Positions 1 through 64,000 are shown, numbered from the stretch's first letter. The stretch is DNA of 64,000 bases from Sulfodiicoccus acidiphilus (GCF_003967175.1 NZ_AP018553.1:558001-622000), one strand, 5' to 3'. Numbers and translations are program-made. Notes: generated by a model from the sequence alone, not told the origin.

Positions 1-167
1 CAATTCAAATACTAATTTGCTAGAGACTATACCCAACGACAGTCACCGACTGAACGGTCTCCGTGAGGTCCTAGTCGAAGTGAAGTTTCGGGAAGTTCGT
101 CTTCGCTTCAATCTACGTACTAGATTCTCCAAAGTCCCTTGAATGGGAACTGGACTCTATGCCCGTG

Positions 168-475
168 GATCTTAACCCTCTACCGTCCACGCGAAGGGGC
201 GTCCTCGCCTCGAAGGTCTCCTGCTTCCGGGAGCGACCTCTATACTCCTTAACCATAGCGGAGGTTTAGACGGACAGTTGCGTGACTCCCCGTATGAAAT
301 AAGGAGATATGGAAGGTAGTTGTCCACAGACGTAAGTACCCACGGTCTCGACGGTATGACCGGCTTTCACGGCCGAGGTCCAAATTGCCGTAGTCTTTTA
401 TCTATGAAAGAAATTTCTGTCGGAGCCGTCCATCCCCACTACGGTCTTTCACCTCCTCAACCCCGTAGAGTCAAA
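168..475 (-). repeat. Decayed IS200/IS605-type element without tnpB (copy A)
   Basis: This stretch aligns along its length with the better preserved elements at 41949-42246 and 12431-12718, though with many changes. Shared landmarks in order are the right-end hairpin remnant (about 176-205), the block around 'ctgcttccgggagcgacct' (223-241), 'tagcggaggtt' (257-267), and the left-end block near 400-470 that ends in 'cctcaaccccgtagag'. Orientation is minus, with the left end at the high coordinate. No open frame of the transposase survives. It is the oldest-looking copy in the window. Confidence 0.5.
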
Positions 476-532
476 GTCGGTCAAAATCTAATGACTGCTA
501 CAGTTAATTATATATGTTACTAGGGCTAGTTC

Positions 533-778
533 GTGTCCGTGGAAGTAAAGGTAACTAGGAACTATCAGATAACGATACCTTACGAGGTTAGGCAAAAGTT
601 GAGTATAAAAATGGGGGACAAGCTTATCGTGAAAGTGGAAGGCGATAAGATAATAATACAGAAGAAGAGGGGCGATATATCTTCTCTTAACCTCACTTTG
701 GGGAGGAAGATAACTGACGAGGAGATCAATGATGTAATAAACGTGGCTGGTAGGGAAATTGCTAGAGGCGGTAGTTGA
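533..778 (+). CDS. vapB: VapB-type antitoxin (AbrB/SpoVT fold)
   Basis: 81-aa protein. Residues 3-45 form an AbrB/SpoVT swapped-hairpin DNA-binding domain, with the usual TRNYQITIP strand and a GDKLIVKVEGDKIII strand pair. The C-terminal ~35 residues are charged and would wrap the toxin. It overlaps the PIN-domain toxin gene by 20 nt, the classic antitoxin-first VapBC order, so translational coupling and autorepression by the complex are expected. The start is GTG at 533; a second in-frame GTG at 539 is equally possible. A short AT-rich stretch (503-520) may hold the promoter. The cognate role is inferred from gene order. Confidence 0.85.
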   Translation: MSVEVKVTRNYQITIPYEVRQKLSIKMGDKLIVKVEGDKIIIQKKRGDISSLNLTLGRKITDEEINDVINVAGREIARGGS

Positions 779-1139
779 TACTAATTTTGTAATAGCCGTT
801 ATGTTTAAAGATCACGAGTATCACGAGAGAGCGTTAATAGAATGGAGTAAACTCGAGAAGGCCTATTTACCGTTAATTTCCATTACAGAACTTGCCTATT
901 TTATTATTAATAATAAGCTAAATTTTGAGTTAATAGATGAAGTCATCAACGATCCCAAAATCGAGATAGTACCTGAGACTATAGATGACGTTTACTGTGC
1001 CTCAAGTAATAATGGGGAGATAAAGGGTTATGATGACTTTAACGACTTTTTGATCTTATCAGTTTCGGTCAAGTTAAATTTACCTTTGCTTACATTTGAC
1101 AAGAAGTTGAAAGCTAAAAGTGATAGAAGTCGAGTCTAG
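759..1139 (+). CDS. vapC: VapC-type toxin, PIN-domain ribonuclease
   Basis: 126-aa PIN-domain protein, predicted Mg2+-dependent endoribonuclease. The acidic active-site set is visible: D in VVDTN near residue 7, E in SITELA near 43, an acidic YDDFND cluster near 90-95, and D in LTFDKKL near 115. Length is typical of VapC. The start is TTG at 759, inside the 3' end of the antitoxin gene and preceded by a GGGA purine stretch. Targets of such toxins (tRNA, rRNA or mRNA) cannot be read from sequence. The C-terminus ends soon after the last motif, so a small truncation is possible. Confidence 0.85.
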   Translation: MLEAVVDTNFVIAVMFKDHEYHERALIEWSKLEKAYLPLISITELAYFIINNKLNFELIDEVINDPKIEIVPETIDDVYCASSNNGEIKGYDDFNDFLILSVSVKLNLPLLTFDKKLKAKSDRSRV

Positions 1140-1639
1140 CCCTTGTAGAAGAGCCTCCTCTAGTCATGTATAATCATACGAAGTAGGAAGTAGCTGTTAT
1201 GGTACCTTTAAGTAGCTTAAACATTTTCATCAGCTCACCTGCGCCTATTAAACAGTTTCAATGAACTTCTGGAGCTCTCTCACGTTCCTCAGGTTCAGGT
1301 AGAGGATAAGGTCCCCTGACCGTGTTGACGGCCACGTAGAAGAGGATCAGGTAGTCCTATGACCTGTTCCTCAGACCTAGAGATGAGTCCTGGTATCCTA
1401 GGACCTCAGGTTTGCCGTGAGACTTATCTCCTGAAATGAACTTCGGCCTTTCGCGACCTCTTCCTAGTCGAGGCTGATGTCTGTGGAGTATAGGTACTTA
1501 CGTTGAGGTTTTCCATCGCTTAACCCCCATTTTCGTAAACCGGCTAGCCTCGGCTAGTTCGAGGCTTTACTGAGGTGTATTTGAGACCTCGCCGTTGCTC
1601 CCATCTGCAGTTATTTTCCACCTCCTGTCTAATAACTTC
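1140..1639. other. Gene-poor stretch with a possible coding relic
   Basis: No convincing gene. On the minus strand around 1255-1320 a short frame reads DLILYLNLRNVRELQKFIETV-like residues before a stop. It has no start codon and no recognisable family, and may be a relic. The right end holds a 'ttatttt' TATA-like element (about 1611-1617) placed correctly for leaderless transcription of the next gene at 1640. Confidence 0.3.
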
Positions 1640-3829
1640 ATGCGTTACGTCGGTAGACCTATCAGGAGGAAGGAGGATCCTAAGCTCATAACCGGAAGAG
1701 GAAGGTATATCGACGATATTGAATTCCCGGGGACTCTCCACCTCGTCGTAGTTAGGAGCACGGTAGCCCACGCGCTTTTGAAGAGCGTCGACTACTCAGA
1801 CGCTCTTAAAGTGCAAGGGGTTGTAGGAGTGCTCACTGGGGTCAAATTCAAGGTGGACAACAGGCCCGAAGACTTTCCCATGGCTTCAAAGGAGATACTT
1901 TACGTCGGACAGCCAGTCGCTGCAGTCGTTGCTACAGACAGGTACGCTGCGGTGGACGCCGCCGAGAAAGTACAGTTCGATTACGATGAACTCCCTGCCG
2001 TCGTAGATCCCGAGGAGGCCGCAACTGGGAGCAAAGAGGTTGTAGGCGGAAAGGGGCTGGCATACGAGAGGGAATACGCGTCCGGCGACGCGTTAAGGGC
2101 GATAGAGTCTTCTCCCCAGAAGGGGGAACTGAAAGTGAAAATAGGGAGAGTCTACGCTTCTCCCATGGAACCGAGGGGCCTTCTCTCAGTTTACGAGAGG
2201 GGTTCGCTCACTGTTTACGCTTCCACACAATCTCCTCACTTCATGAGGAGGTTCCTCGTCGAGACCTTCGGAGGCAGAGTGGAAGACGTTAGAGTGGTAC
2301 AGGCCGACGTAGGTGGAGCTTTCGGAGCTAAACTGTTTCCTTATCCTGAGGACTACATAACGGTTGAGGCCAGCCTCAGGTTCAGGAGGCCAGTGAAGTG
2401 GGTGGCCACCAGGAGGGAGGACTTCGTCAGCACTTACCTCTCTAGGGATCAGATACACAAGCTACGGTTCGGCTTCGACGAGAGGGGCGTTCTCAGGGGG
2501 CTCACGGACGACGCCCTGATAAACTTGGGTGCGGCCTCCCACGGCTATTACCTAGGTGATATAGCTGCTACAATGCTCCCAGGGCCGTATAAGGTCAGGG
2601 ACGTCAAAGTGAGAGTGCTAGGTGTCTACACAAATACCACTCCCTTGGACCAGTACAGAGGTGCTGGAAGGCCAGAGGCGACATTCGCTATAGAGAGAGT
2701 CATGGACTACATAGCGGAAGAGCTCAAGGAAGATCCTGTGGAGGTGAGGAAAAGGAATTTAGTTGTTGAGACCCCATATACTAACCCGTTCGGACTCACC
2801 TATGACTCAGGCAACTACTCTCACCTTCTCGAGAGAGCGGGTTTGATCTACAGGGAAATGGAGGAAAGGGCGAGGAAGTTGAAGCTCGAGGGTAGGAGGG
2901 TGGGGGCTGGGCTTTGTTTCTATTTAGAGCAGAACAACTTCGGACCTTGGGAGAGCGCATCCGTCAGGGTTAGGGGAGACGGAAAGGTGCAAGTTATCGT
3001 GGGCGCGGCCCCGCACGGACAGGGGGCTGGAACTGGAATAGCCCAGGTTGTGGCCGACGAGTTGGGCTTGGACTTGGACCGGGTAGAGGTTAGTTGGGGG
3101 GACACCTCCCTGATCGGGGAGGCCTTCGGTACGTACGGGAGTAGGAGCCTGACCTTGGCTGGAAACGCGGCCCTCCTAGCGGCTAGGAAGTTAAAGGACA
3201 AGGTGAGGGGACTTGCGGCTGAGCTGATGGGAACAGACGTTCAGGAACTGGTTTACAGGGACGGAGGCGTGGAGAATCCAAAGGACGGGAGGAGAATGTC
3301 CTTGGCAGAGGTAGCTAGGGCCACGGTGGCCTCTATGGGAGGAACATGGAACTTCAAGAGGGATCCTTCTCTGGAAGTGACAGAGTACTTCGGGCTCGAC
3401 AACTACACTTTCCCCTACGGCGCCCACATTGCCCTAGTGGAGGTCGAGGAGGACGGCTCTGTATCCGTCCTTGACTACAGGGCTATCGACGATGTGGGAC
3501 TAGTGGTGAATCCGCTGTTGGCGGAGGGCCAAGTGGTGGGGGGTGTAATGCAGGGCTTCGGCGAGGTGTTCACTGAGGAGATCAGGTACGATGGCAACGG
3601 GAACCCCATCATGACAGACTTCGGGTCCTACAGAATACCTCGAGCACACCAGGCCTTCAGGGTGAGGTGGGAGTACTTCGAAGAGGGGAAATCCAACGCA
3701 CCACTCCCAAGCAAAGGTATAGGGGAGGGGGCGTCCATTGGTACTCTTGACGCGCTGGTGAGTGCGATAGAGAGGGCTGTGGGGAGGAGAGTGTGGGCAT
3801 TACCTGTTGACCCATCGCTCTTAATGTGA
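1640..3829 (+). CDS. Molybdenum hydroxylase large subunit (aldehyde/CO dehydrogenase family)
   Basis: 729-aa xanthine-dehydrogenase-family large subunit binding molybdopterin cytosine dinucleotide. N-terminal signature VGRPIRRKEDPKLITGRGRY; Moco motif GGAFGAK near residue 230; active-site loop QYRGAGRPE near 340; catalytic Glu in the C-terminal GKGIGEGAS. The loop is RGAGR rather than the CSFR of true aerobic CO dehydrogenase, so an aldehyde (for example glyceraldehyde) or related hydroxylase is more likely. ATG at 1640 is preferred over the upstream 1595 because the family N-terminus begins there and a TATA-like box lies about 26 nt upstream. No medium (FAD) or small (2Fe-2S) subunit gene lies beside it, so partners must be encoded elsewhere. 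Confidence 0.85.
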   Translation: MRYVGRPIRRKEDPKLITGRGRYIDDIEFPGTLHLVVVRSTVAHALLKSVDYSDALKVQGVVGVLTGVKFKVDNRPEDFPMASKEILYVGQPVAAVVATDRYAAVDAAEKVQFDYDELPAVVDPEEAATGSKEVVGGKGLAYEREYASGDALRAIESSPQKGELKVKIGRVYASPMEPRGLLSVYERGSLTVYASTQSPHFMRRFLVETFGGRVEDVRVVQADVGGAFGAKLFPYPEDYITVEASLRFRRPVKWVATRREDFVSTYLSRDQIHKLRFGFDERGVLRGLTDDALINLGAASHGYYLGDIAATMLPGPYKVRDVKVRVLGVYTNTTPLDQYRGAGRPEATFAIERVMDYIAEELKEDPVEVRKRNLVVETPYTNPFGLTYDSGNYSHLLERAGLIYREMEERARKLKLEGRRVGAGLCFYLEQNNFGPWESASVRVRGDGKVQVIVGAAPHGQGAGTGIAQVVADELGLDLDRVEVSWGDTSLIGEAFGTYGSRSLTLAGNAALLAARKLKDKVRGLAAELMGTDVQELVYRDGGVENPKDGRRMSLAEVARATVASMGGTWNFKRDPSLEVTEYFGLDNYTFPYGAHIALVEVEEDGSVSVLDYRAIDDVGLVVNPLLAEGQVVGGVMQGFGEVFTEEIRYDGNGNPIMTDFGSYRIPRAHQAFRVRWEYFEEGKSNAPLPSKGIGEGASIGTLDALVSAIERAVGRRVWALPVDPSLLM

Positions 3830-3862
3830 GCGCTTAAAGGATCAATCCCCACAACTCCCCCC

Positions 3863-5104
3863 ATGAACAGAGAGCTTGCCAAGCTCGCCGTCCTTAACCT
3901 GATCGCCTATACTTTCCTCGTCTATAACAACTCTACTCTGACTTTCTTCAATTCTCCTTACCTCTCTGCCGTGTTTTTCGGTAGTTCGTCCTACCTATCC
4001 TTGGCGGCCACCATAGGCTCGGCGGCGTTGGGGCTGGCGATGAGGCCGATCGGTGGTTGGACGTTGGGACCCTTAGGGGACAGGCTGGGTAGGAGAGCCC
4101 TCACTAGGATAGGCTCAGTAGGCTCAGTTGTACCCCTCCTAGTAGTGGCGATGTTACCTGGGTACAGGACGCTAGGACTCACCGCCTCGGTGACATTCCT
4201 CTCACTTTTAGGAGTCCAAGGGTTCTTCACTGGAGGGCTAACAGGAGGGATAAACGTCATCGGACTGGAGTCTCTAGAGGAACGCGACAGGGGTTGGTTC
4301 AGTGGTTCTGGCATGGCCGTTAGTGGGACGTCTTTCCTCGTCGCCACTGCCGTGTACTCCGTCTTGGTCGTTGCCTTGGGACAGAATCAGTATGCCCTAT
4401 GGGGGTGGCGAATCATGTTTCTTACAAGCTCCTTAATGTTACTTTTCGGTTTCGTGTTACCCGAGTCGAAGAAGTTCGGGGGAAGCAAGGCGAGGAGAAC
4501 TGTGTCGTATGTCGTGAGGACTTATAGGAGGAGGTTTGTCCTAGCTGCCTCGCTAACTGCTCTTTGGGGGTCTCTAGCCTTCACAGCTGAGGGGCTCCTC
4601 CCCACTTTTCTCTTGAAGGTAGACCATCTATCCTCCATTCAAGTGAGTGAAGCGTTGCTAGTTTACAGCATATTCACAGCGGCCTCAGGTTTCCTCGGTG
4701 GGGCCCTGAGTGAAGTTAAGGGAAGGAAGTTCGTCTCCGGGGTAGGGGCCCTGTTGGCCCTGGCTGGGGTCCCTCTCTATCTAGCCCTAGCAGGTGCACG
4801 TTCCCCGGACGAGGTGGTTGCTATAGTGGCTCCCCTGTCCTTCGTCCTAGTCTTCGGAGGAGGAGCGGTCATGGTGTTGGTGAACGAGAGCTTCCCAACC
4901 GAGGTGAGATCCACGGGAGTATCTATAAGTTGGAACTTGGGTTTCATGACTGCTGGAATCACGTCGCTGTTGCTAAGTTACATTGCTTCAATAGTGGGAA
5001 ACCTAGCCCTAGTTGAGGCGGTGGGAACAGGAGGATTAGCGTTGACTACAATGTTGGTGACCTCATACTATGAGGAGACTCGTGGAGCTATGGATAGGAC
5101 CTGA
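3863..5104 (+). CDS. MFS transporter (metabolite:H+ symporter-like)
   Basis: 413-aa protein with about 12 hydrophobic segments. The MFS loop-2/3 motif is present as GPLGDRLGRRALTR (about 68-82), and a second GALSEVKGRKFV copy starts the second half (about 270), as expected for two six-helix halves. The GxxGDRxGRR form and length fit sugar/organic-acid:H+ symporters. It lies 33 nt after the molybdenum hydroxylase gene in the same direction, so it may import a substrate or export a product of that enzyme; that link is inference. Substrate unknown. Confidence 0.8.
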   Translation: MNRELAKLAVLNLIAYTFLVYNNSTLTFFNSPYLSAVFFGSSSYLSLAATIGSAALGLAMRPIGGWTLGPLGDRLGRRALTRIGSVGSVVPLLVVAMLPGYRTLGLTASVTFLSLLGVQGFFTGGLTGGINVIGLESLEERDRGWFSGSGMAVSGTSFLVATAVYSVLVVALGQNQYALWGWRIMFLTSSLMLLFGFVLPESKKFGGSKARRTVSYVVRTYRRRFVLAASLTALWGSLAFTAEGLLPTFLLKVDHLSSIQVSEALLVYSIFTAASGFLGGALSEVKGRKFVSGVGALLALAGVPLYLALAGARSPDEVVAIVAPLSFVLVFGGGAVMVLVNESFPTEVRSTGVSISWNLGFMTAGITSLLLSYIASIVGNLALVEAVGTGGLALTTMLVTSYYEETRGAMDRT

Positions 5105-5665
5105 ACTCGGTTAACCTCCATCCAAAGTGAACATCGATCTCGAGAGTGAATTCTCCCTTCTGAAAGACGATATCCTCACTCGACGATAATCTCAGTAGCA
5201 GGGAAGGAGTTAGGGCTCATAGGGTTTGACCCCAGTTCCTTCTCCATAAACACTATCCATCCTCTCTTTTACGTCACCTACTCACGGTACCAGTAACCTT
5301 ATCCAAGGGGAACTTCCATGAAGCACGTCGACTGATGGGTTCCTTTGCTTCTCACACGCCCTGGCCAAAAGTAAAGAGTGAGGCCCCCTAAAAGGCGTCG
5401 GGGTCGGAGCTCGACTCCAGGCAATCTGGAGACCCTACGTGCTAGTTAGAGCTTTGCCAAATGCGCTCTCCACGACTAGGGACGGAGCCATCCACTCGAT
5501 GTTTGCCAAGAGGAGGCGCACTTCTGTTCACTTATCTTTATAAAGCTGTTCACCTTCAAGGGTATCTTTTGCTCTCAACTTCACTAAAGATAAAACTGAA
5601 CTGCCGAACTAAAAATAGAAGCTCCTTAACTGAAAAATATTTAAATTAATTCAATACTTATCCCT
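5105..5665. other. Gene-poor stretch
   Basis: No supported gene. On the minus strand (about 5105-5200) two frames together read like the end of a protein (EDIVFQKGEFTLEIDVHFGW), interrupted by a frameshift, so a decayed gene is possible. The 3' end next to the pilin gene is AT-rich (5620-5660), in keeping with a T-rich archaeal terminator for the minus-strand pilin. Confidence 0.25.
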
Positions 5666-6178
5666 TTATCCGTACGTCTCGGTAAAGGATATGTGGAATA
5701 CAGCAGACTGTCCTGGCATCGTTCCATATGTCTCTAAGGTCAGGTATACTGGGACTTCACCCTCACTTGGACTCAAGGTGAATGTGAAGGTATGAGGAAT
5801 AGCCGTGCCATTGACTAAGAGTTGGATAGAAGTCGGTCCGCTGACTTCAGTCACAGTCATGGTTACGGTAACCGTCTGGTTTAAGTTATCGTCTACGAAG
5901 AAGGCAGGAGATATAGTCATCATTGCGTTAGTTTGTACTTTGTTTAGGTTTATTGTCAGATCACCACTAGCATTTAGATAGACGTAAGCAGATGCACTTG
6001 GTCCACTGCCGTACCCAAGGTAATGGTCGTTAGGTACTAAAGATAGTGGACCCGCCGGGTCCGCCGTTATCGTCACGCTCGCTAACCTCGTGTCCTGGTA
6101 CGTGAAGAAGGGTGTGGTGGAGAAGACGAGCCCCAAAAGGAGGGCGCCCACCACTATCGCGTATATTGCTGCTCTCAT
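5666..6178 (-). CDS. TasA/AbpA-like (DUF1102-type) pilin subunit, copy 1
   Basis: 170-aa predicted exported filament subunit. Residues 1-25 are a Sec-type signal segment (MRAAIYAIVVGALLLGLVFS). The mature part starts with SVTITAD and shows the pattern of archaeal TasA/AbpA proteins: a YVYLNASGDLTINL strand, then AFFVDDNLNQTVTV, ending FTETYG. Such subunits polymerise by donor-strand exchange into bundling pili or biofilm fibres in Pyrobaculum and Bacillus. ATG at 6178 is chosen over GTG at 6193 because the TATA box at 6208-6215 predicts a transcript start near 6186, and copy 3 lacks the GTG. Its first ~150 nt and promoter match copy 2 exactly over 240 bp; the C-terminal two thirds diverge. 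Confidence 0.75.
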   Translation of the reverse strand: MRAAIYAIVVGALLLGLVFSTTPFFTYQDTRLASVTITADPAGPLSLVPNDHYLGYGSGPSASAYVYLNASGDLTINLNKVQTNAMMTISPAFFVDDNLNQTVTVTMTVTEVSGPTSIQLLVNGTAIPHTFTFTLSPSEGEVPVYLTLETYGTMPGQSAVFHISFTETYG

Positions 6179-6268
6179 GTTCTCTAGCGGCACTTACGCC
6201 CCCACACATTTAAATAATTCTCATTATCCTGTAGATAATAGAGATAATTCGCTGACAAGTTATAGAAC
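6029..6268 (-). repeat. 240-bp inverted repeat, left arm (pilin promoter and N-terminus)
   Basis: Read on the minus strand, 6268 to 6029 is identical base for base to 8926-9165 on the plus strand. It contains about 90 bp of upstream DNA with the promoter and the first ~150 nt of pilin copy 1. Identity stops abruptly on both sides: before 'gttctataac' and after 'tagtacctaac'. The arms face outward around a 2,657-bp spacer. Confidence 0.9.
6208..6215 (-). promoter_or_regulatory. TATA box of pilin copy 1
   Basis: Palindromic atttaaat, flanked upstream by a purine-rich gagaatt stretch. It sits about 30 nt before ATG 6178, predicting a leader of only a few bases. The same element is duplicated at 8979-8986. 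Confidence 0.55.
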
Positions 6269-7051
6269 GGGTTCATTGGGAGCAGAGTGATTAAGTCTAT
6301 TACCAATATAGATTAGACGGAGAAGCGATAGTTGTTAGTTATTAGGAAACTTCACTACATTGCCCTTTGGGATTACCCCCTGGCTGAGATGATGTACTCC
6401 GTGTAGGGTCGAGTAGAAGGACTTTACAAAATTGTGGGTGGAGAGAAGCCTCCAGCGGGGAGGGAAACCCTCCTCCTTTAAATATTGTTTTTCTTAAATT
6501 TTCTCAGTGATACTGACGACCTTCTTCTCCCAGCACAATCGAGAGTTCAATGCAACTGTGGGAGGGGAAAGTGGCATCTTCCTTACTCTTTTGAGGATCT
6601 AGGGCTCAACTTCCAAAGTCCCTTCTGTTGAGGGTCTGGCGTCCCCACAGCCCACCGGAGTAGAGATGTGATCCCGAACCGAAGGTGGGAACTACGAACC
6701 CTAAGAAGGGAGCCCTGGACGGCGAGGAGGAAGTCGGTAAGAATCACGCTATGAAAGGTAGGCTAGGGAGGAGTTATAGGTTTTCCTTATTACAAATCTC
6801 CAGAGCGATTTCCAGAGATCACCCTATTCTCCCTAGCTTTAGAGTCATATGCGTATCGAAAACTCTTCTAGAAAATTTAGTCTCTTTACCGAAAATTTAG
6901 AAATAATGGAATATTAATACTTCAATACTCTCGTACAAACGAACAGCTTAACGTTGTGGAGACCTTCACCTGACAGTCAAAATTCTGTATTCTAGCAATC
7001 TGGCACGATTCGTACAGATCTCCTTATTTAATCTGCCTTCTAAGTAGCGTC
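6269..7051. other. Intergenic stretch, no supported gene
   Basis: No convincing coding region on either strand. A perfect 6-bp hairpin ggaggg-aaa-ccctcc lies at 6459-6473, followed by a T-rich stretch; it could be a terminator or the relic of a similar hairpin in the IS605-like elements. The 3' end (6900-7040) is AT-rich and should contain the promoter of the GH12 gene. Confidence 0.35.
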
Positions 7052-8029
7052 GTGAATAAGTTCTTCTTAGTAGGTGTCGTATTGGCCGTAATCATCTCAT
7101 CTGTGGTAGGTTACGAGACCTTGGCGTTGCAACATCCAATGCCCTTGTCAGAACACTTCCCTTCACCTATCGATTCCTATGTCCTTTTTCCAACTGGAAA
7201 TGACCACTTTAGCGTGATAGGGAGCTACCTCAGCGACAGTGAGTATGCGATGTCTGAAATATATGGTAACTTTTCCACTCTAATGGTTTCCCCGTTCATG
7301 TGGAACGTCAAGTCGTCGTTGGGTAACGTCAACATGACTTACTATCATTTCTTACGTGTAACTGCCAACCTCTCCATGGTAAAGAAGATAACTCCCTCTA
7401 TATCTGTCCTAGGTTACCCTGGGCTCATGTATGGTTCAGAACCTTGGTTCCCTTTCGCCACCTCCACTCAACAGGTTCCAAAACTCGAGCTTCCTCGGCT
7501 CGTAGGTCAACTCCCCGACTTCTACTCCGTTCTAAACTACAGTCTATTTAATAAGACCGGGGAAATAGTGGACTTCTCTTACGACATATGGCTCACTCCT
7601 GAACCTAACGTGACTTACCTCGGGGCTGGGGACTTAGAGATCATGTTTTGGATGTGGTACACACAGAACCTATCTCACGTAAGATATTACGCATATGAGG
7701 GTACTCTAGATATCCCCACGTTTCTCAATGGAACACTCGAAAATTACCCCTGGAGCGTCTACGTTCTGAACTACAGCGCCGACGGATGGACATTGATGGT
7801 TTTTACTTCATCGAGACAACTTCAAGGATCGGTGGGAATCCCTATAGGATGGGTTCTGAAAGAGTCCACGCAGTTCTTATACAACCAAGGATGGAGGGCC
7901 AGTCTCAGTGCATACTACCTAGATGCTATTCAGGTCGGTATGGAGTTCAATAATGCTCCCAACGGTAGTGTTGACGTTGGTTACAACCTCTACCAATGGT
8001 ATTTAAACTTCAATTCGACTGAACTGTAG
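7052..8029 (+). CDS. Secreted GH12 family endoglucanase-like glycosidase
   Basis: 325-aa predicted extracellular beta-1,4-glucanase. Residues 1-25 form a signal peptide/anchor. The GH12 jelly-roll signatures are present: DIWLTPEPN near 178-186, the nucleophile segment DLEIMFW with Glu196, and the acid/base segment VGMEF with Glu298. Many NxS/T sites are consistent with secretion. Sulfolobus carries acid-stable GH12 cellulases of this size. It lies alone between the arms of the 240-bp pilin inverted repeat, with a GTG start at 7052. Whether it degrades plant or other glucans, or remodels the cell's own biofilm polysaccharide, cannot be read from sequence. Confidence 0.75.
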   Translation: MNKFFLVGVVLAVIISSVVGYETLALQHPMPLSEHFPSPIDSYVLFPTGNDHFSVIGSYLSDSEYAMSEIYGNFSTLMVSPFMWNVKSSLGNVNMTYYHFLRVTANLSMVKKITPSISVLGYPGLMYGSEPWFPFATSTQQVPKLELPRLVGQLPDFYSVLNYSLFNKTGEIVDFSYDIWLTPEPNVTYLGAGDLEIMFWMWYTQNLSHVRYYAYEGTLDIPTFLNGTLENYPWSVYVLNYSADGWTLMVFTSSRQLQGSVGIPIGWVLKESTQFLYNQGWRASLSAYYLDAIQVGMEFNNAPNGSVDVGYNLYQWYLNFNSTEL

Positions 8030-8586
8030 TAGTCCTTCCCGACGGAGCAGAGCCCTTGGTTTTAGAGTGGAGCGTTCCATACCGTGTAAGGGGTTTACCA
8101 TCTAAGTGGTTCTTGACATCGGAGCGGTTTATCGCCTAGATAGAGAGTTCAGGAATTTGGGGTTTAGACTTCGAATTCTCACGAATTCCTATCCGATCTT
8201 TAGGGTCCTTGGACTTCCCCGAAGTCGTGGATTCAGTTCTTCCTCCACCCATCGGCGGGCAGCCCACACCTCCTCTGGTACGACTAATCTCACACTCCAA
8301 AGCATACAAACTTCTCAACTCAGCTGAAACCGTAACGAAACCTTCGACAGGAAGAAGTTGTATAAGGACCTCCTGTCTGAACGCCCCATTCTAAGGAGTC
8401 TTCTAGATTTAATGACTAAGAGGGTTGAAATTGAAAAACTCACCCATTTAATCCTTATTGTCGCAAAGAAATGGATTAGAAACATCTACCCTGCTGTCAT
8501 AACTCACTATATGGCGCTTTCAATGGGTTGTTACAACGTTGGTCCAAGGGACAATACTAATATCCTACAGTAGATCAGTCTAGTTT
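8030..8586. other. Intergenic stretch, no supported gene
   Basis: Short open frames exist on both strands but none has plausible composition, start context or family motif. Nothing else recognised. Confidence 0.3.
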
Positions 8587-8880
8587 ATGATAAACGTAGG
8601 CTTCAACTACTTGGTATCTGAGGGAAAAGAGGAACAGTTTCTCCTTAAGTTTAGGGAAGTGTTGCAGTTACTTAAAACCTCCAACTCAGGAATGCTGGAC
8701 GCGAAGCTCTACAGGTCTGTAGATAATCCACGCGAATTTCTCATTTTCACGGAGTGGGAGAGTCTGGATGCCTTCCGAAAGTTCACGTCGAGTAGAGAGT
8801 ATAAGGAAACAGTCGAATATGGAAAGAGTGTTATAGAGGGAAGGCCTAGACACATAGTGCTTCAGAGAGTGGAAGATTGA
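8587..8880 (+). CDS. ABM-domain protein (antibiotic biosynthesis monooxygenase-like)
   Basis: 97-aa single-domain ferredoxin-like protein of the ABM superfamily (dimeric alpha+beta barrel). It shows the typical N-terminal beta strand, a first helix, the central FLIFTEWESLDAFRKF segment (about 50-66) and a C-terminal strand ending IVLQRVE. Members include quinol monooxygenases and haem-degrading proteins; no haem ligand can be assigned. ATG at 8587. It stands alone inside the 2.66-kb segment flanked by the pilin inverted repeats, convergent with nothing. Function unknown. Confidence 0.65.
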   Translation: MINVGFNYLVSEGKEEQFLLKFREVLQLLKTSNSGMLDAKLYRSVDNPREFLIFTEWESLDAFRKFTSSREYKETVEYGKSVIEGRPRHIVLQRVED

Positions 8881-8925
8881 CTCACAAAAGGAAGACTTTA
8901 CCCTTTAGCGTAATTTTGGACATGT

Positions 8926-9165
8926 GTTCTATAACTTGTCAGCGAATTATCTCTATTATCTACAGGATAATGAGAATTATTTAAATGTGTGGGGGCGTAA
9001 GTGCCGCTAGAGAACATGAGAGCAGCAATATACGCGATAGTGGTGGGCGCCCTCCTTTTGGGGCTCGTCTTCTCCACCACACCCTTCTTCACGTACCAGG
9101 ACACGAGGTTAGCGAGCGTGACGATAACGGCGGACCCGGCGGGTCCACTATCTTTAGTACCTAAC
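8926..9165 (+). repeat. 240-bp inverted repeat, right arm (pilin promoter and N-terminus)
   Basis: Identical by eye to the minus strand of 6029-6268. It holds the promoter, the untranslated leader and the signal peptide/N-terminal codons of pilin copy 2. Codons 1-49 of copy 3 (15234-15380) match 9016-9162 with a single G-to-T change, so part of this arm exists a third time as a direct repeat 6.2 kb downstream. Confidence 0.9.
8979..8986 (+). promoter_or_regulatory. TATA box of pilin copy 2
   Basis: atttaaat about 30 nt before ATG 9016. It implies a transcription start near 9008, which rules against translation from GTG 9001. Confidence 0.55.
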
Positions 9166-9531
9166 AACGATAATCTAGGGTACAGTGCTCAAAACGACGC
9201 CTATGTGACACTTAATAATAGCGGAGACCTCGCCATAAACCTAAACGACGTACAGACTAATGCGATGTTGAAACTCGATCCAGCCTTCTATGTTGACGAT
9301 AACCTAAACCAGACCGTGACCGTTACCATAACTGTAAGTGGCCCGTATAACGCTAATGGTATGCCAGTATCTAGCACTGCGAAACTGTTGGTTAACGGTT
9401 CCACTACCTTGACTTTCACTCTGAGTCCAAGCGAGCACGAGGTCCCAGTGTATCTGACCTTGACTACCTACGGTACCTCTCCAGGAACCTTCTTGGACTT
9501 CCACATCACTTTCACGGAGACTTACAGCTGA
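9016..9531 (+). CDS. TasA/AbpA-like (DUF1102-type) pilin subunit, copy 2
   Basis: 171-aa filament subunit paralogous to copies 1 and 3. Same signal segment, then SVTITADPAGPLSLVP, the YVTLNNSGDLAINL strand, FYVDDNLNQTVTV, and the C-terminal FTETYS. It is the copy nearest the signal peptidase gene (206 nt downstream, same strand) and therefore the likely main substrate gene. The region encoding FYVDDNLNQ is identical to copy 3 for 31 nt while flanking codons differ, a mosaic pattern suggesting gene conversion. A T-rich stretch at 9568-9590 could end the transcript. Confidence 0.75.
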   Translation: MRAAIYAIVVGALLLGLVFSTTPFFTYQDTRLASVTITADPAGPLSLVPNNDNLGYSAQNDAYVTLNNSGDLAINLNDVQTNAMLKLDPAFYVDDNLNQTVTVTITVSGPYNANGMPVSSTAKLLVNGSTTLTFTLSPSEHEVPVYLTLTTYGTSPGTFLDFHITFTETYS

Positions 9532-9737
9532 AGACAATGGAGACCTACTATCCGTTAAGGCAAATTTTTATATTATTTTAACTAATTTTGATATCTCCCT
9601 TATTAACATAAGATAAGATAACCAAAGGCACGAAATCGTGCGTTCGTTGCTATAGATTCTTTTGCAAAAGATCCTAGACCATATTTCTCCCTCCTCTATC
9701 TATTTTTATATTATGTGTCGGTAAGCTTCGTTTCAAG

Positions 9738-10781
9738 TTGATCCGTCAAACAGTTTACTGTGTAATGTTGGCATTTGGAGTCTCTTTGCTCGTTTCAGGA
9801 ATAGGGAGCGTACTATTCCACTTACCTTACGGTTGGCAAATCGACGCAACTAACTCAATGGAGCCACTGATTTACCCCGGAGACGTAGTTCTGGTACTGC
9901 CTCAGATAGGGAGAGCTTCGATAGGAGAGATCCTGGTCTACTACCAACCTCAAGAGGGCATCTACTACGCTCACGAGGTGATAGGGTACAAAGACGGAGG
10001 TTACATAACTAAGGGGATAAACAACCCGTATCCCGATCCGTGGATCGTAAAGGAGTCGTGGGTCAGAGGTTTCATTCCAACCGTATTTGGGTACCCAATT
10101 AAGATACCCGAGGTCGGTTACACAGTTAAGTTAATCGAGACGACGCTGGGAGAGAAGGGACTGATACTACTCGTAGCAGGCGCCGCTGTATTCTCGGAAG
10201 TTAGGTCTAGGTTATTGGGAGGAGAGGTAAAGATCAGGAGGCCACGCCAGTTATCTAAGAGGCAGTTGTTGGGGGGCTTCTTCCTGGTTGCGTTCGCGGT
10301 GAGTATGGTGGCCCTCTCTCACGGGGTGATTCGGGTCGAAGGTGAATGGAACGTGGTGCACTTCCAAAGTCTAAGAGGGTACACTAACGTCGGACTATCC
10401 TTCTCTCTGGGGACTTTGAGGACGAACTCTACTTACTACTTCGGCGGAAACGTGAGTTCAAAGGTGCCTGCGCTATTCGTTTTCCTGAGTTCTAACCCAG
10501 ATGTACGATTCCTCAACGATCCGTTAGTAGACATGGGGGGTAAGGCGACAGAGAACTTCACTGTCACCACTGGGGGAGTGGGGGAGCAGGGCTCTGTGGT
10601 GACAGAGATGGCCGTTCCCTATGTATTGCCTGCTGGAGCAGCGTTATACGTAGCTAAGGTCAATCCTATTTTCCTCTTAGCATTAGTCTCGTCAGAGGTT
10701 TCCTTCTTCATTACCTTGGTGGTCTGGGGAGTCATGGAATTAACGTCTAGAAGAAATATAGAACCAGCAGTGAGAAGTTAG
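9738..10781 (+). CDS. SipW-like signal peptidase I with C-terminal beta domain
   Basis: 347-aa membrane protease. TM helix at about 5-28, then the catalytic Ser in ATNSMEP (about residue 41) and the archaeal/SipW-type His in AHEVIG (about 79) in place of the bacterial Lys. After the S26 domain come two TM segments (about 135-155 and 175-195), an exported beta-rich region of about 110 residues with NxS/T sites, and a last TM near 315-335. Dedicated S26B peptidases of this kind process TasA/AbpA-type subunits; the neighbouring pilins are the likely substrates (inference). Start TTG 9738; ATG 9762 is an alternative. Confidence 0.8.
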   Translation: MIRQTVYCVMLAFGVSLLVSGIGSVLFHLPYGWQIDATNSMEPLIYPGDVVLVLPQIGRASIGEILVYYQPQEGIYYAHEVIGYKDGGYITKGINNPYPDPWIVKESWVRGFIPTVFGYPIKIPEVGYTVKLIETTLGEKGLILLVAGAAVFSEVRSRLLGGEVKIRRPRQLSKRQLLGGFFLVAFAVSMVALSHGVIRVEGEWNVVHFQSLRGYTNVGLSFSLGTLRTNSTYYFGGNVSSKVPALFVFLSSNPDVRFLNDPLVDMGGKATENFTVTTGGVGEQGSVVTEMAVPYVLPAGAALYVAKVNPIFLLALVSSEVSFFITLVVWGVMELTSRRNIEPAVRS

Positions 10782-10861
10782 AGAAGTTCGGCCTAAACGA
10801 CCAAGATTTTATATAATTTTTTTCCATAAGACTATATAATTTAGGCACATAATCATAGCAC

Positions 10862-12349
10862 ATGAAACGGGAAAGGAGAGACGCCTCGAAGAACGTGAAC
10901 AGGAGAAATTTGAAATTAGGTGTGAGGAGAGAAGTTAGGGTTGGAGCGACGATCTTGCTGGTACTCGGTCTTCTTTTGATAGGCGGACTAGTAATTTATC
11001 CGTCGCTGAGTTACACCCCGAGGACTTATCAGGTGGAAGATGGATATAGGACCATAGCGTACGCTCAACTCAGCAGCCAAGCGATAGTTTACCCCAACCA
11101 TATATATAACACCACAAGACTCGTGAGTGGTTACACTGCGAACGAGACACCTGCTTTCAGTCTCGGTCTCGAGACGTGGGCAACTCTGAAACCGAATTTA
11201 CTTTACACCTCACTCACCCTCTATAACTCGTCCTTGTATTTCACCAAGATCGTTGACTTACTCTACGTGAGCTTAGTTTTGGGAAACCGAACTGTGAACG
11301 GTAATTACACAGTATCCTTAGTCGCGCCAGGTTACTACCAGAAGAGCCTCTACACCGTCAGAGACAGCCCGGTAGTGGTCCCGTTAAACCTCAGTTACAT
11401 TCTAAACGTTTCAGAGAAAATAAACTCACAACTTGGAATATCCCCTCCCCTACAGGTGCGGATCGCATCTAACGTTACAGCACTTAACTACACTCTGGAA
11501 CCGGTTGTAACGGTGAACATAGGGGACAGCGTCACCACAGTCTACCTCGCCAATTCCACCGCCTTCCGGCAAATCAAGATACCCAACTACGAGTACATAA
11601 CTAGCAACGACTACAATCAGTACTTCGAGGCACTCCTCAAGGTTTTGTTATTGAACGTCAGCGAGTCGCTCGGCCAGGCCAAGATGGTAAACTACAGTGT
11701 GTTCATAGTGACCCCCCAGTTCGTTAAGCTCGTAGAGAGGGGTGAGAACCTGGGCCAGTGGACTGCGATACCTCTCAATATGACTGAAATAAACAACTTC
11801 TCAGAGACCCTCAACAAGGAAGTCGGAACTTACTACTTCCCTCCAGACTTAAGGATAGATGTTAGTTTCGACGGACCTAGATTAGATCCTGTGATATACG
11901 TAAATTACACCAACGGTCTGGTCCAAGCTACAATATCTAACAACTCCATATCTGAACCGATCTACATCACTCAGACGACCCCGAGGCCCAACCCTGTACC
12001 AAGTATAGGGGCCGAATCTGCCCTCGGCATTGCCCTAGGCTTCGTAGCCCTCGGAACGTTCACTAAAGTGGAACCTCTGGACATTCGGGAGGTAAAAAGA
12101 TTTAGCTCGAAGTACAGGAAATTGATCGTAGACGCCAAGAGCCCACCTGACGTCAAATCTGCCGTTGAGCTAGGAAGCCCAGAGGATCTGGCGAAGTACG
12201 CTATGCTAACTGGGAGACCAATGGTCATGCTGCGAAGGAACGGAGGGGTAGAACTGTGGTTCAAAGATCAGGACGTGGCTTACGTCTACAAGTTCAGGAA
12301 TGGTCGGGAAGGTGATGGTCAAGCAATACCCGCTTCAAATACGTCTTAA
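10862..12349 (+). CDS. DUF5305-type membrane protein of the pilus locus
   Basis: 495-aa protein with an N-terminal TM helix (about 29-48), a ~330-residue exported beta-rich domain with more than a dozen NxS/T sequons, a second TM (about 378-397) and an ~85-residue cytoplasmic tail. Architecture and position right after the signal peptidase match archaeal DUF5305 proteins, which recur beside S26B peptidases and TasA/AbpA-like subunits. A role as assembly platform or anchor of the filament is plausible but untested. An AT-rich stretch at 10808-10845, upstream of ATG 10862, may give it its own promoter. Confidence 0.7.
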   Translation: MKRERRDASKNVNRRNLKLGVRREVRVGATILLVLGLLLIGGLVIYPSLSYTPRTYQVEDGYRTIAYAQLSSQAIVYPNHIYNTTRLVSGYTANETPAFSLGLETWATLKPNLLYTSLTLYNSSLYFTKIVDLLYVSLVLGNRTVNGNYTVSLVAPGYYQKSLYTVRDSPVVVPLNLSYILNVSEKINSQLGISPPLQVRIASNVTALNYTLEPVVTVNIGDSVTTVYLANSTAFRQIKIPNYEYITSNDYNQYFEALLKVLLLNVSESLGQAKMVNYSVFIVTPQFVKLVERGENLGQWTAIPLNMTEINNFSETLNKEVGTYYFPPDLRIDVSFDGPRLDPVIYVNYTNGLVQATISNNSISEPIYITQTTPRPNPVPSIGAESALGIALGFVALGTFTKVEPLDIREVKRFSSKYRKLIVDAKSPPDVKSAVELGSPEDLAKYAMLTGRPMVMLRRNGGVELWFKDQDVAYVYKFRNGREGDGQAIPASNTS

Positions 12350-12430
12350 AACCTTCACATTTTAAGTTCGAGAAAACTGGTTTGATAAGGCCCACAGTCC
12401 CACTTTCTAGGACTTACGGCCTCTGTAGGA

Positions 12431-12718
12431 GTGTAAACTACTACGCCCTCGCGGACGGGGCGTCCTAGCGGTGAGTCCTGCTTCTCGGAGCGATATCGAT
12501 CTCCTTCCGTAGCGGAGGTTCCGGGGAACCGTCCTGTGAACAGTACGGAAGGGGGGTCACGGAGGGTTTCCTCTCCACGGGCGTGAGTTCCCCCAGCCCC
12601 GAGGGTGCCCAGCCCTCATGACCAAGTTTTTGGTAACTACAAAAACGTTTCTATGAAGGGGCTAGCCGTCCCCATCCTTATGGACGGGGACCCCCCTTAA
12701 TCTCCAATTTTTGTTAAA
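12431..12718 (-). mobile_element. tnpB-less IS200/IS605-type element (copy B)
   Basis: About 288 bp, no open frame. The right end is at the low coordinate with an imperfect hairpin around ctcgcggacggggc. The core 12550-12608 (ggaaggggggtcacgg...agggtgc) differs from the element at 41949 at only about two of 59 positions. The left end is at about 12645-12718 with the gtccccat...ggggac hairpin. In IS1341-type elements this 3' region overlaps the omega-RNA guide scaffold, so a tnpB-less copy retaining it is notable. Mobilisation would need TnpA from elsewhere. Confidence 0.7.
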
Positions 12719-13289
12719 CGTCCTTGAAAGGTCTTTTCAGCTACGTTGCCACTCTAACTCTATATGAGGAACTGAAGGAGGACATAAACATAGTCGTTTC
12801 ACATGGGATTTCTAAGTGTTCAACTGTATGTACCCCAGAGATTCTCGAGCCCCCGACGGGTCGTCTCCAGACAAGCCGACTGAGACCACCCTAGAATCCT
12901 CGGTGAGGAAGGTGAATCTTAAGAGGTAAAGGAGGTTCAGATCTAGAGGCCCCACTACGTTCGTTTAGCTTCCCCGAACTATTTAGAAAATCCGAATAGA
13001 CCGCTCCTCTATAAGGTATTTTGATCCATCTAGTGAAGTAGAAATCTATCATATTACTAAAGATTCCGAGCATAGTTCTAAAGATTCTGAGACTGTAAAT
13101 AAACCTTACTAAACCTCACAATAGGCTATGAGGGAATGAAGCCAAATCCTCGACTTGTCCAGACACGAAATATTGGTCTCGAAGAACGTAAAAATACTCA
13201 AACTTTTAGCTAACACCTAATGTATTATTAGGGGTTATCTGCATAAAGCTTCTTTCTATATTTATATGCTACCTCAATGAGTAGTAATC
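12719..13289. other. Intergenic stretch with promoter of the wHTH gene
   Basis: No supported gene. A short frame at about 12759-12895 (YEELKEDINIVVSHG) may be a relic of something lost. The TATA-like tatatttatatg at 13257-13268 lies about 26 nt before ATG 13290 and fits leaderless transcription of the next gene. Confidence 0.35.
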
Positions 13290-13583
13290 ATGGGAAGAAG
13301 AAATCGAGACGAATTCGAAATCATGGGAGATATAATCTTCTGTTGCCAAGAAGGTAGCAAGAAGACGAGGATAATGTATTCTGCTAACTTAAGTTACCAA
13401 CTGGTGAGGAAGTACTTGTCCAAGATGTTGGAGAGAGGTTACTTGACAAAGAAGGAGGACATCTACTACGTTACGGAAAGAGGGAAAATTTTAATGGCTA
13501 AGGTAAAGAGATATAGGGTACTGAAGGAGGAGTACCTCAATTTATATGAGGAACTTAAGAGTAACCATTCAAGACTTCACTAG
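13290..13583 (+). CDS. Winged-helix DNA-binding protein (HTH_45/Sso10a-like)
   Basis: 97-aa protein. Residues 8-70 form a winged helix of the archaeal HTH_45 type: an N-terminal RRNRDEFEIMGDI helix, the hallmark GSKKTRIMYSANLSY recognition segment, then YYVTERGKILM in the wing. The C-terminal ~25 residues are a predicted coiled-coil dimerisation helix, as in Sso10a. Leaderless ATG start. It is isolated in a gene-poor zone between the DUF5305 gene and pilin copy 3, so control of the filament genes is an attractive but untested guess. Confidence 0.75.
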   Translation: MGRRNRDEFEIMGDIIFCCQEGSKKTRIMYSANLSYQLVRKYLSKMLERGYLTKKEDIYYVTERGKILMAKVKRYRVLKEEYLNLYEELKSNHSRLH

Positions 13584-14331
13584 ATCCTGTGGATGTGCTC
13601 TATGAGAACCCGCTTGTACTATTCTACGTGGCTTAGTGCTTTGGGGGACCATATCTGTTGTCTAGTCTTACAACTATTCAAGTTAAGAAGTCTTAAGGTG
13701 CAGATTAATAACTGGCAAATCAAAGCCAAGAACCTAAACAGACACAATGTCCATCGGGAGAAGGTCGGTATTAGGGATGAGGAAGAAGCTTCCCACTTCT
13801 AACAGTCACCTCTCCTCCAAAATGCAAAGGATCCTTCCGCGATCTGGGAGTCTCCGCCACCCACCTAGACCACATCGACGTCCCACAGAACTACGAGTTC
13901 GCCTTGAAGCCGTTCTCTTAGCGTATGTCGGTGAAGAACCTAGAGTTGAAGGGATAGGAATACTTGACGTAAAGTGATATGAGGTTATTAGATGCAGCTG
14001 CTCTAACTACTACACCTTCCACAACTTGGAGACAGGAGGTCCTCCTGGGTTGTCGCTAACCTTCCACTAGCTAATGAACCTACCCCACCTCCACGGATGG
14101 AGCTTTCTGCTTAACGACCCACCTTACCAAGGGTAGAGGAATCCGCAGGAGAGGCCGTCCCGGCCTAGATCCTCCAAGTCCGATCTGATGGTGACCGCTA
14201 AGAGCCTTTGGATGGTGTGGAGGCGTTCTCCACGAGCTCCCGCTTCGTGGCGTCTCGGCGATGCAGGGTGGTCGATACCCCCGCTGACAAGTACCTCAGT
14301 AAATTTCTTGAGGTTGGACTTAAAGATAAGG

Positions 14332-14391
14332 GGTAACTCCGTCCCCACCCTCACGAATGGTCTTCCGCCCCCTCAACTTCCCTTAAGAGTA
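14332..14391 (-). repeat. Solitary left end of IS200/IS605-type element (copy C)
   Basis: The segment ending in tcttccgccccctcaac and ttaag matches the left-end block of the elements at 39992-40304 and 41949-42246, including the conserved tccccaccctcacg. The matching right end cannot be located with confidence, so only the end is called. Confidence 0.55.
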
Positions 14392-15194
14392 AATTCCTCA
14401 CCCATCCTCAAAGGTGTTCTGAACGTCTCAAGGAAGGCTAAGGGAGGCGAGAGGACAACGTGTTAGAGAAACTGCTGTGGTTCGTCGTAGACCTCAACCA
14501 AATAGCTTCCTACAGGAGTGTAATTCCAGAGTCCTCAACCAACTCTCCTCTTCAAGGTGAGAAGGCCGGAATACATTTAGACCGAGCTGAAAGGATTGGT
14601 TTTGGCTGGATTTCACTAACCGAAAAGAATTTCAAACTGATATATATTTAAAAATATGGATATACTTACTCTAACGAAAGTTCCCTTCATCCACCTCCTG
14701 CTCAGGTTCAATGGATAGGAGAAAGCGGGAGTCTGATTTATAAGGTAAGGGGCCTTTATAACACGTGAAAAGCCTGTCCTCTTACGGTTGAAGCAGTGGT
14801 TTAAATTATGGAGGATCATTTTCTGTAAAGTTTCGGTAAAGTTAAGGAGTTATAATCCATAATTGGATGTAGTGAGGAACTTTCAAATCTCTCTTTCCGA
14901 GGGAACTCCACTGATGAAGTTCCTTCATCGATTCTTGAAACATCCAACTACAGATATTCAGCTTCTGACCTACAGGGACCAAACGAAGGAACAAGGCTAT
15001 AATTAAGAGCCTGACCTGTGACCTATGAACCTTCCGGATCCCTTAACGTGGGGAGGGCGTCAACGAAATTTCAAATTACTATTATGGAATACACGTCGTA
15101 TAGAAAATCTATGGAGCCCTTCATAAATGCCTTTTTAGAAGTCTTTCAGAAATGGCCATATCATTATTCTATGTTATTTCACTGATAACGAGAA

Positions 15195-15203
15195 TAACTT
15201 ATA
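15195..15203 (+). promoter_or_regulatory. TATA box of pilin copy 3
   Basis: acttataac centred about 34 nt upstream of ATG 15234. Its sequence and surroundings differ from the duplicated promoter of copies 1 and 2, so copy 3 may be expressed under different conditions. Confidence 0.5.
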
Positions 15204-15233
15204 ACCACGAGGGTTATTCTAGTTCTAGGGAAA

Positions 15234-15788
15234 ATGAGAGCAGCAATATACGCGATAGTGGTGGGCGCCCTCCTTTTGGGGCTCGTCTTCTCCACCACAC
15301 CCTTCTTCACGTACCAGGACACGAGGTTAGCGAGCGTGACGATAACGGCGGACCCGTCGGGTCCACTATCTTTAGTACCTGTACATAATATGTTAGGATA
15401 CGTCGGCGACCCTCCTCCACCACCACCTCCTCCTCCACCACCTCCTCCACCACCTCCCCCATCAGTTCCAGGACAACCATATGTATACTTAAACAGTAGT
15501 GGAGATCTAACAATAAACCTAAGAAACGTTCAAAGCAATGCGATGTTGGAGCTTACTCCAGCCTTCTATGTTGACGATAACCTAAACCAGAGTGTCACTG
15601 TTACTGTTAACGTGGTGCAGGTAACCTCTACTCCAGCAAAACTCCTACTCAACGGAACTACTTCAATGACTTTCACTCTGAGTCCTAGCGAGGGTGAGGT
15701 TCCAATATATCTCACGTTATTAACATACGGCACTACACCTGGTCAAACGCCACAGTTCAGAATCACTTTCACTGAAGTATACTCTTAG
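15234..15788 (+). CDS. TasA/AbpA-like pilin subunit with polyproline insert, copy 3
   Basis: 184-aa paralogue of copies 1 and 2. The first 147 nt match copy 2 with one change (Ala to Ser in the ADPAGPL motif), while the 5' flank is unrelated and lacks the GTG codon, supporting the shared ATG as true start. After the shared N-terminus comes GD, 17 prolines, then SVPGQPYVYLNSSGDLTINL and the common FYVDDNLNQ segment, ending FTEVYS. The Pro-rich loop replaces 0-10 residues at the same position in the other copies and should form a rigid exposed spacer. It is about 3 kb from the DUF5305 gene, same strand. Confidence 0.75.
   Translation: MRAAIYAIVVGALLLGLVFSTTPFFTYQDTRLASVTITADPSGPLSLVPVHNMLGYVGDPPPPPPPPPPPPPPPPPSVPGQPYVYLNSSGDLTINLRNVQSNAMLELTPAFYVDDNLNQSVTVTVNVVQVTSTPAKLLLNGTTSMTFTLSPSEGEVPIYLTLLTYGTTPGQTPQFRITFTEVYS
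15411..15461 (+). repeat. Proline-codon microsatellite (17 codons)
   Basis: 17 consecutive CCN codons (mixed CCT/CCA, one CCC) with internal cctcctccacca periodicity. Such a tract can change length by slippage or unequal exchange in units of three without breaking the frame. Confidence 0.85.
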
Positions 15789-15872
15789 AAGTATACTATA
15801 AACTCTCGAAGTTGAAGTTATAATTTTTTAAAAATTTCGTTCTTCTATGACACTTTTTATTGTTAGTTCCCT

Positions 15873-17711
15873 TTATTTATTGCCACCTAGTTCTTGTGAT
15901 GGGGAGCAGGTGGTTTTTCTTGATACGTAGATCAGGACCGCGAGTAAGACCCCATCCGAAGCCAAAGAAATACCTATCTGCCCTTCTGCGGTTGTTGCTA
16001 GGGACCCTAACACGGAACTCCATAGGACAGTGAGGACGAAAGGCGATAGAACACACGCCGGACACACTGCGAGGGAACCCAACGCCAGAGACGGAATCAC
16101 TCTCTTTCTTCCCGCTCTTAGAGCCGTCGAAAGCAGGGCAGCGCTTAACAGACTAACACCTATTAGTTGGAGTAGTTGGAGGGGGTAAAGGAAAACCCCG
16201 ATTACTCCAGGAAGATATAAATTCACCCAAGGGGCCATCATAGGAGCTCCATACGTTCCTATAGTGATAAAGGAGTAGGGATACCCGGAAGCCTCTAAGT
16301 GTATTGCACCACCTAGTACTGCATAGAGGATTGAGAGAGGAAGCGCTAGAAGCAGGTCCTTTCGTCTCAACTTCAGACGTCTCTTCCTTAGTTCAGTTAG
16401 GATGCCGTAACCTATGGCAATAGCTCCAGCTGCAGCGGTAGAGGTGGAGGTCAAAGTCATGATTGTGAGGAAAGTTGAATCGTACCCATTGTAGTCAATG
16501 AAGTACTCACTGTGAGTGAGGAAGAAGATCACTTGGCTCACTACCGCCACCAAACCCAGACCTATCCAAGTGGCTCCTCCCCTCCCGGTGGAAGAGGAGG
16601 GTGGTAGTCTGAGTGTTCTGACCTCTGCCATGTTGTCCCTTATGTACTGCAGTAACCCTATTCCCGCACCCCAAGCGATAGGGGTTCCTATTATCCAAGC
16701 CGATATCCAGAACTCCACTAGCTCTCCGGTAGGAAAGCTGAAGAAACCAACGGGAGAGCCTAACACCAACGAAATAGGTCCAGGCATTATCAGGGACCAA
16801 GCTATCACGTGAAGCAGTCCTAGCTGGGCCCACCTTCTCATGGACGAGTAACCCAGGTAGCCCAGTAAACCTACTGACACTCCTGCGAGGTCTAAGAGAG
16901 GCCCCACGTAGAGTCGAGGGAAAAGGGCTAACGTGAGAGACCCTAACAAGATGGACGCAAGTAACCCCCACCTCCAAGTCCTTCCCAATAAGGCCCCGAT
17001 CGTGCCTCCTAGAGCGACGCTTGTGGCTAACCTCACTAGTGAGAGTGGAAAGCCTTCTGGCAAGGCCAATAGGGCCAGGGACAACCCGACCAGTCCCCCC
17101 AGCTGGAAGGCATGCCTATGTAGGGAAAGGAAGTGGAGGGGCTTCCCTCCACCTATCTCCTCGTAAAGGACTACGGTAGACGCCGAAAGCAGCATCGTAG
17201 CGAGAGCCACTAGCCCCTCGTCCAGTGAAGTCATGAACGCGATAGAGCCCAAGAAGGGTAGGTTGGAGGCCACGGACCCAATTATCCCAGTGAATAGCTC
17301 GCACGAGCAAGACAAGGAAGTAGCGAGTACACCCAAGGACGCCGCCAGTCCCACCTTAGCTCCCTTCCTTATTATGGCGAAGTAAATTACGTAGAGCGTC
17401 ACGTTCGTGGCCACTAGGAAAGACAAGAGGAACGAAATACCTATTGAGAGTGGTGTCATGGCCCAGTCGAAGTAGGGGGAGGTGAGGGAAAGGAAGGGGC
17501 CCCAGAGCGGGAAAGGCATCTGCGAGGGTGGAACCGGAGGAGAGGTGTCCACGACTAGACTTACTCCAGCTGGGAACCGAATGTGGGTGAACAGTAGTAA
17601 TCTATCCGCCCACTGGAAGAAAAGGAAGTATATAGCGAACACTAAAGCAAATATCCCCTTGAACTCACGGGAGGACGAAAAAATGTGCAGTGCGTCCTCC
17701 AACCCGTCCAC
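15873..17711 (-). CDS. Polytopic membrane protein of the oxidase cluster with paired Cys motifs
   Basis: 612-aa protein with roughly 14-16 hydrophobic segments; no family recognised with certainty. Two analogous segments carry close Cys pairs at the membrane: SLSCSCELFTGIIGSV near 130-146 in the first half and AVCPACVLSPF near 553-563 in the second. Both are followed by a small-residue-rich helix and then a leucine-rich helix, suggesting an internal duplication with a metal or redox site. GTG start at 17711, immediately after the stop of the 51-aa gene, so it is translated as the last gene of the minus-strand oxidase operon. A quinone, metal or assembly role is possible. Confidence 0.6.
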   Translation of the reverse strand: MDGLEDALHIFSSSREFKGIFALVFAIYFLFFQWADRLLLFTHIRFPAGVSLVVDTSPPVPPSQMPFPLWGPFLSLTSPYFDWAMTPLSIGISFLLSFLVATNVTLYVIYFAIIRKGAKVGLAASLGVLATSLSCSCELFTGIIGSVASNLPFLGSIAFMTSLDEGLVALATMLLSASTVVLYEEIGGGKPLHFLSLHRHAFQLGGLVGLSLALLALPEGFPLSLVRLATSVALGGTIGALLGRTWRWGLLASILLGSLTLALFPRLYVGPLLDLAGVSVGLLGYLGYSSMRRWAQLGLLHVIAWSLIMPGPISLVLGSPVGFFSFPTGELVEFWISAWIIGTPIAWGAGIGLLQYIRDNMAEVRTLRLPPSSSTGRGGATWIGLGLVAVVSQVIFFLTHSEYFIDYNGYDSTFLTIMTLTSTSTAAAGAIAIGYGILTELRKRRLKLRRKDLLLALPLSILYAVLGGAIHLEASGYPYSFITIGTYGAPMMAPWVNLYLPGVIGVFLYPLQLLQLIGVSLLSAALLSTALRAGRKRVIPSLALGSLAVCPACVLSPFVLTVLWSSVLGSLATTAEGQIGISLASDGVLLAVLIYVSRKTTCSPSQELGGNK

Positions 17712-17712
17712 C

Positions 17713-17868
17713 CTAGGAACCGCTCTCCTTCCTCGCCAGCTCCTCCACGTCGACCTGAGGATCCTTCTCTGCCTTGACTATCAACAGGACGAACCATATC
17801 GGGTACACCAGGGCCATAAGGAGGAACCCTATGCCCCATAGCATGTACTCTGACTCTAGGATAGGCAT
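17713..17868 (-). CDS. 51-aa single-span membrane protein
   Basis: Short frame starting ATG at 17868 (MPILESEYMLWGIGFLLMAL...) and ending TAG at 17713, one base before the GTG of the 612-aa gene. One TM helix (about 9-31) is followed by a charged C-terminus (KAEKDPQVDVEELARKE). Small single-helix subunits are usual in archaeal terminal oxidases. Spacing within the operon and the membrane/charged layout support a real gene rather than chance. Function unknown. Confidence 0.65.
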   Translation of the reverse strand: MPILESEYMLWGIGFLLMALVYPIWFVLLIVKAEKDPQVDVEELARKESGS

Positions 17869-17918
17869 TGCACCTTACACTCTCTAAAGAGGGTTAAAAA
17901 AGTTGGTTTTAACGAAGC

Positions 17919-18521
17919 TCAGAAGATCCCCATGTCCTTAAGTATCTTCACCATGTAGAAAGTAGACGGGACAAATGCCATGGCGAACCAGAGGTATGCA
18001 GTGTCAATGAATTGGGACACCGGGTAAACGGAATAAACGTTCTCTGAGTAATAGGCACCTAGCTCGAGGAAGATCTCCGCCATTGTCGCCATCATGCTGA
18101 AGATGGCGAATATGGTGGCGCTCCTCCACACGTTCGTCATTCCGTACCAGCCTATACCAGCTATTATTCCAGCCAAGGTGAAAGTGGCCAGCTGAACCAC
18201 CTTCCAATTGAGGTAGAGAACACTCAGCGCGAAGGGACCAGGTATGTACCAGTAAGTCAAAAGTGCCCCCGCTACTCCCCAACTCAGGAAGAGGCCTCTA
18301 GTGGAGAAGTTGAAGCTTAGGAACCACGCCGTGATCCTTCCCCCTTTCCTGAACAACAGCTCGGCCAGCCAGATACCCACTAGCCCTGCCCCCCACACTA
18401 ACACCATGTCGAACGAAGTCTTGGCGATCTCCGAAGTCCTGTCTAACGATACAGAAAGCGGGTTGACTGAGGCTGCTACCATTACAGCTCCCAAGATCAA
18501 ATAGGGGGTCTTTTCCCTCAA
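17919..18521 (-). CDS. Six-span membrane protein of the oxidase cluster
   Basis: 200-aa protein with about six TM helices and no recognised family. A longer frame extends upstream to 18650, but its first ~43 codons merely overlap the preceding gene out of frame and read like non-coding sequence. Translation therefore most likely starts at TTG 18521, which overlaps the previous stop in a TTGA arrangement (coupled translation). Possible quinone-interacting or assembly subunit; inferred only from context. Confidence 0.65.
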
Positions 18522-18715
18522 CTCCAGAGCCCCATCAACACTCCTCCGGCCACTAGCACTGCACCGGCTATGGGGACCATGGCTACGTAGGTCAGGTTCT
18601 CGTAGAGGCTGTACGGAAGGGTTGATATTAGAAACAGGTCGGATATCCACGTAGCTACTCCGATCGCTGCGACCACCGCCCCTAAAACCCTCCTACTGAA
18701 ATTTACGCCAGCCAC
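18518..18715 (-). CDS. 65-aa two-span membrane protein
   Basis: Starts ATG 18715 with two predicted TM helices (about 9-30 and 41-63), ending GLWS. First gene of the lower half of the oxidase operon. A TATA-like aacttttaacac (about 18744-18755, minus strand) lies upstream, so the lower half may have its own transcript. Resembles in size the small subunits reported with Dox/Fox oxidases; no motif identifies it. Confidence 0.6.
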
Positions 18716-18958
18716 AGTATCACACTCTACTTGCCTAACTATGTGTTAAAAGTTTTACCTTCAGTGGATACTGGATTACGATCTTTCCTCACCGTTTCCT
18801 CAAACCATTAAGCGATTTTCAGGTGGAGTATCATTCAAGCTCCTATATAAAGAACGTCTCGATGGAGAGAGTCCTACTATAGTCTGCTCTGAAGGAGGGC
18901 CTCAATTTCTATGGTCCGAGATCGACTTTTTCGGTCTAGATTTAAAAGAACTAGGGAA

Positions 18959-18972
18959 TAAAAAAACCCAAA
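18959..18972 (-). terminator. T-rich terminator after subunit I
   Basis: On the minus strand the sequence gggttttttattccc follows the subunit I stop by about 20 nt. Archaeal transcription ends at such T runs, and the next gene has its own TATA-like element. Confidence 0.5.
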
Positions 18973-18990
18973 TATAGTATGTCGTAAATC

Positions 18991-20751
18991 CTACTTATTG
19001 GGTTCTTCCATCATCTTAACTGTTCCCAACCTTTTCGCTATATCGACTTCCGTGCTGGGTTGGGCCATCCTCGTTCCAACCGCCAATGCACCACTCCCAC
19101 CTTCGTTGGTCACCACCTGTATCATTCCGTCAGCAGGCAATGCAGGAGGAAGTTCCTCCTCTTTATACCCTTCCCTTCTCATTGCGTACCTCTCCATGGC
19201 AACCGTCTGAACCGCCCACAGGGGTAGGTCAGTTTCCTTCACTTTCTCTCCATAGAGTAAAGTCATCACTAGGTTATATAGGAAGAAGACGGTCGCCAGC
19301 CCAGCCAGCCAACCTCCAATCATCGCCAACTGATAGTAAACCTCGTAGAAGGCGGGCCACGCCACCTCCCTCCTGATCCCTCCGTAAAATCCCGCTATGG
19401 CGAAGGCCGTAACGAACAGTCCCATTCCCGCCTGCCAACCCCAAAAGTGAAGCCAAGTCAACTTCTGGCTGTACCACTTTCTACCGAAAAGGTCGGGCCC
19501 TATAACGTAGAGTGCTCCCAATAGCCCACCTACCGAATATATGGCGAGCATGATGTGGAAGTGAGACGGTAACCACAACGTATTGTGGACTGTCGGGTCG
19601 ACGGAAGGTGTGGGCTGGGTAGGCTCGGCCTGTATGCCTCCTATTATGTTCCATACGGCTGCAGCGAATATGAAGGCGAATCCGGCGTCCCACTTTATCT
19701 TCCTAGGGTCTCCCACTGTTATGAAGAACACCAACCAAAGGGCGGCGAAAGGTATTGCTATGAGGGCGGTGGAAGTCTGAGCGAATATGTCCCTTAATAT
19801 TAGGGGCCACGGGTCGTCGACGATGTGGTGCACGTAGACGCTAGAGCCCAGTACGAAGAGGACCGGGATCATCCATCTAGTGAACCTGACGCTATAGAGG
19901 GGTCTCCTAGCGTAGAGAGGTGTAATTGCAACTATGGCACCCGTGAGAGTGTAGGGGGCGAAGTAAACCAAGGGGTGATCTGCGAACCAGAACAGGCCCT
20001 TCCAGACCTCGGCGTTGGGTATTCCGAAGACGTAGAGGTTAAGTCCACCTATGGGTGAAAGAAGGCTCCACATGTCGGCTATGAAGACGGAGATGTTAGC
20101 TAAGGCCATCATTATCATGTCCATTATTATGAAGCCAGCGGCGGTGGGGACTAGTTTCCCTTTCATCCTACCCTCGAAAGAGGTCCCGAGGACCGAGGCC
20201 ATTTCCATCCACTCCCCTATCACCATTAGGGCGTAGCCTATGTACCAGGTCGGGGACGCCCTCAAAGGATTGAGGAAGGTGAAAAGGTATTGGTTCTCCA
20301 CCCCACCGAGGTTCATCATGAAGAGAGCCAGGTTAGAGAGCCAGAAACCCGCGTTAGCGACCTTGGGCCACTTCAATAACCTGGAGCCATTCATTGCAGG
20401 GATCATGTAGAAGGCCACTGCGAAAACCGTGTTGAACACGGAACCAAATATCATGTCCATCACGTGGTTCGTCATTACTTGGAAGTAGTAGCTTGGGTCT
20501 AAGATGACTGGATAACCCGTAGAAGTCAATCCAGCCTGGGTCCTTAACATCAACGCGAACGCTCCACCCACGAACAACCACATTACAGCAGTCAGAATCA
20601 ACTTTATGGTGAGCATCTTGTAGTCGTCGCTGTAAAGCACCCTTAGGAGAACGTTCCTTCTCTCCTCTCTCCCTTTCACTTCTCTGTACTGTTGTGCCCA
20701 CTGGGCGAAGGTCTCGAGTTCCCTCCTGCGAACTTCTTCCCTAGTAGCCAT
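18991..20751 (-). CDS. foxA: Haem-copper terminal oxidase subunit I (Fox/Dox-like)
   Basis: 586-aa subunit I with 12 core TM helices. Haem/CuB ligands are intact: His96 (TNHVMDMIF), His259 with Tyr263 (ADHPLVYF), His308-His309 (VHHIVDDP), His397 and His399 (PSHFHIM). The proton-channel Glu of the usual HPEVY motif is Leu261, a change seen in Fox/Dox-type archaeal oxidases, implying altered proton uptake. ATG at 20751 with a TATA box at 20781-20790. Neighbouring CbsA/CbsB-like and CuA-like genes argue for an iron-oxidation (Fox) type; a Dox quinol oxidase is the alternative because the length also fits DoxB. Confidence 0.8.
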
Positions 20752-20780
20752 TCAGCTCGAAAAGTAAGAGTGCAATTTGC

Positions 20781-20790
20781 TTTAAAAAAC
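20781..20790 (-). promoter_or_regulatory. TATA box of the subunit I gene
   Basis: gttttttaaag on the minus strand, preceded by purine-rich aagg (BRE-like). It is 30-40 nt before ATG 20751, predicting a leader of a few bases. Confidence 0.5.
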
Positions 20791-20822
20791 CTTTCCTTAC
20801 CTGCTTAATTACACAACGGACG

Positions 20823-21302
20823 TTAAGTTGGGCTCACTTGAATTTGAATCGAGTTTCCGTCGTTGAAGAGGACGGTGTAGGTTCCCGGCGAGAGCTTCAA
20901 GGGTATAATTACCGTATTGACGCCCAAGTATATCTCGTAAGTTCTGGCGTAGGCATAGACTAGAGACCCGTTGGGGGCCATGACCTGTTGGTATTCGTAA
21001 TATGAGGGGTAATTCACAGAGAACGTGGAGTTGGAAATAGAAACAATTGTCAGACTTTTCTCATCTATGTTGTTAACCGTCATTTTGACTCCAAAAAGTC
21101 GTTGATAGGTCAGGGAACCGTCGTTGTAGTTGAACAAGGGAACGTAGAAGTAACCCTCAGTGGCGTTCAGCACTCCCAATGAAGAATTTGATGGCGCTAG
21201 GCCTGTTGCTACGAAGTAGCCCGTCCCCACCACAGAGGCAACTACCAAAACTATCAAAACAACGTTACTTTTGCTGAGCGACCTTGCCCGCATCGCTTTC
21301 AC
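20823..21302 (-). CDS. Membrane-anchored exported protein of the oxidase cluster
   Basis: 159-aa protein with one N-terminal TM helix (about 12-34) and an exported, beta-rich domain of ~120 residues bearing several NxS/T sites. A longer upstream frame to 21491 overlaps the preceding gene out of frame and is rejected. GTG 21302 overlaps the previous stop as GTGA, the same coupling used elsewhere in this cluster; ATG 21293 is the alternative. No cofactor motif was found. Likely an extracytoplasmic accessory subunit. Confidence 0.6.
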   Translation of the reverse strand: MKAMRARSLSKSNVVLIVLVVASVVGTGYFVATGLAPSNSSLGVLNATEGYFYVPLFNYNDGSLTYQRLFGVKMTVNNIDEKSLTIVSISNSTFSVNYPSYYEYQQVMAPNGSLVYAYARTYEIYLGVNTVIIPLKLSPGTYTVLFNDGNSIQIQVSPT

Positions 21303-21505
21303 TGCTTCAGGTATCCTCCACCCATTATGAGGCCCAATCCTATAATGGACAGAACAATCCCTAGGTAGTCCGTGACACCAGGTACGAAAATGAAGGAAGC
21401 TGGTGCAGGTTTGAGTAAGCCGAAGCCGTAAGACACAAGAATTACGATAGCTACCGCCTCGACCACTGCTCCTGCCAGTATTAGACCCCACATTTTGGCG
21501 TTCAA
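21299..21505 (-). CDS. 68-aa two-span membrane protein
   Basis: First gene of the minus-strand oxidase transcript. Two TM helices (about 6-28 and 42-64), ending GGGYLKQ. Start TTG 21505, or ATG 21493 four codons later. The tatattaatt box at 21541-21550 lies about 36-45 nt upstream. Small hydrophobic subunits of this kind accompany archaeal oxidases; otherwise unknown. Confidence 0.55.
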   Translation of the reverse strand: MNAKMWGLILAGAVVEAVAIVILVSYGFGLLKPAPASFIFVPGVTDYLGIVLSIIGLGLIMGGGYLKQ

Positions 21506-21851
21506 ACTCTCAACCTCAACTTAGGAAATCGACCTAAACCTATATTAATTTTCATCCAAAAACCCTGCCCTGGGACCTCGGGTTCGAGTGGACCACTTAG
21601 AGATACTTCACGAGATCAAATTTTTATCTAGATGGAGACTCTGAGATTTAGTTATCCTTAATACAGCCTCTCGTGAGAATCTCTCCCCTTTCAAGAAGGT
21701 CCTCGCCTTCTAATATTCACTTGTTTGTAGATTTAATAGTATTTCCATTTTTCCTTTGTTAAAACTTTGACTAGTTTGCTTTAGAGTCATCAACGAAATG
21801 TAGATAAAGAACACTTATAACCCACAGTAACGTGGAAATTGCTGGGATATC
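21506..21851. promoter_or_regulatory. Divergent promoter region of the oxidase cluster
   Basis: 346 bp between two divergent transcripts. Minus-strand TATA: tatattaatt, 21541-21550. Plus-strand TATA: acttataacc, 21810-21819, ahead of ATG 21852. The middle is AT-rich with no gene. A shared regulator binding here could co-control both halves; no clear inverted operator was recognised. Confidence 0.55.
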
Positions 21852-22448
21852 ATGAAGAGAGGAACGGTGATTGCCCTATTTTTCGTTCTGGTCATAGTCG
21901 CCGCGCTCTCCTTGGAGGTTCAGTACAGCTCGTACGATTACATAGGGTTCAATCCAACCAACGACGCGGGGGAGGGAGTGGTTCACGCAGCCTTCTCTAA
22001 TGCCTTGGGAGCCTACAAGGGACCGTACGTGATAATCTACGTGACTGGACAGCAGTGGCACTGGGACTTCTATCCACACGACAAGGTATACACTAACCTC
22101 ACCGTTGTTCCGGTGGGAGAACCTGTGGTTTTCGTCATTCACAGCATAGACGTTTTCCACGAATTCTTCATCCAGAGCGCCATATCTAACAACAGCATAC
22201 TGAACTTCGGAGCAGAGGCGGTACCAGGCTACTACTCCTACATCGTCTACGTCTTCCCTAAGCCCGGCCTCTACCACGTCGCCTGCGCCGAGTACTGTGG
22301 AACCGCTGCTGTCGGACTTGGTCATTCGTGGTTGACAGGGACCATCGTCGCCACAGCCAACGCCACTTACGCTGCCCAGATCACTGGAGGTGTAATGCCT
22401 CAGGGCACGTGGGCCCCTTACTCTGTGGGAGGTGGTTCAAGTGGATAA
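21852..22448 (+). CDS. Haem-copper oxidase subunit II-like, CuA domain
   Basis: 198-aa protein with a single N-terminal TM (about 5-22) and an exported cupredoxin domain. QQWHWDF (67-73) matches the electron-entry aromatic motif. CuA-type ligands are His103 (DVFHEF), Cys145, Glu147 and Cys149 (CAEYCG) and His158. Two things are unusual: the Cys149-His158 spacing is about five residues longer than the usual CGxxH, and the position of the Met ligand is Leu161. CuA is therefore likely but possibly modified. Retained Cys residues argue for a donor other than quinol. First gene of the plus-strand half, coupled to the next by overlap. Confidence 0.75.
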
Positions 22449-22704
22449 GTCGGCGAGTAAGTTCGCCTACCTGGGAATAGCCCTTGTTGTCATAGGAGTT
22501 ATCATGATGGGCCTCGGAACTACAAAGTACGTCTTCCCACGGGAGGTATTCTCTGGGGTGAACGGAATGTACGAGGTACCCTACAACGTCGTGGACAACT
22601 ACTTCGTTAATTTCGTTGGGCTAGCAGTGCTCCTCTTCGGTGTGGGGGCCCTCTTGTCTTACGTTGAAATGAAGAAGAGAGGGGTGGGAACAAATGGACG
22701 GTAA
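22441..22704 (+). CDS. Small two-span membrane protein between subunit II and the CbsA-like gene
   Basis: About 87 aa, with TM helices near 8-27 and 58-77 and a short exported loop ([17 protein letters not shown]). GTG 22441 overlaps the stop of the subunit II gene; an earlier GTG at 22432 is in the same frame. Its 3' end overlaps the start of the CbsA-like gene by 11 nt, so the three genes form one translationally coupled unit. No family recognised. Confidence 0.6.
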
Positions 22705-24379
22705 GGGCTACACGACTCTCCTGATCTTGGGCGTCGTCATCATGTTGGCCTTGGTGGGGGTGGCCTACGGAGCGGACTACCTCCTCAACATGGCATCCAC
22801 TACAGCCAACACGGTTACAGCTTACTACGTCCCCAACGCTACGATAAACGAGGGTAACCCTGGAGGCGAGACCTTCTGGCAATCCATCCCGTGGACTGTA
22901 GTTCCGTTGGAGCCCACTGTTCCGGTGCCGGGTGGGATATCTGGACACACAAAGGAAGTCGACGTCAAAGCCGCTTGGACCTACGTCGATGGCGTCCCGT
23001 ACATATTCATACTAATGAGAGCGCAAGTGGTGGGATATGAGTCTTGGCAGGCCTGTCCTGAGACCCTCCCAAGCGGACAGGTGTGGCAACCATTCATGGA
23101 CGACCCAGCGGGATGGTGGGTGGTGAACGTTTCCTACTCACCCAACCAATCGACTGCATCTGTGTACAGTCTCCCGATAGGGAAACAGATGGAGTATCCG
23201 CCAGGAGTGGCGGAGGCCAACCCGGTTCAGATAATAGTGCTCAACCAGAACGGTGTGCTAACGGCGGAGGTGTTGGGAGCCACTCTCCCCAACGGCCAAC
23301 CCATGAACAACGGAAATCCAGTAACTATAACCTCGATGAGGTTGGACTACAACGGGACAGAAATAACATCGCCCCAGCAGTTCCTGAGCATGGGGCTTAA
23401 CGGCACGTACTGGGCCCAAAACGCGTACAACCTCTTCTACCCCGAGGACACCGCTGGTTTCGACACGTTGTTCTACAACCAGACCTTCATGTACCCAGAG
23501 AGGTTCGCGATAATGTGGCTCCTAGGCGGAGTTCCAGCCAGTACTTGGACTCAGGTGGCATACACGCCCCACATGATGCCAGGAACTACGGGTGCGCTAT
23601 CGGCTGGGGAGGCAGAAGTGTGGACCCTCAACGACAACCCCAGGGCCAACAACACCCAGGACTTCGGCTATCCAGGGCCGACTTACTTCAATCAAAAACC
23701 AGTTCCCTACTACCACCACCCACAGTACAAGGACCCCCTCAACTTGGGCTACATCCCCAACCAGGGGATAATTGCAGACATCTACACCAACGGTTCGTCG
23801 ATCTACTACATTGGGGGAGAGCCCTTCATAGGCTTTCCTTACGTCAACACACCCAACGTCTCACCTTGGCAATTCAATCAACTGGTCGAGGGTTACTACA
23901 ATCAGAGCTACTCGCAGCAGCTAGAGTCGAAGCTATGGAACCCGTCGGTGGTAGCTACGGGTTTCAAGTTCGAGAACACGATCCAGGGACCCTACATGGT
24001 GGCCGAATTCGCTAGGACCTTCAGCACCTTAGGTGTGTCAGGTGGACAGGGTGAGTCACACTACCAGGTACAGCTCTCACCCGGACACACCTATTACGTA
24101 GCATTCGCGGTGTTCCAAGGAGGGGCCGGTGAGTCTGTGGACTTCAAGTCGATATCCTTCTGGTGGCACCTGTATATACAGCCCTCAGACCCCAAAGGAC
24201 AGGGGTTCCTGCCGGCCCTGCTAATATACAACTCAATGGGAGCTCCGCTGCTGTTGGGTGTAGCCCTCAACTGGGGGACCATAACCAGACAGTACGTTCC
24301 TAAGCTCTATTCCCTAGCCAGATTGGACAGGTTAGTGAGGTTGCTAAGGCGGGGAGTAAATGCGCCCTCAGCGTCCTGA
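22694..24379 (+). CDS. CbsA-like b-type cytochrome (ethylbenzene dehydrogenase-type haem domain)
   Basis: 561-aa protein with an N-terminal signal/anchor (about 7-27), a large exported domain and a C-terminal TM (about 508-528). It shares segments in order with the shorter CbsA at 60316: [33 protein letters not shown], and [24 protein letters not shown]. Those mark the DOMON/ethylbenzene dehydrogenase gamma-like haem domain of cytochrome b558/566. Many NxS/T sites fit the heavy glycosylation known for CbsA. In Fox clusters a CbsA-like protein accompanies the oxidase and may carry electrons from the outside (for example Fe2+) to it; that role is inferred here. Confidence 0.75.
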
Positions 24380-25310
24380 CTTCAAGGTTTTTTTGTACGC
24401 CTACGTCGCCTTTTCTTTTATGGAACTCCTCTTCAACAGGGAGTTCCTGGCCGGTGTGATACCGGTAGGCATGGCGGGGATATCGTTGGAAAGAGTTTTC
24501 TACCCCATGTTCCTAGTGGGCGGGGCTTCCTTCGTCCTCATGACCCTTATGCAGCCCTTAATCCTTGGAGTGACGGCGTACAAGTCCAGAGGGACGGGGC
24601 TGAGCTGGTTACTCTGGGCCTCCCTTTACCTCACCTTGTTTCTCGACGGGACACATCTAGTTGAAGGCGTGAACAACACGGCCTTCAACCCTCCTGTGTT
24701 TGCTTCGGTCTTGTACGTTGTCGTAGTTGTCGCGGGGGGCCTCCTGTCCGCCAAAAAGATCTCCAAGTGGTTGTACGTGTTTCTTATCCCTGACCTACTA
24801 GCCTTCCTATACCTACTGGGGACCTGGGGAATCCAGTTGACGGGTAACTCCGACACAGGATACCTATCCCTATGGGCTGCAGAGGCCATGGGGTATTCCG
24901 TGATACTATCGGCGGCTGCCTTCTTAGTCTGGGCCTTGCCCAGAGCTAGGAGGTGGATTCTAATGGGCTCCTTGGTAGTTGGCTTGATTGTAGGGACGGT
25001 GGTCGGTCTCAACTTAGTTCCAGGCATGGCGATAGCAATAGGTGTTATGTTTCCTTACGCCTTCGGTGTCCTGGGTGTGGAGAACTGGATGCCCCCCGTG
25101 ATATTCGCCTTAGGTCTGGCGTCGGTGATCGTGGCCACCTCCCTACTTAAGAAGGAGAGGGGAGTCTCCGCGTCTTTCTTGGCCTTAGCTTCGGCAGCGC
25201 TGATATTTGATTCAGTGAACATAACGACCTACCTAGTGGCGCCTCTAGTGGCCCTGTGCGTTGGGATGTTGCTTGACGAGAGGCTTAGGACTAAGGCCGA
25301 ACTCGGCTGA
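24360..25310 (+). CDS. CbsB-like polytopic membrane protein
   Basis: 316-aa protein with about nine TM helices, starting ATG 24360 inside the 3' end of the CbsA-like gene (20-nt overlap). The same CbsA-then-CbsB order occurs at 60316-62615, with a protein of nearly the same length and helix layout, so it is the membrane partner of the upstream cytochrome. Shared pattern: early [13 protein letters not shown]-like helix and repeated Gly-rich helices. Its last 66 nt overlap the end of a convergent gene on the other strand. Confidence 0.65.
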
Positions 25311-26051
25311 AAGGGCGTAGAAGTAGAAGTAGCCCATTGCTACTGCTATCGCCAAGTCGTAAGGCACTTCGGTGAAGAAGGTCATCATCGCCGAGGCCGC
25401 CACTGCAGCGTAAACCCCCCTCCAGACACCCTTCGATAGGAGTAGACCTAGCCCACAAACCATCAGGGTGAGGAAGGGAGTCACGAGTCGCCATTGCGTT
25501 AGGTCGAAGGCCGTGGGAGGAAAGGCGGTTGCCCCCACTAGGGCGTAGGCCGCCCCTAACCTCACCCCCCTTCGCTCTAAGATTAGGTAAAGGGAGAGCA
25601 TCTCGGCCATCATGGGGTAGAAGAACCAGTAGCTGTTTACGGAGGAGAGGAACCCCTCAAATGGTGTGGAAAAAGGAGAGGTGCCGAACTGAGCGAGACC
25701 GAAGGTTGTGCCCATCAGCCCTTCGTTTAGTACCACCAGGGCCGCCACAGTTCCGAGGACGAAGTCCCTTAGGACGACCCTCCTGGTCAGAGACTCAGCA
25801 GTGGAGAAGAAGTAGGACAACGCAGCGATCATAGCTGCCATGTTGACTCCCACGGCCACCCCCAGGGTAGTGTCGCTTGGCGAGTAGAGGTAAACCGAGG
25901 CCCCTATGAGCATGGTTATCATCATTATGAATGCGAAGTAAAGGAAGAACAGGCCTACCTGGGTCTTAACCCTCGAAACGTAGGACAGAACGGCTACTAT
26001 GGCAACTACCATGACTCCGGCCAGTGGCACCAATTCGGCTAGGAGCACCAC
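25245..26051 (-). CDS. Seven- to eight-span membrane protein next to the oxidase cluster
   Basis: 268-aa protein rich in hydrophobic helices, unrecognised family. It has a conserved-looking polar segment NSYWFFYPMMAEMLSLY near 140-157, which could line a channel or bind a quinone. Convergent with the CbsB-like gene, the two sharing 66 bp at their 3' ends. GTG start at 26051, 31 nt downstream of nothing on its strand, so probably monocistronic. Placement suggests a link to respiration but nothing in the sequence proves it. Confidence 0.5.
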   Translation of the reverse strand: MVLLAELVPLAGVMVVAIVAVLSYVSRVKTQVGLFFLYFAFIMMITMLIGASVYLYSPSDTTLGVAVGVNMAAMIAALSYFFSTAESLTRRVVLRDFVLGTVAALVVLNEGLMGTTFGLAQFGTSPFSTPFEGFLSSVNSYWFFYPMMAEMLSLYLILERRGVRLGAAYALVGATAFPPTAFDLTQWRLVTPFLTLMVCGLGLLLSKGVWRGVYAAVAASAMMTFFTEVPYDLAIAVAMGYFYFYALSAEFGLSPKPLVKQHPNAQGH

Positions 26052-26082
26052 GCGCTTTCATATCAGACCTAACTAAAAACCA

Positions 26083-27471
26083 TTACAGCTCCCCCTGCAG
26101 GTACTTCACGGGATCTGTAAGCCCGTTCACCTGGAAGGCCTTTCTCCTCATGTAACAAGGGCCGCACCTGCCACAGTGGGCCTCTCCTCCCTCGTAACAG
26201 CTCCACGTAGCGTCGAGCGGAGCTCCGATCTCAACCCCCAACTTCACGATCTCGTGTTTAACCAAGTTCCCCACGGGCATCAGTACGTCCACTCTCCTGT
26301 TAGGCCCCGTGGCGTAAGGGGAGAGAGAGTTGAGGAGTCTGACGAACTCCATCTCGTTGTCTGGGTAGGCCCCTGCCTCCTCCAAGTTAACCCCTAACGC
26401 GACGGCGTCGTAACCCCTGGCCTCAGCGAGCGCCATCGCTACTGAGACGAACACCAAGTTCCTAGCAGGAACCCATTCGTGGGCGAACTCTGCACCCTCC
26501 ACTCCTCCTCTGTCCTTCGTGACCTCACCATCTATCAGGGGACTATTGCCTATTACCTTAAAGACGTCCGTGTCCACTTCCACTAGGTCTACGTTCAATC
26601 TCCTAGCTACCTCCCTGACTGACTCCCTTTCCCTCCTTTCTGCCTTGTGTCTGTAGTTGAAGTGAAGTAGGGCCACCTCGTAACCCTGCCTCACCAGGTA
26701 GGTGGCTGCAACCGTGCTGTCGAGGCCCCCACTGGCCACCACGAGAACCCTCTTCACGGCCCTCCTCAGTAGCTCGATCCTCCTCCACGAGCCGTCGGCC
26801 TTAAACTCCACAACGGAGTACGGCTGCACTCTCTCCACCCTGAACCTGCCTCTCTTGGGCAAGTAGTCGTCCAGAGAAGAGAGAAAGATCGCACCCAGAT
26901 CGTAGTTGAACTCGGCGTATAGGGGCTTGAAGTTCACTGCCGCAACTAACCTATCGGGCCTGAGACTGTCTCCTATCAGTAAGGCGAAGCTCCCCCTCAC
27001 CTTGTCCAAGAGGTCCCTCAGTCCCTCAAGGGTCCCGTCCCAGGCCCTGTCCAATATCGGCGCTACGACCGACGAATCTATTGTGCTAGTTTTCTTAACT
27101 TCGAACTCCTTCTCGAGCTCTGAATCGTTAGCTATGACACCGTTGTGAGATATAACGAACCTACCGTAAGTGAAGGGCTGAACGTCCCCTTCTCCCTTCT
27201 TTATCACCACCTCAGTGGTCGGCTCAGCCCTGTTGTTAGCCACCAGTACCCTGGTGCTCTCCGTCACGTGTGAGCTTAGCCACCCCTTCAATTCATCTCC
27301 CGGTCTGCCCAGGGACTTAAAGGATTGGCGTGTGCCGTCCTCGTTTATTACCTCCACACCGTGACTATCCCTCCCCCTGTCCGCCGCCCTCACCATCAAT
27401 TGAGCGAACTCCACCGCGGCCTCCTTGGCCTTCGAGGGATCTACTACCACCAAGCCGCTCACACTGCACAT
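26083..27471 (-). CDS. GAT-QueC fusion, archaeosine synthesis on tRNA
   Basis: 462-aa fusion. Residues 2-220 form a class II glutamine amidotransferase: nucleophile Cys2 after Met removal (MCSVSGL), NNRAEPTTE, and HNGVIAND. Residues 240-462 form a QueC-like adenylating domain: SGGLDST P-loop and a Zn site CYEGGEAHCGRCGPC near the C-terminus. In Crenarchaeota this GAT-QueC protein replaces ArcS and converts tRNA-bound preQ0 to archaeosine. The start is ATG 27471, overlapping the upstream stop as TGATG. A longer frame to 27558 would bury the catalytic Cys and is rejected. Confidence 0.85.
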   Translation of the reverse strand: MCSVSGLVVVDPSKAKEAAVEFAQLMVRAADRGRDSHGVEVINEDGTRQSFKSLGRPGDELKGWLSSHVTESTRVLVANNRAEPTTEVVIKKGEGDVQPFTYGRFVISHNGVIANDSELEKEFEVKKTSTIDSSVVAPILDRAWDGTLEGLRDLLDKVRGSFALLIGDSLRPDRLVAAVNFKPLYAEFNYDLGAIFLSSLDDYLPKRGRFRVERVQPYSVVEFKADGSWRRIELLRRAVKRVLVVASGGLDSTVAATYLVRQGYEVALLHFNYRHKAERRERESVREVARRLNVDLVEVDTDVFKVIGNSPLIDGEVTKDRGGVEGAEFAHEWVPARNLVFVSVAMALAEARGYDAVALGVNLEEAGAYPDNEMEFVRLLNSLSPYATGPNRRVDVLMPVGNLVKHEIVKLGVEIGAPLDATWSCYEGGEAHCGRCGPCYMRRKAFQVNGLTDPVKYLQGEL

Positions 27472-27695
27472 CAGACTTCGAACCTCCTCTCCAGAGTTAC
27501 TTTGACTCCTCCCCTCACGTCCTCTCCGTCTACCATGGAGAAGCCGTACTTCTGACATATTGCGGGTACCTCCCTCAATACGCTCAAGCTGACGGTGAGT
27601 GTTAGAAGCTCTCCCATCTTAACCTTAGACTGCGCCAAGGTAGCCTCGAAGTCCCTCGCGGAGGATATCACGAATTTAAAACAGAATGAGGGCAT
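27471..27695 (-). CDS. 74-aa protein coupled to GAT-QueC
   Basis: Small soluble alpha/beta protein starting ATG 27695 (MPSFCFKFVISSARDF...) and stopping in TGATG overlap with the GAT-QueC gene. Alternating strands and a C-terminal VKVTLERRFEV strand suggest a compact ferredoxin-like or beta-grasp fold. It has Cys5 and another Cys near 50, but no known motif. Strict coupling suggests a partner in archaeosine formation. Upstream frame extension to 27758 runs into the divergent helicase gene and is rejected. Function not recognised. Confidence 0.55.
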   Translation of the reverse strand: MPSFCFKFVISSARDFEATLAQSKVKMGELLTLTVSLSVLREVPAICQKYGFSMVDGEDVRGGVKVTLERRFEV

Positions 27696-27704
27696 ATTAA
27701 GGCT

Positions 27705-29894
27705 ATGCTGGACGACCTGTCCTCCCTGGCGCGATCTGCCGGAGCCTCCATAGTTCACGTTAAGGTTCAGACTAGCGGGGAGCCGCTCCCTGGACCGTCG
27801 GTGGAGGATTTGGGACTGAACGCTACGCTCATGGAAAACCTTAAGGAGGTGGGCGTGACAAGGCTCTACCTCTATCAGTCCAAGGTACTTTCCATTTGGA
27901 GGGAGGGCAGGAACGCCATTGTGGTCTCCGGCACCGGGACTGGAAAGACAGAATCATTCCTAGTACCGGCCTTGGACGCGGCCTCTCGAGGCGAGCGCAG
28001 TGTCCTCGTCTATCCTACTAAAGCACTAGCTAGGGACCAGCTCTCGAGGATACAGAGGTTAGCGAAGGGTGTCGCGGAGGTTGGCGTGTTCGATGGTGAC
28101 ACTCCCCCAAAGGAGAGGACGAGGTTAGCCGATTCGCCTCCGGACCTCCTCATCACCAATCCCGACATGCTTCACGTCGGGCTGGCCATGAGTTCCAGGT
28201 TCAGGGAGCTAGTGCGGTCAGCCGACCACTTCGTCTTCGACGAGGTGCACGTCTACGAGGGTGTGTTCGGTTCACACCTGAGGGCCCTCGTTGATAGGCT
28301 TAGAGGCTTCTCCGGAGACCTCCACGTGGTCGCCTCAAGCGCCACCCTCGGGAGGCCCGACTGGACTTTCAACTCGCTCTTCGGAATGGAGGCCGAGCTC
28401 GTGGAGGGACTATCCGGAAGGAAGGGAACGGTGGTTCACGCCATGGTGTTTTCACAGAATAGGTGGACTACGTCGGCCCTCCTGGCGTCGCAGCTGGTCC
28501 GGAGGGGCCTTAGGACTCTGGTCTTCACCGACTCTCAGCAGATGGCCGAGCTAGTCAGTAAGATAGCCTCGAGGCTCGGAGTCACGCTCCAGGTGCACAG
28601 GGCCGGTATAACGGTTGAGGAGAGGCTCAGGGTCGAGGAGGAGTTGAGGAGGGGGGAAACCATGGGCGTCGTGGCCACTCCCACCCTCGAACTCGGACTC
28701 GACGTCGGAACGTTGGACGCGGTCGTGATGGCACACAACCCGCCCACCTTCTCGAGGTACCTCCAGAGGGCTGGTAGGGCCGGGAGGAGAGGGAGGGAGG
28801 GGTACGCGTTCGTCGTGCTGGGAGACGATCCGATAGACTCCTACTACGTGAGAAACCCAGACAGGTTCTACAACAGGGAACTGACTCCCCTCCCAGTCGA
28901 TCCTTCCAACATGGACGTACTAAGGGTGCACGTGGCCGCACACGTGATCTCGCACCCGGGGGCTTCGAAGCTCCCCGCTCTATGGACGAAGGCCGCCAGG
29001 ACGCTGGTGGAGGAACGGATCCTGAAGGAGTTGGGCGGAAAGTTCTACCCCACCTCCGAAACCTGGAACTTCGTCTCCTCGTCCTCTCTAAGGAGCTCTG
29101 GCCCCTCAGTGAAACTGTACCACCAGGGAAAGAGGATCGGAGAGAGGGAGCTACCCCTGGCGTTGATGGAACTCTTCCCTGGGGCGATATACATGAACTC
29201 TAGGAGGACCTACAGAGTCTCAGCCCTGAACCTACAGGAGAGGAGGGCGGAACTAGATAGGCTTAGGGACGACACTCCAACCTACACAAGGCCCCTGTAC
29301 GATGTAGATGTAAAGGAGTTCAACCATCTTGAGAAGGGGAGGGCCTTTGGTTTACCAACTGCCTACGGTGAGATGAAGGTGGAGGTTACAGTGACTGGCT
29401 ACGTGTTGCTTGACTCTCTTAGCGACAAGAAGGAGCAGTTCAGTTTGCCGAACCCAGTGTCTTACTCCTACTGGACTAAGGGGTTCGTGGTGGTGCACCC
29501 GAAAGTCATGGGGGATCCGCTCGGTGACATGGAGGCCTTCCACGCCACGGAACACTCCATCATAGCGGCAGGGAGGGCCGTCGCTGGCGCCTCGATCACC
29601 GACCTCTCTGGAGTGAGTTACCCCAGTGGTCACGTGGTGGTCTACGACTCCGCTCAGGGAGGGAGCGGAGTGAGTGAACTGCTCTTCAGGAGACTCGAGG
29701 ACGCCTACCACGTGGCCAGGGAGGTACTGTCCAACTGCGACTGCGAAGACGGCTGTCCCAGGTGTGTATACAGCCCATACTGTGGTAACAACAACAGGGT
29801 ACTCTCTAGAAAGAAAGCGTTAAGATTGATAGAATTAATGTCATCTGGAGTGGAGGTGGAGGATTGGGAGAGGTGGGGAAGGCCCTTGGTGTAG
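27705..29894 (+). CDS. DEAD/DEAH helicase with C-terminal DUF1998 Zn domain (MrfA/Hrq1-like)
   Basis: 729-aa superfamily 2 helicase. Motif I SGTGTGKTE (about 76-84), motif II DEVH (about 178-181), motif VI QRAGRAGRRG (about 351-360). The C-terminus carries the DUF1998/MZB four-Cys cluster CDCEDGCPRCVYSPYCG (about 682-698). Such enzymes (MrfA, Hrq1) are 3'-5' DNA helicases of DNA repair. ATG 27705 lies 9 bp from the divergent 74-aa gene, so the two share a very compact promoter. The downstream Fe-S protein gene follows after 2 nt, suggesting an operon. Confidence 0.85.
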   Translation: MLDDLSSLARSAGASIVHVKVQTSGEPLPGPSVEDLGLNATLMENLKEVGVTRLYLYQSKVLSIWREGRNAIVVSGTGTGKTESFLVPALDAASRGERSVLVYPTKALARDQLSRIQRLAKGVAEVGVFDGDTPPKERTRLADSPPDLLITNPDMLHVGLAMSSRFRELVRSADHFVFDEVHVYEGVFGSHLRALVDRLRGFSGDLHVVASSATLGRPDWTFNSLFGMEAELVEGLSGRKGTVVHAMVFSQNRWTTSALLASQLVRRGLRTLVFTDSQQMAELVSKIASRLGVTLQVHRAGITVEERLRVEEELRRGETMGVVATPTLELGLDVGTLDAVVMAHNPPTFSRYLQRAGRAGRRGREGYAFVVLGDDPIDSYYVRNPDRFYNRELTPLPVDPSNMDVLRVHVAAHVISHPGASKLPALWTKAARTLVEERILKELGGKFYPTSETWNFVSSSSLRSSGPSVKLYHQGKRIGERELPLALMELFPGAIYMNSRRTYRVSALNLQERRAELDRLRDDTPTYTRPLYDVDVKEFNHLEKGRAFGLPTAYGEMKVEVTVTGYVLLDSLSDKKEQFSLPNPVSYSYWTKGFVVVHPKVMGDPLGDMEAFHATEHSIIAAGRAVAGASITDLSGVSYPSGHVVVYDSAQGGSGVSELLFRRLEDAYHVAREVLSNCDCEDGCPRCVYSPYCGNNNRVLSRKKALRLIELMSSGVEVEDWERWGRPLV

Positions 29895-29896
29895 AG

Positions 29897-31756
29897 ATGG
29901 CGGAGATTTATGGGACAACTTCGCCCACCCACAGGGGAAGGCCCCCTGCCAGAGTCATAAAGGTGAGGGACGCAGACGACGCAGTTCAGGCATCGGAGCT
30001 CTCCCCAGTTCCCAGGTACGAGTACAGCAGGGGGGTCGAGGGAGAGAAGGTGGCGGACTTCGTGGAACTAAGGGGAGTTAAGGACCTCGGGGACAGGATG
30101 GAAGTACTCGCCGGGACGTTGTGGAGGGAAGTGCTTCACCTGAATCCAGAGGTGTGGGGGAACGCCGACTTCTCAGTGGGTGGGTCAGTTTACTTCAGGG
30201 ACGCTGGCTTCGGCTTCAACGAGTTCGGGACTATTGACAGGAGAGTTGAGGTCAAATCCTTCGTCGAGGGTAAACTTGTTGAGGGAAAATACGCTGGTGG
30301 GCTAGTCTATTCCGTAACCTTGAGGAAGGAGTCAAAGGACGTAGTCCACGTCTTCAAGACGGGAAACCTGAGAGAACTCTTGGCCACTGTGGCCTCGTGG
30401 TACTCCTCCAGCGTTCCTCCCTTCAGGGACGTGACGCTGTGGAGGGGAGGAGAGTGGACTCTCTCCGTCTCCTACCCTAGGACAAGGGAGGTCCTAGTGA
30501 GGGCTATGGTCTCTGGGATGCCGGAGGGCAAGCCCCCCATAGAGGAAATTTCCTTCCCTCACGGCTCAAGGTACTTCGGCTTCACCTCCGTACAGAGGGT
30601 GTTGGAGCGAGCTGACGATCTCGAGTCTGCGTCAAGGGCCTTCCTGAGGTTCTCCAAGGCCGGGGTGGCCATCTCGATCTACTACGACGGGAGGAAGGCT
30701 CCGCCGGCCTGGATCTCCCTGGCCGATTACAGCTCTCCTGAAGTTAACTTCGACACGATGGGTTGCGTTATGTGCGGGAGGTGCGTATACGTCTGTCCTC
30801 ACGTACAGCAGAGGAGTTCCCCCGCCTTCTCTCCATTGGGAGTGTACTCCTTGATGGGAACTGGCAGAGAGGGCGAGGTTTCGAACTGCCACATGTGCGG
30901 GATGTGCGAATCGGTCTGTCCTGCCAACCTGAAGATAAGGGAGATCCTGAGGAAACATGCCACCCCCAAGTGGACTGGAAACTTGAGGTACGCCGTGAGG
31001 GCCGTGAGGGAGAGGAGTGTAGTTATCACGCCAATCAGTGCGGGGCTCTGGGAGTACGCCCTCAGGGCGGTGAAGTTCCTCCACGGTAAGGGAGTGAACG
31101 CAGGCATGGTGACCTTGGACGTGGACGTGAAGGACTTAGTCCTCGGGAGACTGGACACCAGGACTTTGTCCAAGGAACTTGCTGGAGTAGGGGAGATAAT
31201 AACAATCACCCCCGAGGAGTACGAATACCTTAAGCCGTTAGCTAGAGAAATGGTGATCGAGGTGAACAGCCTCGAGAGCTACCTTGGGATCGACCTGAGT
31301 GGAAGGAGCGTTCACGTTCCCTGCTTCAGCGGGGGGAGGAACTTCAAGGCTTGCTCTATGGGCTTCTTGGATATGCTCAACGATGAGGGAGGTTCCAAGG
31401 TTATCGAGGCCGAGGCGTCGCTCTGTCCCATAGCTGCGGCAACGATGGGGGTGAAGAACCTCATGGATCTAGCTGGAGTGCAGCTCGACGATACTGTGTT
31501 CACTAGGTTGATAGAGGGTATAGACTCGGTGCAGGCCAGGTTCGGAGAACTGAGGAGGGACGCCCAGTGGTACGCCGAGGTGGATGGGACGATTCACTTG
31601 AAGTTCCTGAAGGCCCTGGTTGCACCTCTAATCAAAAGCGTCTCACTCACAGAGGCCCTCCAACTCTGGTTTAACAGGGACAGAATCTCGGCCCCAGAGG
31701 AGCTAAAGGGTGCCTTATTGGACGTTCTAAGGGAGAGGCTTGGAGCCTCACCTTAA
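29897..31756 (+). CDS. Flavin-oxidase-like/ferredoxin/CCG-domain Fe-S protein
   Basis: 619-aa predicted cytoplasmic oxidoreductase. The N-terminal ~270 residues look like a degenerate GlcD/FAD-linked oxidase, with SVGGSVYFRDAGFGFNEFG resembling its FAD-contact loop. Two 4Fe-4S motifs follow: GCVMCGRCVYVCP near 287-299 and NCHMCGMCESVCP near 324-336. The C-terminal ~260 residues resemble a GlcF/HdrB-type cysteine-rich domain with CFSGGRNFKAC and LCPIAAATMG. The fusion parallels D-lactate/glycolate dehydrogenases. ATG 29897 follows the helicase stop by two bases; an upstream in-frame start at 29864 would overlap it. Substrate unknown. Confidence 0.65.
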   Translation: MAEIYGTTSPTHRGRPPARVIKVRDADDAVQASELSPVPRYEYSRGVEGEKVADFVELRGVKDLGDRMEVLAGTLWREVLHLNPEVWGNADFSVGGSVYFRDAGFGFNEFGTIDRRVEVKSFVEGKLVEGKYAGGLVYSVTLRKESKDVVHVFKTGNLRELLATVASWYSSSVPPFRDVTLWRGGEWTLSVSYPRTREVLVRAMVSGMPEGKPPIEEISFPHGSRYFGFTSVQRVLERADDLESASRAFLRFSKAGVAISIYYDGRKAPPAWISLADYSSPEVNFDTMGCVMCGRCVYVCPHVQQRSSPAFSPLGVYSLMGTGREGEVSNCHMCGMCESVCPANLKIREILRKHATPKWTGNLRYAVRAVRERSVVITPISAGLWEYALRAVKFLHGKGVNAGMVTLDVDVKDLVLGRLDTRTLSKELAGVGEIITITPEEYEYLKPLAREMVIEVNSLESYLGIDLSGRSVHVPCFSGGRNFKACSMGFLDMLNDEGGSKVIEAEASLCPIAAATMGVKNLMDLAGVQLDDTVFTRLIEGIDSVQARFGELRRDAQWYAEVDGTIHLKFLKALVAPLIKSVSLTEALQLWFNRDRISAPEELKGALLDVLRERLGASP

Positions 31757-32299
31757 CATTGTGTATAGAACGAACGCGATGGTGGCTAGGGCCACCGCTA
31801 TCCCCACCACCTTGGAGGCCCGAGTAGGCACGTAAGTGAGCGCAATGGCCAAGACGTACATCAGAGAGGAAGATATGACGATGAAGAGGGCTATGTAAAC
31901 CGAACCTAGCAGGAGACCCGCTTCAGCCGCCAAAACGGCCACCAGCACTTTTGATGGAGTAAGAGCCAACGCACCCTGGGCTACTCCCATCCCTCCTCCC
32001 TTCACTTCGAACTCCTTTCCAGAGATCTCCTCAACTAGGAGCAGGACTCCCACACCTAGGCCTATCAAATCGCCCGCCACCTCTAGCACCCTCACGAAGC
32101 CGAAGAGTAGTATTATAGGTATCGCTACCATTGCGAATCCTAGGCCATGTCCTAGAGAGAACTTGAGGTATTCCCTCTTGGAAGCCATGGTCTTCATTGT
32201 AGCTATGTGGTCGGGTTCGAGAGCGTGAGCAGCTCCGAGGCCTAGCACTAAAAGGAGTACGCCTGGAGAGGCAGCGAGGATGACGAAGGCCGTCAACAA
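31748..32299 (-). CDS. NiCoT/UreH-like nickel-cobalt transporter
   Basis: About 183 aa and 5-6 TM helices. The NiCoT signature HX4DH is present as HALEPDHIA in the first helix, followed by SLGHGLGF. Both are typical of Ni2+/Co2+ permeases and their UreH-like relatives. The frame stays open to 32578, but codons upstream of about 32320 lie inside a transposon-derived repeat (32370-32631) and have non-coding composition. No ATG/GTG exists between repeat and motif, so TTG 32299 (GGTGG upstream) is the best start. This half-length form may be truncated. Its 3' end overlaps the Fe-S gene by 9 bp. Confidence 0.6.
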   Translation of the reverse strand: MLTAFVILAASPGVLLLVLGLGAAHALEPDHIATMKTMASKREYLKFSLGHGLGFAMVAIPIILLFGFVRVLEVAGDLIGLGVGVLLLVEEISGKEFEVKGGGMGVAQGALALTPSKVLVAVLAAEAGLLLGSVYIALFIVISSSLMYVLAIALTYVPTRASKVVGIAVALATIAFVLYTMLR

Positions 32300-32369
32300 C
32301 GTCGTTCCTAACCACCAAACACCTGTATCTGGAGAGCGTGTAAAAATGTTTCTGGTGTCTAAGGTTTTA

Positions 32370-32631
32370 CTTAACGGGGGTTGAGGGAGCCAAAGTCCCC
32401 TCCCTAGGAACGGCCCCCTCATGGAAACGTCTTTATGGGATGTTGGGAAACTGTAATCCGTAACCTTGTCCTTGAGAATCGGGTACCCTAGGGACCCGGG
32501 GAACTCAATGGAGGACGAACGTCGTAACCTCCCTTCCCCACGGTTTACAGAACCGTTAAATGGAACATACGCTACCAACAGTGATCGAGGTCGTTAGAGG
32601 AAGAGTGGTGGTGAAGATGGGGTAAGTTCAC
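32370..32631 (+). mobile_element. tnpB-less IS200/IS605-type element (copy D)
   Basis: Plus orientation. Left end cttaacgggggttgaggg with its hairpin arms runs to about 32431. The middle block contains ccctagggacccggggaactca, ccttccccacggtttacag and gatcgagg, all aligning in order with the complement of copy G. The right end finishes ggggtaagttcac, the analogue of ggggtagttcac in copies F and G. About 262 bp, no reading frame of its own. It abuts and extends the minus-strand frame of the Ni/Co transporter. Confidence 0.6.
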
Positions 32632-33160
32632 CTTCCACCACCCCTTAGGACGGGGAAGAAGCTGGAATTAACTATGACTTCCTCATTTCCGCTCTCCTTC
32701 CAATGGCTCAGCACCGTTGTGTTAAGGCCTTACCCTCCCTAGAGGGGGAAAAGGACTACTTTCAACACGTCCTTTGGGCGGCGAGCAGGGCGTTTAGGTG
32801 AACTAAGTCTTGCGCTTCCGTTAGTCCAGAGTGGTGAAGTTCACCTCGGCGAGGTACTGCATACGCCTTTTGTACTTCAGCTAGTCTGATTCACTAAAAG
32901 CTCTCTCCGAAACCGCTCAGTGAGAGTCGAACTACGGTAGTCCTCTGACTTCATCGTTAGACACAGCAAGTCCCCAGCGTCACGGGAGAAGAGTACTCCA
33001 CAGGGGGAGCAGAGCAGATGAAGGTGCAAGAGGAAGAGGAGGTGGTTATTCTTGTCGCCACGTTTCAGAGGGGGCTGTCAACTAACGAGATACCCTTTGA
33101 ATCGCCCCCTTTGTAACGGTGGGCACACCGATTTAAGCCAGAACGCGCAGTACTCGTAAC
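32632..33160. other. Intergenic stretch, no supported gene
   Basis: No gene recognised. A short frame at 32961-33107 has an acidic N-terminus but no family or promoter context. A gatttaagcc box (about 33130-33138) lies roughly 25-30 nt upstream of the MFS ATG at 33161 and is its likely TATA. Confidence 0.35.
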
Positions 33161-34348
33161 ATGGAGTCCCAGAGACTTAGGGTACTAACGTTCACCTCCC
33201 TGGCTCACTTCGTGAACGATGGCACGTTTCTCCTGTTCCCTCTGTTAATGGTGTACTACAACACAGTCCTGAAGGTCAGTCTCGTCTTCCTCGGGGCCAT
33301 GGCCGTGATCTACACCTTACTCTCTGGACTGCTCTCGCCTCCCATAGGGGAGTTCGCCGATAGACACGATTTGGACGCCGTCCTAGTTTTCCTTGGAATA
33401 GCGCTAGAAGCTGCGTCCGTAGGAGTTTTCGCAACCGCGTTCGTCTTCAGAAGTGCCCCCTACATCCTCATAACCCTAGGCGCAGTCGTGCTAGGTGTGG
33501 GACAGGCCTTTTACCACCCAATAGGAGGTGCTGTACTTTCAAGGACCTTCGGAAAGTCGTCTGGAAGGGCCTTGGGCCTTAACGGGGCCTTGGGTAGCGT
33601 CGGCAGATCGCTGTCTCCGTCCATCGTGACCCTACTCATAGTGGCGGCGGGTCTAGTCCTAGGTCTGTCCATCTTCACTATCTACATGTTCGTGGTGGCG
33701 GCTCTCATACTAGTGGGACTCAGGGTCTACAACAAGGGCTCAAGGTCTGCCGTTCGTGGGAGAGGAGAGAAGTTAGATAGGGGCTACTACAAGTTTCTCC
33801 TCATTTTAGGTGTTATAGTGTTCATAAGGAGCATGTTCATCACAGGCACCACAAACTTCCTCGGAGAATACATCTACCACATTTACCTTTCCAAGACCTT
33901 GGCTGGAATATTCCTTACAGTGGGATTTTTGGGGTCCATAGTGGGACAGCCCTTCTTCGGGTGGCTCACGGAGAGGAAGGGAGGACTCTTCACATTCACA
34001 GTAACTAGCGGCCTAGCTTTAGTGACTTTTTTCCTGTTCATGCTCGCTAGCAAACAGTTGGTCCTCTCCTCCCTCATCTACTCGATCTTCACCTTCGCCG
34101 CGTTCAGTGCCTTTCCTGTGCTTCTCGGCTACGTCTCGCAAGTCTTCCCGAAGAACTTCTACACAGTGGCCAACTCCTACGTTTGGGGCGTGGGTAACGT
34201 GGTGGGAGGTTCGGCCGGGACGGCGCTCGTGACAGCACTCATAGGAGTGGGTATGTCGCTCTACACCTCCTTCTACATCATGCTGGGACTCGCGGTGGTT
34301 TCAATGGCCCTGATACCCTTGATACCGAGGAGGAAGGGAAGTTTTTAG
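33161..34348 (+). CDS. MFS transporter, fosmidomycin-resistance-like group
   Basis: 395-aa protein with about 12 TM helices. It carries the HFVNDG motif in helix 1 (residues 16-21) and FYHPIGGA in helix 4 (about 115-122), features of the Fsr-like MFS group, whose members export drugs or aromatic compounds; the usual motif A is weak (GEFADRHD). First of three same-strand genes (MFS, pyruvate oxidase-like, NDH-2-like) separated by 21 and 4 bp, hence probably one operon. Substrate unknown; export of an organic acid linked to the next enzyme is conceivable. Confidence 0.75.
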
Positions 34349-34369
34349 GAGGTAACCCACCTATACATT

Positions 34370-36025
34370 ATGGGGAAATCGGCAGCGGATGTGATTTTGG
34401 ACACCTTGGCCTCTGCGGGAGTGAGAAGAATATACGGGATTCCTGGGGACTCCATTGACCCTCTGGTGGACGCCCTAAGGAGGAACGACAGAGTCAAGTA
34501 CGTTCAAGTGAGGCACGAGGAAGGAGCGGCCTTCGCCGCTTCAGCTGAGGCAAAACTTACCGGAGGTCCAGCAGCCTGCATGGGTACCTCAGGTCCAGGT
34601 TCCATCCACCTTCTCAACGGACTTTACGACGCTAAGATGGACCACGTTCCGGTGATAGCTTTGACAGGCCAAGTGGAAAGCGAACTCCTAGGCTCAGACT
34701 ACTTCCAAGAGGTTAACATCGTCAAGCTCTTCGACGACGTGGCTGTCTTCAACCAGGCCTTGGTGAATCCCAAGAGTGCCGGCGCGTTAGCCGAGAGGGC
34801 GGTTAGGGAGGCAGTCACGAAGAGAGGAGTCGCCCACCTGAACCTACCTGTAGACGTCCTCAGAGAAGATGGAGGGGAACCTGTGAAAGAGGTCAAAATC
34901 TCCTTTCCACGCTTTCAGCCCGATCTCGACGAAGCTCTAGAGCTACTTAACTTGAGCGAGAGACCTGTAGTGATGATAGGGGGAGGTGCGAGGGGAAGCT
35001 CGAAGCTCCTAGACGAGTTCTCGGAGAAGTTGGGAGCACCTGTCGTTTACGCCCTAAAGGGTAAGGGTGTACTACCCGACTTAGACCCCAAGGTTTTGGG
35101 GGGAATAGGACTCCTCGGCACTAGACCGTCGGTGGAGGCCCTGAACAAGGCAGACCTCCTAGTGCTTCTGGGAACCTCGTTCCCCTACGTTAGCTTCCTG
35201 CCGTCTAGGTGTAAGGTAGTCCAGGTTGACTCGGATCCCTCCTCAGTGGGGAAGAGGGTACCCGTTCAAGTGCCAATCGTGTCGACGGTGGAGGAGTTCC
35301 TAAGGGCAGCCATCCCTAAGCTAAAGGAGAAGGAGGAGAAGTTCTATAAGTCTATGGAGAGGGCGAAGGAGGAGTGGCTCAGGGAACTTTCGAAGGAGGA
35401 GCAAAGCGATAGGAAACCCATGAAACCGCAGAGAGTCGCAGCAGCGCTGTCGAGGGCTGTGAGAGAGGACGCGGTGGTCGCCGTTGACACGGGTAACGTG
35501 ACCATGTGGGGTGCTAGGAACTTCAAGGCCTCGGGTAAACAGACGTTCCTCTTCTCTGCCTGGCTAGGCTCCATGGGTTTCGCCACGCCGGCTGCGGTCG
35601 GAGCTGCTCTCTCCAAGGGGGGTGAGGTGGTAGCGCTGGCAGGTGACGGAGGATTCGTGATGACCATGACAGAGCTCATAACCGCGAAGAAGTACTCCCT
35701 CCCAATCAAGGTCGTGGTGTTCAATAACTCTAAGCTCGGAATGATAAAATTCGAACAGGAGGTCATGGGGTATCCGGAGTGGGGGGTGGACCTCTACAAC
35801 CCAGACTTCGAGGCGCTGGCTAAGTCTATAGGTGCTGACGCCCTGACTATCGAGGACCCGAAGGACTTAGACTCTGGAGTGAGGGAGATGCTCTCCTCAG
35901 AAGGACCGTTCCTCCTCAACGCCGTCGTTGATCCTAACGAGAGACCGATGCCGCCTAAGATGACCTTCGCGCAAGCTAAGAACTACGTCATTTCGCTGTT
36001 CAAGGAGAGGCTGGAGCCGTCGTGA
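34370..36025 (+). CDS. Thiamine-diphosphate enzyme, pyruvate oxidase-like
   Basis: 551-aa member of the acetolactate synthase/pyruvate oxidase family. The ThDP-activating Glu lies in RHEEGAAF (about 48-55). The central domain carries MIGGGARGS. The C-terminal ThDP motif runs GDGGFVMTMTEL through VVFNN (about 426-455). GIPGDSIDP at the N-terminus and the lack of a regulatory-subunit gene favour a PoxB-like oxidase over acetolactate synthase. PoxB enzymes pass electrons from pyruvate to quinone, yielding acetate; the flavoprotein encoded 4 bp downstream could be part of that chain. No dedicated lipid-binding tail is evident. Confidence 0.75.
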   Translation: MGKSAADVILDTLASAGVRRIYGIPGDSIDPLVDALRRNDRVKYVQVRHEEGAAFAASAEAKLTGGPAACMGTSGPGSIHLLNGLYDAKMDHVPVIALTGQVESELLGSDYFQEVNIVKLFDDVAVFNQALVNPKSAGALAERAVREAVTKRGVAHLNLPVDVLREDGGEPVKEVKISFPRFQPDLDEALELLNLSERPVVMIGGGARGSSKLLDEFSEKLGAPVVYALKGKGVLPDLDPKVLGGIGLLGTRPSVEALNKADLLVLLGTSFPYVSFLPSRCKVVQVDSDPSSVGKRVPVQVPIVSTVEEFLRAAIPKLKEKEEKFYKSMERAKEEWLRELSKEEQSDRKPMKPQRVAAALSRAVREDAVVAVDTGNVTMWGARNFKASGKQTFLFSAWLGSMGFATPAAVGAALSKGGEVVALAGDGGFVMTMTELITAKKYSLPIKVVVFNNSKLGMIKFEQEVMGYPEWGVDLYNPDFEALAKSIGADALTIEDPKDLDSGVREMLSSEGPFLLNAVVDPNERPMPPKMTFAQAKNYVISLFKERLEPS

Positions 36026-36029
36026 GAAG

Positions 36030-37034
36030 TTGAAGGTAGTTGTGTTAGGAGGAGGGTTCGCGGGACTGGCGGCTAAGTACTACTACAGGGACGCGGTCCT
36101 AGTGGACAGATACGATTACCTTACCATGACTCCAAACCTAGTGGACGTAGTGGTGACCGGCAGGACCGAAGTAGCCATGGTCCCGAGGAAGGTCGACGTG
36201 AGGGCAGAAGTGTTGAAGGTGGACATAGATGGCAAGAAGGTGGTTACAGACAAGGGAGTATTCGACTACGATAAGCTCGTGTTGTCCTTAGGTTACGAGC
36301 AGGACCTCTCCAAAGTTCCTGGCGCGCGGGTTAACGCGTTGAAACTTGAGACTCTAAATGACGCCTTGACCCTGAGGGCTAAGATAGAGAGAGCCAAGAG
36401 GGTAGTGATCGTAGGTGGCGGCGACTTAGGGGTCGAGCTGGCCGGGTCTACTGTGGAGCTGGCCTCTCGACTTAGGGGTAGGGAGGTTACATTAGTGAAT
36501 CACGGAGAAAGGCTACTTCCTCACATGCCTCCTAGAATATCTAGGAAGGTGGAGGATCTCCTTTCCTCCAAGGTGAGGCTCCTCCTCGGTCAGAAGGTTG
36601 AGGAAGTGAGGGAAGGAGAGGTTGTCCTGAAGGACCAGGTCCTTAGGACTGACTTGACAATTTACGCCGGAGGGTTGAGGGGACCTCCGATCTTAAGCAA
36701 CTTACCACTCTCTCGAAGGGAGGGGAAGGTGTTGGTGAGGAGGAACCTGTCGTCTGTGGACAGGGACGACGTATACGCAGCAGGAGCGTGCGCGGACGGG
36801 ATTCCATCAAACGGCCAGGCCGCCATCGACTCTGGGAGAATAGCGATCAGGAACGCCGTAGGTGAGGGTTCTGAGGAGTACAAGCCTCGCCCTATCGTGG
36901 ACGTGGTGAAGGTAGAAGAAGAGTGTTTCGGTGCGATCGGGGAGGTCCCTCTGAGTGGAGGTGTGGGCTGTCTCCTCAGGTCTCTTGCTTACTTCAACGT
37001 TATGAGGATGGCCGGTTTGTTGAACCTCCGCTGA
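36030..37034 (+). CDS. NDH-2-like FAD/NAD(P) oxidoreductase
   Basis: 334-aa two-dinucleotide-fold flavoprotein. FAD motif VVLGGGFAGLAAKYY at 3-17, NAD(P) motif VVIVGGGDLGVELAG near 127-141, and a C-terminal YAAGACADG FAD-contact near 248-256. There is no redox Cys pair between them, as in type II NADH dehydrogenases and sulfide:quinone reductases; SQR-type cysteines are not placed correctly. A short hydrophobic C-terminus (SLAYFNVMRMAGLLNL) may attach to the membrane. TTG start at 36030, 4 bp after the pyruvate oxidase-like stop. Electron transfer to quinone is inferred. Confidence 0.7.
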   Translation: MKVVVLGGGFAGLAAKYYYRDAVLVDRYDYLTMTPNLVDVVVTGRTEVAMVPRKVDVRAEVLKVDIDGKKVVTDKGVFDYDKLVLSLGYEQDLSKVPGARVNALKLETLNDALTLRAKIERAKRVVIVGGGDLGVELAGSTVELASRLRGREVTLVNHGERLLPHMPPRISRKVEDLLSSKVRLLLGQKVEEVREGEVVLKDQVLRTDLTIYAGGLRGPPILSNLPLSRREGKVLVRRNLSSVDRDDVYAAGACADGIPSNGQAAIDSGRIAIRNAVGEGSEEYKPRPIVDVVKVEEECFGAIGEVPLSGGVGCLLRSLAYFNVMRMAGLLNLR

Positions 37035-37224
37035 CGGTCGTAGATCTGAAATAGGCTAAGTAGAGTTTGGCTCCGTGACTACATGGGAACTCTCCACATT
37101 CGCACCAGCCGTCCACTACAGCGTGCCCCCTTAGGAGGAGAACTACTCTATATCCTCTGGTGGCACATCTGGCCGGAACTATTCCCTCAACGTACCGTAG
37201 GTCGTCCGTAGAAACTACTCGGCT
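37000..37224 (-). pseudogene. SWIM zinc-finger protein remnant
   Basis: A minus-strand open frame encodes ARCATRGYRVVLLLRG followed by DGWCECGEFPCSHGAKLYLAY. The CxCx4CxH arrangement (encoded at 37075-37104) is the SWIM signature. The frame has no ATG, GTG or TTG start after the upstream stop at 37225. Upstream DNA reads protein-like only if frames are switched (KLGSDGLFTLKPSS), and a TATA-like tatatg lies near 37395. A frameshifted relic of an archaeal SWIM gene is the best explanation; a short non-standard gene is less likely. It overlaps the 3' end of the flavoprotein gene. Confidence 0.45.
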
Positions 37225-37435
37225 TCAGGGTAAATAAGCCATCACTGCCCAACTTCTATGGTAAGGATTACGTCGCTGGTCCGTCTTTCACACCGTTCAC
37301 AAGTTTGCAATCCCCTTGCTTGTGGGTGAGGCCTTGGACCAGTCATGGCTCGTGGGATCCTTCCTCGGGGGTAAGGATGCTTCTATAAAAACATATAATG
37401 TCCATTACTAGTGACAGTGACTTAGTTTATCTAAT

Positions 37436-37485
37436 GAGGAGGTTGAGGGGCGGAAGACCCCACCCGCAAGGACGGATAGCTCCCT
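37436..37485 (+). repeat. Left end of the IS200/IS605-type element carrying tnpB remnant
   Basis: gaggttgaggggcggaagacccc and the following cccgcaaggacgga block are the complement of the left end seen in the tnpB-less copies (for example 40245-40304). It lies 35 bp ahead of the tnpB start codon, the expected place. Confidence 0.6.
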
Positions 37486-37519
37486 TATAGTTGAATATTT
37501 CTTTTTCTAAATTCTATTA

Positions 37520-38254
37520 ATGCCCGACGTAGGGTTACGCTTTAGAGCATACACAGACGGGCAAACGTCGAGAACGTCGAAAGCCCGGTCGAGGTTAGCG
37601 AGCAAAGTGTATAACATCCTACGGTGGACAGATAGCAATTTCCATGAGGATGGAAATTGTCTTACCCGAACTGAGTTAAGGCAGTTATCTCTAGATGTCA
37701 GGAAACGAGACGAGCAATATCAACTGCTGTACTCCTAAGTAGTACAGCGAGCGGCAGAGCGATTTTACGAGGGGAAAGTTCTTTCGAGGGCTATCTAGAT
37801 TTCCCGAAGAAAGCCCGCAGGTACTATTAGTGTACCTCAGTCAGGTTGGAAAGTACTATCAACAAAGGGCATTAGGGGTGGCAAGGAGGAAGACAATAAG
37901 AAAATGGCGATAATGCTATCGTACCTAGGCGTGCTAAAGGTACTTGTACGTGAAAACTTTTCCTTAGACGAGATCAAGAGGATCATAGTTAAGCTAGAAC
38001 AGTCAGAGAGAATGTACGTGTCCTTTCCCGTAGAACGAGAGAATAGTGAACTGCCAGAAACTAACAAGGTCGTCGCGACAGATCTGGGTATAGAGAAGCT
38101 GCTGACAACCTTAGACGGTGAGTACGTATCCAACCCTAGACTTTATGAGAGGGCACTTGAAAGGGTTAAAGCTCCACACTACTCTCTAGGAATGTCTTCC
38201 TCTAAAATAACTGATTCAAGGCGAAGGTAGAACTAGCTAAGGGATTTGGCTAAA
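37520..38254 (+). pseudogene. tnpB: Decayed tnpB (IS605 OrfB/IS1341-type RNA-guided nuclease)
   Basis: The first 72 codons (MPDVGLRFRAYTDG..., TELRQLSLDVRKRDEQY) match the N-terminus of Sulfolobales TnpB. An in-frame TAA at 37736 interrupts the gene, after which VVQRAAERFYEG continues. A +1 frame then gives FFRGLSRFPEE, and the original frame returns with VPQSGWKVLS and continues to VVATDLGIEKLLTT, the RuvC-like Asp motif. A last shifted fragment reads FKAKVELAKG to about 38254. The zinc ribbon, remaining catalytic acids and right end are absent. Inactive as a protein; kept only the 5' two thirds. Confidence 0.85.
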
Positions 38255-38286
38255 CTTAATTAGAAGGGACAGAACGATATATCGGT

Positions 38287-39771
38287 ATGTCCCCATCTCC
38301 CATGAGGAGGTATTTACCAGTGCTGACTTCGCTTTCTGTCCTCACAATGTACGTGGAGATGGTGGTTCTCCCCTCGCTTTACCATATCGAGACACAGTTC
38401 GATGTGAGTTCGTCTGAGGCCGCCTGGGTCCTTTCAGCCGAGACATTGGGTGGACTACTAGTTTCACCGGTGATAGGAAAGACGGCCGACGCCTACGGTA
38501 AGAAGAGGACGCTTCTGTCCATATTGGCAATCTACACGGCATCGGTGATCTTCACTAGCATATCTCCCAGCTTCGCTTTCTTGGTGGCTTTCAGGGCTAT
38601 CCAGGGAGTTGGACTAGCAGTGAACCCCATAGCTTACACCATCTTGAGGGAGAACCTCGATAAAAGGGAGCTCCCAATAGCCCAAGGAATAATTGCGTCG
38701 ACGTTCGCAGTGGGGGCAGCCGTCGCTCTACCCATAGGGTCCTTCATATCTCAGTATTACTCGTGGCAATTCGCTTACCAGACCGCAATTCCTATACTAC
38801 TAACTATGTCCTGGCTCATCTTCAGATACATTCCGGAGTCTAAAGTGAGGGTGAAGGAGCCAACGGACTACCTGGGCATACTCTTACTTGGAGGGGCCTT
38901 CTTGTCTGCGGGGATCTCTTTAACTGAGGCTTCTTCCTGGGGATGGCTCTCCCTCAACACTCTCACCGGTTTCCTCCTAAGTGCGTTGTTCCTAGTGGCC
39001 TTCGTGAAGAGGGAGAAGTCGACTGATACACCCTTCATAGAGCTCTCTGAGCTTTCCAATCCAAACGTGGCGGTCCCCTTAGTCGCGTCCTTCGTCAGTG
39101 GCTTTGGTCTCTTCCTGATGTTCCAGTCGATAATTTACTTGTTCGAGCTCCCCAAACCAGAAGGGTTCGGAATGGATATAATCTCAACCGGAATTACGCT
39201 CGCTCCAGTTAGCCTGATAATGTTAGTAGTTGGGCCTTTGTTCGGTAGGCTTTCGCTGAGGGTGGGCATAAGGCCGATCCTACTCCTCACCCCGTTGGTG
39301 GCCGCCCTGGGTTCGCTTCTCTTGGGAATCGAATCGTTGAGTTACTCACTGACAACCTACGACGTAGTAGTTCTCATGTTCCTTTCCATGGTGGGCATAG
39401 GAGGAATGACCATCTCCAGGATCACCTTACTCATGGTCTCGACTTCGGAGAAGAGACTTGCCACAATAACAGGGACCAACACCTCGATGAGGTTGATGGG
39501 GAACACCTTGGGACCGGTCCTAGCTAGTTCGCTGATGGACACCTTCAAGGTCCCAATTTACGAAGGTATGGTGAGAGGAGTGCCATTGTTTGTATTCCTT
39601 CCAGGGAGGGAAGCGTTCTTCCTGATTTTCGCGACGTCGGCGATTTCCTCGCTGATTACGGCCGCAATTTCGACCAGAATCAAGGAGGTGTACAAGCGAT
39701 CCGAACTTCAGAGGGATGGACCTCGGACAGTCAATGAGAGCTCAGTCTATACTCGCGTCCGGGAAAGTTAG
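38287..39771 (+). CDS. MFS drug-exporter-like transporter (DHA2 type)
   Basis: 494 aa with about 14 TM helices, the EmrB/QacA layout. Motif A appears as GKTADAYGKKRTLL (about 61-74), motif C-like glycines occur in GAAVALPIG near 148-156, and WRW-like YSWQFAYQ in the loop after helix 5. ATG 38287 directly follows the tnpB relic; a TATA-like cgatatatcgg at 38274-38284 is too near for a promoter, so transcription probably starts in the transposon DNA. Probable proton-driven efflux of hydrophobic compounds; substrate unknown. Confidence 0.75.
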   Translation: MSPSPMRRYLPVLTSLSVLTMYVEMVVLPSLYHIETQFDVSSSEAAWVLSAETLGGLLVSPVIGKTADAYGKKRTLLSILAIYTASVIFTSISPSFAFLVAFRAIQGVGLAVNPIAYTILRENLDKRELPIAQGIIASTFAVGAAVALPIGSFISQYYSWQFAYQTAIPILLTMSWLIFRYIPESKVRVKEPTDYLGILLLGGAFLSAGISLTEASSWGWLSLNTLTGFLLSALFLVAFVKREKSTDTPFIELSELSNPNVAVPLVASFVSGFGLFLMFQSIIYLFELPKPEGFGMDIISTGITLAPVSLIMLVVGPLFGRLSLRVGIRPILLLTPLVAALGSLLLGIESLSYSLTTYDVVVLMFLSMVGIGGMTISRITLLMVSTSEKRLATITGTNTSMRLMGNTLGPVLASSLMDTFKVPIYEGMVRGVPLFVFLPGREAFFLIFATSAISSLITAAISTRIKEVYKRSELQRDGPRTVNESSVYTRVRES

Positions 39772-39991
39772 CGGGAGAGTTCCCAGGACAGTTGTCCGGA
39801 ATGGTTGGGGGAACCGAAGAACCCGCGTTTTCCATTTGGGTAGATTACAATTCATTCATCTGATCCGTCTGAAATTAAGAGAAGCTCACAGGATTAGAAG
39901 GACGTCGTTTTAATCAATTTAGTCAAGCTCCTGTCCTTGAAGGGTAGGGGATAGTTTCCACCTACCCGTGGTAGTTAGAAAGGCCTGGAGC

Positions 39992-40304
39992 GTGAACTAC
40001 CCTGCCCTAACGGACGGGGCTTCCTGTTTCAAAGCCCCACCTTGCCAACGGTGGAGGGCTCCACGGGCACTGAGGGTCGTTCCAACCCCGATCTCAGTCC
40101 TCGGTGTCCCAAATGGGACTAACGATTGGAGCAGAGGCCGTACCACATAGACCCTCGCTTTAACCGAGGCGTCTCAGTGACGCTTACTCCGTTAGTAACT
40201 GTCATTAATATTGTAATCTGCAAACTCACACTTAACTGTTTCTATGAGGGGGCCCATCTCCACCCTCACGGGAGGGGTCTTCCGCCCCCTCAACCCCCGT
40301 TAAG
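39992..40304 (-). mobile_element. tnpB-less IS200/IS605-type element (copy F)
   Basis: 313 bp. Right end gtgaactaccctgccctaacggacggggcttcc at the low coordinate, identical in design to the standard IS1341 terminus. Left end at 40235-40304, with hairpin arms around gggaggggtcttccgccccctcaac and terminal gttaag. The interior differs from copies B and G, so a distinct subfamily or a different deletion is likely. No reading frame. Immediately downstream of the drug-exporter gene and upstream of the DUF981 stop. Confidence 0.7.
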
Positions 40305-40329
40305 ATAAAAATTATGCTGGAGGAAAAAA

Positions 40330-40977
40330 TTATGGAGGATGAGCCAAGTGGGCTGGGACGGCCTCTCCTGCTATGAAGACGGCCAGTAGAGAACCTAGGA
40401 GGAGCGTCAGCCAGAAGAGTATCACTAACACGTTAAGGCTGGGATTGACTCTACTCAGTTGGCCTGACGCAACGCCCCTGACCAGCAACATGTAAGGGAA
40501 GCTCAGTATTCCCGCTAACCCATAGAATAAGTAAAGGAGAAAGAGAGCCAGAGGCTCCTGTGTGAGTCCGAGCTTGAACCCCTCGTATCCGTAGAAGATC
40601 GCCATTAGTCCCACAAGCAAAGCAGCTAATCCTACGTAGTCCAACTGTAGCGTTATACCCCTATAGAAAGCTAGGCCGGCTGCAATTATAACTATTCCGC
40701 CCAAGGACAGGACATCGTAGAAGAGAATATTATAGCTCCCTGGCAATGGCCACGTGAACTGTCCAAACAAACTGGTGATCAGTAAGTACGCACCCACCAA
40801 TATTGTGGGGACAGAGGCGTAGTAGATCTCTCCCACCAACTCCTGCCTCCACTGCTCCCCTCCCTTGGTTCCAAGGCCCTTTCTATATACGAAGAATGCT
40901 TTGGTGCTAGCGTAGAGGACGATTAGACCCGCAAATGCTAACGCGAACAATTGAGAGGTTAACAGGTCGACGAACAT
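40330..40977 (-). CDS. DUF981-like integral membrane protein
   Basis: 215-aa protein with six to seven TM helices, matching the length and helix pattern of archaeal DUF981 proteins (a Sulfolobales/Thermoplasmatales family of unknown function). ATG 40977. Notable segments are ASTKAFFVYRKGLGTKGGEQW at the first cytoplasmic loop and a FFYGYEGFKLGL-like loop mid-protein. No transport or catalytic motif can be named. Stands alone between two transposon-derived elements and a UspA gene. Confidence 0.6.
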   Translation of the reverse strand: MFVDLLTSQLFALAFAGLIVLYASTKAFFVYRKGLGTKGGEQWRQELVGEIYYASVPTILVGAYLLITSLFGQFTWPLPGSYNILFYDVLSLGGIVIIAAGLAFYRGITLQLDYVGLAALLVGLMAIFYGYEGFKLGLTQEPLALFLLYLFYGLAGILSFPYMLLVRGVASGQLSRVNPSLNVLVILFWLTLLLGSLLAVFIAGEAVPAHLAHPP

Positions 40978-41199
40978 GTTAATTCCATATCTAAACTCTC
41001 ATGGCAAAGATATGAACTCTGTGTTGAAGGTATTTACTTTATATACTTGGAAGTCCCGCTCTTCTCTTTTCAAGTCGACAGAGGCTTTCGATTTCCGGAG
41101 GACCCTCTACGTAATCCATCGCAAAAGCCTTTTTAATCTCTATAACAAGATTAAAGGCATGACTAACAGGTGTGAGTTGGGGGTAACCCAGAAGGGGTG

Positions 41200-41622
41200 A
41201 TGAGAGTGTTCCAGAAGATTTTGGTGGGCTACGATGGATCGGATAACGGGAGAAGGGCACTGCAGGCGGTGGCAGAGTTGGCGAAGAAGTTCTCTTCCAA
41301 GGTGTACGTTGTGGAGGTGGTGGACGAGGCCTCCCTCTACGCCACAGGCATGCTTCCTCCGACGTCCGTAATTGAGGAAATGTGGAAGAAAGCTAAAGCC
41401 GACATAGATCAGGCGATAGCGTCGCTTCAGGGGATCGATGTTACAGGAGACGTAGTGTCAGGTTATCCTCCCTCGGCGATCACGGACTACGCTTCGAAGG
41501 TGGGAGCTGACCTAATAGTGGTGGGAAGTAGAGGACTCTCGACCTTCAAAAGGATACTCCTAGGTAGCGTCTCTACTGCAGTGGTACAAGAGTCTAAGGT
41601 CCCAGTGTTGGTAGTCAAGTGA
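41200..41622 (+). CDS. Universal stress protein (UspA family)
   Basis: 140-aa single UspA domain. The N-terminal ILVGYDGSDNGRRAL strand-helix and the C-terminal ATP-binding G2xG9xG(S/T) motif as VVGSRGLSTFKRILLGSVSTAV (about 107-128) are complete, so ATP binding is expected. ATG 41200 is preferred over GTG 41197 because of the gaaggggtg ribosome-binding sequence just upstream. Close paralogue of the UspA at 51882 (same GSRGLSTFK motif). Probable stress or energy sensor; partner unknown. Confidence 0.85.
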   Translation: MRVFQKILVGYDGSDNGRRALQAVAELAKKFSSKVYVVEVVDEASLYATGMLPPTSVIEEMWKKAKADIDQAIASLQGIDVTGDVVSGYPPSAITDYASKVGADLIVVGSRGLSTFKRILLGSVSTAVVQESKVPVLVVK

Positions 41623-41948
41623 GTTCCGTTCGGTGAGGATCAGCTAACTATCGCTGAGCATTTCACAGAATAAACCGAGGAAAATCTGAGAGCCCTCAGT
41701 TTACCTATTAGGAAGTTATTTTCGCATTTTAGCGTCGTTTCAGGGAAGAAGTTTTCGTGCTCGAGGAAATTAAAACTCGTATTTAGACTTCAGGAGAAGT
41801 TCTTTGTTTGGAGTTTAATTATAGACCCTCACTTATGCGAGTCATTGACGTTGGCCGGCCTACGATTGTCAGGCACGTGTATACCTAGACTGATTCAGGC
41901 TCGTATATAAGGAATTGTCGATATGCGACAACGTGGTCTTTCAACCTT
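41623..41948. other. Intergenic stretch, no supported gene
   Basis: AT-rich with no recognisable gene; ends at the right end of transposon-like copy G. Confidence 0.4.
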
Positions 41949-42246
41949 GTGAACTACCCCGCCCTCACGGACGGGGCATCTCGCGGTGGGGATTTCCTGC
42001 TTCCCGGAGGGACCTCGATCTCCTTACGTAGCGGAGGTTCAGTGGAACCTTTCTGTGAAAATCGTGGAAGGGGGGTCACGGAGGGTTTCCTCTCCACTGG
42101 CGTGAGTTCCCCCAGCCCCTAGGGTGCGACCCAGCTCTCACAGTAGAGGTCGTAGAAATAGTATTTTGACAACCGTAAAGAGGTTTACATAAGGGGGCTG
42201 TCCGTCCCCACGGAAGGGGACTTTCGCCCCCTCAACCTCCGTTAAG
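41949..42246 (-). mobile_element. tnpB-less IS200/IS605-type element (copy G), best preserved
   Basis: 298 bp from gtgaactaccccgccctcacggacggggc (right end, low coordinate) to ccccctcaacctccgttaag (left end). On the minus strand it reads left-end hairpin, a short AT-rich segment, then about 190 nt rich in hairpins (ggagaggaaaccctcc, ccactgaacctccgctacg) up to the right end. That last part corresponds to the tnpB 3' end and downstream region that encodes omega-RNA in intact elements. No protein can be made from it. Reference copy for comparing A, B, D and F. Confidence 0.75.
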
Positions 42247-42383
42247 TTAAACCCTCTTACGTGAGCAGCTGTCCATCTTAACCTGGGAAGTTTTAACCAC
42301 TTTTAGTTCTAAATATCTATAATAAAATGATAAAATTGAGAAGAGTTTAACAATATTTTTAAAGGGGACTACTTAACAACCCT

Positions 42384-43736
42384 GTGAAAACCGACGTATT
42401 GGTGGTTGGAGCTGGAGGTGGAGGTTATCCTGGTGCCTTCAGGCTATCCCAAGCAGGAATGGAAGTCCTCATGGTTGACCCGAAGGGAGAGCTGGGCGGG
42501 AACTGTCTCTACTCTGGCTGTATTCCCTCCAAGACGGTCAGGGAGCTGGCACAGCTCCATTGGAGAAACAAGAGGCTTCTGGGCTCGCAGGATAATCTTG
42601 ACTTCGGCAAGATCCAAGAAAGGAAGGACGCAGTCCAATTAACGAGGTTCGTCCAGCATAGGGAAGAGCTAGAGGCCCACAAGGGAGTTTCGTTCGTTAA
42701 GGGAGAGGCGAAGTTCCTCGACAACCACAGGGCCATGGTCCAGGGACAGGAAGTAGAGTTCAGGTACGCCATAGTGGCGACGGGAAGTACTCCCTCCAGA
42801 CCACACTTTCCAGGCGCTGAACTCTGTCTCACCAGTGACGACCTTTACTCCTATAGAACAACCTTCAGGAATCTTCCACAAGAGATGTTAATAATAGGAG
42901 GAGGATACGTAGCCCTCGAGACGGCGACCTTCTTCAACGCCCTAGGTTCGAAAGTCCACGTGTTAGTTAGATCTGATAGGGTACTAAGAGGCGTGGATCC
43001 TGACCTAGGTGCTCTCCTAATTCGGTTGCTGGATTCTAATATCGACATCAGGTACAACTCGCCCATCCTCGAAGTCTCCAAGTTAGGGGAAAGATACGAG
43101 GTGTGGTTCTCTTCTTCAGGGAAGAAGGATAGACTAGTCGTAGATGCTGTGGTCGCGGCCACCGGCAGAACTCCTGTAGTACCCGAGGGACTACAGAAAG
43201 TGGTAGAGGTTAGTCCGAAGGGTTATATTGAGGTGAGTGACTCCATGAGGACGAGTTCCCCAAACATCTTCGCCACAGGAGACGTCAACGGACTGGCTCC
43301 CTACTTCCACGCGGCAGTAAGGATGTCTGTGGCTGCGGCCAACAACGTCATGTCTGGCAACATAGATTCGGATAGAGTTGATGTTAGAGGAATACCCGTC
43401 ACGGTTTTCACAATACCTCCGGCGTCCTACGTAGGACTCACCAGGAGTCAGCTGAGGGCAATGAACGTTTCCTTCGTTGAGGCATCCTATCAGCTGGGAG
43501 ACGACTCAATGGCCCAGATGTACGACGAGAGGGGAGGAGAGGTTAGGTTGTTCTTCGAGAAGAGCTCCCTTAGATTTCTAGGGGCGTGGGTGGTGGGAGT
43601 TCATTCTGGGTTCCTGATAAACGAGTTGACTCAGGCTGCCGTTAACGGACTCACGGCGAGGCAGATGTCAAATGTCGCTGAGCAACACCCTACCACGAAC
43701 GAGGCTATAGCCTACGCCGTAAGGAAGTTAGTCTAG
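42384..43736 (+). CDS. Dihydrolipoamide dehydrogenase-like flavoprotein disulfide reductase
   Basis: 450-aa class I pyridine-nucleotide disulfide oxidoreductase. FAD motif VLVVGAGGGGYPGA at 5-18; redox disulfide GGNCLYSGCIPSK at about 38-50 (usual form CLNxGCIPSK); NAD(P) motif IIGGGYVALETA near 171-182; IFATGDVNG; and the C-terminal EQHPTTNE with the catalytic His-Glu pair. Leaderless: GTG 42384 with a TATA-like atatttttaaa centred 26 nt upstream. No lipoyl-complex genes lie near, so it may be a lone dihydrolipoamide dehydrogenase, a mercuric reductase relative without a metal-binding domain, or a CoA-disulfide-type reductase. Confidence 0.75.
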   Translation: MKTDVLVVGAGGGGYPGAFRLSQAGMEVLMVDPKGELGGNCLYSGCIPSKTVRELAQLHWRNKRLLGSQDNLDFGKIQERKDAVQLTRFVQHREELEAHKGVSFVKGEAKFLDNHRAMVQGQEVEFRYAIVATGSTPSRPHFPGAELCLTSDDLYSYRTTFRNLPQEMLIIGGGYVALETATFFNALGSKVHVLVRSDRVLRGVDPDLGALLIRLLDSNIDIRYNSPILEVSKLGERYEVWFSSSGKKDRLVVDAVVAATGRTPVVPEGLQKVVEVSPKGYIEVSDSMRTSSPNIFATGDVNGLAPYFHAAVRMSVAAANNVMSGNIDSDRVDVRGIPVTVFTIPPASYVGLTRSQLRAMNVSFVEASYQLGDDSMAQMYDERGGEVRLFFEKSSLRFLGAWVVGVHSGFLINELTQAAVNGLTARQMSNVAEQHPTTNEAIAYAVRKLV

Positions 43737-43966
43737 AGTACCCTTGGAAGGGCTGCACCTATTTAACCCTGTCCGCCCCACACGACTAAAAGCGACACTT
43801 TCGTCCAGTTGTAGCTACACGAGGGTTCTTTAACGATTAGTAGGGACCTTCCAAGGGAGGTGTTTCAACTTCTCCTGAGACTGTTTATACATTAGACAAC
43901 TACCTCTCTGGGGGGACTTTTCCACTCATGGCCCTCACCTATGTTCTCTGGTTCAAGGAACTCTCC

Positions 43967-44644
43967 TCACTCCAGTTTCTTAGGAATCCCCAAGAATAGA
44001 ACGAAGGTCCCTAACGCCAGTTCCTTGAAGACCTGGACGTCGAAGAACTGACACAACTTACTTCTGTACCGATCGTTCGTGTCGTTCCTCACATACATCT
44101 TGTATATATACAAGTAGTCTTCAGATTTCCCCCCAGCTACTCTCGCCACCACCGGAAGAGCTAACTTCATGTAGGCCTTCACGTAGAACCTAAACAGGAA
44201 GTTCCTCGACTTACCCATGAATACAGCCCCCACGCTCCGCTTCGATACCCTGGAGAGCTCTTCGATGGCGACTTCGAAGTTGGAAGCTGCGTGAAGGGCG
44301 AATGAACTTACCACCGCGTCAAAAGCTCTGTCCCTAAAGGGGAGGGCCTCGAAGGAACCAACTACACGCTCCACTTCGACTAACGATTCTCTCAGCATCT
44401 CGACGGAGTAGTCTAGATCAACTAAAGTTGCTTTGAGTTTCCTCGCTATTAGGAATGATAGCTCTCCCCTCCCGCTTCCCGCGTCTAGAACCACATCGCT
44501 CCGGTCCAACCTGTCCCCTACCAGCTTCACCAACTGAAGTCTCCACCTCACGTCGTTCCAGAACGATAGATATGCGTTCACTCTGTCGTAAGAAGTTGGA
44601 AGTCGATCGTATACCTCTCTCAGTTCCTCCTCGTCCACTTCCAC
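43967..44644 (-). CDS. UbiE-like class I SAM methyltransferase
   Basis: 225-aa methyltransferase. N-terminal YDRLPTSYDRVNAYLSFWNDVRWR is typical of the UbiE/MenG and related families. Motif I is VLDAGSGRGELSF (about 51-63), motif II-like LVDLDYSVEML, and an FDAVVSSFALH post-II segment. A quinone-methylation role (caldariellaquinone or sulfolobusquinone) is plausible from similarity to UbiE, but the C-terminal third departs from it. ATG 44644; isolated gene. Confidence 0.7.
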   Translation of the reverse strand: MEVDEEELREVYDRLPTSYDRVNAYLSFWNDVRWRLQLVKLVGDRLDRSDVVLDAGSGRGELSFLIARKLKATLVDLDYSVEMLRESLVEVERVVGSFEALPFRDRAFDAVVSSFALHAASNFEVAIEELSRVSKRSVGAVFMGKSRNFLFRFYVKAYMKLALPVVARVAGGKSEDYLYIYKMYVRNDTNDRYRSKLCQFFDVQVFKELALGTFVLFLGIPKKLE

Positions 44645-44761
44645 GCCTCGACTTTTGAGAAAGAGATTATTATCGTTTAAACGTTGGACGAAACGTACTT
44701 TAACGGGCTAGAAATCTTAAGGATTAACCCGTTTTACTTTTAGCTTCGCCGATGAAAAACT

Positions 44762-45109
44762 CTAAAACGTGAGGAACTCGTATCCCTTTCCAGCCAGTTC
44801 GGCGATAACTGGCCCAACCATGGTCAACTGTACGGAGGACACTGACTTGAGTGCGTCGGTGAGTCCGAAGGACTGTGCTACAACTTGACAGGCCAGAGGT
44901 CTCTCTCCCACAGCGTTTATCTGATCCAGCAACTTCATCACATCTGGGTCCCTCTCTGCCACCAGTTCTTCGCTGGGACCGAAGAAAATTACCTTCAGGT
45001 CGTCGAACAACCTGTTCTGCTTTCCTACAGCCGCCAAAGTAAGGGCTGTTAACACCTTTGGTTTCTGATCCTTACCCGAACTTACAAGAACAACTACTTT
45101 TCCAGGCAT
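44762..45109 (-). CDS. DsrE-family protein
   Basis: 115-aa alpha/beta protein. VVVLVSSGKDQKPKVLTALTLA at the N-terminus and the IFFGPSEELVAE segment match the DsrE/F-like fold. A conserved Cys in PLACQVVAQSFGL (about residue 73) sits where DsrE-type sulfur carriers hold their persulfide Cys. Sulfolobales use such proteins with TusA and Hdr-like complexes in sulfur oxidation, but none of those genes is here. ATG 45109; monocistronic. Confidence 0.65.
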   Translation of the reverse strand: MPGKVVVLVSSGKDQKPKVLTALTLAAVGKQNRLFDDLKVIFFGPSEELVAERDPDVMKLLDQINAVGERPLACQVVAQSFGLTDALKSVSSVQLTMVGPVIAELAGKGYEFLTF

Positions 45110-45412
45110 AGTTCTTTTTTCTCGGCCGAGTTAAACAATCTTTCGCTTTACGGGAATCACCTTTCTATTAGATCCATGAATAATTATAATCACAGTTGGA
45201 GAATTAGGTGCAATATATAGAGAAACGCGCTAAGAGAAAGTTGGCCTGAGGGGGAGACCGTGTCAAGAAGGCGGGTGAATTCCTTCTTATGTAGAAAGAC
45301 CCTAAGAGTTCCTGAAGTAACTGTGTGAGAAGTTTCCTCGTGGCTTCAACTTTCGGATTAGAATTAGACAGAAGAGTTTAACTTTATTAAGGAGAGTGAG
45401 AGAGGTGCGTCG
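45110..45412. other. Intergenic stretch with ATPase promoter
   Basis: No gene seen. agtttaactttatta at 45375-45389 is a probable TATA element 25-35 nt ahead of ATG 45413. Confidence 0.4.
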
Positions 45413-46161
45413 ATGAGGTTCTCCGTAGTGGGGGTGAAGGGAGGGGTGGGGAAGTCGACCCTCTCCGTGGCCCTCGCCAAGCTCTTCGCGAGGTCTGGAA
45501 GGAGGGTGCTCCTAGTGGACAGGGACCTGATAGGGTGGAGCTCCCACCTCCTGGGCCTCCACGGGGGAGCCTGATAGGTGCGGCTGCTGGGAGGGAGGAG
45601 CCCTTCCACCTCACAGTGGAGGAGGGAAAGGGGAGCGTCACCGTGGTGAGGGTGAACCCGGACCCGCCAGAGTTCGGCAGGTACTTCTCTAGGGCCTCGG
45701 AGGGGAGGGTGGAGGAGCTCTACGTCGGCCTCTTGAGGGGGAGCGAAGTGCAGGTGGTGGACAACCCCTCCAACGTGTTCTTCGACGACCCCCTAGTGAG
45801 GGTGGAGCTGAGGGCCTACCTCTCCGCCCTGCCCGGGGACAGGTGGTACAGGGTCTACGTCTCGGACCCTTCCGAGAGGGGGGTGGAGGCGACCCTGAAG
45901 TACGCCGAGGCCCTCGAGGCCTCCGCCCCGGGGGGAGAGGCGGGGGCCTTCGTGGTGAACATGGTGCCTCCGCTGCCTGAGGAGTACGCACAGGCCTCGT
46001 CGAGGGTCGGGGAGCTGAAGTTCCCGGTGAGGGCGGTGGTGCCGTTCGACGAGAGGCTCTACACGTACGGCTCCTTCTGGGATTTCGGGGAGTTCCCGGA
46101 GCAGGTGGCGAGGCTGGGGAGGGTCCTGCTGGACATGCCCACCACCGCTACGGTGGAGTGA
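45413..46161 (+). pseudogene. MinD/ParA-like deviant Walker ATPase split by a -1 frameshift
   Basis: ATG 45413 opens MRFSVVGVKGGVGKSTLSVALAKLF, with the deviant Walker A motif KGGVGKST and then VLLVDRDLIGWSSHLLGL. It stops at TGA 45572. The rest continues in the -1 frame (SLIGAAAGREEPFHL...) to 46161 with VVDNPSNVFFDD and VVPFDERLYTYGSFWDF, giving a normal ~249-aa protein if one base is re-read at the G5 run 45563-45567. This is either a mutation, a sequencing error, or programmed -1 frameshifting. The gene is much richer in G+C at third positions than its neighbours, suggesting transfer or strong selection on codon use. Confidence 0.75.
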
Positions 46162-46418
46162 AGTGACTCGAAAACCGTCCAGTTCCGCGGGGCGGGATTT
46201 CCCCAGATCGGGGTCATACTCCGTCTGTCGAAATGGGGAACAGTTGAAGGTGGTTTCCCGCTGGACTTACGTTGCATAACCCATGTCATTGGTAGGATTA
46301 GGCGCTTATCACATCGCTTAAATGTCGAAGACAGTTCCCCATCGGTTTATCCTGCTAGGTGAGGGACTTCTTTATTTCGCCAACGTGAAGACTGACTGTC
46401 CTCAATCCGAGGTATTCA

Positions 46419-47885
46419 CTAGGAGTAAGGGGGGATCACCTCTCCCGATGTGGGGTCCTTACTGTAGTCTAAGTAAACGTTCTTGACCTTTACGTACTCC
46501 TCCACTCCATACCTAGAATTCTCCCCCGCCTGTCCAGACATTCTGAATCCAGTGTGGTAACCCTGCGAGGCCTCTGGACCAGGCATGTTGGTGTAGAGTT
46601 CGCCAAATTTGATTTCCTGTGCTGCCTTCAGTACTAAGGCCGAATCCCTGGTGAAGAGATAAGACGCGAGGCCGTAGTCGGAATCGTTGGCTAGATCTAT
46701 GACTTGATCGAAGTCGTCTGGAACCTTCATGGCCCCTATTACAGGCCCGAACACCTCCTCCCTGAAAATTCTCATCCCCTGATCGACGTTAGAGATTATG
46801 GTGGGCATGTAGAAGAATCCGTTTCCTGGAGAGTCTGGCTTCCTACCGCCGTAAAGGACCTTTCCCCCTTCCGTTACCGTGTCCTCGACGAACTTGTTGA
46901 CCTTAGAGAGTTGCTGTCCGTTTATCAGAGGTCCCATGTCCCCGTTGGGTCCCAGCCTAAGCCTCCTAGTTTTCTCGAGGAAGAGTTGAAGGAAGCGATC
47001 GTATACGTCTTGGTGGATGTAGAGCCTCTCCGCGGCAATGCAGGACTGTCCCGCGTTCCAATACTTTGCCCACATCAACACCTTAGCCGCTAGCTCGAGG
47101 TCGGCGTCCTTCCATACTATGAAAGGGGCCTTACCACCGAGCTCCAAGATCAGCTTGGCCATTATCGACGACGCGGACTTCATAACTTGGACTCCTGTAC
47201 CGGTCTCACCGGTAAGTGTTATTAGGGAGACCTTCTTATGGGAAGTGAGGTAGTCTCCTATCTCGCTTCCCTTACCTGTGGCAAGGTTAACCACTCCCGC
47301 TGGAAAGCCAGCCCTCCTGGCCTTCTCAACGAGCCACCCAGCCGTGAAGGGCGTGTCGGAACTGGGCTTCAGCACTACTGTGTTTCCACCCACGAGTGCA
47401 GGGCCCACTTTCCTGGCCACCATTGCTGCCGGAAAGTTCCAGGGGGTTATCGCCAACACCACTCCGTAAGGGACCTTCAGTTGCAGGATGAGCCTCTCTC
47501 TCTTCGTACCTTCAACGACGTCACCAGTTATCTTCCTTGCGAACTCGGCGTAATACTGCAATTGGTCTATAACTCCTTCCACCTCCTGGGCCGCTTCCTT
47601 CCTAGGCTTACCTACCTCTTCTATGAGAAGAGACTCTAGCGAAGCCCTGTCCTTCTCTATCTCCTGGATTAGCCTATAGATGTACTTACTTCGTTCTACC
47701 GATGTGAGGGCCTCCCACTTCCTCTGGGCAGCGTAAGCTGCGTCTATCGCTTCGTCTGCTTCCTTTCGAGTCGCTAGCGCGAACCTTCCCGACACTTCAC
47801 CTGTACTTGGATTGACCTTTTCGCCGAACCTTCCCGACTCAGGTGTTACCCACTCTCCGTCTATGAAAAGAAGTTGTTCTCTCAC
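46419..47885 (-). CDS. NAD(P)-dependent aldehyde dehydrogenase
   Basis: 488-aa ALDH superfamily enzyme. Cofactor segment ITPWNFPAAM (about 146-155); catalytic Glu in LELGGKAPF (about 247-255); nucleophile Cys in NAGQSCIAAERLY (about 277-289); late EEVFGPV signature near 380. Full length. GTG start 47885, leaderless with gtatttatacc about 26 nt upstream. In Sulfolobales this family includes succinate-semialdehyde, lactaldehyde and glyceraldehyde enzymes; residues for one substrate could not be singled out. Confidence 0.85.
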   Translation of the reverse strand: MREQLLFIDGEWVTPESGRFGEKVNPSTGEVSGRFALATRKEADEAIDAAYAAQRKWEALTSVERSKYIYRLIQEIEKDRASLESLLIEEVGKPRKEAAQEVEGVIDQLQYYAEFARKITGDVVEGTKRERLILQLKVPYGVVLAITPWNFPAAMVARKVGPALVGGNTVVLKPSSDTPFTAGWLVEKARRAGFPAGVVNLATGKGSEIGDYLTSHKKVSLITLTGETGTGVQVMKSASSIMAKLILELGGKAPFIVWKDADLELAAKVLMWAKYWNAGQSCIAAERLYIHQDVYDRFLQLFLEKTRRLRLGPNGDMGPLINGQQLSKVNKFVEDTVTEGGKVLYGGRKPDSPGNGFFYMPTIISNVDQGMRIFREEVFGPVIGAMKVPDDFDQVIDLANDSDYGLASYLFTRDSALVLKAAQEIKFGELYTNMPGPEASQGYHTGFRMSGQAGENSRYGVEEYVKVKNVYLDYSKDPTSGEVIPPYS

Positions 47886-48061
47886 AAGTTATATGACGGA
47901 GAGTGGTATAAATACGCGATGAGTGAGACCTGTGAAGAGTGCGCGATCGACGATCCAATACCCATCTGGCGAGAAACACTGTCACTGACTTTCCAATTCC
48001 AGTAAGTCGGGGGCACAGTCGCAACGGGAAAACGTTTATAGTGGGAATATAGATTTTAGCC

Positions 48062-48496
48062 ATGCCAATTCATAAGAGGGATAGGTCCCACACTTTGAAG
48101 GTTCGGGATGTCATGTCCTCACCAGCTTTAGTAACCTCCACTGATACCCCGCTGAAGGACGTGGTGAAGTTGATGTGGGACGAGAAAGTGGGGAGCGTTC
48201 TAGTGGTAGACGAGGAGGGTAAATTGGTCGGGATAGTGACGGAGAGGGACGTAGTGTACGCTGCCTCTCGTGCACTGATAGAGAAGGGTAGGGCAAGTTC
48301 TGTCATGGCAAAGAACGTGATCAGTGTAGGTCCGGAAGAGCCGTTAATGGAGGCGGTGGAGAAGATGCGTTCACACAATATATCCCACCTTCCAGTTGTT
48401 GAGGGGGGCAGACCTGTGGGTGTAGTGTCTATGAGGGATTTAACGGGAGTGGCATCTAGCTTGTTGAAGGTACTCCTCTCCATTGAAGAGACTTAG
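48062..48496 (+). CDS. Tandem CBS-domain protein
   Basis: 144-aa protein of two CBS domains: VRDVMSSPALVTSTDTPL...VGIVTERDVVYA and MAKNVISVGPEEPL...VGVVSMRDLTGV. Such modules bind adenine nucleotides and sense energy state. Leaderless ATG 48062 with a gtttatag box about 26 nt upstream. The last 4 bp overlap the end of the convergent aldehyde:ferredoxin oxidoreductase gene. The partner it regulates is unknown. Confidence 0.85.
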   Translation: MPIHKRDRSHTLKVRDVMSSPALVTSTDTPLKDVVKLMWDEKVGSVLVVDEEGKLVGIVTERDVVYAASRALIEKGRASSVMAKNVISVGPEEPLMEAVEKMRSHNISHLPVVEGGRPVGVVSMRDLTGVASSLLKVLLSIEET

Positions 48497-50280
48497 CTAG
48501 ACAGTCCTAGGTCCTTCAACTTCTCCTCTTCTGGTATCCCTCCGTTCCATACCCTCTCCGCGTAGTATTTTGAGATCATTTCATCTAAATGGCAAATTCT
48601 CCCGTCGGGCAACGGATTGCGGAACTTCTCAGGCAAGTAGTCCCTCTTGCCTCCCGCCCTTAGATCGTAGAGCCTCTCTAGGTTAAATATCCTTTCTCCA
48701 ACTTTGAGGAGGTCCTTACTCTCGATCTCCACCCCAGCCACGGCCTTTAGTGCTTGGACGTAGTCCTCCAAGTCGAAGGCCATGTAGGAGAAGGCACACA
48801 CCTGTAGCGAGTCTAGTGCGGCCACTAGGTCCTGCTTGAACTTCACTGCCCTAGCTATATTTTCTAGGTCTCCCCTGTCCTCCGGGAGGATAGTTCTCAC
48901 GCCTTCTACGGACCTGAAAGAGTATATGAGGTCTGGGTAAACCCAGATGTGGCAAGAGGCGCCGGTGTTGTCGGTAGCATTGAGGAGTCCCCACGCGGGT
49001 TCGGCCCTAGGATCTGTGTTCTGTATCGTAATACCGCACACTGCTGTGGTGAGGGATGGATCCCCCAACTTCTCCGTCAACTTCTCCGCGCCTTCCCTTA
49101 AGTCGCCTTTCCCCTCCCCGAGTTCCCTAATGATTTGAATCATGCGTTCCTCGTCTCCCCACTTGAGTCCACTCTCTTTTGGGACTATACCTTTCTCCGT
49201 GGCTTCGGCTAAAATAGCCAGTAGGTTACCTACTTCAATGGGATCAAGCCCGAGCTCGTAACAAAGGTAGTTCATGTAAGCTACGGCCTCCAAGTCAATC
49301 ACCTGACAGTTGGAACCCAAGGCGCTCACCTGAGCGTAGTCAGGTCCTTCCACTCTGAACTCGTACTTCGAGTGAGTAGCCGTCTCTCTCCTGCACTGAA
49401 CCGAGCACGCGGTGCAGGTCAACCTACCGACCAGGATGGTATCCTTCATTTTCTTCCCAGTGAGGTTCTGCCAGCCCTCCAGCTCAGTAGACGTGTAGTT
49501 CCTGGTGGGAAGCGCTCGATTGATGGCCAACGGTTCCACCGCGAGTGGAGTTCCGTAAACTGCGAAGGTTCCAGTGTCCCTATTGAGGAGTGGAGAGGAC
49601 CTAAGTTTGCCGTTGAGCCTGGTAAGAACTTCTCTGAACGCCAACTTGTCAGCTATGGGTAGGGTTTGAGTGTAGTCGCCGACGATGGCGACGGCCTTCA
49701 CCTTCATCTTACCCAGGACACAGCCAGCTCCATGTCTCACTCCACTCGTCCTACCGGCGTCGTTGAGGACGTTGGCGAACTTGACTTGTGCCTCCCCGGC
49801 CGGTCCTATTGCCAATACCCTCGCGTCACCGTGTTTCGCCCTAAGGGCAGCTGTGACCTCGCTCACGTTTCTCCCCCAAAGGGACTTAGCGTCCTCCACA
49901 GTCGCGCAGTTCCTCTTCACGAGAACGTAAACTGGAGACTCCGACTCTCCAACGAGAACTAGTCCATCGAAGCCTGTGCGCTTAAGCGCGGTACCTGCAT
50001 AGCCTCCAGTGTTGGCGAAGGCCACAGTGTTAGTCAGGGGAGAGTGAAACACGAAAGTGAGCCTGTTGGCTAAAGGAACCCCAGTGCCTGTCAAAGGCCC
50101 CACAAAGGCGCCGAAGAAGTTAGATGTAGACGACCAGTTATCCCAAAGTAGCTTGACACCGTATCCCCTCCCACCGAGGAAGTCGTGAGCGTAGTTGGGG
50201 TTAAGCTCCTCGATCACGCTTTTTCTGGATTCCAAGTTTACAACAACGAGCTTCCCGTTATATCCACCCTTAAGGTCCAC
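48493..50280 (-). CDS. Aldehyde:ferredoxin oxidoreductase (tungsten/molybdenum)
   Basis: 595-aa AOR-family enzyme. The N-terminal GGYNGKLVVVNLE and FLGGRGYGVKLLWD, plus AFANTGGYAGTALKRTG, are pterin-cofactor signatures. The 4Fe-4S ligand set CTACSVQC near 291-298 pairs with a later Cys near 495 (LQVCAFS). Expected to oxidise aldehydes to acids with ferredoxin as acceptor. GTG start at 50280 with a ggtgat ribosome-binding site. Length matches the family (about 600 aa). Together with the ALDH gene and the orphan molybdenum hydroxylase the window encodes three kinds of aldehyde oxidation. Confidence 0.85.
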   Translation of the reverse strand: MDLKGGYNGKLVVVNLESRKSVIEELNPNYAHDFLGGRGYGVKLLWDNWSSTSNFFGAFVGPLTGTGVPLANRLTFVFHSPLTNTVAFANTGGYAGTALKRTGFDGLVLVGESESPVYVLVKRNCATVEDAKSLWGRNVSEVTAALRAKHGDARVLAIGPAGEAQVKFANVLNDAGRTSGVRHGAGCVLGKMKVKAVAIVGDYTQTLPIADKLAFREVLTRLNGKLRSSPLLNRDTGTFAVYGTPLAVEPLAINRALPTRNYTSTELEGWQNLTGKKMKDTILVGRLTCTACSVQCRRETATHSKYEFRVEGPDYAQVSALGSNCQVIDLEAVAYMNYLCYELGLDPIEVGNLLAILAEATEKGIVPKESGLKWGDEERMIQIIRELGEGKGDLREGAEKLTEKLGDPSLTTAVCGITIQNTDPRAEPAWGLLNATDNTGASCHIWVYPDLIYSFRSVEGVRTILPEDRGDLENIARAVKFKQDLVAALDSLQVCAFSYMAFDLEDYVQALKAVAGVEIESKDLLKVGERIFNLERLYDLRAGGKRDYLPEKFRNPLPDGRICHLDEMISKYYAERVWNGGIPEEEKLKDLGLSS

Positions 50281-50401
50281 TACATCACCTTTCCCGGAGT
50301 AGTTTCACCACTTAATAAACGTGTACCATCGGTTGAGGGATTTGGAAAGACGAGAACGCCCTCTTGAACCTAAGTCCTGTCACCCCGAGGGTAACTAGAA
50401 A

Positions 50402-51733
50402 CTAGCGTCTTTTTCCAGCTCCCGCCGACCTCTTCTCTTCGAATTTTCTCAATACGTTGAGTTCGCGAAAGTCCTTGATGAGGTACGCAGCTACAAACAT
50501 CACGACCACTACTGCGACGTTTATCGTGAGAGCCTCTCTTGGAAAGCCTGCCAGGAGAGAGATCAGCATGACTGTAGAGGCAACGATCGAATAGGGATAG
50601 AGAGGCGTCCTATAAGTGCCCACAACACCTCTCCTTCTGAAATGTACTAGAGCTAGGTTGCTCGCTATGAACGAGAACACCAAGCCGAAATTGCTTATGG
50701 AAGCGATGACATAAACGTTGCCAGCGAAGAAGGTCGCTATGGCTATAGCTACGGATATCACGACGGCTGTCGAAGGTACATCTCTCTGGGAGTCATACTT
50801 GAGGAGGAACTTCGGCAGTTCCATGTCCAAGGCGAGCTGATATAGGGTTCTCCCTGAAGCTAGGATCATGGCGAGGGTGGCGGAAGTGGTGGCCACCATG
50901 CCTCCGAAGTCGACGACCTCGTGGAGCCACACAGGGGCGCCAGCGTAGGCAAGGGCGAAGGAGAGGGGGTCAGCGTTAACACCGAACTTACTCACTGGAA
51001 CTAGCAAGATGAGTGAGAGCGCCACTAATACGTAGAAGAGGACGCTGATCAGCACCGATACTACGACTGCCCTCGCAGCAACCTCAGGTCCACCCTTCAC
51101 CTCGTCTGTGAAGGAAGTTATCACTTGGAACCCGGTGTAGGCGAAGAAGATCGCGATCGTAGACGAGAAGAAGGGAAGTATAGAACTTTGCCTGGGAGTC
51201 GAAGCGAAGTTGGAGGGGTGGAACCGAGCGAAACCTACGTAGAGAGAGAACGTTATGAACAGGGAGAGAACTGAAAGTTTAATCAAAACCAGGAAAAGGT
51301 CTGCTCGCGCTGCTTTCTGTATCCCCGCCAAATTCACGAGGGTGAGGACTAGAGTCAGCGCAATTGCAAAGGTTAGGGAAAAGCTGGGAGCCCTGAGAGC
51401 TGAGGCTAAGTACGCTCCGAACCCATCGGCCACCGCAGCGATAGACGTGGAGAAGCTGAAAAACACCATTACTCCAGTGACCAACCCTAGCTCCCTGCCG
51501 AACGCCTTATAGGCGTAGGAATAAGTAGATCCCTTCTCGTGGGGCAGTATGGTCGCCAGTTCCCCTAGGACGGTTGCCGTGAGGAGGCTCATTCCCCCTA
51601 CGAAGAGGAACGCGAGAAGCGACCAGGATCCCGCCAATGAGATCGCGGATCCTGAAAGTACGAATATCCCTGCTCCGATTATCGCTCCCAGTCCAACCGC
51701 TACCGCCTGCCAAAACGAAACTTTCTCTGCCAC
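50402..51733 (-). CDS. APC-family amino acid permease
   Basis: 443 aa, 12 TM helices. The N-terminal VGLGAIIGAGIFVLSG is the APC substrate-binding helix 1 motif, and FFAYTGFQVITSFTDEVKGG (about 190-210) matches helix 6. GTG 51733. Likely a proton-coupled amino acid importer. Single gene; nothing indicates the substrate. Confidence 0.8.
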   Translation of the reverse strand: MAEKVSFWQAVAVGLGAIIGAGIFVLSGSAISLAGSWSLLAFLFVGGMSLLTATVLGELATILPHEKGSTYSYAYKAFGRELGLVTGVMVFFSFSTSIAAVADGFGAYLASALRAPSFSLTFAIALTLVLTLVNLAGIQKAARADLFLVLIKLSVLSLFITFSLYVGFARFHPSNFASTPRQSSILPFFSSTIAIFFAYTGFQVITSFTDEVKGGPEVAARAVVVSVLISVLFYVLVALSLILLVPVSKFGVNADPLSFALAYAGAPVWLHEVVDFGGMVATTSATLAMILASGRTLYQLALDMELPKFLLKYDSQRDVPSTAVVISVAIAIATFFAGNVYVIASISNFGLVFSFIASNLALVHFRRRGVVGTYRTPLYPYSIVASTVMLISLLAGFPREALTINVAVVVVMFVAAYLIKDFRELNVLRKFEEKRSAGAGKRR

Positions 51734-51881
51734 GAGGAGAACTCCGTTTCCCCCTTAAAAACGTCAGTCTGAAGTTAAACGAGTCGTTAGCCGCCCCTTC
51801 TGTTGGGAGGCACCCAACGTTGAATACTTAAATATTCTTCAAGTATAGATATAAGGTGTGACTAGGGAATGGTGAACCCGA

Positions 51882-52298
51882 ATGTTTGAGAAGGTTCTTC
51901 TGGCCTACGATGGCTCAGAGGAGGCCAAGAAGGCGGTAGAAGTTGCTGTAGACGTCGCCAAGAAGTACTCGGCGAAGCTCTACGTCTTAGAGGTGGTAGA
52001 CAATACCATACTCTATAGCTTCGCCGCCCCTCCCATATCGTTCAAGGAACTCGAGAAGAGGGCGGAGTCCCACGTTAACGAAGTCGCCCAGAGGGCACGT
52101 TCGTCTGGAGTGGACTGTGAACCCAAGGTAGCGGCGGGATATCCACCAACAGCTATCATGGAGTTCGCGGAAAGTAATGGAGTCGGGCTGATTGTAATGG
52201 GGAGTAGGGGACTCTCGACCTTTAAGAAACTCTTCCTGGGCAGCGTATCGAGCGCGGTAGTAAACAACTCCAAGGTCCCTGTTCTGATAGTTAGATAA
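51882..52298 (+). CDS. Universal stress protein (UspA family)
   Basis: 138-aa UspA protein. ATP-binding motif MGSRGLSTFKKLFLGSVSSAVV near the C-terminus is complete. The start ATG 51882 has taaatattc about 50 nt and tatagatataa about 30 nt upstream. Paralogue of the 41200 gene. It lies between the amino acid permease and the P-type H+-ATPase, both membrane energetics genes. Confidence 0.85.
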   Translation: MFEKVLLAYDGSEEAKKAVEVAVDVAKKYSAKLYVLEVVDNTILYSFAAPPISFKELEKRAESHVNEVAQRARSSGVDCEPKVAAGYPPTAIMEFAESNGVGLIVMGSRGLSTFKKLFLGSVSSAVVNNSKVPVLIVR

Positions 52299-52558
52299 AA
52301 TGTATTCGCGCTGACTTCCTCCCCATCCTGAAAGAGTGAGGCTTTTGGATTTTGTAAACGTTTTCTGAATTCCAGCTTTCCTCCTCACCATTGAGAGTTC
52401 TCTCACAGAGTGATCTCAACCGTCGGTTCAACTTTAGTCTCAGTGGAGCGGCAGAGGATAGAGATAACTCACTGGATCGTGGAGACTCAACGGTTTTGTG
52501 GGATATGTCATTGAACGTCGCAAACTGTTTTAGGGATCGGAAGAAACTCAACACGACT

Positions 52559-54916
52559 TTAAAGTTGGTATCTCCTGAACACTTCGTTCTTTACTAAGTC
52601 CATTAACGCCATCCAGGCAAAGGTGAAAGCCAGTACAACGAGGACGTCCCAGAGGGGGATGGGTGTCACTAGGAGCCCAACGACCGAGATCGCCGATATT
52701 GCTATAACATCCCCGGTTATTGACAATGACATCCACTTGCTTGGCTTGGAGTGCCAGAATCTCCTCCTCTCCCTGACCATGAACACAGTGAAAAGTCCAG
52801 AGAAAACTAGAGCGTCAAAGACGAAGGTGTGGATCCCATTTACTCCTAACCCCAATCTCAGGCCCAGCCAGAGCACTACAAAGCCCTCCACTACCAGTAG
52901 GGCGGAGAGTAGCGCCGAGCTCGCAATTAGGGCCTTAACGTTCCACCTCTCAGGCCTCTGGGAATACCTGACGTTATCTGTGGCTATCGACATGGTCACG
53001 AAGTCGTTTGCGAAGAGGAGGAGGATCACGTCGAACGGAGTAGTAACGAAGAATCTCACCACAAAGAACGATAAAGTGAGGAAGAGCACTACCTGCATCG
53101 TCTTCATTATTTTATTTAACGTGTAGGTAAGCATGCGTTGGTATATCCTTCTCCCGCTCTTGATGGCCTCAACTATGTCCGATATCCCCTCGTGGGTGAG
53201 TACTATGCTAGCCGAAGCCTTCGCTACGTCGGTCGCGTTGCTGACTGCTATTCCGACCTCGGCCTGCTTCAAGGCTGGGGCGTCGTTCACTCCGTCCCCT
53301 GTCATCCCGGTCACGTGTCCCTCCTCCTGAAGTCTCTTCACGATGAAGAACTTGTCCTCCGGGAAAACTTCTGCGAACACCGAACAGCCATCGATAGCTG
53401 CCTTGCCCTCCTTGACGTCCAGTACTCTGCATACGCCGCCCTCTATTCCCACCTCCTTACCAACTTCATCGGCGATCGCCAAGTTGTCGCCAGTCACCAT
53501 CTTCGTGGAAACACCGAAGGCGTTGAGTTCCATGATCAGTTCCCTAGAGTCGGGCCTTGGCCTGTCGTAGAGTGGAATTACACCTAGAAGCTCTGGGGTT
53601 TCCCTTCCCGCGGCCACCGCTATGACCCTGAAACCGCGTGAGGCGTAGCTTTCTACGTCTCGCTCTATTTCCTCATACCTCCTCTTGCACACTTCCGCTA
53701 CAACTTGAGGGGCTCCCTTGATCACCGTGAATTTCTCTCCGTTTACGTTAACTACGGCCTCGGTTCTCTTCGTTGAGGGGTCGAAGGGTTTGAACTGTAG
53801 CCTATTCTCGTAGTCCACCGTCATATTCCTCTCCTTGGCGTAGGAGATGACCGCTAGATCTATGGGATCCTGGCTCGCTTCGTCGGAGGCAAGACAGGCA
53901 TACCTGAGGAGTTCGTCCTCCGTCCCCTTGTAGGCCTTTGGTTCTACAACTCTCAACCTGTTCTCCGTTATGGTGCCCGTTTTGTCCATGCATAGTACGT
54001 CCATTGAAGCCGCGTCCTCTATCGCTGTGAGTCTTGTGACCAGAGCTCCCTTCTTGGACATCTCCAACGCTCCTATGGCCATCGCTATGGTGAACGTCGC
54101 TGGTAGAGCAACCGGAATTGACGCGATTAGGACGACCAAGGAGAAGGGGAGCACCTGTGTGAAACTCACGTGCTCAAGTAAGGAAAATGAAGTCATAGCC
54201 AAAACCAACACCACGTCCAGAACTATGAGACTCCTCACAATTCCGAAGATCAGTGACTCTATGTGAGACTTGGAGCCAGCGCTTTCCACCAGCTCGGTAG
54301 TCTTACCGTAATAGGTATTAGGTCCGGTCAACGCCACGACACAGGTGGCCTCACCTCTCCTAACCACCGACCCAGAGAAGAGGACGTCACCCTTTCCCTT
54401 CTCCACAGCCACAGACTCCCCAGTGAGGGCGGACTGGTCCACCTCGACCTCCCCATCCAAGACCTTGACGTCAGCGGGGACTATGTCACCTAACCTCACC
54501 CTTATCACGTCCCCTGGGACCAGTTCCCTCGCCTGAACCTTTGTCCACCTCCCATCTCTGAGCACCCTCGCCTGAACCGATAGCCGTTTCTTGAGGATCT
54601 CCACAGCGTTCTGGGCCCGCGATTCCTGTACGTAACTCACGATGGCGTTGAACACTAGGAGGAAAAGGATGATCAAAGAGTCGGGATACTTCTTCAGAGC
54701 GAAGGTAATGGCGATGGTGACTTCCAGCATCCAGGGTACTGGACTCCAGAACTTCCTCAAGAACTTCAGGAGAGGGCTCTCCTTCCTCTCAACCACCTCG
54801 TTGTATCCGAACTTCTCTAACCTGTTCCTCGCCTCCTCGTTTGATAGTCCCTCCTTAGTAGTTCCTAGTCTCTTCATTAACTCGTCTATACCAATGTCTT
54901 TCAGATCTTCTCTCAC
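52559..54916 (-). CDS. Plasma-membrane H+-ATPase (P3A P-type)
   Basis: 785-aa P-type ATPase. TGES actuator motif (about 172-175), phosphorylation site CMDKTGTIT with Asp near 313, [16 protein letters not shown] hinge (about 545-560) and ten TM helices. The short N-terminus and lack of metal-binding domains fit the P3A proton pump group found in some archaea. GTG start 54916. It could expel protons to keep the cytoplasm near neutral in acid. Ion specificity is inferred from group signatures only. Confidence 0.8.
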
Positions 54917-55023
54917 AGGTTCCGCTTCCGAGACTAGGTCAAAAACTTAGCGGAGGACGTTTTGAACGAATTAAGCACAAAGTATAAGAATCTCAATAGC
55001 ATGGTTTATTGTGGTGATAACGC

Positions 55024-55473
55024 TTGGAGAGTCGAAAATTGGGAATAGTGTTCGCCTCAGGGGCCGCCAACAGGCTCTGCTGTCTCTTCATTTACGCTGG
55101 TGCGGCCTTGGCGGGGGGATGGGAAGTGCGAGTTCACCTCGTGAACGAGGGGTTGGTGGCCTTCAAGAAGGAGGTCTTACCGAAGCTCAGTACGATCGAA
55201 GCCGCTTACTATCCACCACTCTATTCAACGGACGTCGAGACCTACGTCGGGAACTTGAGGGAATTCGTGAATTCCGGCAAGTTACCCGACTGGCACTCCT
55301 TCCTTAAACAACTGAAGGGCGACTTCAAGGATCGCTTCAAGGTTTACGCTTGCCCATACGCGGCGGCCCTCTACAACGTCAGGAAGGAGGACCTCGTCGA
55401 GGAGGTGGACGAAGTACGAGGAGCTGAGTCCTTCCTGGAGGAAGTGTATGGTGGAGTGGTGATGTACCTCTAG
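55024..55473 (+). CDS. DsrE2-like sulfur-carrier/peroxiredoxin-like protein
   Basis: 149-aa protein. LGIVFASGAANRLCCLFIYAGAALAGGWEVRVHL matches the N-terminal half of DsrE2-like proteins, with a CC pair near residue 19 and a second conserved Cys in VYACPYAAALYNV (about 112). Putative membrane-associated persulfide carrier. TTG 55024 is chosen for the gtggtgat ribosome-binding site; a TTG five codons on is possible. It is 31 bp from the ADP-forming ligase gene. Confidence 0.6.
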   Translation: MESRKLGIVFASGAANRLCCLFIYAGAALAGGWEVRVHLVNEGLVAFKKEVLPKLSTIEAAYYPPLYSTDVETYVGNLREFVNSGKLPDWHSFLKQLKGDFKDRFKVYACPYAAALYNVRKEDLVEEVDEVRGAESFLEEVYGGVVMYL

Positions 55474-55504
55474 GACTTTTTACCTACTGTCACACCTTCT
55501 ACTT

Positions 55505-57481
55505 ATGCTAGAGAAGCTCTTTCGGCCCTCCAGCGTGGCGGTGGTGGGGGCTTCTAGAAATAGGGACAAGGTAGGTAACATCGTTCTGAGGAACGTTCTA
55601 TCAACTTTTCGGGGGAAGGTGTTCGCAGTGAACGACAAGGCCGACTCGGTGGAGGGTGTTAAGGCAAATAGATCATTGAAGGAAGTGAAGAACGTTGACC
55701 TAGTGGTTGTCGCTGTGCCGAGGACAGTTGTCCCCCAAGTCATGGAGGAGGCGGTCCAGGTCGGAGCGGGCGCAGCAGTAGTAATAACCTCCGGTTTCAG
55801 GGAGACCGACGAAGAGGGGGCCAGACTGGAGAACGAACTCGTATCCATAGCTAGAAAGGGCGATGTGAGAGTGCTGGGGCCCAACACTTTGGGCTTGGTA
55901 ACACCCGCAATGAACGCGACTTTCGCCTTCGCGGATGTCCTAAGAGGAAATGTGGCGGTCGTCGCTCAGAGCGGGGGTATCGGGGTTTACATGTTGAATT
56001 GGGCTCAGAGAACTAGGACCGGACTTAGCTATTTCGTTAGCCTCGGAAATCAGGCAGACGTCAGCGAGACTGACGTGTTTCAGTTCCTCGCTGAGGACCT
56101 CGAAACCAGGGCGATCTTCTCCTACCTTGAGGGTGTGGCGGATGGAAGCAGGTTCTTGGACGTGGTTCCAGACGTAGCGAAGAGGAAACCCTTAGTGTTC
56201 CTGAAGGGAGGGACAGGGAAGGGAGGAGCTGAGGCCGCTAAAACTCACACTGGGAGCGTAGCAGGCTCTGGTGAGCTCTTTAGGGCTGCGGTGAGGACAG
56301 TGGGCGGAATACAGGTGGATGGGTTGGAAGACATGTTGAACCTAGCTAAGGTCCTCACAGCCGATGAACCCATAAGGCCGGACGTCCTAGTTGTGACTAA
56401 TTCAGGGGGACATGGCGTGCTCACTGCCGACTCCATAGAGTCCTCAGGACTGAAGATGGTCACTCTGACTCCAGGGGCTAACGAGGAGTTGAAGAAGGTG
56501 CTCCCCCCTCAGAGCCTCCCCAAGAACCCTCTTGATCTCTCCGGAGACGCGGACAGCGAGAGGTACAGGAGGGCACTGCAGATTGTCCAGGACCTCGACT
56601 GCACTAAACTGGTAATTGTGCAGTCCTTGCCGATGGTCAGCTGCAGCGAGGTCGCTAGGGTGGCGCTGGAGTTCAAGGGAAAGGGAGTAGTGACTGTAGT
56701 CATGGGACTAGACGAGGACGCGGCCTCGAGAACCCTCGAGTTGGCTAGGATGCCCGCGTTCAGGTTCCCTGAGGACGCTGTCAAGGCTATCAGCTACGTC
56801 CTGAAGAGGAGACCTCCTCAAAGGAAGATCAGGGTCCCACAACCACTAGAGGAGGCGCGAGAGTTAGTTGAGGGTAGAAAGTACCTACCGGACTACGTGG
56901 CGATGAAACTGATGGAACTCTACGGCGTGAGGACCCCAAGGTGGGCGGTGGTGGAGGACCCCTCTCAACTCAACGAGGCTGCAACGAAAGTGGGATTCCC
57001 CCTAGTTGTGAAGGCGTCCACTGACGAACCAATACACAAGACCGAAGTAGGAGGGGTGGTGATGAACGTGGAGCGTGACTCGTTGGAGCAGGCATACAAG
57101 CTAGTGTCCTCTAAGTTCAAGAGAGTCCTTCTACAGAGACAGTTGCACGGGGTGGAGGTGTTCGTAGGTGGTCTGAGGGACCCGGCATTCGGTCACGCCG
57201 TAGTTGTGGGAATTGGTGGGGTCCACGTCGAGGTAATAAAGAGCCTAAGCTACGCCCTTTCCCCCGTCTCGGAGGACGAGGCACTAGAAGTCATGTCCGA
57301 AAGCAAGGTGACTCAATTACTGACGGCGAGGAACAGGAACTACGACCTAGGCTCTGTGGCTAGGACGATATCGACCATATCCAGATTGATAGTGGATCTC
57401 AACGTTAGGGAAATGGACGTTAACCCCTTAATGGTGAACGAGGAAGGGGCCTACGCCGTGGACGTCAGGATTGAACTGTGA
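55505..57481 (+). CDS. ADP-forming acyl-CoA synthetase, alpha-beta fusion
   Basis: 658-aa NDP-forming acetate/acyl-CoA ligase. CoA-binding domain from 5 (SVAVVGASRNRDKVG), ligase-CoA region with the phospho-His in AKTHTGSVAG (about 243-252), then a linker near 440 and an ATP-grasp domain (VKASTDEPIHKTEVGGV, about 500-516; DVNPLMVN near 640). Converts acyl-CoA + ADP + Pi to acid + ATP, or the reverse. In Sulfolobales relatives activate short acids such as hydroxypropionate or hydroxybutyrate for carbon fixation, so a catabolic or anabolic role is open. Ends with a 17-bp overlap with a convergent gene. Confidence 0.8.
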   Translation: MLEKLFRPSSVAVVGASRNRDKVGNIVLRNVLSTFRGKVFAVNDKADSVEGVKANRSLKEVKNVDLVVVAVPRTVVPQVMEEAVQVGAGAAVVITSGFRETDEEGARLENELVSIARKGDVRVLGPNTLGLVTPAMNATFAFADVLRGNVAVVAQSGGIGVYMLNWAQRTRTGLSYFVSLGNQADVSETDVFQFLAEDLETRAIFSYLEGVADGSRFLDVVPDVAKRKPLVFLKGGTGKGGAEAAKTHTGSVAGSGELFRAAVRTVGGIQVDGLEDMLNLAKVLTADEPIRPDVLVVTNSGGHGVLTADSIESSGLKMVTLTPGANEELKKVLPPQSLPKNPLDLSGDADSERYRRALQIVQDLDCTKLVIVQSLPMVSCSEVARVALEFKGKGVVTVVMGLDEDAASRTLELARMPAFRFPEDAVKAISYVLKRRPPQRKIRVPQPLEEARELVEGRKYLPDYVAMKLMELYGVRTPRWAVVEDPSQLNEAATKVGFPLVVKASTDEPIHKTEVGGVVMNVERDSLEQAYKLVSSKFKRVLLQRQLHGVEVFVGGLRDPAFGHAVVVGIGGVHVEVIKSLSYALSPVSEDEALEVMSESKVTQLLTARNRNYDLGSVARTISTISRLIVDLNVREMDVNPLMVNEEGAYAVDVRIEL

Positions 57482-57992
57482 GGAGCCTCTGATAGTCGAG
57501 GTCAATGACCTTCGGGGCTACCATGTGAGATGAAGCTGAGGCTCTAGCCCGCAACTCCCTCAGCACCTCCCTCCACGCTCCTCGAGGATACTCGCTCCGT
57601 AAGGGGACCTTCAACTTCCTGTTCAAGTCCTTGACGAAGTATATGCAGGTGGGTAATAACTTGCAGTCCTCACAGCTAGATCCTCCCAACCTGACGTACC
57701 TCAACTTATCGCCCTCCACCCACAGGACTCCATCCGTGAGCTTGACTCCATCCTCTCCCCTGAACGGGAGGACCAGGTTACCTCTCACTCTCCCCTCTTG
57801 GTTGATCAGTCCAGAGGACCTTAGCCAGTCCAAGATATAGTAATAGTAACTCTTACTTATCCCCTGATCCCTCCCTCCTGCTAAGGTTTTCAAGTAGAGC
57901 TCTCCACCCACCCTGCTGAACCTGTTCTCCTCGAGAAGAACTGTTCCCTCCTGAACCTCCCTCTTCAACTCCTCCTCCCTGAGTTCACACAT
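57465..57992 (-). CDS. Cys-cluster protein downstream of ahbC, function unknown
   Basis: 175-aa protein. A predicted winged-helix-like middle (SYYYYILDWLRSSGLINQEGRV, about 48-69) precedes a possible metal site SCEDCKLLPTC (about 105-115), then a basic C-terminal third. ATG 57992 is 26 bp downstream of the AhbC stop, so it is the third gene of the ahbD-ahbC operon. A haem-precursor or iron-responsive function would fit the context but no known AhbA/AhbB (Lrp-like) signature is present. Confidence 0.5.
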   Translation of the reverse strand: MCELREEELKREVQEGTVLLEENRFSRVGGELYLKTLAGGRDQGISKSYYYYILDWLRSSGLINQEGRVRGNLVLPFRGEDGVKLTDGVLWVEGDKLRYVRLGGSSCEDCKLLPTCIYFVKDLNRKLKVPLRSEYPRGAWREVLRELRARASASSHMVAPKVIDLDYQRLLTVQS

Positions 57993-58017
57993 AGGTTAAA
58001 TTTAGAGAAACTTCCCT

Positions 58018-59181
58018 TTAGCCGTTGTGTGGGTTAACGTGTGAAGTTGTATACTCCTGTACACTTATGGGATGTCTAGATAGAGCTTCTTGGAGATAAC
58101 AGGAGGGATCTTTGGCCCAGAGGTCCCCAGTCACGGCCAGAGCCCTCCCCCTCAAGCCTCCATTGCAGACTGGGAAGAAGGGACAGGAGGAACACTCAAC
58201 ATACCTCCTCCTTTCCCTGAGCTTTTCGACAAGTGGAGCAGGCCCATCCCACAGTTCCTTCAGGTGTGGCCCGACCCCTATGGGTACTGGAGTGAACTGA
58301 TCAGGATAGACCACTCCCTCAGGAGAAATGTAAGCTACCCTCTCCCCAGACCGGTTGCCGCCGTTGGCTCTGAGCAGATTCAACAGCTCAGGTTTCCCCG
58401 TGATTAAGTACGCCAGAATGCCGTCGACTGGGTTGTCCGCCGTCAATAGCTCGTAGTTGACTCCCTTGGCCTTGTCGAGGAGGTGCTCGACTACGTTCAA
58501 CCTCGTCGAGTTATCGACATCCAGGGCCCTTTCTGCCCTCCCGACGTAGGCTAGGTGATAGAAGCATATCCTGTCCAATCTTTCCCTCTCTACAGTGTTC
58601 AACGCCTCGTCTACGTACCACCAGTTGAGGGCCGTGATGGTGAATCGCAGTCCCACCTTGAGGCCGAGGGATTTGGCGAACCTGGCACCCTCAAGTGCCT
58701 TACGATGGGCCCCCTTCAATCCCCTCAGCTCATCGTGCACCTGAGGGGGTCCGTCCAGACTCACACCCACATAGTTGACGTATTCAGCCAAAGGTGGGAG
58801 GGAAGTACGTAGAACCGTGCCGTTAGTGGAGATCTCGACACTTATTCCTCTATCTTGCGCATGTCTCGCGATCTCCCTCACTTCCCTCATCATGAGGGGT
58901 TCTCCCCCGGTGAGTACGATGTGTCTAACTCCCATAGATCCCGCCTCCTCGACCGTTCGGAGCCAGAAGTCCAATGGTAGGTCTATGAACTTAGCTCCCC
59001 CAGAATTGGAGTAGCAGTGAAGGCAATTCAGGTTGCAGTTTCTTGTTAGTCCTAGGATCAGGACGGCTGGATACTTCCTCTCACTAGTAGGGAACCTGAC
59101 CGAGTCTCCCCTTTCGTTCCTCCCTCCCATAAGCCTCGAGAGACTTATCAAGATCTCATCCTCGCTGGAACGTAGAGACAT
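58018..59181 (-). CDS. ahbC: AhbC, Fe-coproporphyrin III synthase (radical SAM)
   Basis: 387-aa radical SAM enzyme. CX3CX2C cluster at 49-56 (NCNLNCLHCYSNSGG); AhbC-typical segments GLKVGLRFTIT, YHLAYVGRAERA, NGGNRSG and PDQF; C-terminal second cluster CSSCPFFPVCNGG with GRALAVTGDLWAKDPSCYL. AhbC removes the two acetate side chains from 12,18-didecarboxysirohaem in the archaeal alternative haem route. ATG 59181 overlaps the ahbD stop by 34 nt. The location next to four cytochrome b-type genes suits haem supply. Confidence 0.8.
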   Translation of the reverse strand: MSLRSSEDEILISLSRLMGGRNERGDSVRFPTSERKYPAVLILGLTRNCNLNCLHCYSNSGGAKFIDLPLDFWLRTVEEAGSMGVRHIVLTGGEPLMMREVREIARHAQDRGISVEISTNGTVLRTSLPPLAEYVNYVGVSLDGPPQVHDELRGLKGAHRKALEGARFAKSLGLKVGLRFTITALNWWYVDEALNTVERERLDRICFYHLAYVGRAERALDVDNSTRLNVVEHLLDKAKGVNYELLTADNPVDGILAYLITGKPELLNLLRANGGNRSGERVAYISPEGVVYPDQFTPVPIGVGPHLKELWDGPAPLVEKLRERRRYVECSSCPFFPVCNGGLRGRALAVTGDLWAKDPSCYLQEALSRHPISVQEYTTSHVNPHNG

Positions 59182-60203
59182 AGGGGGTCTTCCTCTAGGT
59201 AGTCTCCGGTGGCAGCGTAGGCCCTAGCCCTGCACCCTCCACACACTGTACGGTACTCACAGACTCCACACTTCCCCCTCAAGTTGGACGGTTCCCTAAG
59301 GACTGCGAAGAGCGGCGATTCCCTATATATCTCGCTGAACTTCCTGTCCCTCACATTCCCAGCAGGAACGGGTAGGAAGCCGCACGGGTACACAGTACCG
59401 TCGTACCCCACAAACGCATAACCGTTGCCGGCCATGCATCCCCTCGCTCCCTCTACACTCCTCCTCCCGTACCTGAGGTCGGGGGGAATTGGCCTAACCC
59501 CTTGCTCGTTGGCGAGTCTAACTAGGTATGGAGCGCACGTCATCCTGACGTTTATCCCTTCCTTCATTCTCCACCTCAAAACTGTCCCCATCACCTCCTC
59601 CGCTTCCTTGGGAGAGATCGCCATCCCCGGAGTAGCCCTCCCCACCGGAACTAGCATGAACACGTCCCACGTCTGAGGGTGCATGGAAAGGACTGTTTCC
59701 TTGAGCTCCCTTAAGTACCTGACGTTGTACCTACTTATGGTGGAGTTCACTTGAAGTGGAACGCCGGCCTCCCTAACGGCTTCCACGGCCTTCCTAGCAA
59801 GCTGGAAAGCTCCTGGAACTCCCCTGAAGTAATCGTGGACCTCCTCTGGTCCGTCCACGCTCACTGAGACGGCCGAGACGCCGGCCTCCCTGAACTTCTT
59901 AGCAACGTCGTAAGTTAGACGGCTACCGCTTGGTGAGACGGCCGTCCTGAGTTTCTTCGAGGAGTACGAAAGGACTTCGAATAGGTCGTCTCTCTTTAGG
60001 GCGTCTCCTCCGCTCACTACGAACAGCTTCACCCCCATTAGGGCTATGTCGTCAACGAGAGACAGCACCTCCTCGGTTCTAAGCTCGTTCGGCAACCTCT
60101 GTGGAATCGCCAGTGCCCTGCAATGTCTACACGCGAAGTCGCACGCCTTAGTGCTCTCCCACACCACTGCCGAGGGCGAGACGTCAACTTCCATGCAGTA
60201 CAT
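59148..60203 (-). CDS. ahbD: AhbD, haem b synthase (radical SAM)
   Basis: 351-aa radical SAM enzyme. Cluster ACDFACRHC with Cys 21, 25, 28; SGGDALKRDDLF; substrate-side VSVDGPEEVHDYFRGVPGAF; MLVPVGRAT; C-terminal auxiliary cluster GKCGVCEYRTVCGGCRARAYAATGDYLEEDPLC. This order is that of AhbD, which oxidatively decarboxylates two propionates of Fe-coproporphyrin III to vinyls giving haem b. ATG 60203; first gene of the minus-strand operon, divergent from cbsA over a 112-bp gap. Confidence 0.8.
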   Translation of the reverse strand: MYCMEVDVSPSAVVWESTKACDFACRHCRALAIPQRLPNELRTEEVLSLVDDIALMGVKLFVVSGGDALKRDDLFEVLSYSSKKLRTAVSPSGSRLTYDVAKKFREAGVSAVSVSVDGPEEVHDYFRGVPGAFQLARKAVEAVREAGVPLQVNSTISRYNVRYLRELKETVLSMHPQTWDVFMLVPVGRATPGMAISPKEAEEVMGTVLRWRMKEGINVRMTCAPYLVRLANEQGVRPIPPDLRYGRRSVEGARGCMAGNGYAFVGYDGTVYPCGFLPVPAGNVRDRKFSEIYRESPLFAVLREPSNLRGKCGVCEYRTVCGGCRARAYAATGDYLEEDPLCLYVPARMRS

Positions 60204-60315
60204 GGAAGTCTCCTGGACGAAATCGTTTTAGCGTTAGAAGAAGAGGAAAACTGTCCCTCCCAGTCCAACCCATTAATAATATAACCGTGTTGGTGGAAAC
60301 AAATCCTCGATTAGT
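60204..60315. promoter_or_regulatory. Divergent ahbD / cbsA promoter region
   Basis: 112 bp between haem-synthesis and cytochrome operons. Plus-strand TATA: ttaataatataa, 60273-60284; a ggtgg ribosome-binding-like element at 60290-60294 precedes ATG 60316. Minus-strand element: a weaker gctaaaacgattt near 60222-60234. Shared control of haem synthesis and cytochromes is likely. Confidence 0.55.
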
Positions 60316-61650
60316 ATGAACAGGCTCACACTACTCGTCGTAATGGTTGCCCTAGCCCTATCCTTCACGGCCGTGCTCGTGGGGGTTCCATTGGCCCAGA
60401 CCGCTCCTCAGATCACCGCCTACAGAGTCCACGGTTCCCTGAACTTGGGAGATCCCGGATCCGAGTCGTTCTGGAACTCTATACCTTGGACCAACGTTTC
60501 CCTCACGGCCAACCTGAACGGAGTGCCCACCTCAGGTATAACTCCCTACGTTCTAGTGAAGGCAGCTTGGAACGGAACAGATTTAGTGGTGCTAATGAAG
60601 TGGCCGGACGAGAATCCTGCGTTCAACGCGTGGTCTGCAGCGGCGGCCTCGTTGTATCCCCCAGCTTCAGGTCCAGGAGTCTTCAGGATCATGGAGTTGA
60701 CACACGGCGTGACTTACACCCTTGAGAAGAACTACACCGATTATTACACGATAGTGAACGGTACGCAACTGCCCGGTAGGTTAGTCCTCAACTACTCCGG
60801 CGTGGCGGTCTTGCCAGCTCCCAACGACACTCAGATACAGGTACTTGGAAACGGCACGATTCTCCTCTACCACTCCCCAAGGCCCATGGAGTACCTTCTG
60901 GATCAAGATTCCATGTTCTACGGTTACTACGTGAACTCCACGTGGTACTACCCGGACAGGGCGGCAATAATGTGGTACATGGGATCCGAGACTAGCCCCA
61001 TGGATTGTATGAACATAGGAGGCAAGTTCCCAGGACAGGTTTACGACGGGGTCAAAATAACGCAGGCGGGAGGTTCCCTATCAGCGGGACCAGCAAACAT
61101 ATGGATGTGGGTGTCTGGGGCGACTTGGAACTCCTCCCAAGATCCCGCGTTTAAAGTGGGACTCTGGACTAACACTTCTCTCACTGGGTTGAACTACACT
61201 ACTAACCATGGGTTCGCGGTTCCGCTATACACAAATCAAACGAACATGTACGAGGTGGACACTGCAGGAATATGGTACTCTCCAGTAGCTTCCTCCGGAC
61301 TTCAGGGCTCGCTCTTCTACGTTTGGACAGGAGCGTCCTGGAGCAATGGCACCTGGACTGTGGAGTTCGCGAGACCAATGGCGGTCCCCACTTCCCTAGC
61401 CCAGTACGAGCCCAACTTCACCGTCGGGCACAGTTACGACGTAGCTTTCGCCGTATGGCAAGGAAGGGCCGGAGAGACCCTTTTCGACAAGTCAATAACC
61501 TCGAACTTCCTCACTCTATACGTTTCGTCCTCGGCTCCGAGCGTTCCCACTAGCACAGTGACACTGAGCACGACTGACGAAGTCACAATAGTCGGCCTCG
61601 TGGTGGCCCTAGTGGTCCTCGCGCTACTCTACGTGGTGTTCAGGAAATGA
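60316..61650 (+). CDS. cbsA: CbsA, cytochrome b558/566 subunit A
   Basis: 444-aa exported b-type cytochrome. Signal peptide 1-27 (ending PLAQT), an ethylbenzene-dehydrogenase-type haem domain, a Ser/Thr-rich linker ([17 protein letters not shown]) and a C-terminal TM anchor (about 420-441). Many NxS/T sites agree with its known glycosylation in Sulfolobus. It shares [23 protein letters not shown] and [18 protein letters not shown] with the paralogue at 22694. Likely an extracytoplasmic electron acceptor or donor for the SoxL-SoxN complex encoded downstream. Confidence 0.85.
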
Positions 61651-62615
61651 AGGGGGACTTAGACCTCAGGACGTTACTCGCGGTCCTCTACGTTGGGGCG
61701 GTGTTACAGTTTCTGTTTAGAGAGGCAACCTTCGCTATAATGCCCATTCCCCTGCACATCTACGCTCTGTCCTACCTTGGACTTCTAGGAACTGTGGGAC
61801 TGATGCTGGAGCTAGTGGGCATGGTGGCGCTGCTCGCGGCCCTGTGGAGGAAGCTCTTTCTGGCTGCACCCCTTGCAGCGCTCCTCGTCGTGTCGAGCGT
61901 GCTAGCGTTCGTTTTCCCCCAGTACTACGCCACTGGTCTCTGGACCTGGGTCACGCTTGCATCCGTAACTGCCACAGCGATCCTCGGGCTGGAGGGGGTG
62001 GCGAAGGGTAATGGAAGGAGGCGGGCCGTGCTTCTCCTGACTTTGCCGCTCCTGATCGCGGTGGACGTTGAGGCTTTCTTCCTTTACCTTCACGTCGGAC
62101 TGCTCTACTCCAACTACCCTCTGCTCTTCTTCCTAGCTGCCGCTGGTTCAGCTGCAGCGACGATCCTCTTCGGGAAACCTTGGGGAAGGAGGGCCGCCTT
62201 GTCGTATGGACTAGGTATTGTCGCAGCGTCTACTGTAATGCCGCTTTACCTTCTCGTGACACAGAACAGGTTCATGGAGATCATCATGGACATGACAATA
62301 CCCTCGGCTGTGGGAATAACCCTCAGCGACCCATATAGTTTAGGTCTGGTGATCATTTCCTTCGGTGTAGTTCTTTTCTCAGTGGTGGGTCTCCTGGTGA
62401 AGGGAAGGTACATGGCATCGGCTGGGTTCTTCCTGTTCTTCAGCACAGTCTTCATGGGGATCACTGGGTACCACCTGATGCTCTACGTTATCGCACCTGG
62501 GTTGGGACTGGCAATGGCTGGGTTGGACTCGTTGAACTTGACTGTAAAGGAAAGGACCCAGTCCAACGCTAAACCCTCAATTGCTGTCACGGAAAAGAGA
62601 GAGGTGGGGAGTTGA
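61647..62615 (+). CDS. cbsB: CbsB, membrane partner of cytochrome b558/566
   Basis: 322-aa protein with about nine TM helices; ATG 61647 overlaps the cbsA stop by 4 nt (ATGA). Same position and size as the CbsB-like protein at 24360. No cofactor motif is visible, in line with CbsB, whose role is still unclear. Third-position codon use resembles the other genes of this operon. Confidence 0.75.
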
Positions 62616-62616
62616 A

Positions 62617-63513
62617 GTGAGGAAGTACAACAGGTGGGATTTGTTCTTCGCGAGGGGACTTCAGAGGGTAATGAGGAACCCCAAGACCAAGTTCGACGAG
62701 AGGGAATTCGTCACGAAGGGAAGCGACTACCTATTTAACTACGCGGAGAAGAACGTAGGTACTATAGACGAAGGTAGGAGGAACTTCATGAAGGCGTTAG
62801 CGATAGGTGTAGGTGTAGCGGCAGTGGCCGGACTACTCCCTGGGTTGAGGGTGCTTCCAGCTCCGGGTGTCGGAATTACCAAGTTTCCTAAGGTTCTCCT
62901 GGTCGACTCTTCTGGTTCGCCCTTGAAGGCTTCCACTTTGCCTATCAACGAACCCGTGATCACGATATACCTCTACCCGCTAGCTGACGAACCCAACTTC
63001 CTGCTAAACTTGGGGGACGCCTCCAACAAGCCAGTGCAGGTTCAGCCAACAGAGGTAGTTATTCCACAGACGGGAGAGAAGTACTCCTTCCCTGGTGGAG
63101 TGGGGCCGTCCAAGTCAATAGTCTCCTACAGCGCCATATGCCAGCACTTAGGTTGCGAGCCGCCAGAGATTCACTTCTATCCACCCAGCTACATGAAGTT
63201 GGGTATGCCCGCTCCGGCCGAGTTGACGGCGGAGGCACTCCTCGCGGCGAAGCAAGCTAACGCTCCGGGGGTGATACACTGTGACTGCCACGGCTCAACC
63301 TACGATCCCTACCACGGTGCGTCAGTTCTCACTGGACCTACGCAGAGGCCTCTCCCCTACGTGGAGCTGGAGTGGGACCCAACGACCGACTACCTCTACG
63401 CGGTGGAAGAGGGAGGCGTCCCAGTTTACGGCCACACCTCGGACCTCACTGGCGGAAACCCCCTCAGCGGAGACACTACAACAGTGAGCAAGACCATAAA
63501 TCCGTTCAGCTGA
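62617..63513 (+). CDS. soxL: Rieske iron-sulfur protein (SoxL type)
   Basis: 298-aa Rieske protein with a long cytoplasmic N-terminus, a twin-arginine-like RRNFMK followed by a TM helix (about 58-80), and an exported Rieske domain. Cluster ligands: CQHLGC and CDCHGS, each contributing a Cys and a His. The insert between them (about 35 residues with IHFYPPSYMKLG) is as in SoxL-type proteins. GTG 62617, just after the cbsB stop, with gaggtg upstream, is preferred over an overlapping TTG at 62581. Partner of the cytochrome b encoded next. Confidence 0.85.
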   Translation: MRKYNRWDLFFARGLQRVMRNPKTKFDEREFVTKGSDYLFNYAEKNVGTIDEGRRNFMKALAIGVGVAAVAGLLPGLRVLPAPGVGITKFPKVLLVDSSGSPLKASTLPINEPVITIYLYPLADEPNFLLNLGDASNKPVQVQPTEVVIPQTGEKYSFPGGVGPSKSIVSYSAICQHLGCEPPEIHFYPPSYMKLGMPAPAELTAEALLAAKQANAPGVIHCDCHGSTYDPYHGASVLTGPTQRPLPYVELEWDPTTDYLYAVEEGGVPVYGHTSDLTGGNPLSGDTTTVSKTINPFS

Positions 63514-63514
63514 G

Positions 63515-64000
63515 GTGGTAGATACGTCCAACAGGTTCTCAAACTGGCTCAGGGATAGACTCGGACTCGACGAACTACCGTTCTTCAGAACGCCTGACTA
63601 CATGTACAAGGCTAACTATTGGCTGGGGGCCTTAGTAGCGTCGGCCTTCGTTTACGCAGTGGTCTCTGGATTAATTCTCCTCCTCTACTATAACCCAGCC
63701 GATCCCTACGATCAGACACAATACATCATAAACAGCGTCCCATACGGTTCTGTGGTGCTCTTCAGCCACCTCTACGCTGCATATGCTATGATACTCCTGG
63801 CATATGTACACATGTTCAGAAACTATTTCGTGGGAGCTTACAAGGCTCCCAGGGAACTGGTCTGGTTGGCTGGAGTACTCCTGCTGGTCTTGACCATGGG
63901 GGCCTCCTTCGTCGGTTACAGTCTTGTAGGGGACGTGCTGGGGGTAGACGCTGTAGGAGTAGGGGAAGGCATACTAGGAAGTTTCCCGGGTGGATCGGTG
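63515..64000 (+). CDS. soxN: Cytochrome b (SoxN type), partial at window end
   Basis: The frame opens at GTG 63515, two bases after the Rieske stop, and runs off the window (162 codons seen). It reads cytochrome b: N-terminal FFRTPDYMYKANYW, helix A, FSHLYAAYAMILLAYVHMFRNYFVGAYKAPRE in helix B with two haem-ligand His, and helix C with TMGASFVGYSLVGD. With the Rieske protein it would form a bc1-like quinol oxidising complex. The missing C-terminus presumably contains the second His pair and Qo PEWY-like motif. Confidence 0.8.
   Translation, partial: MVDTSNRFSNWLRDRLGLDELPFFRTPDYMYKANYWLGALVASAFVYAVVSGLILLLYYNPADPYDQTQYIINSVPYGSVVLFSHLYAAYAMILLAYVHMFRNYFVGAYKAPRELVWLAGVLLLVLTMGASFVGYSLVGDVLGVDAVGVGEGILGSFPGGSV

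Follow-up and report, generated by a model that had tools for sequence, protein, structure and literature searches.

Probable concerted evolution confined to the 5' ends of three putative donor-strand filament subunit genes in Sulfodiicoccus acidiphilus

Three old, neighboring paralogous genes of the thermoacidophilic archaeon Sulfodiicoccus acidiphilus HS-1, which appear to encode donor-strand filament subunits, have probably been kept alike at their 5' ends by repeated gene conversion while their tails have varied, a conclusion drawn from the sequences of one genome and one fragmentary relative. The pattern of synonymous sites indicates concerted evolution of the shared 5' block through ectopic gene conversion, limited to the part that specifies the signal peptide, the extension at the N-terminus and the first pair of predicted strands.

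Results

The window analyzed here is a stretch of 64,000 nucleotides of the HS-1 genome (NZ_AP018553.1:558001-622000). Within it, the complement of positions 6029-6268 and positions 8926-9165 were the same at 240 of 240 positions, with the exact identity ending at both sides, and the extended alignment of the two arms covered 258 nt at 98%. The arms of this inverted repeat are separated by a 2,657-bp spacer. No other exact repeat in the 64-kb window is as long; the next in length are 123-bp matches to a further gene (gene C, below), and then a 35-bp match between B and C. Each arm consists of a promoter region of approximately 90 bp plus codons 1-50 of an outward-facing gene: the left arm (minus strand) belongs to gene A (5666-6178, minus strand, ATG at 6178, 170 amino acids), and the right arm (plus strand) belongs to gene B (9016-9531, plus strand, ATG at 9016, 171 amino acids). 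A TATA-like box, TTTAAA, is contained in both arms, at 8980-8985 (plus strand), 36 bases upstream of the ATG, for gene B and in the mirror position, 6209-6214 (minus strand), for gene A. The spacer carries genes for a glycoside hydrolase family 12-like protein (7052-8029, plus strand) and an ABM-domain monooxygenase-like protein (8587-8880, plus strand). An Rfam scan of positions 1-18000 and a tRNA scan gave no matches. A sequence-only reading of this locus had described a perfect 240-bp inverted repeat bearing the promoter and N-terminus of two outward-facing genes, and both the coordinates and the description proved correct.

That reading holds for the A/B pair but missed a third paralog, gene C (15234-15788, plus strand, 184 amino acids). 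Codons 1-49 of gene C match those of A and B at 146 of 147 bases, with the identity beginning at the C ATG, so that a homogenized coding block is common to three genes (A, 6032-6178, minus strand; B, 9016-9162, plus strand; C, 15234-15380, plus strand), all sharing the same start. The block is inverted between A and B and between A and C, and direct between B and C; only these three copies were found in the genome by protein and DNA searches. Its limits are sharp, at codon 49/50 in all three genes and, for A/B, also at about 90 bp upstream of the ATG. The promoter of C has otherwise diverged and is only loosely similar to those of A and B, yet it keeps GATAAYGAGAAT at -50; the C motif at this position reads GATAACGAGAAT (15184-15195, plus strand), and A and B have GATAATGAGAAT there.

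The divergence within these genes is distributed in a strikingly uneven manner. No synonymous differences were observed in codons 1-49 over about 40 sites in any of the pairs (A/B, A/C and B/C), and the single nonsynonymous change lies in C. In the tails, which run from codon 50 to the stop, pS was 0.74 (A/B), 0.83 (A/C) and 0.73 (B/C), and pN was 0.20-0.24; the synonymous sites of the tails are saturated, which contradicts a recent simple duplication. Because the block is without synonymous change while the tails are saturated, the tails are old and the block was equalized recently; with the remainder of each gene long diverged, the front end has apparently been copied repeatedly from gene to gene. 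The gene conversion of a shared cassette that had been suggested for two genes is thus supported by synonymous identity and extends to three. Purifying selection on the N-terminus could be thought to produce the same identity without conversion, since donor-strand filaments are expected to depend on this segment for their function; however, it would have to account for the lack of any synonymous change at about 40 sites in each of the three pairs, against a pS above 0.7 elsewhere in the genes, and for free variation of the same segment between species (pS 0.61, pN about 0.2; see below), and we regard this explanation as highly improbable.

The block is a repeat in a consensus built from long reads only, and a collapsed or copied repeat would yield an artificial identity. 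The 2,353,189-bp genome of HS-1 was sequenced by PacBio RS II (PMC6647314), with 1.54 Gb of subreads for 2.35 Mb (PMC6647314), the third copy has its own substitution and its own promoter, and the flanks of the copies are unique; an assembly artifact is therefore scarcely credible.

A constant N-terminus joined to a variable body would also fit antigenic variation of the pilE/pilS type, in which silent cassettes act as conversion donors, and one feature of the tails could be read in this way: a 35-bp stretch in the tail of B (9279-9313, plus strand) is exactly the same in the tail of C (15557-15591, plus strand), whereas in the five remaining tail pairs exact matches reach no more than 8-13 bp. 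This stretch may be a short conversion patch. A silent-site permutation for mosaics gave a suggestive value for B/C only (p = 0.06), and no mosaicism was found in the tails of A, B and C apart from this patch. Moreover, the genome contains only three full-length genes, each with a start codon, and whole-genome protein and DNA searches found no silent, promoterless or truncated tail cassettes. The antigenic variation proposed in the earlier reading thus lacks its donors, and we consider it very unlikely.

The same reading had noted that recombination between the arms would invert the spacer, an outcome resembling phase variation. Indeed, a perfect 240-bp inverted repeat 2.66 kb apart offers ample substrate for homologous recombination, and in the sister species (G021) a module of the SipW-like peptidase, DUF5305 and subunit genes lies in the opposite orientation beside the same MFS gene. 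However, the TATA box, the start codon and the N-terminus all lie inside both arms, so that inversion of the 2.66-kb spacer would recreate the same A and B genes and exchange only sequence more than 90 bp upstream of the ATG; the promoter is not uncoupled from its gene. The order in G021 is an MFS gene followed by the DUF5305, signal peptidase and subunit genes on the opposite strand, indicating that the locus was rearranged between the species, and inversion between the A and B arms cannot account for this arrangement, in which the SipW-like peptidase and DUF5305 genes adjoin the MFS gene. A switch that changes the filament made is therefore very unlikely, and the inverted orientation of A relative to B is probably incidental.

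We then compared the block and tails with those of G021, in which the subunit is readable from codon 32 to the end on contig JAFMDM010000128.1. Against the HS-1 copies, pS was 0.61 and pN 0.19-0.22 in codons 32-49, a segment with only about 16 synonymous sites, and pS was 0.80-0.88 and pN 0.23-0.28 in the tails. The comparison of arms and C-terminal parts in relatives, envisaged in the sequence-only reading as a guide to the origin of the arms, can thus be made for the readable portion of the block, which diverges between species nearly as the tails do, whereas among the HS-1 copies codons 32-49 show no synonymous difference. This contrast argues that the block is not frozen by constraint but is homogenized within the genome. 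A DNA-level search of the G021 genome with the HS-1 block gave no match above chance, as would follow from this divergence.

In a tail phylogeny meant to date the duplications, the tails of A, B, C and G021 formed an unresolved star; the paralogs therefore probably arose at around the time when the species separated. The contig carrying the G021 subunit starts 55 nt upstream of codon 50. Among 65 contigs inspected in this assembly, those with common starts share 51-55 nt, mostly 53-55, and two contigs have ends that overlap by 55, the pattern to be expected when an assembly with k = 55 breaks at repeats. This suggests that G021 also has several subunit copies sharing sequence up to codon 49, although strain polymorphism or a coverage gap could also have caused the break.

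Sulfolobales exchange DNA between cells, and a reverse scenario in which the 5' block is old and divergent tails were imported from other strains via the identical anchor would give the same pattern. The distances among the tails of A, B and C are about as large as those to the sister species, in agreement with such imports. On the other hand, at least two independent imports would have had to break off at almost the same codon, the A/B identity covers the promoter as well, and the G021 and HS-1 blocks differ, which makes homogenization within the genome the simpler explanation. Tail replacement is accordingly judged unlikely, and repeated conversion of the 5' ends is the interpretation that we carry forward.

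Gene B is followed by a gene for an archaeal-type signal peptidase I (9738-10781, plus strand), which scored just above the cut-off of TIGR02228 (52.6 bits, cut-off 51.85) and below that of the SipW model, and which likely processes the subunits; we refer to it as SipW-like. Next to it lies a gene for a DUF5305 membrane protein (10862-12349, plus strand), above its Pfam cut-off. Given the orientations of the block, recombination between B and C, which are directly repeated, would remove the genes for the peptidase and the DUF5305 protein, and recombination between A and C, which are inverted with identity from the ATG on, would exchange their promoters. The subunit family was present in 9 of the 197 genomes searched in the order, all from one taxonomic family. 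Relatives mostly carry a single subunit gene; G025 alone among them has two copies, and the N-termini of these are not identical. In relatives, judging the neighbors by eye from the sequences, a signal peptidase-like gene adjoins the subunit gene; near it, at the position of DUF5305, is a gene for a larger protein with a membrane anchor.

Profile searches against the PDB detected no sequence similarity of the subunits to archaeal filaments of solved structure, and a Pfam search of the subunits gave no family above its cut-off, including no TasA/camelysin match. The model of B, with a mean pLDDT of 66 for the whole protein and 73 for the mature part, shows a hydrophobic helix at the N-terminus, a disordered stretch at codons 21-30 and then a beta sandwich, of which two strands (codons 33-38 and 45-49) precede a loop and the remaining strands. 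In a Foldseek search, the mature B model matched best the Pyrobaculum bundling pilus 7UEG (E 3.5e-4, TM 0.49), and the matches that followed included FimA and the Sulfolobus thread 7PNB; all of these are donor-strand filaments. The predicted fold, of moderate confidence, and the neighboring SipW-like peptidase point to A, B and C as donor-strand filament subunits. A type IV pilin, with a class III signal peptide and a helix core, was considered and rejected because the hydrophobic segment is at the extreme N-terminus, the mature domain is predicted to be beta only, and the fold matches are to donor-strand proteins. The earlier designation of pilin genes can therefore be retained loosely, for filament subunits, and not in the sense of type IV pilins. 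On this model, we infer that the block encodes the signal peptide (codons 1-20), a disordered N-terminal extension (about 21-32) and the strands at 33-38 and 45-49. The homogenized block ends with the second predicted strand, and the loop that follows, the first variable one past the block, is highly variable; in C it includes a run of 17 prolines, most of which are encoded by a CCN array (15411-15461, plus strand).

Discussion

This locus adds a probable example from Sulfolobales, in putative donor-strand filament subunits, to the domain-limited concerted evolution known from mtrA. In methanogens, gene conversion between mtrA-1 and mtrA-2 is confined to one domain of these archaeal paralogs (PMC4632066); the present case is similarly domain-limited and differs in that mtrA encodes an enzyme subunit, in two copies, in Euryarchaeota. 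A genome-wide survey of concerted evolution in prokaryotes found archaeal cases only in methanogens (PMC6053082), and against this record of archaeal protein genes the present locus is a clear case from a Sulfolobales surface filament.

We propose that homologous recombination among the copies, of the RadA type and with no need for a site-specific recombinase, would repeatedly overwrite the 5' ends. Since the three copies lie within 10 kb, every stretch that they share exactly would be open to re-copying, and the tails, once diverged beyond the reach of recombination, would be free to vary; conversion tracts would then stop at the heterology, making the block self-maintaining. In Sulfolobus acidocaldarius, short-patch gene conversion has been documented (PMC4471258). 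If a uniform leader and donor strand were under selection, this could in addition favor conversion and explain the position of the boundary. A common donor segment might let three heads enter one filament or use one assembly machinery, and the heads could diversify while the joint stays uniform.

Several known systems share parts of this organization. The AbpA bundling pili of Pyrobaculum calidifontis (7UEG, the best fold match) and the bacterial TasA-SipW matrix fibers share with this locus a beta sandwich and a free N-terminal extension, both predicted here, and a SipW-like signal peptidase gene beside the subunit gene. In contrast to both systems, the HS-1 subunits show no profile similarity to their proteins and no Pfam TasA/camelysin match, and three subunit genes share a homogenized 5' block. 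In the thread of Sulfolobus acidocaldarius (Saci_0406, 7PNB), which belongs to the same archaeal order, each subunit is completed by the N-terminal strand of its neighbor (PMC9715654). The subunits described here match this N-terminal donor-strand filament in fold and not by profile; no chaperone or usher is reported for the thread cluster (PMC9715654), whereas the subunit genes described here have genes for a SipW-like peptidase and a DUF5305 protein beside them. The six adhesion pilins PilA1-PilA6 of Haloferax volcanii, whose N-terminal H-domain is conserved almost completely (PMC4371748), are likewise paralogous subunits with a near-identical N-terminal segment and a different remainder, and each of them can form pili; however, they are type IV pilins with the H-domain after a class III cleavage site, and their identity was described at the protein level. 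The constant front and variable body, and the inverted repeats, also recall pilE/pilS and fim-type switches. Unlike in these systems, no silent cassettes and no uncoupling of promoter and gene by inversion occur here, and conversion, in contrast to that of pilE/pilS, homogenizes the constant part.

The boundary of the block falls where the predicted N-terminal joint region ends, and it is plausible that an interchangeable common donor strand serves different heads in mixed filaments. A fuller version of this idea, a common plug with variable heads, in which conversion keeps the leader and donor strand uniform, mixed heads occur in one fiber and the boundary codon is conserved in the genus, is more tentative, and we would at present rate it as possible but doubtful. 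If it held, heads of differing surface chemistry, one of them with a poly-proline linker, would be carried on the same joint. The significance of this locus would increase if mixed filaments were shown, and, provided that the donor strand lies in the shared segment, the existence of multi-subunit archaeal donor-strand fibers would become directly testable, with three natural heads available on a single joint.

Additional features of the filament locus

The module that comprises the SipW-like signal peptidase gene, the DUF5305 membrane protein gene and a filament subunit gene lies, relative to the neighbouring MFS gene, in opposite orientations in the window (3863-12349) and in the genome of the sister species (G021, contig 24; L029). 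The record of the sister species contig JAFMDM010000128.1 (L005) is titled 'Euryarchaeota archaeon', yet the genome is assigned to the same genus as the window. Between the DUF5305 gene and the subunit gene C, an Sso10a-family DNA-binding protein is encoded at 13290-13583, and Sso10a-like frames also lie, by appearance, close to subunit clusters in other genera. Within C itself, a CCN array (15411-15461) encodes the greater part of a 17-proline tract and is possibly liable to length change; the subunit of a relative (G020, L028) also carries a proline-rich stretch, but in a different loop.

Repeated sequences and a putative toxin-antitoxin pair

Overlapping AbrB-like and PIN-like frames, recognized by eye at 533-1139, probably constitute a VapBC toxin-antitoxin pair, and a 21-bp unit occurs as two tandem copies at 13050-13091. 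A repeat of ~173 bp is present at 12436-12608 and again at 41949-42127, and reading frames with TnpB-like zinc-ribbon motifs, likewise judged by eye, lie near one copy. Genome-wide, this repeat numbers ~40 copies of mostly 80-95% identity. The copy at 12436 had no match in Rfam, and the repeat possibly represents an IS200/IS605-type right end or an omega-RNA.
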